Source of the DNA: Nitrosarchaeum sp. | GTDB lineage: Archaea > Thermoproteota > Nitrososphaeria > Nitrososphaerales > Nitrosopumilaceae | Direction: 5' to 3' | Assembly (NCBI GenBank): GCA_004297665.1 | Contig: SCUP01000095.1 | Span: forward strand, 1-11,869 | Length of the DNA stretch: 11,869 bases | Translations under genes and position numbers: made by a program | The notes under the pieces: generated by a model | Told to the model about the DNA's origin: nothing | Seen by the model: the letters and a program-made list of their open reading frames with translations, nothing else | Databases searched by the model: none | Shown: positions 1-11,869 of the stretch, piece by piece | Layout of the letters: the number at the start of each line of letters is the position of its first letter | Position numbering within the stretch: position 1 is the stretch's first letter

Positions 1-165
1 GCCAATGTCTATCTGTTTGTGTGGAGATAATTTCTCGTTGTAAACACGATCAAGTATAGGCTGATATGTTTTCATATGATCTTCATATGATTGTGGTTCT
101 GCAAAAGCATGTGGCATAGAAATTGCCAATACTACAATTGCAACCATCAAAAGTCTATTTTTCAT
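1..165 (-). CDS. Exported protein of unknown function (partial, 3' end outside window)
   Basis: The first 55 codons of a gene reading leftwards off the window edge. It starts with an ATG at 165-163 and opens with a clear signal peptide: Lys/Arg at positions 2-4, a hydrophobic core (LLMVAIVVLAI) and a likely signal-peptidase site after HAFA (residue 22). The short mature part that is visible (EPQSYEDHMKTYQPILD...) matches no family I know. The ATG overlaps the TGA stop of the Asp-box gene upstream in an ATGA arrangement, which suggests translational coupling in one operon. Its first codons and the bases before them almost copy those of the upstream gene (MKNRLL against MKTRLL). The product is inferred to act outside the membrane; its function is unknown. 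Confidence 0.75.
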   Translation of the reverse strand, partial: MKNRLLMVAIVVLAISMPHAFAEPQSYEDHMKTYQPILDRVYNEKLSPHKQIDIG

Positions 166-854
166 TTTCTAATCTCTGGAAAACTTGTTACCTCAAAAGT
201 ACCGTCTTTTCCATAGTCTACTGCCTTCCAAACTGTATACTGCCAATCTTTGTCATACATTTTCCAAGTAATGGTTACATTGTCTGCATCAACATCAATT
301 ATTGGTATTGCTCCTTCATTATACGGGTCTAGCTGCCAATCAACTTTAAAAATCAATTTTGGTTCAGAAAAAGTTTCTCCTCTATCATTGCTTTTTGAAT
401 ACCAAACCTCTCCTCTTGACTCTAGATCAATGTAAGTCAGATAAAGTGTCTCTCCATAATGTTTGATATCCGGTCTTGCACCATAAAATAACCTTTTTTT
501 CTCAAAAGTCTCACCCAAGTCTGTGGATTTTGCAAATGATAAGGTGGGTATGTCATATACCTCATCACGCCAGACAAGAATTACCTCTTTAGACATTAGA
601 ATTATTTTTGGTTCATGCGCATTTAGATTCGTCATACTCATGTCAATTGGCTCAGAAAATGTCTTGCCATAATCATCACTACGCGAAAACAAGACTCGAA
701 GATAGTAAATGTCATTTTCAAATTCAATGTTTTTTTGCCAGAATCTGTACTGGTATTTTTGGTCCATTCCAATATCTACAAAAGTTGTAATTGCCCATGT
801 AGACACAATGCCAATTACTATGATTCCAATTATTATCAAAAGTCTAGTCTTCAT
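162..854 (-). CDS. Membrane-anchored or secreted Asp-box (BNR/sialidase-like) repeat protein
   Basis: A 230-residue protein with an N-terminal hydrophobic stretch (residues 4-25) that acts as a signal or anchor, so the rest lies outside the cell. Three good Asp-box motifs of the S-x-D-x-G-x-T-F type are visible: near 59-66 (SDDYGKTF), 110-117 (STDLGETF) and 155-162 (SNDRGETF). A fourth, degenerate one lies near 215 (VDYGKDGTF). Spacing of about 45-55 residues fits beta-propeller blades as in sialidase-like folds. At 230 residues it is too short for a full six-bladed sialidase, and I see no catalytic Arg triad, so enzyme activity is not supported; sugar binding or adhesion is a guess. It sits 12 bases after the upstream exported-protein gene and overlaps the next gene by 4 bases, so the three probably form one operon. 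Confidence 0.85.
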   Translation of the reverse strand: MKTRLLIIIGIIVIGIVSTWAITTFVDIGMDQKYQYRFWQKNIEFENDIYYLRVLFSRSDDYGKTFSEPIDMSMTNLNAHEPKIILMSKEVILVWRDEVYDIPTLSFAKSTDLGETFEKKRLFYGARPDIKHYGETLYLTYIDLESRGEVWYSKSNDRGETFSEPKLIFKVDWQLDPYNEGAIPIIDVDADNVTITWKMYDKDWQYTVWKAVDYGKDGTFEVTSFPEIRK

Positions 855-866
855 TTTCTTTTAACT

Positions 867-1829
867 TCAGATTAGACAGCCACTTATAATTTCCAATTTA
901 GTGGAATTCTCTGCAAATTTGATCTGTAAAACTCGCATTTCATTTGTTGTCAAAATTTCATCATACCAAATTTCCTCACCATCAAGTATCACAAAAAATC
1001 TGTCATCAGGAGGATTGTCTAGATGAGGTGGGCAGTAATCCATTTTTGCATCAAGTAGATTTCGAGGCATACCAAGTACTAGATTGCCTTCATCAGCAGA
1101 ATCTATTTCCACCAATATGGAATTTGTATGGTTGCTAAAAGTCATATTTTTAATCATGCCGCCATTGATACCATATTCTACATCAAAGATTTTTTCATCT
1201 TTTGACACTTGAAAGACTAAAGGCGTCATTGGAAATTCAGAATTGATCATTTTCCAATCAAGTTTTTTAGTTTCAATCACACAAACTGTATATCTTTTAT
1301 CAGGACAAATTCCATCTTCACAAATTTTTAGATCAGTAAATTTACCGCCAATCAAAGAACATTGCAAATCTGAAATGTCCCTGCATCCGTTGTGTTCTTG
1401 ATGCCATTTTCCTCCATAGTTATTGCATAATGCCTCTGAGATATTATCTCCAGGCATTGCTAATCTCATTGTGGCCCATCCTCGCAATACAAGTTTACTT
1501 TCAGTATCTAGAGAAACACACGCAACTCTTATTCTGTCATATCTGATAGCAGGGACATTTCCCTCATTACATTTAACATCAACAAGTGCTATGCCTGATT
1601 TGATTTGTTTTAGTGGAGGCAATACATTTGAGACCAGATTTTTTTCATATAATTCAGTGCATTTTTCTCCATAGTACGGTTTACACCATTCCATAAACTC
1701 TTCAAATGTTTTTTCCTTCATGTCAAAGGGTAGTATGATAGAATGAATGTAAGGTTGTGTTGGATCATGTGTTGCAAAGGCAATTCCTGTAAATCCAATC
1801 AAAATTAACAGTAAAACAAGATATTTCAT
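867..1829 (-). CDS. Secreted Cys-rich protein of thaumarchaeal type, function unknown
   Basis: 320 residues from the ATG at 1829-1827. A longer frame back to 1922 exists, but it would bury the signal peptide (MKYLVLLLILIGFTGIAFA) 31 residues inside and overlap the HxlR gene, so the inner start is preferred. The mature protein has many cysteines, likely disulfides. A central segment (GIALVDVKC...RVACVS...KLVLRGWA) resembles a Cys-pair/RGW motif I associate with exported thaumarchaeal proteins. The C-terminal 45 residues (FVILDGEEIWYDE...VLQIKFAENSTKLEIISG) look like the beta-rich domain seen near the C-terminus of PEFG-type surface proteins, but no PEFG sorting signal or C-terminal helix follows. 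A TATA-like CTTTATG lies about 30 bases before the start, allowing a leaderless message; read-through from the HxlR gene is also possible. The family similarities are from memory. Confidence 0.8.
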   Translation of the reverse strand: MKYLVLLLILIGFTGIAFATHDPTQPYIHSIILPFDMKEKTFEEFMEWCKPYYGEKCTELYEKNLVSNVLPPLKQIKSGIALVDVKCNEGNVPAIRYDRIRVACVSLDTESKLVLRGWATMRLAMPGDNISEALCNNYGGKWHQEHNGCRDISDLQCSLIGGKFTDLKICEDGICPDKRYTVCVIETKKLDWKMINSEFPMTPLVFQVSKDEKIFDVEYGINGGMIKNMTFSNHTNSILVEIDSADEGNLVLGMPRNLLDAKMDYCPPHLDNPPDDRFFVILDGEEIWYDEILTTNEMRVLQIKFAENSTKLEIISGCLI

Positions 1830-1854
1830 TTTGATTAAATGATTTATCTGATGT

Positions 1855-1862
1855 TCATAAAG
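1855..1862 (-). promoter_or_regulatory. Possible TATA box for the exported-protein operon
   Basis: On the minus strand CTTTATGA is centred near 1858, about 29 bases before the ATG at 1829, the distance expected for a leaderless archaeal transcript. It lies just after the HxlR stop codon (1869-1867). The match to a consensus TATA box is only fair. Confidence 0.35.
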
Positions 1863-1866
1863 CGTT

Positions 1867-2256
1867 CTACTTTCCAAAAACTTGTTCAAGTGTTCGTGAC
1901 TTTCCATCTTTGAATACTTCACAGCTACAATACTTCATTGAAAATGCAGCCATCTGCATAATTATTGGTTTTAATGCTTTGCCTTTTTCAGTGACAGTAT
2001 ATTCTATTCTGATTGGTGTTTCGTTAAACACTGTTCTTTTGATCAGTTCGTTTTTTTCCATCTCTTTTAGCCTGACTGAAAGTGTCTTTGGATTAATTCC
2101 TTCAATTGATTCTAAAAACTCGTTGAATCTACTTTGACCAAGCAACGTAATGTTTCGCAGAATGTGGATAGTGAATTTTTTTCCAATAATTTTAAAAGTA
2201 TTATCAACGGGACAACATTGTATCTGATCTGATATTGCTTTTAGTTCCTGTGGCAT
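1867..2256 (-). CDS. HxlR-family winged-helix transcriptional regulator
   Basis: 129 residues from the ATG at 2256; a TTG one codon upstream is the other possible start. The HxlR pattern is clear along its length: N-terminal CCPVDNTFKIIGKKFTIHILRN, then the recognition region RFNEFLESIEGINPKTLSVRLKEME, then the wing and following strand RIEYTVTEKGKALKPII. Length is normal for the family, which binds palindromic DNA as a dimer. Four cysteines, two adjacent near residue 14 and two in CSC near residue 110, are notable, because some HxlR proteins sense thiol-reactive compounds or redox state through cysteines; a metal-sensing role is equally possible. The gene is divergent from the SEC-C protein gene and shares with it an intergenic region holding a strong palindrome, its likely operator. 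Confidence 0.9.
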   Translation of the reverse strand: MPQELKAISDQIQCCPVDNTFKIIGKKFTIHILRNITLLGQSRFNEFLESIEGINPKTLSVRLKEMEKNELIKRTVFNETPIRIEYTVTEKGKALKPIIMQMAAFSMKYCSCEVFKDGKSRTLEQVFGK

Positions 2257-2285
2257 CAACTTACCAAAACCTCATCCACTTTCTT

Positions 2286-2342
2286 GATAGTAACTTTCTA
2301 ATTAATATACTTACCTTTCTATAGTAACTATAAGAAAGTAAC
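2286..2342. promoter_or_regulatory. Shared divergent promoter with palindromic HxlR operator candidate
   Basis: The interval between the HxlR and SEC-C genes contains TATAGTAACTATA (2320-2332), a 13-base palindrome with one central base, flanked by TTTC (2316-2319) and, after one extra A, GAAA (2334-2337). The hexamer AGTAAC occurs three times: 2289-2294, 2323-2328 and 2337-2342. The copy at 2289 is in the extended form TAGTAACTTTCT and lies on the HxlR side; the main palindrome lies between a TATA-like TTAATATAC (2303-2310) and the SEC-C start at 2343. This layout would let one dimeric repressor block both directions. The palindrome is seen directly; the binding protein is inferred from position. 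Confidence 0.6.
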
Positions 2343-2684
2343 ATGGAATGCAATGATGGAACATGTAAAACAGAAAACCAAGAAAATTGTGCCTGTGGTT
2401 CTAGCAAATCATACGATGATTGTTGTGGATGCGAGACAATGGATCCAATACAACATGCTATGATGGGCTGGCACAAGGCATTTTTTGCAGCACACCATGA
2501 TGCAATGGCTGAAAGAATGAGAAAGAGAATAGAAACTGCATACGGACCAACAATGGACAAGGCAGCAGATGCTGTCTTTGAAGCAATTGGAAAGATGTGG
2601 GGCTCTATGCTTACTCAATCTGAGGCAAAAAAAGAAGTTGCATCAAAGTTGCAAAAAATATTTTCTGAAGCAAATAGGAAGTAA
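2343..2684 (+). CDS. Small SEC-C zinc-motif protein with helical C-terminal part
   Basis: 113 residues from the ATG at 2343. The N-terminal 30 residues hold seven cysteines: C3, C8, C16, C18, C27, C28 and C30. The stretch CACGSSKSYDDCCG (16-29) closely follows the SEC-C zinc-binding motif (CPCGSGKKYKKCCG in typical members), with the usual eight residues between the Cys pairs. This motif is best known from the SecA C-terminus and also occurs in many unrelated small proteins. Residues 33-113 look mostly helical and Lys/Glu/Ala-rich, with Met and His in an early segment (HAMMGWHKAFFAAHHDAMAERM) that could bind metal. I do not recognise the helical part. Control by the divergent HxlR regulator is likely from the shared palindrome. 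The job could be metal handling or stress response; neither is shown by the sequence. Confidence 0.8.
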   Translation: MECNDGTCKTENQENCACGSSKSYDDCCGCETMDPIQHAMMGWHKAFFAAHHDAMAERMRKRIETAYGPTMDKAADAVFEAIGKMWGSMLTQSEAKKEVASKLQKIFSEANRK

Positions 2685-2687
2685 AAT

Positions 2688-2707
2688 TCCTTTTTTTCTT
2701 TTTTTAT
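2688..2707 (+). terminator. T-rich terminator after the SEC-C gene
   Basis: Directly after the TAA stop comes a long pyrimidine tract made mostly of runs of T broken by single C and A bases. Archaeal RNA polymerase can stop on such T-tracts without a strong hairpin. The next gene on this side is convergent and ends at 2820. Confidence 0.5.
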
Positions 2708-2819
2708 TTAGTCTTTTATTCTCTCCATTCAAGAGTAAAAAGCACTTTTTTATACCAAGAACACTACATCGGTCTAGACGAATTCAAATTAAAAATGGGA
2801 GTGATTGGACTCAAATGGG

Positions 2820-3167
2820 TTATCCATTGTAATAATAACTGTTCCACATGGAATTATTTCGTAACGCTGAACCTTTTGGGATCGACATGTAATTCTTAAA
2901 CAATGTTGATTCCGCATGCCAATCGAGATAGTCAGTTTTCGATATGCTATGTGATAGCATATTGACACTTTCAATTTTCATATAACGTGGACAAGTAGAA
3001 TCGTGGTGATAACCGGGGGTATATGGTCTTACATTACAATACATACAATCACAATCAAAAGCATCGTCAAGTGGGGCTGTTGGATCGGAGGTATATCGTG
3101 GGCAATTCATCTTATGATGAAGACCTGGCAAATGTGAATCAGCATCACAATGTTTGCATATGGCCAT
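2820..3167 (-). CDS. Small protein with two tandem CxxC-PGxHH-CPRY zinc-type motifs
   Basis: 115 residues from the ATG at 3167. Starts at 3185 and 3182 are in frame, but a TATA box at 3200-3191 puts transcription start near 3169, which favours the shorter form (MAICKHC). The N-terminal half holds two copies of one motif, 37 residues apart. Copy 1 has C4-x2-C7, P14-G15, H17-H18, and C22-P-R-Y25. Copy 2 has C41-x2-C44, P51-G52, H54-H55, and C59-P-R-Y62. Spacing inside the copies is identical, so this is an internal duplication. Each copy offers two Cys, a His pair and a third Cys, suitable for one zinc or other metal ion. The C-terminal 50 residues are plain and unrecognised. I know no named family with this pattern. 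Nucleic-acid binding or metal binding are possible roles. Confidence 0.75.
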   Translation of the reverse strand: MAICKHCDADSHLPGLHHKMNCPRYTSDPTAPLDDAFDCDCMYCNVRPYTPGYHHDSTCPRYMKIESVNMLSHSISKTDYLDWHAESTLFKNYMSIPKGSALRNNSMWNSYYYNG

Positions 3168-3190
3168 GTGACATAATAACATCATTCTAA

Positions 3191-3200
3191 TATATAAAAA
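3191..3200 (-). promoter_or_regulatory. TATA box of the tandem Cys/His protein gene
   Basis: On the minus strand TTTTTATATA is a strong archaeal TATA box. Its centre near 3195 predicts transcription start at about 3169, two bases before the ATG at 3167, so the message is leaderless or nearly so. It decides the start codon against the in-frame ATGs at 3185 and 3182. Confidence 0.65.
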
Positions 3201-3245
3201 TACAGTTCAATGAAACTGATTTTTCTAAATTAGATCAAAAATGGA

Positions 3246-3338
3246 TAGGTGGTTAATTCAATACCATAAACTTGAATACGATCTTAACACGTTAAAACTT
3301 AAATTTAGAATTAATCCTGTAAAATAGGAAACCACCTA
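3246..3338. repeat. Inverted repeat with 9-bp arms in the divergent intergenic region
   Basis: TAGGTGGTT (3246-3254) and AACCACCTA (3330-3338) are exact complements separated by 75 AT-rich bases. The arms are GC-richer than their surroundings. The region lies between two divergent TATA boxes (3191-3200 minus, 3384-3392 plus), so this could be a pair of regulator sites, a long-loop RNA hairpin, or chance. Confidence 0.35.
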
Positions 3339-3383
3339 AATTCTGTTATCGGGTTTATTGGATGGTCATGTGGTAGCTTCTGT

Positions 3384-3392
3384 CTTTATATC
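3384..3392 (+). promoter_or_regulatory. TATA box of the 332-residue orphan gene
   Basis: CTTTATATC is a near-consensus archaeal TATA box centred at 3388, 27 bases before the ATG at 3415. This predicts a leaderless message and shows that the in-frame TTG at 3358 is not the start. Confidence 0.7.
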
Positions 3393-3414
3393 AATTAATC
3401 ACGTAATAGTAAAT

Positions 3415-4413
3415 ATGAAAAGATGGTGTGGTAAATCAAGAATAATAAAATTTAATCACTCCATAAAAGATCACTCTTCACCATTTCCAGTATACTGTGA
3501 CTCTGTAATCACCAAAGAATATCAGGGAGTCATTAAAATAATCCGAACAAACAAAGGCAAAGCCACAAAATACGAGAGACGTAGTACAGTGATATTTCCC
3601 GCAGACAAATATTCGTCATTAGATGATATTTATCACATTTTAAGTGCAGGAAGACAAGAATTAATTCTAAAAAATATTAAATTAGTTGATAAATTCTGTG
3701 TCAATGATAAAAACAAAGAATACATTTTCTGTGATGTAATTGAAACCATAGAACGTTCTAATCCAAAAATTAAAAAAATTTTCATTGATCAAAAAATTCG
3801 TTATTATCCCGAGATATTAGATATAGTTGGATTGGAAGTTTATGTTACTGAAGAATGGGGTGATAAAGAATTGATAATAAAGCAATTTTTGGAACAACAT
3901 GGTAAACTAGAGACTATAGATGATTTTTCCCACAAATCAAGAGAAATTCGCAGTACTTTTCGCCTATTGGTAATTCGCCACGCCGTATTTCTATTTGCTG
4001 AGAGTTGTAAAAATACAGATCTTTCTAGAACAATTAAGTCCAATATCCTTGGTCCACTTGATCTTGTTCTTACTGATGCCATTTTTAATGCACAATTAGT
4101 GACTGATAAGAGATTTGAAAAACTATCAAGAATTACAAGGAAAGAAATAGTGAGAACTAGAAGATTAAAAGAACTAATGACAGAAAAAAAGATCAAGAAC
4201 ATTAATCGCGGTATTGAAGAATTAAGTAAAGAACTTAAAATTGCAAACAAATCAGTAAGAAGATCTTGCACTTCAATGTTCAAAAAATTTGAATTTACAA
4301 TTATAGATTTATTAGATGAAAAACATAAAGAACATGCCACATACATTAGCGAGCAGATAATTAAACGGTTAAATGTTCTACAAAAAGCTTACAAATGTTT
4401 TAAATGTGAATAG
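3415..4413 (+). CDS. Orphan protein, 332 residues, Lys-rich with predicted coiled coil, function unknown
   Basis: The frame is open from a TTG at 3358, but the TATA box at 3384-3392 sits inside that extension and points to the ATG at 3415. I do not recognise the protein. There is no signal peptide or membrane helix. The N-terminal third (MKRWCGKSRI... to about residue 75) looks like mixed alpha/beta; the C-terminal third (roughly residues 225-320) is strongly charged and helical, with heptad-like stretches (RRLKELMTEKKIKNINRGIEEL) typical of a coiled coil, and the protein ends in CFKCE, a CxxC pair. By eye it uses more AAA, ATT and AAT codons than its neighbours, which may mean recent gain by transfer. 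A short T-tract follows the stop. It stands alone, so context gives no clue to its job. Confidence 0.75.
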   Translation: MKRWCGKSRIIKFNHSIKDHSSPFPVYCDSVITKEYQGVIKIIRTNKGKATKYERRSTVIFPADKYSSLDDIYHILSAGRQELILKNIKLVDKFCVNDKNKEYIFCDVIETIERSNPKIKKIFIDQKIRYYPEILDIVGLEVYVTEEWGDKELIIKQFLEQHGKLETIDDFSHKSREIRSTFRLLVIRHAVFLFAESCKNTDLSRTIKSNILGPLDLVLTDAIFNAQLVTDKRFEKLSRITRKEIVRTRRLKELMTEKKIKNINRGIEELSKELKIANKSVRRSCTSMFKKFEFTIIDLLDEKHKEHATYISEQIIKRLNVLQKAYKCFKCE

Positions 4414-4428
4414 TTTTTTTTATTTTTC
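4414..4428 (+). terminator. T-rich terminator after the orphan gene
   Basis: The TAG stop is followed at once by a run of eight T, an A and five more T. No clear hairpin precedes it, which is usual for archaeal T-tract termination. Confidence 0.45.
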
Positions 4429-4498
4429 AAAAACATCAAGCTACTAATTAGATATAGATACTAAACCACTACAGCTTCCAACAACACTGTCATATAAT

Positions 4499-4810
4499 AT
4501 GAACAATTTGCGCGTATGTTACGTGGAGGTGATAAAAATCCAACAAACAAAAAAAATCATTATGATAGCAATCATAGCAGGATTATCTATCATAAGCTAT
4601 CCAACCCTACTTGAACCAATCTTTAAAGATACAATTTCCTGTCTTATCCATCAAAAACCACTCCCATCACATTGTATCAACTCAACACCATACATGATAT
4701 TTGGTTCTTGGTGGGGTTCGGTTGGCAATTGGTGGGCAAGAAATAGCTGGCATCTTGGGGACAACATGCATTACTTCCATCCATCGTTGCCATTCATAAG
4801 ACACTATTAA
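4499..4810 (+). CDS. Small Trp-rich membrane protein of unknown function
   Basis: 103 residues from the ATG at 4499. The start is uncertain: a TATA-like CATATAAT touches this ATG and would place transcription start near 4521, which fits a leaderless GTG start at 4523 (95 residues); an ATG at 4562 is a third choice. A Shine-Dalgarno-like GGAGGTGAT lies at 4525-4533 but has no start codon at a suitable distance. One membrane helix is clear (IIMIAIIAGLSIISYPTLL), preceded by positive residues, so the C-terminal part is probably outside. That part has two cysteines (in SCLIH and SHCIN) and a Trp cluster (SWWGSVGNWWARNSWH) ending in His/Tyr/Pro-rich sequence. The two Cys may form a disulfide. I know no family for it. 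It ends right before a hairpin terminator, which supports a real transcribed gene. Confidence 0.6.
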   Translation: MNNLRVCYVEVIKIQQTKKIIMIAIIAGLSIISYPTLLEPIFKDTISCLIHQKPLPSHCINSTPYMIFGSWWGSVGNWWARNSWHLGDNMHYFHPSLPFIRHY

Positions 4811-4811
4811 T

Positions 4812-4834
4812 ACCGCATCTAGCGGTTTTTTTTT
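4812..4834 (+). terminator. Hairpin plus T-tract terminator
   Basis: ACCGC (4812-4816), loop ATCTA, GCGGT (4822-4826), followed by a run of nine T starting at 4826. It begins two bases after the stop codon of the small membrane protein. This is the most classical intrinsic terminator in the window. Confidence 0.75.
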
Positions 4835-4839
4835 CTTTT

Positions 4840-4861
4840 AATTAGGATCACAGTCCTAATT
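4840..4861. repeat. 8-bp perfect hairpin in the intergenic region
   Basis: AATTAGGA (4840-4847) and TCCTAATT (4854-4861) are exact complements around a 6-base loop, directly after the terminator T-tract. It could be a second terminator hairpin, a transcript 3' end stabiliser, or a regulator site. Confidence 0.45.
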
Positions 4862-4938
4862 TCTCCAAATGTTGATTGATTTTGCGATCAGAGTAATTTA
4901 GTTGAAAGTATTACTTTTTAATCATAACTTCCATTATG

Positions 4939-4993
4939 AGTCAAACGTGAGGCTCTTGTCTATACCCCAGCACTTCATCATTGGGGTATAGAC
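4939..4993 (+). ncRNA. Structured dispersed element, copy 1 (possible small RNA)
   Basis: The element begins AGTCAAAC, has GGCT a few bases on, and then a perfect 12-bp stem: GTCTATACCCCA (4958-4969) with TGGGGTATAGAC (4982-4993) around a 12-base loop starting GCA. The stem is far more GC-rich than the AT-rich surroundings. A second copy at 11249-11305 shares the order of blocks, and one stem pair differs by a compensatory change (G-C here, A-T there). TACTTTTTAATC about 26 bases before AGTCAAAC could be a TATA box, and a T-rich run follows near 5014-5020. The strand is not settled, because the stem is symmetric. A small RNA, a mobile mini-element or a protein-bound DNA palindrome are all possible. 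Confidence 0.5.
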
Positions 4994-5186
4994 GGAGGGT
5001 TAGAATTGTCACTATTTTTCTTCCAGAAATAGGTAGAGATAAGGAAGTAATCCGAAAATAAAGACATAACTTAGTTTTTTTCAATTTTAATTGATCATTT
5101 TTTGTTGATATCTTAACTTGTCCATATTTTATCAAATTTATAAAATTAAATTGAAAAAATCTCAGTTTTTGATCCTAGTCTCAGAT

Positions 5187-5222
5187 GTGAAAATCTTGAT
5201 CATTCCTTTATATGATTTTCAC
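5187..5222. promoter_or_regulatory. Inverted repeat flanking a TATA-like box
   Basis: GTGAAAATC (5187-5195) and GATTTTCAC (5214-5222) are exact 9-bp complements. Between them lies CCTTTATATG (5205-5214), a good TATA-box match on the plus strand. A regulator binding both arms could control a transcript starting near 5236. No convincing gene follows there, so the target is unknown. Confidence 0.4.
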
Positions 5223-5704
5223 GTATTAACCTTGGTAACAGCCAACTAGAAAGAAAATGATTTGCGTGATCAAATCAAGGGGAGGTCTTAGGATCACTCT
5301 ATATCTGGAAGACTGTTATCATCATATCATTCTGCCTTGAATCGGAGAAAAGCATGTTATTTAGATTCTTAATAATTTGAATATCATCTACGTAACAACA
5401 CATAATGATTTATCATAAAAATAGAATCATTTGAAAACTTTGGGCTTTATTGCATAAAGCAACTTCAGTAATTATCAATATTACGAGGGACTTTGTTCGA
5501 TACTCACACAACATCTTTTTTCTAGATCTATCATGATGTAATGCCACCATTTTTAGAATTAAAGATATTCAGTATTACCAGTGTCAACAGGAGTTTGTAG
5601 TTTTTTAGAATTTGAAATTATAGTTGTTCCTCAGACAAATATCATATCTGATAATCTGAAATTAGTTTAAAACAATTAAACAGGTAATGAATTAAGGTAA
5701 AATC

Positions 5705-6586
5705 ATGACAAACTTGAGTACAAGTCTAGGCGATTTATCTCTAGAGGGACTATTTCCACAAACATTAACTGATGTATCTTGTCCTGAAATTCAAAAAAAT
5801 AGGGAAGTTTGGGTAGCTACAGAGATGTGTGCTCAATATCTAGAGTCTACCATAGATGCAATCATAGTTCGAGGTGATGATAACAAACTTGCTGGCATAG
5901 TTGGAGGCTATGATCTATTAGACGCCATACGAAAAAATCCAACACGTGATTTTCAGTACACTTGTGCAATAGAGGAAATAATGTTCAAAGACTTTCTACA
6001 AGTTGAAAAGAAAACAAAATTCAAAGATTTGATGGAAAAGTGGAAAAATACTCGAAGAGCTTTTGCTGTCATTTCTAATAATTCTGGTGGCTATTCTCCC
6101 ATCTCTGCAAGAAAAATGCTTGAAATTGGCATAAGATACAAAACTGACATGACTGTCTCATCAATATCAAAAAAGAAGATCATCACTTTTCAAGGTGATG
6201 AGCCATTGAGTAAAATACTGGATTTGATGTTTGAAAATAAAACACGAAAACTTTTGCTAGTAAACTCTAATCAATTTATCAGTGACAGGACAATACTTGA
6301 GGGAATCTCGAGAATGCTAAAATTTCAACAAAATATTGATAATTTTTTGGATGTTCCAATTAATCAGTTTACATTTGATCACATAAAGGTAATTACAGAA
6401 GACCTAAAGTTTGACAAACTTTGTTCAGTCATGAACAAAATGGAACATCCGTATGTGATTTACAAGGATATTGTAGTCAGCCCTTGGGATGTATGTCTAT
6501 CTTTGATGAATGAAAATATGACAGAGATTAGCGAGAAATATCAAATGAAACGAAAATGTCCTCATTGTGGAAAGAATGTGGATTAA
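5705..6586 (+). CDS. Four-CBS-domain protein with C-terminal zinc knuckle
   Basis: 293 residues from the ATG at 5705. Soluble, with four CBS-like units forming two Bateman modules. Unit 1 lies near residues 25-80 (IDAIIVRGDDNKLAGIVGGYDLLDAI), unit 2 near 85-150 (less typical), unit 3 near 155-210 (ISKKKIITFQGDEPLSKILDLMFENKTRKLLLVN), and unit 4 near 220-275 (KVITEDLKFDKLCSVMNKMEHPYVIY). CBS pairs usually bind adenosyl nucleotides such as AMP, ATP or SAM and change the activity of a partner. Here no enzyme or transporter domain is fused; instead the protein ends in KRKCPHCGKNVD, a CxxC half zinc ribbon that needs a second Cys pair, perhaps by dimerisation. The next gene, 156 bases on, is a single-CBS protein, so the two may pair. 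CBS assignment is strong; ligand and partner are unknown. Confidence 0.85.
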   Translation: MTNLSTSLGDLSLEGLFPQTLTDVSCPEIQKNREVWVATEMCAQYLESTIDAIIVRGDDNKLAGIVGGYDLLDAIRKNPTRDFQYTCAIEEIMFKDFLQVEKKTKFKDLMEKWKNTRRAFAVISNNSGGYSPISARKMLEIGIRYKTDMTVSSISKKKIITFQGDEPLSKILDLMFENKTRKLLLVNSNQFISDRTILEGISRMLKFQQNIDNFLDVPINQFTFDHIKVITEDLKFDKLCSVMNKMEHPYVIYKDIVVSPWDVCLSLMNENMTEISEKYQMKRKCPHCGKNVD

Positions 6587-6742
6587 ATCCATCTTTTTTC
6601 CAATATAATTTCACTAACATTTCATATTTTAGAAATCAAGTCGATATAGTTTTACTACAAATCCTGCAATAGTAGTTGTTGCAAAAGGAATATGAAATTG
6701 GTTAGAAGTTAAATTCATCCTGAAAAAACAATCTGAAGAAAG

Positions 6743-6961
6743 ATGTCTCACGAACCTGTAGAACTAAATGTTTCAGCATACATGACAAAAACTCCCATTA
6801 CTATATCTCAAAACATTTCATTTGTTGATGCAGTTACCAAAATGTACAAAAATGGAATTGTGAATTTGATTGTAGTTAATAATGATAAAGTTACAGGATT
6901 ACTATCTGAGCGGCAAATTCTGCAATATTTGGTAACTGAGAAAATTATCTTTCATACATAA
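6743..6961 (+). CDS. Single-CBS-domain protein (half Bateman module)
   Basis: 72 residues from the ATG at 6743. It is almost exactly one CBS unit: VSAYMTKTPITISQNISFVDAVTKMYKNGIVNLIVVNNDKVTGLLSERQILQYL. CBS units act in pairs, so a lone unit should form a homodimer or join the four-CBS protein upstream. Most small archaeal CBS proteins have two units in 120-140 residues, so this one may have lost its second half; however, it ends in a normal stop and I see no CBS-like sequence in other frames downstream. The stop codon is one base from the stop of the convergent nuclease-like gene, so the two 3' ends overlap in transcription. No clear TATA box was found in the preceding 156 bases. Confidence 0.8.
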   Translation: MSHEPVELNVSAYMTKTPITISQNISFVDAVTKMYKNGIVNLIVVNNDKVTGLLSERQILQYLVTEKIIFHT

Positions 6962-6962
6962 A

Positions 6963-7352
6963 TCAAATTATGTGAATGTTTTTCCTATTTTCAAGTCCTA
7001 GTTCTATCAGTACCTGATGAAGTTCTGATTCGCATCCTTTGGAGATTATGATGTAAAACGGAACATCTTTTCCTATAGATTTTCCACTAGTCATTACTTT
7101 GTTTGCAAATTCTTGAAATTGTTGTTTGGTGTACTGGTTATTGATATTCCCACATGTTTTTGCCTCACCTATGTAATCTAATTCTTGGTTAACATCTCGT
7201 GCTCTCACATCTGGCTCAAAGATTTTTACTTTTTCACAATCTACATACCCTGAACATGCACAAGTTACAATTAATCCCATAGATTCAAAATGCTCCATCA
7301 GTTTTCTCACTAGTCCTTTATGTTCATCCGGTATTGAGATAGATGAATCCAT
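6963..7352 (-). CDS. PD-(D/E)XK nuclease-like protein
   Basis: 129 residues from the ATG at 7352; an in-frame TTG at 7358 is less likely. The core fits the PD-(D/E)XK superfamily: EPDVRARD with P-D near residues 47-48, then about 15 residues on the strand motif YIGEAKT with E and K at 63 and 65, then a Gln-rich helix (QYTKQQFQEFANKV) and a last strand (FYIIISKG). D48, E63 and K65 would be the metal and catalytic residues. An N-terminal helix precedes (HKGLVRKLMEHFESMG), followed by three Cys (CACSGYVDC) that could bind metal or form a disulfide. This fold serves DNA repair, resolvases, restriction and some RNA enzymes, and the sequence does not decide which. It lies 30 bases after the RAM-domain gene and may share its transcript. 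Activity is inferred. Confidence 0.6.
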   Translation of the reverse strand: MDSSISIPDEHKGLVRKLMEHFESMGLIVTCACSGYVDCEKVKIFEPDVRARDVNQELDYIGEAKTCGNINNQYTKQQFQEFANKVMTSGKSIGKDVPFYIIISKGCESELHQVLIELGLENRKNIHII

Positions 7353-7382
7353 ATTCAATAATCTAAATCTTGAATCTGCATC

Positions 7383-7619
7383 TTATTTCTTGTCAATTGA
7401 ACCGCCCTGACCATATACTGCAGTCATGGTATAGCTACTAGTTACTCCTTTAATTGATCTTATTTTGCTTATTGCTAAATCTATATCGCCTGGGAGATTG
7501 CCAGTAATTTTTACAATTATGTCATATTTTCCCATTATGCCATTGACCTCAATTACTTCAGGAATTTTGTTTAGATCTCCAATAATATTTTTTTCTTGTG
7601 AAGGTATACAATTTATCAA
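7383..7619 (-). CDS. Stand-alone Lrp/AsnC-type ligand-binding (RAM) domain protein
   Basis: 78 residues with the pattern of the Lrp/AsnC C-terminal domain: KNIIGDLNKIPEVIEVNGIMGKYDIIVKITG, then DLAISKIRSIKGVTSSYTMTAVY. There is no DNA-binding helix-turn-helix, so this is a stand-alone RAM domain, a fold that binds amino acids or similar ligands and assembles into dimers and octamers. The start is unusual. The first ATG/GTG/TTG codon is a TTG at 7619, and the in-frame codons just before it read AYI, matching the AY-hydrophobic-INC opening common in this family, but contain no ATG. A TATA box at 7654-7645 puts transcription start near 7623, which supports a leaderless message starting at the TTG or at the ATT just before it. 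It may regulate or pair with full-length Lrp proteins elsewhere. Confidence 0.8.
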   Translation of the reverse strand: MINCIPSQEKNIIGDLNKIPEVIEVNGIMGKYDIIVKITGNLPGDIDLAISKIRSIKGVTSSYTMTAVYGQGGSIDKK

Positions 7620-7644
7620 AATGTAGGCAAGTATTCTTATTTCA

Positions 7645-7654
7645 CCATATATTC
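7645..7654 (-). promoter_or_regulatory. TATA box of the RAM-domain gene
   Basis: On the minus strand GAATATATGG is centred near 7649, which predicts transcription start at about 7623. This is 0-4 bases before the TTG at 7619 and supports a leaderless, non-ATG start. Confidence 0.5.
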
Positions 7655-7715
7655 AGAGTCAATTCAACTACTTAAAAATACAAACTTCGAAATTCAGTTT
7701 TGAGAACTCATGCGT

Positions 7716-8024
7716 TTACTTTTTTTCTGCATTTCCATCAATCATCACCATGGATATTGTTGCAGCGAAAAGCACTCTTGGGATCCAAGTTCGCTTTGAC
7801 TTTGGAGGAGTAAATTTGCCAACTAAAAGAATTGTTCTGCCTTCAAATCTCTCTAGTCTTGCAACCAAATTTTTTGACTCTAGTACTCGTACAAGTTCAA
7901 CAAACTTTTGTTTGAATCCTTCTTGTTCTATTTCAAACTGAAGTGCATCAAGATTTTGATTAATACTTTTTACTTCAAATATTGAAGAGACCGTATTGAT
8001 TACCTCTTGTCTTGATTCACTCAT
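7716..8024 (-). CDS. M50 (site-2-protease-like) N-terminal domain without the protease part
   Basis: 102 residues from the ATG at 8024. The sequence (a small alpha/beta domain ending [32 protein letters not shown]) resembles, from memory, the cytoplasmic N-terminal domain and first membrane helix of archaeal S2P-like M50 metalloproteases. In those proteins the PPK...R-W-P-LF-AT...DG segment leads into a membrane protease core with HExxH. Here the protein stops with NAEKK just after the first helix, and no HExxH or later helices occur downstream. It is either a remnant of a broken protease gene or a separate regulatory domain. The ATG overlaps the end of the copper ATPase gene by 8 bases, so it is probably translated with the pump. 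The family link is inference; the absence of a catalytic part is directly visible. Confidence 0.65.
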
Positions 8025-10146
8025 TTTTTACCATATCCTCTTGTTGTGGAAGCTTGAATCTTTTTAATAAAGTAGAATTTGCAATTACAGAAATGGAACT
8101 TAGTGCCATTGCGGCTGCAGCAATTATTGGACTAAGTAAGCCCATTGCAGCTATTGGAATTGCACCTGTGTTGTAAGCCAAAGCCCAAAACAAGTTTTGC
8201 TTTATTTTCTTCATTGTAGCGCGACTCAATCTAATGGCTCGTGCAACATCCATGATGTCATCTTTGATTAGTATGATTCCACCAGTCTCTTTTGCAATGT
8301 CTGAACCACTGCCAATTGCAATGCCAATATCGGCTTGTGCTAGAGCTGGTGCATCATTGATTCCATCTCCAACCATTGCAACAACCGTTCCATCAGACTG
8401 TAGTTTTTTTATGATGTTTGCCTTTTCAGCTGGCAAAACATTTGCAATTACTTTGTCGATTCCAACTAATTTTGCAACAGAGTTGGCAGTCTTTTCATTG
8501 TCTCCAGTAAGCATTATGGTTTTAATTCCAAGCTTTTTTAGATCATATATTGCATCTTTTGATGATTCCTTTATGGTGTCAGCAACGGCCACTAGTCCAG
8601 ATATGTTTTGATCAACTGAAATAATCATTACTGTCTTTCCCTGAGATTCTAAATTTTCCATTTCTTGCTCAATTTTATCAGTTGTAATTCCAAACTTTTG
8701 CATCAATTTTCTATTTCCAAAGAAGACCTGCTTGCCGTTTACAATTGCTTTTACACCCATACCTGAAACAGCTTCAAATTCTGAAGGATTTCTCAGAATG
8801 ATTCCCTTTTGTCTTGACTCACTTACTATTGCCTGTGCCAGTGGGTGCTCTGAGCCCATTTCTACAGAGCCGGCAAACTCTATCAAATTTTCTCTAGAAT
8901 GCAAACCAAAAGAAACCACATCTGTTACAGATGGTTCTCCTTTTGTTATAGTGCCAGTCTTGTCAAACACTATTGTTTTTATTTTTTCAGAGCGTTCAAG
9001 ATATTCAGCACCTCGTATCAAAATGCCAGCTTCGGCACCTTTTCCAACTCCAACCATTAATGCAGCTGGTGTTGCAATTCCCATAGCACATGGGCATGCA
9101 ATTATCAATACTGCCACAAATGAAAGTAACCCAATAATGAAATTATCAAAAACAAAAAACCATACCAGAAAAGATCCAATCGCTACCAATACAACAGCTG
9201 GAACAAACTTTGCAGATATGGAGTCAACAAGTCTTTGTATGTGACCTGTAGATGCTTGCGCTTCCTCTACTATGTGGATAATTTGCGATAATGCCGTCTC
9301 CTTTCCCACTTTGGTTGCCTTTACTTTTAACAATCCTTGTTTGTTGATTGTGGCACCAATGACTTGATCACCGACAGACTTGTCAACTGGCAGACTTTCA
9401 CCAGTTATCATTTTTTCATCAACTGCGGAGCTTCCCTCAATTATTACTCCGTCAGTTGGGATTTTTTCGCCAGGCTTTATTATCAGAATATCTCCTACCT
9501 GAACCTGATTTGCTGGAATCTCTACTTCGTTTCCATCTTTGATTTTTCTTGCCATGGCTGGTCTAAGATCTAATAATTTTCTTACAGCAGCAGAACTTTT
9601 CTTTTTGATTGCCTCTTCCATGTATTTTCCTAACAGGACAAAAGCAATGATTACTGCAGATACCTCAAAGTAGATATCCCGTTCCTTTACAGGAAGAGCA
9701 TCAGGAAAGAACAAAACTGTAACACTGTAAAAGTATGCCACAAGCGTTCCAATTGAAATTAAAAGATCCATGTTGGCAGTTTTTCTTTTTATGGAGTGAT
9801 ACGCCCCAACATAGAATGTCCAACCACCAATGAACTGCACAGGTGTAACGATAAGAAACAAAAGCATCCCCCATGAAAGAAATGGAATTTGTGGAATTGG
9901 AATCCATGTGACTGCTACTGCACCAAATGCCAATCCCAAATACAAGCTAGCTCGAAGTATTGCTAAAATGAGTGCGCCAGATGCGGCTACATACATTCTT
10001 TTTTTGAGCTTGGCAAGTTCTTTTTCTGGATTTACAAATGTCTGTTGGCACACTGGACTGCAAAAGTAAAAGTCCCTTGATCCAATTTCGGAATGAATTG
10101 CTTTTTTTTCATCTACTATCATTCCGCATACAGGATCTTTTGCCAT
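8017..10146 (-). CDS. copA: Cu+-exporting P1B-type ATPase with N-terminal YHS domain (CopA-like)
   Basis: 709 residues; pumps Cu+ (or Ag+) out of the cytoplasm using ATP. The N-terminus is a YHS metal-binding domain (DPVCGM with C7, then C29 and C33 in [12 protein letters not shown]) instead of the usual HMA domain. About eight membrane helices follow in P1B order. Key residues are visible: the actuator TGES at 248-251; the ion-binding CPC at 351-353; phosphorylated D395 in DKTGT; SEHPLA with the nucleotide-binding His; GDGIND at 593-598; and YN plus MALSS in the last two helices, the signature of the Cu+ subgroup. Length is normal for an HMA-less form. The gene is divergent from a TRASH-like mini-protein, overlaps the M50-like domain gene by 8 bases, and has an AT-rich TATA candidate (TTTAATTTTAAG, 10180-10169) about 28 bases before the start. 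Substrate is inferred from the motifs. Confidence 0.95.
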
Positions 10147-10168
10147 TTACAACTTGAGAAATAACTTT

Positions 10169-10206
10169 GCTTAAAATTAAACAACTATCAAATAATCAGA
10201 ACTGAT
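10169..10206 (-). promoter_or_regulatory. Promoter and possible operator of the copper ATPase gene
   Basis: On the minus strand TTTAATTTTAAG (10180-10169) is a TATA candidate placing transcription start near 10149, just before the ATG at 10146. Upstream of it ATCAG (10195-10199) and CTGAT (10202-10206) form a short dyad with a 2-base spacer, inside the longer look-alike AATAATCAG...CTGATAATG. It lies between two divergent metal-related genes and could bind a copper regulator. The dyad is short, so chance is possible. Confidence 0.35.
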
Positions 10207-10294
10207 AATGAGATGTTAAATTTTACAAATGTAAAGATGCCCTTTAAGTATGATGGAATTTGCATAACCTTTCAACCATGAATTTTGCAAAGAC

Positions 10295-10303
10295 GTTTAA
10301 AAG
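10295..10303 (+). promoter_or_regulatory. TATA box of the TRASH-like gene
   Basis: GTTTAAAAG is centred at 10299, 28 bases before the ATG at 10327, which predicts a leaderless transcript for the mini-protein and the overlapping membrane-protein gene. Confidence 0.5.
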
Positions 10304-10326
10304 TAAGAATTGGATACTGATGATTC

Positions 10327-10509
10327 ATGTTTGAAAAACATTGTCAGATATGTGGCATTGAAGTAAAAAAAGAATCAGCCAGTAAAAGATTTGGCAAGTA
10401 CTTTTGTAATGACGAACACGCAAACCAATTTGTTACAAAAAAAGCAGAAGAGGAAAAACAGCAAGAAGAATACAGAAGGAGTCACCCAAGACGTGGCGGA
10501 TGTTGTTAA
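10327..10509 (+). CDS. TRASH/YHS-like metal-binding mini-protein
   Basis: 60 residues from the ATG at 10327. The fold core is C6-x2-C9 (CQICG), then GKYFCNDEH with C27 and H31, then ANQFV. This follows the TRASH/YHS pattern of small treble-clef-like domains that bind copper or zinc, with His in place of the last Cys. A charged helix (KKAEEEKQQEEYRR) follows, and the protein ends RGGCC, a second possible metal site. It is divergent from the copper ATPase, whose own N-terminus is a YHS domain, so a role as copper chaperone or sensor cofactor is a fair inference. It lacks a helix-turn-helix, so it is not itself a classical regulator. Its last 17 bases overlap the preferred start of the next gene. 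Confidence 0.75.
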   Translation: MFEKHCQICGIEVKKESASKRFGKYFCNDEHANQFVTKKAEEEKQQEEYRRSHPRRGGCC

Positions 10510-10930
10510 AAATCCAACACAATCAGAAAGGCCAATAGGCATTACAATATTGGGTGTTTCATTTATCGTTGTTGCAGTTCTCATGTCAATAGCAACAGCA
10601 ATGATTGGAACATTCATGGTAATACTTGGAAGCTATTCTACTATGATGAACAACATGATTTCTGCCATGGGTGGAATGTTTGTCGTTTTTATTGGAATCC
10701 TTGCAGGTATAGAGTTTGCAATAGTATATGCCTTGTTTAGCGGAAAGAATTGGGGGAGAATAACCATCATCGTATTATCTATAGTAGATTTTATTGTACA
10801 TTGTGCAACACTTGTAGTAGGTAATCTATTTGCAATACCTCACATCATTTTGGATGTAGCGGTTTTCTTTTACATGTGGAAACCTAGTGTTGTTTCTTAT
10901 TTTAATCAAGAAAAATCAAGTCTAGTATGA
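10493..10930 (+). CDS. Four-helix membrane protein, function unknown
   Basis: 145 residues from a GTG at 10493. The frame is open back to a TTG at 10391, but that would overlap the TRASH-like gene by 119 bases. The GTG overlaps it by only 17 and has a purine-rich AGAAGGAG (10474-10481) 11 bases before it, so the GTG is preferred. The protein starts with about 15 polar residues and then RPIGITILGVSFIVV, a common opening of small archaeal multi-helix membrane proteins. Four membrane helices are visible: about residues 16-40, 58-78, 88-106 and 110-130, with a Met-rich loop (YSTMMNNMISAMGGM) between the first two. The Met cluster could touch Cu+, which would suit the neighbourhood, but this is a guess. 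Likely translated together with the TRASH-like protein. Confidence 0.75.
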   Translation: MADVVKNPTQSERPIGITILGVSFIVVAVLMSIATAMIGTFMVILGSYSTMMNNMISAMGGMFVVFIGILAGIEFAIVYALFSGKNWGRITIIVLSIVDFIVHCATLVVGNLFAIPHIILDVAVFFYMWKPSVVSYFNQEKSSLV

Positions 10931-11017
10931 GATACAATTAATTTTATACTCTTATCATGTCTTTAATCTATGCAATAGATCATGTCAAATTATTCTTTCT
11001 AAAATTAATTTTTTAAG

Positions 11018-11174
11018 TTATGGATTCATTTGATTATTCATCATATGACCAGTAGTACATGTACTGTTGATCATCATTTTCATTTCTTGTCATTGTTCTG
11101 GATTTAAGGCTACAAATAAAATAACCAAAAGAATGCCTACTGCAATAATTCAGAACAGTGTAGGAACCAACTAT
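11018..11174 (-). pseudogene. Possible decayed small membrane-protein gene
   Basis: Reading leftwards from 11174, the frame gives VGSYTVL. If one A is skipped near 11148, it goes on IIAVGILLVILFVALNPEQ, a convincing membrane helix, then a TGA stop, and after that QEMKMMINSTCTTGHMMNNQMNP and a TAA. The presumed start codon is ATA instead of ATG. One start change, one frameshift and one stop would explain a dead gene of about 50 residues with a Met/His/Cys tail. The segments are short, so chance is a real alternative. Confidence 0.25.
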
Positions 11175-11248
11175 ATCTTGTGAATTAAAGAATTAAAGAT
11201 CAGGAATTTTCTAGAATAATTGTAATTTTGATTATAATGTTCGTATGT

Positions 11249-11305
11249 AGTCAAACCTAGTCGGCTTATCTATACCCCAGCATTACATTTTTGGGGATAT
11301 AGATA
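11249..11305 (+). ncRNA. Structured dispersed element, copy 2 (possible small RNA or leader)
   Basis: Same block order as copy 1: AGTCAAAC (11249-11256), GGCT, then stem TATCTATACCCCA (11267-11279) with TGGGG (11292-11296), one bulged A, and TATAGATA (11298-11305). The loop again starts GCA and is 12 bases long. Compared with copy 1, a G-C pair is replaced by A-T on both sides of the stem. It lies about 110 bases before the permease start on the same strand, so it could also belong to a leader. Confidence 0.5.
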
Positions 11306-11338
11306 ATGAACATCCACTTGACTTGTAATGTTCATTAT
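11303..11338. repeat. 11-bp perfect hairpin directly after structured element copy 2
   Basis: ATAATGAACAT (11303-11313) and ATGTTCATTAT (11328-11338) are exact complements around a 14-base loop. The left arm shares three bases with the preceding stem, so both hairpins cannot be complete together. GAACAT in this arm could also pair with ATGTTC at 11237-11242, upstream of the element. Confidence 0.55.
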
Positions 11339-11379
11339 AACTAAAACTACAATTTACTCATATAATCAAATGAAAAGCC

Positions 11380-11408
11380 GTATATCCTAGCTCCTTGTCG
11401 ACTCGACA
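11380..11408 (+). promoter_or_regulatory. Permease promoter with palindrome near the start site
   Basis: GTATATCC (11380-11387) is a TATA candidate 30 bases before the ATG at 11415. TGTCGA-C-TCGACA (11396-11408) is an odd palindrome with 6-bp arms lying between it and the start codon, where a repressor could act. The palindrome is GC-richer than its surroundings. Both calls rest on pattern and position only. Confidence 0.35.
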
Positions 11409-11414
11409 GATTCA

Positions 11415-11869
11415 ATGTCTGAAATTCCTGCATCAGGTCTTGTACGTAGTCTATCTCTGGTAGACATTGTCATGGTAGGAATTGCAGCCATGATAGGTGG
11501 TGCCATCTTTGTATTGGTTGGTCCAGCGATGGATGAGGCAGGACCAGCACTTATGATTGTGTTTTTAGTAAATGGTGTAATCACATTATTTACAGCCATG
11601 ACTTATGCAGAACTTGGTTCTGCACTTCCCGAAGCTGGAGGCGGTTATGGCTGGATTAGACAGGGATTGCCAAGACCAAATGCATTCATCAGCGGATGGA
11701 TGGCGTGGTTTGCACACATGATAGCAGGAAGTCTTTATGCAGTAGGCTTTGGTTCGTTTCTTGCTCATTTGCTTACCATAATGAACATAGTAGTTTTTGA
11801 AGGATTAGACAAAATAATTGCAGTACTGGCAGTTGTGCTTTTTACTTACATTAATGTCAAGGGAGCATC
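11415..11869 (+). CDS. APC-superfamily amino-acid permease (partial, 3' end outside window)
   Basis: The first 151 codons of a gene running off the right edge, starting at the ATG at 11415 with MSEIPASGLVRSLSLVDIVM. The opening is the first-helix signature of the amino acid-polyamine-organocation family: GIAAMIGGAIFVLVGPAM, where the unwound GxIG-like segment binds the substrate's amino and carboxyl groups. Helix 2 follows (ALMIVFLVNGVITLFTAMTYAELGSALPEAGGGYGWI) with the conserved YAELG...P.AGG.Y motif, then the start of helix 3 (ISGWMAWFAHMIAG) and helix 4. It would import or exchange amino acids or related amines across the membrane; the substrate cannot be read from this part. A TATA candidate and a palindrome lie just upstream, and the structured element copy 2 lies further upstream on the same strand. 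Confidence 0.9.
   Translation, partial: MSEIPASGLVRSLSLVDIVMVGIAAMIGGAIFVLVGPAMDEAGPALMIVFLVNGVITLFTAMTYAELGSALPEAGGGYGWIRQGLPRPNAFISGWMAWFAHMIAGSLYAVGFGSFLAHLLTIMNIVVFEGLDKIIAVLAVVLFTYINVKGA

Follow-up and report, generated by a model that had tools for sequence, protein, structure and literature searches.

Paired hairpins in a Nitrosarchaeum contig are most likely seams of casposon-type elements stacked beside a tRNA gene

Casposons are mobile DNA elements whose movement depends on an enzyme related to Cas1 of CRISPR systems, and they have been discussed as a source of CRISPR adaptation. The casposon of Methanosarcina mazei duplicates 14 bp, in which the final 4 bp of tRNA-Leu are joined by 10 bp more, as reported in PMC6977970, and its tandem insertion was observed in the laboratory and cited as an argument for the origin of CRISPR arrays (PMC10359463). 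In A. boonei, a TCAAATC motif is located 8 bp upstream of the target (PMC6614799), and the thaumarchaeal NitNF5-C1/C2 are tandem casposons in the ef-2 gene, described with Cas1/PolB in PMC6563490. Tandem casposons are already known; judged by the open-licence literature searched, the new features of the locus reported here would be units that carry only cargo and a loop that derives from another lineage. That literature yielded neither a natural casposon element of the cargo-only kind nor a casposon targeting tRNA-Glu.

The window, that is, the whole 11,869-nt stretch of a Nitrosarchaeum sp. contig that was analysed, contains two hairpins, copy 1 (4937-5000) and copy 2 (11247-11310), in which AGTCAAAC and TCTATACCCCAGCA are identical on alignment. 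Both fold more strongly than their shuffles (z -4.27 for copy 1 and -2.65 for copy 2), and the compensatory change described by the sequence-only reading is present as well, the G-C pair 4958/4993 of copy 1 being the A-T pair 11268/11304 of copy 2, so that the two matching copies proved real. The stem of copy 2 has one additional A, and the similarity of the left arms reaches about 30 bp upstream of AGTCAAAC, beyond the hairpin. The same reading had listed GGCT among the blocks shared in like order and spacing; this holds for AGTCAAAC and TCTATACCCCAGCA, but GGCT is not a conserved feature, since its position differs by 2 nt in the two copies and a one-armed third copy on contig C24 lacks it. 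CTATACCCCAGCA occurs exactly three times in the own genome, the third time without a second arm, within a gene with the family-B DNA polymerase motif. Exact patterns had no match in the genome_contigs and viral_contigs collections, and over 61 genomes an exact pattern matched the own genome alone. A covariance model found more copies at E <= 1 in 4 of 18 genomes of the genus, so that the absence of further copies, named by the sequence-only reading as one refuting outcome, did not occur; these copies indicated tRNA edges and ends of DNA elements.

Each hairpin is very probably a DNA seam, in which one casposon-type element finishes with its terminal inverted repeat (about 60 bp, ending in TCTATACCCC), a 14-bp target copy forms the loop, and the following element starts with a terminal inverted repeat of its own. 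The loops are copies of the tRNA-Glu edge between element ends, and the window is therefore read as element A, copy 1, element B, copy 2 and element C, as follows.

1..4968: element A, cut off on the left by the contig edge; right end at 4909-4968
1867-2259, minus strand: HxlR-type regulator of element A
2343-2684, plus strand: 113-aa protein of element A, whose remaining genes have no family match
4909..4968, plus strand: left-type terminal repeat that forms the right end of element A, TTTTTAATCATAA..AGTCAAAC..GTCTATACCCC; R2 match 4913-4974, 58.7 bits with a model built partly from this end; boundary 4968 fixed by the loop
4969..4982, plus strand: copy 1 loop AGCACTTCATCATT, 14/14 identical to the own tRNA-Glu(CTC) edge on C24
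4983..11278: element B, 6,296 bp, the roughly 6.3 kb between copies 1 and 2
4983..5022, minus strand: right-type terminal repeat that forms the left end of element B, outward GTGACAATTCTAA..CCTCCGTCTATACCCC; R3 match 4983-5020 (minus), 37.8 bits
5705-6586, plus strand: CBS gene of element B
6743-6961, plus strand: CBS gene of element B
6963-7358, minus strand: open reading frame of element B
7383-7619, minus strand: AsnC-type gene of element B
7716-8024, minus strand: open reading frame of element B
8017-10146, minus strand: heavy-metal P-ATPase of element B
10327-10509, plus strand: open reading frame of element B
10391-10930, plus strand: open reading frame of element B, overlapping 10327-10509
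11219..11278, plus strand: left-type terminal repeat that forms the right end of element B; R2 match 11222-11284, 58.8 bits, with a model for which this end was itself used
11279..11292, plus strand: copy 2 loop AGCATTACATTTTT, 14/14 identical to the tRNA-Glu edge of the congener G005 (L091)
11293..11350, minus strand: inverted left-type terminal repeat that forms the left end of element C; R2 match 11290-11350 (minus), 49.6 bits, likewise part of the model's input
11293..11869: element C, running off the contig
11415, plus strand: an amino acid permease gene of element C begins (AA_permease_2, E 1.5e-15)

Element B has casposon-type inverted ends on both sides, right-type at 4983-5022 and left-type at 11219-11278, and by alignment the two types have the terminal TCTATACCCC and little else in common; ends resembling its left end were found in G002, G008 and G009. 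Neither Cas1 nor PolB of C24 matched the window at E <= 1, and element B, being without its own Cas1/PolB, is therefore called casposon-type and not a casposon. Its two flanking loops are identical at 10/14 positions, so that element B alone has no matching target duplication. The regulator pair of element A is 92% identical at the protein level to two genes within an element on contig C21 of G008.

The loops are composed of AGCA, the final four bases of tRNA-Glu(CTC), and 10 downstream bases, and the own tRNA-Glu carries TCAAATC-N8-AGCA, in agreement with the motif spacing reported for A. boonei in PMC6614799. Among 3,775 AGCA-14-mers in 38 sequences, eight matched any of 16 genus tRNA-Glu edges exactly, namely five tRNA sites and three hairpin loops. 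This edge was located in 16/18 genomes of the genus, and in 9/16 an element end directly follows the 14 bp; counted from the first of the four final tRNA bases, the distance to these ends is exactly 14 bp. The loop of the G008:C21 seam equals the G008 tRNA-Glu edge (14/14), and a G010 seam loop agrees with its own tRNA-Ser(GCT) edge at 13/14. Loop length is unambiguously 14 in 5/9 seams and 12-14 in the others. Poor fits to the 16 tRNA-Glu edges were given by the loops of G034, G002:C3 and the own C275 (best 9, 11 and 8 of 14, respectively), and a predicted second place for the C275 loop was not found in the own genome. The match TCTATACCCCAGCATTA between copy 2 and the polymerase gene on C263 might have been a target or antisense site but was taken as chance, because it falls within codons for an SLYPSII motif, no second arm accompanies it, and its AGCA is set by the tRNA.

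The single Cas1 found in the own genome (86% complete) sits on C24 together with a family-B polymerase, where an element end, 14 bp and tRNA-Glu adjoin. This Cas1 carries PF01867 (E 1.6e-53), and in the PDB it matches 6opm most closely, over residues 2-401 (E 4.8e-67, against 5.5e-27 for the second-ranked entry); we take 6opm to be the M. mazei casposon Cas1. Homologues of the polymerase carry PF00136/PF03175, and the C24 polymerase protein itself gave no direct Pfam or PDB match. The contig shows the tRNA end alone of the element's two ends, and its gene order, cas1, three small genes and polB, resembles the family 1 casposon description in PMC4046053; PMC12097351 assigned a Nitrosarchaeum Cas1 to the same family, while the closest PDB entry is 6opm, and families 1 and 2 are both candidates for the C24 casposon. 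C24 and the window are separate contigs of the draft, their join is not assembled, and a chimeric contig is possible because draft contamination is 6.6%. In another genus, G139 carries a 14,657-bp casposon at tRNA-Glu with like ends and identical 14-bp copies AGCACGTTTCTATT on both sides, whose Cas1 and PolB are 77% and 51% identical to those of C24; its cas1 frame has 370 aa, the final part continues in another frame, and the gene seems frameshifted near its end. Both elements thus contain the Cas1 and family-B polymerase expected of casposons, and inverted ends and duplication are seen for G139.

Compared with NitNF5-C1/C2 as described in PMC6563490, the locus likewise stacks inverted-end elements at a single target and separates them by target copies, whereas the target here is tRNA-Glu and not ef-2, and the unit between the window seams is without Cas1/PolB. 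The M. mazei casposon, taken as the source of the closest solved Cas1, likewise has a 14-bp copy of 4 tRNA bp plus 10 bp, but that casposon uses tRNA-Leu with CGCA, has other ends and is autonomous, according to PMC6977970 and PMC10359463. The laboratory mini-casposon of M. mazei is similar in that ends without their own cas1 are put into an existing target copy to give a tandem; it carries an artificial marker (PMC10359463), whereas trans mobility of the natural unit B is a presumption. Re-use of a short target copy by Cas1-type chemistry also resembles CRISPR array growth beside the leader, judging from PMC6977970 and PMC10359463, but the units are kilobases long with inverted ends and not spacers, and CRISPR function is not implied.

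Stable folding of both hairpins, the one two-sided base-pair change and the pairing kept at other seams despite changed bases (CCCC/GGGG versus TTCCC/GGGAA) would all suit a structured small RNA encoded by two paralogous genes with conserved base pairing, one of the options in the sequence-only reading. However, stem pairing is expected anyway because both arms copy one inverted repeat, the homology continues outside the stem, and the loops equal tRNA edges. Moreover, solitary left arms without a hairpin partner lie beside called tRNA genes in the own C24, G008:C25, G006:C71, G139, G029, G117 and G096, and 0/4227 Rfam families reached the gathering score anywhere in the window. A small RNA is accordingly very unlikely, even if some transcript may arise from these ends; the other option, a mobile mini-element, came close to the mark. 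That each hairpin is itself a small palindromic MITE-like element of about 120 bp is barely credible, even with a palindrome of about 100 bp at tRNA-Glu in G005 (L091 about 4103-4197), since elsewhere the ends pair across elements of 1-15 kb and a loop that is a target copy places the element outside the hairpin, not inside. Integron attC and IS200/REP-type hairpins were weighed by anatomy only and dropped once the loops were recognised as tRNA edges.

Attachment sites of a tyrosine recombinase, with attP-like cores, inverted arms around an overlap and integration at tRNA 3' ends, would share the tRNA 3' targets, and one- and two-armed sites would look the same; but this is highly improbable given that the G139 arms flank a single element in inverted orientation together with a 14-bp direct repeat, that Cas1 lies within the element and that published casposons share exactly such anatomy. 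No tyrosine recombinase family was found by Pfam among 10 ORFs of C24. A substantial possibility, though on balance doubtful, is that the seams are read correctly but the stack is a product of homologous recombination, either between element ends or between tRNA loci, element B being a decayed casposon that has lost cas1 and was not moved in trans. The truncated cas1 in G008:C25 (query residues 192-401), the cas1 fragments in G034, the foreign loop of copy 2 and the mosaic relatives of element B in G006 (92% over 770 bp beside 72% over 2,087 bp) point in this direction, as do unequal outer target copies: among the four elements with both outer edges visible, copies are identical in G139 only, compared with 11/14 in G008, 10/14 in G002 and 11/14 in G005. 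Against it, element B retains both ends, its cargo lies near such ends at tRNA-Ser in G006 (the right part) and at tRNA-Glu in G029, of another genus, and G008:C21 298-4193 is a second Cas1-less element with both ends present. In favour of the seam reading, the last G008 element is followed by AGCACTTGAACTTG and by a flank found at the empty site of G010.

The hairpins are thus most likely not RNA genes but seams in a row of elements accumulated next to a tRNA gene. A Cas1 integrase (casposase) would recognise the tRNA T-arm and 3' edge, insert the element, duplicate 14 bp and use the site again, and through such re-use elements would stack; those without cas1, such as element B, may have been moved in trans by casposases like that on C24. 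The foreign loop of copy 2 might reflect an earlier joining of elements B and C in a G005/G014-like lineage, or recombination at the tRNA. Tentatively, and as somewhat less likely than not, we propose that in nature a Cas1 integrase strings cas1-less cargo cassettes into accretion arrays at tRNA 3' edges, with the 14-bp copy re-used like the CRISPR repeat by the leader, and that trapped copies keep an earlier host's edge and so record the lineage of a joined block. The cassettes in question carry metal efflux, redox-type regulators and transporters.

The locus also cautions that transposon seams can be mistaken for RNAs when a hairpin and covariation are read together. If the proposal is true, a cas1-less cargo stack split by 14-bp tRNA-edge copies would be a testable field example for array origin, and trapped copies could tag the provenance of metal and redox genes spreading among ammonia-oxidising archaea.

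The two intergenic hairpins at 4939-4993 (copy 1) and 11249-11305 (copy 2) are real and fold well, and share a stem half as the sequence-only reading stated; they are very probably seams of tandem casposons (elements moved by a Cas1-type integrase, or casposase), a known kind of structure resembling NitNF5 (PMC6563490). The compensatory base pair reported for the stem does include one two-sided change but is misleading, as the stem is two facing copies of one inverted repeat. In left-type ends, one of two kinds of inverted terminal repeat, or arm, the base preceding TCTATA is G in copy 1, G005:C114, G008:C25 and G139 (a genome of another genus), and A in copy 2, contig C24 of the same genome as the window and G006:C71; the pair appears to change on both sides because two neighbouring ends carry the same base there. 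A search for further copies, as had been proposed, with a covariance model built from both hairpins gave matches in 4 of the 18 genus genomes at E <= 1. The third match in the own genome is weak (E 0.245) and lies on C24, where the left arm is followed, in place of a partner arm, by AATGATGAAGTGCT and the 3' end of tRNA-Glu(CTC). In the tRNA sense this junction reads CGACGGG, then AGCACTTCATCATT, then GGGGCATAGA, the middle stretch being the copy 1 loop; ARAGORN places the tRNA end one base past AGCA on C24 and exactly at AGCA in G005. The 17-nt TCTATACCCCAGCATTA of copy 2 also occurs at G000:C263:2094-2106 (L003 about 1500-1517), in the SLYPSII codons of a family-B polymerase gene and without a second arm, which is taken as chance.

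Because the loop is shared, we infer from sequence that the window and C24 belong to the same array. In the tRNA sense, the window consists of element A, 14 bp, element B, 14 bp and element C, of which B is delimited as follows:

4983-11278: element B, with a right-type end at left and a left-type end at right

Element B encodes CBS proteins, an AsnC-type domain, small proteins and a heavy-metal P-ATPase, which scores over cutoff for both TIGR01525 and the copper family TIGR01511. Neither Cas1 nor PolB was found, whether by Pfam (0 of 16 scanned window ORFs) or by tblastn of C24 proteins against the window (E <= 1).

Three loops reproduce tRNA-Glu edges (the last four tRNA bases, AGCA, and 10 downstream bases) without a mismatch: that of copy 1 the edge of the own genome, that of copy 2 the G005 edge, and that of a G008:C21 seam the G008 edge. 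Among all 14-mers beginning AGCA on both strands of 38 sequences (n=3,775), only 8 match any of 16 tRNA-Glu edges exactly, namely 5 tRNA sites and 3 loops. A pattern built from known ends recovered nine seams in these 38 sequences (two in the window, and L084, L087, L088, L164, L165, L179 and L181), with loops of unambiguously 14 nt in five and of 12-14 nt in four, depending on where a C/G run is cut. In the loop-to-edge comparison, which covered the seams other than L088 and L181, the G010 loop agrees at 13/14 with its own tRNA-Ser(GCT) edge, and loops from G034, G002:C3 and own C275 have no good fit among the 16 tRNA-Glu edges (best 9, 11 and 8 of 14); that of C275 has no other match in its genome with one mismatch allowed. 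In the four elements with both outer copies seen, these agree at 14/14 in G139, 11/14 in G008, 10/14 in G002 and 11/14 in G005; they are unequal in three, and therefore the copies drift or are exchanged.

Element ends adjoin called tRNA-Glu(CTC) genes on own C24, G008:C25, G002:C9 and G006:C71 and in G139, G029 and G117, and in altered form in G005; others adjoin tRNA-Ser(GCT) (G006:C66, G008:C15) or tRNA-Pro (G096). Five loci without a tRNA call (L086, L089, L092, L095, L175) carry a T-arm-like TCAAATT-N8-AGCA or -AGTA with GGGG 9-11 nt further on; the N8 spacing equals that in the motif described for the A. boonei casposase. Of the 18 genus genomes, 16 yielded a tRNA-Glu 3' end, with element-end-like sequence directly past the 14 bp in 9 and absent there in 7; of the latter, four (G003, G009, G010, G017) have a common downstream flank within 19-38 nt of the tRNA, and three (G001, G007, G015) have 1.5-2.4 kb of other DNA in between. 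Past the last element in G008 come AGCACTTGAACTTG and the flank that G010 shows at its empty site. At the tRNA-Glu of G002:C9 (L085, 10084-11056), left-type ends in inverted orientation bound an element of 973 bp whose outer copies are 10/14 identical, possibly a natural mini-casposon. In L091 (G005:C114, about 4103-4197), a ~100-bp palindrome, its element ends altered, immediately adjoins tRNA-Glu.

R2, a sequence-only model made from five left-type arm sequences, matched at E <= 0.001 in 8 of the 18 genomes of the genus and in 27 of 200 (6 of 22 genera) of the family; at E <= 1 it matched 17 of the 18, mostly weakly. R3, a model made from four sequences of the second arm type, matched 11 of 18 at E <= 0.1, its ten best places (E <= 1.7e-6) being in G002, G007, G008, G009, G010, G014, own C39 and own C275. 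Across 37 sequences, the window and 36 loci picked for holding arms or Cas1, 30 matches are left-type and 8 right-type at E <= 0.05. A third kind of end (GTGCAAAATC..ACTATATTCCC or similar), perhaps a distinct subfamily, is present at the seams L084, L165, L179 and L181, each time with a right-type end on the other side of the loop.

Cas1 matches are present in 7 of 18 genus genomes, and the only one found in the own genome is on C24. Its best PDB match is 6opm (residues 2-401, E 4.8e-67; next entry 5.5e-27), which we take to be the M. mazei casposase (PMC6977970), and its closest relative (90%) is from Nitrosarchaeum sp., suggesting that the genus may be Nitrosarchaeum. An 885-aa protein on C24 gives no direct hit in Pfam or PDB, and its homologues carry family-B polymerase domains. 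The C24 gene set recurs in G139 (cas1 77%, polB 51%, and a pair of small genes at 51% and 41%) within a 14,657-bp element, complete in both ends and duplication and flanked by AGCACGTTTCTATT copies, of which one adjoins tRNA-Glu; the cas1 of this element has a frame of 370 aa, with the last part carrying on in another frame. Next to Cas1 on C24 (L081, 1336-5168) are a C5 cytosine methylase (DrmMII-like, PADLOC) and a 726-aa protein that has HATPase domains and weakly matches a response regulator, possibly defence cargo of this casposon. L169 (G008:C2, 9411-12410) holds two opposite-facing Cas1 genes ~1 kb apart, each ~27% identical to that of C24 and perhaps derived from CRISPR or another casposon family.

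The last 3 kb of element B recurs near such ends beside tRNA-Ser in G006, four of its genes beside tRNA-Glu in G029, and its ATPase beyond a seam in G002:C3. The occurrence of such cargo at more than one kind of tRNA, bearing the same end, is an argument that it has moved. In addition, two element A genes (92% protein identity) recur inside a 3,896-bp G008 element that has both its ends and matches neither Cas1 nor PolB. Cargo-only elements would be moved by a casposase acting in trans, by analogy with the laboratory mini-casposon (PMC10359463).

The tRNA-Glu edge is AGCACTTyAwCATT in the own genome, G004, G006, G011, G016 and G017, and AGCATTACAyTTTT in G005 and G014, and the two loops of the window contig represent one kind apiece. 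The simplest explanation would be block arrival, with B and C first united at the tRNA-Glu of a G005/G014-like host and then transferred together. Recombination or a chimeric contig is a possible source of the foreign loop in copy 2; the window is contig C39 of a draft archaeal assembly (1.55 Mb, 393 contigs) with a completeness of 86% and a contamination of 6.6%.

In a 2019 survey, one thaumarchaeal casposon lies in tRNA-Pro and the rest in ef-2, in a further protein gene or at an intergenic site (PMC6563490). Compared with known tandem seams, the tRNA-Glu target, the cargo-only units and the loop of another lineage are new as far as the literature searched shows. The G139 cas1 frameshift and the unequal outer copies weigh slightly against both the seams and a bolder reading, which we offer tentatively and at somewhat less than even chances: that a Cas1 integrase may build natural arrays of cas1-less cargo cassettes at tRNA 3' edges, whose loops would record an earlier host lineage.
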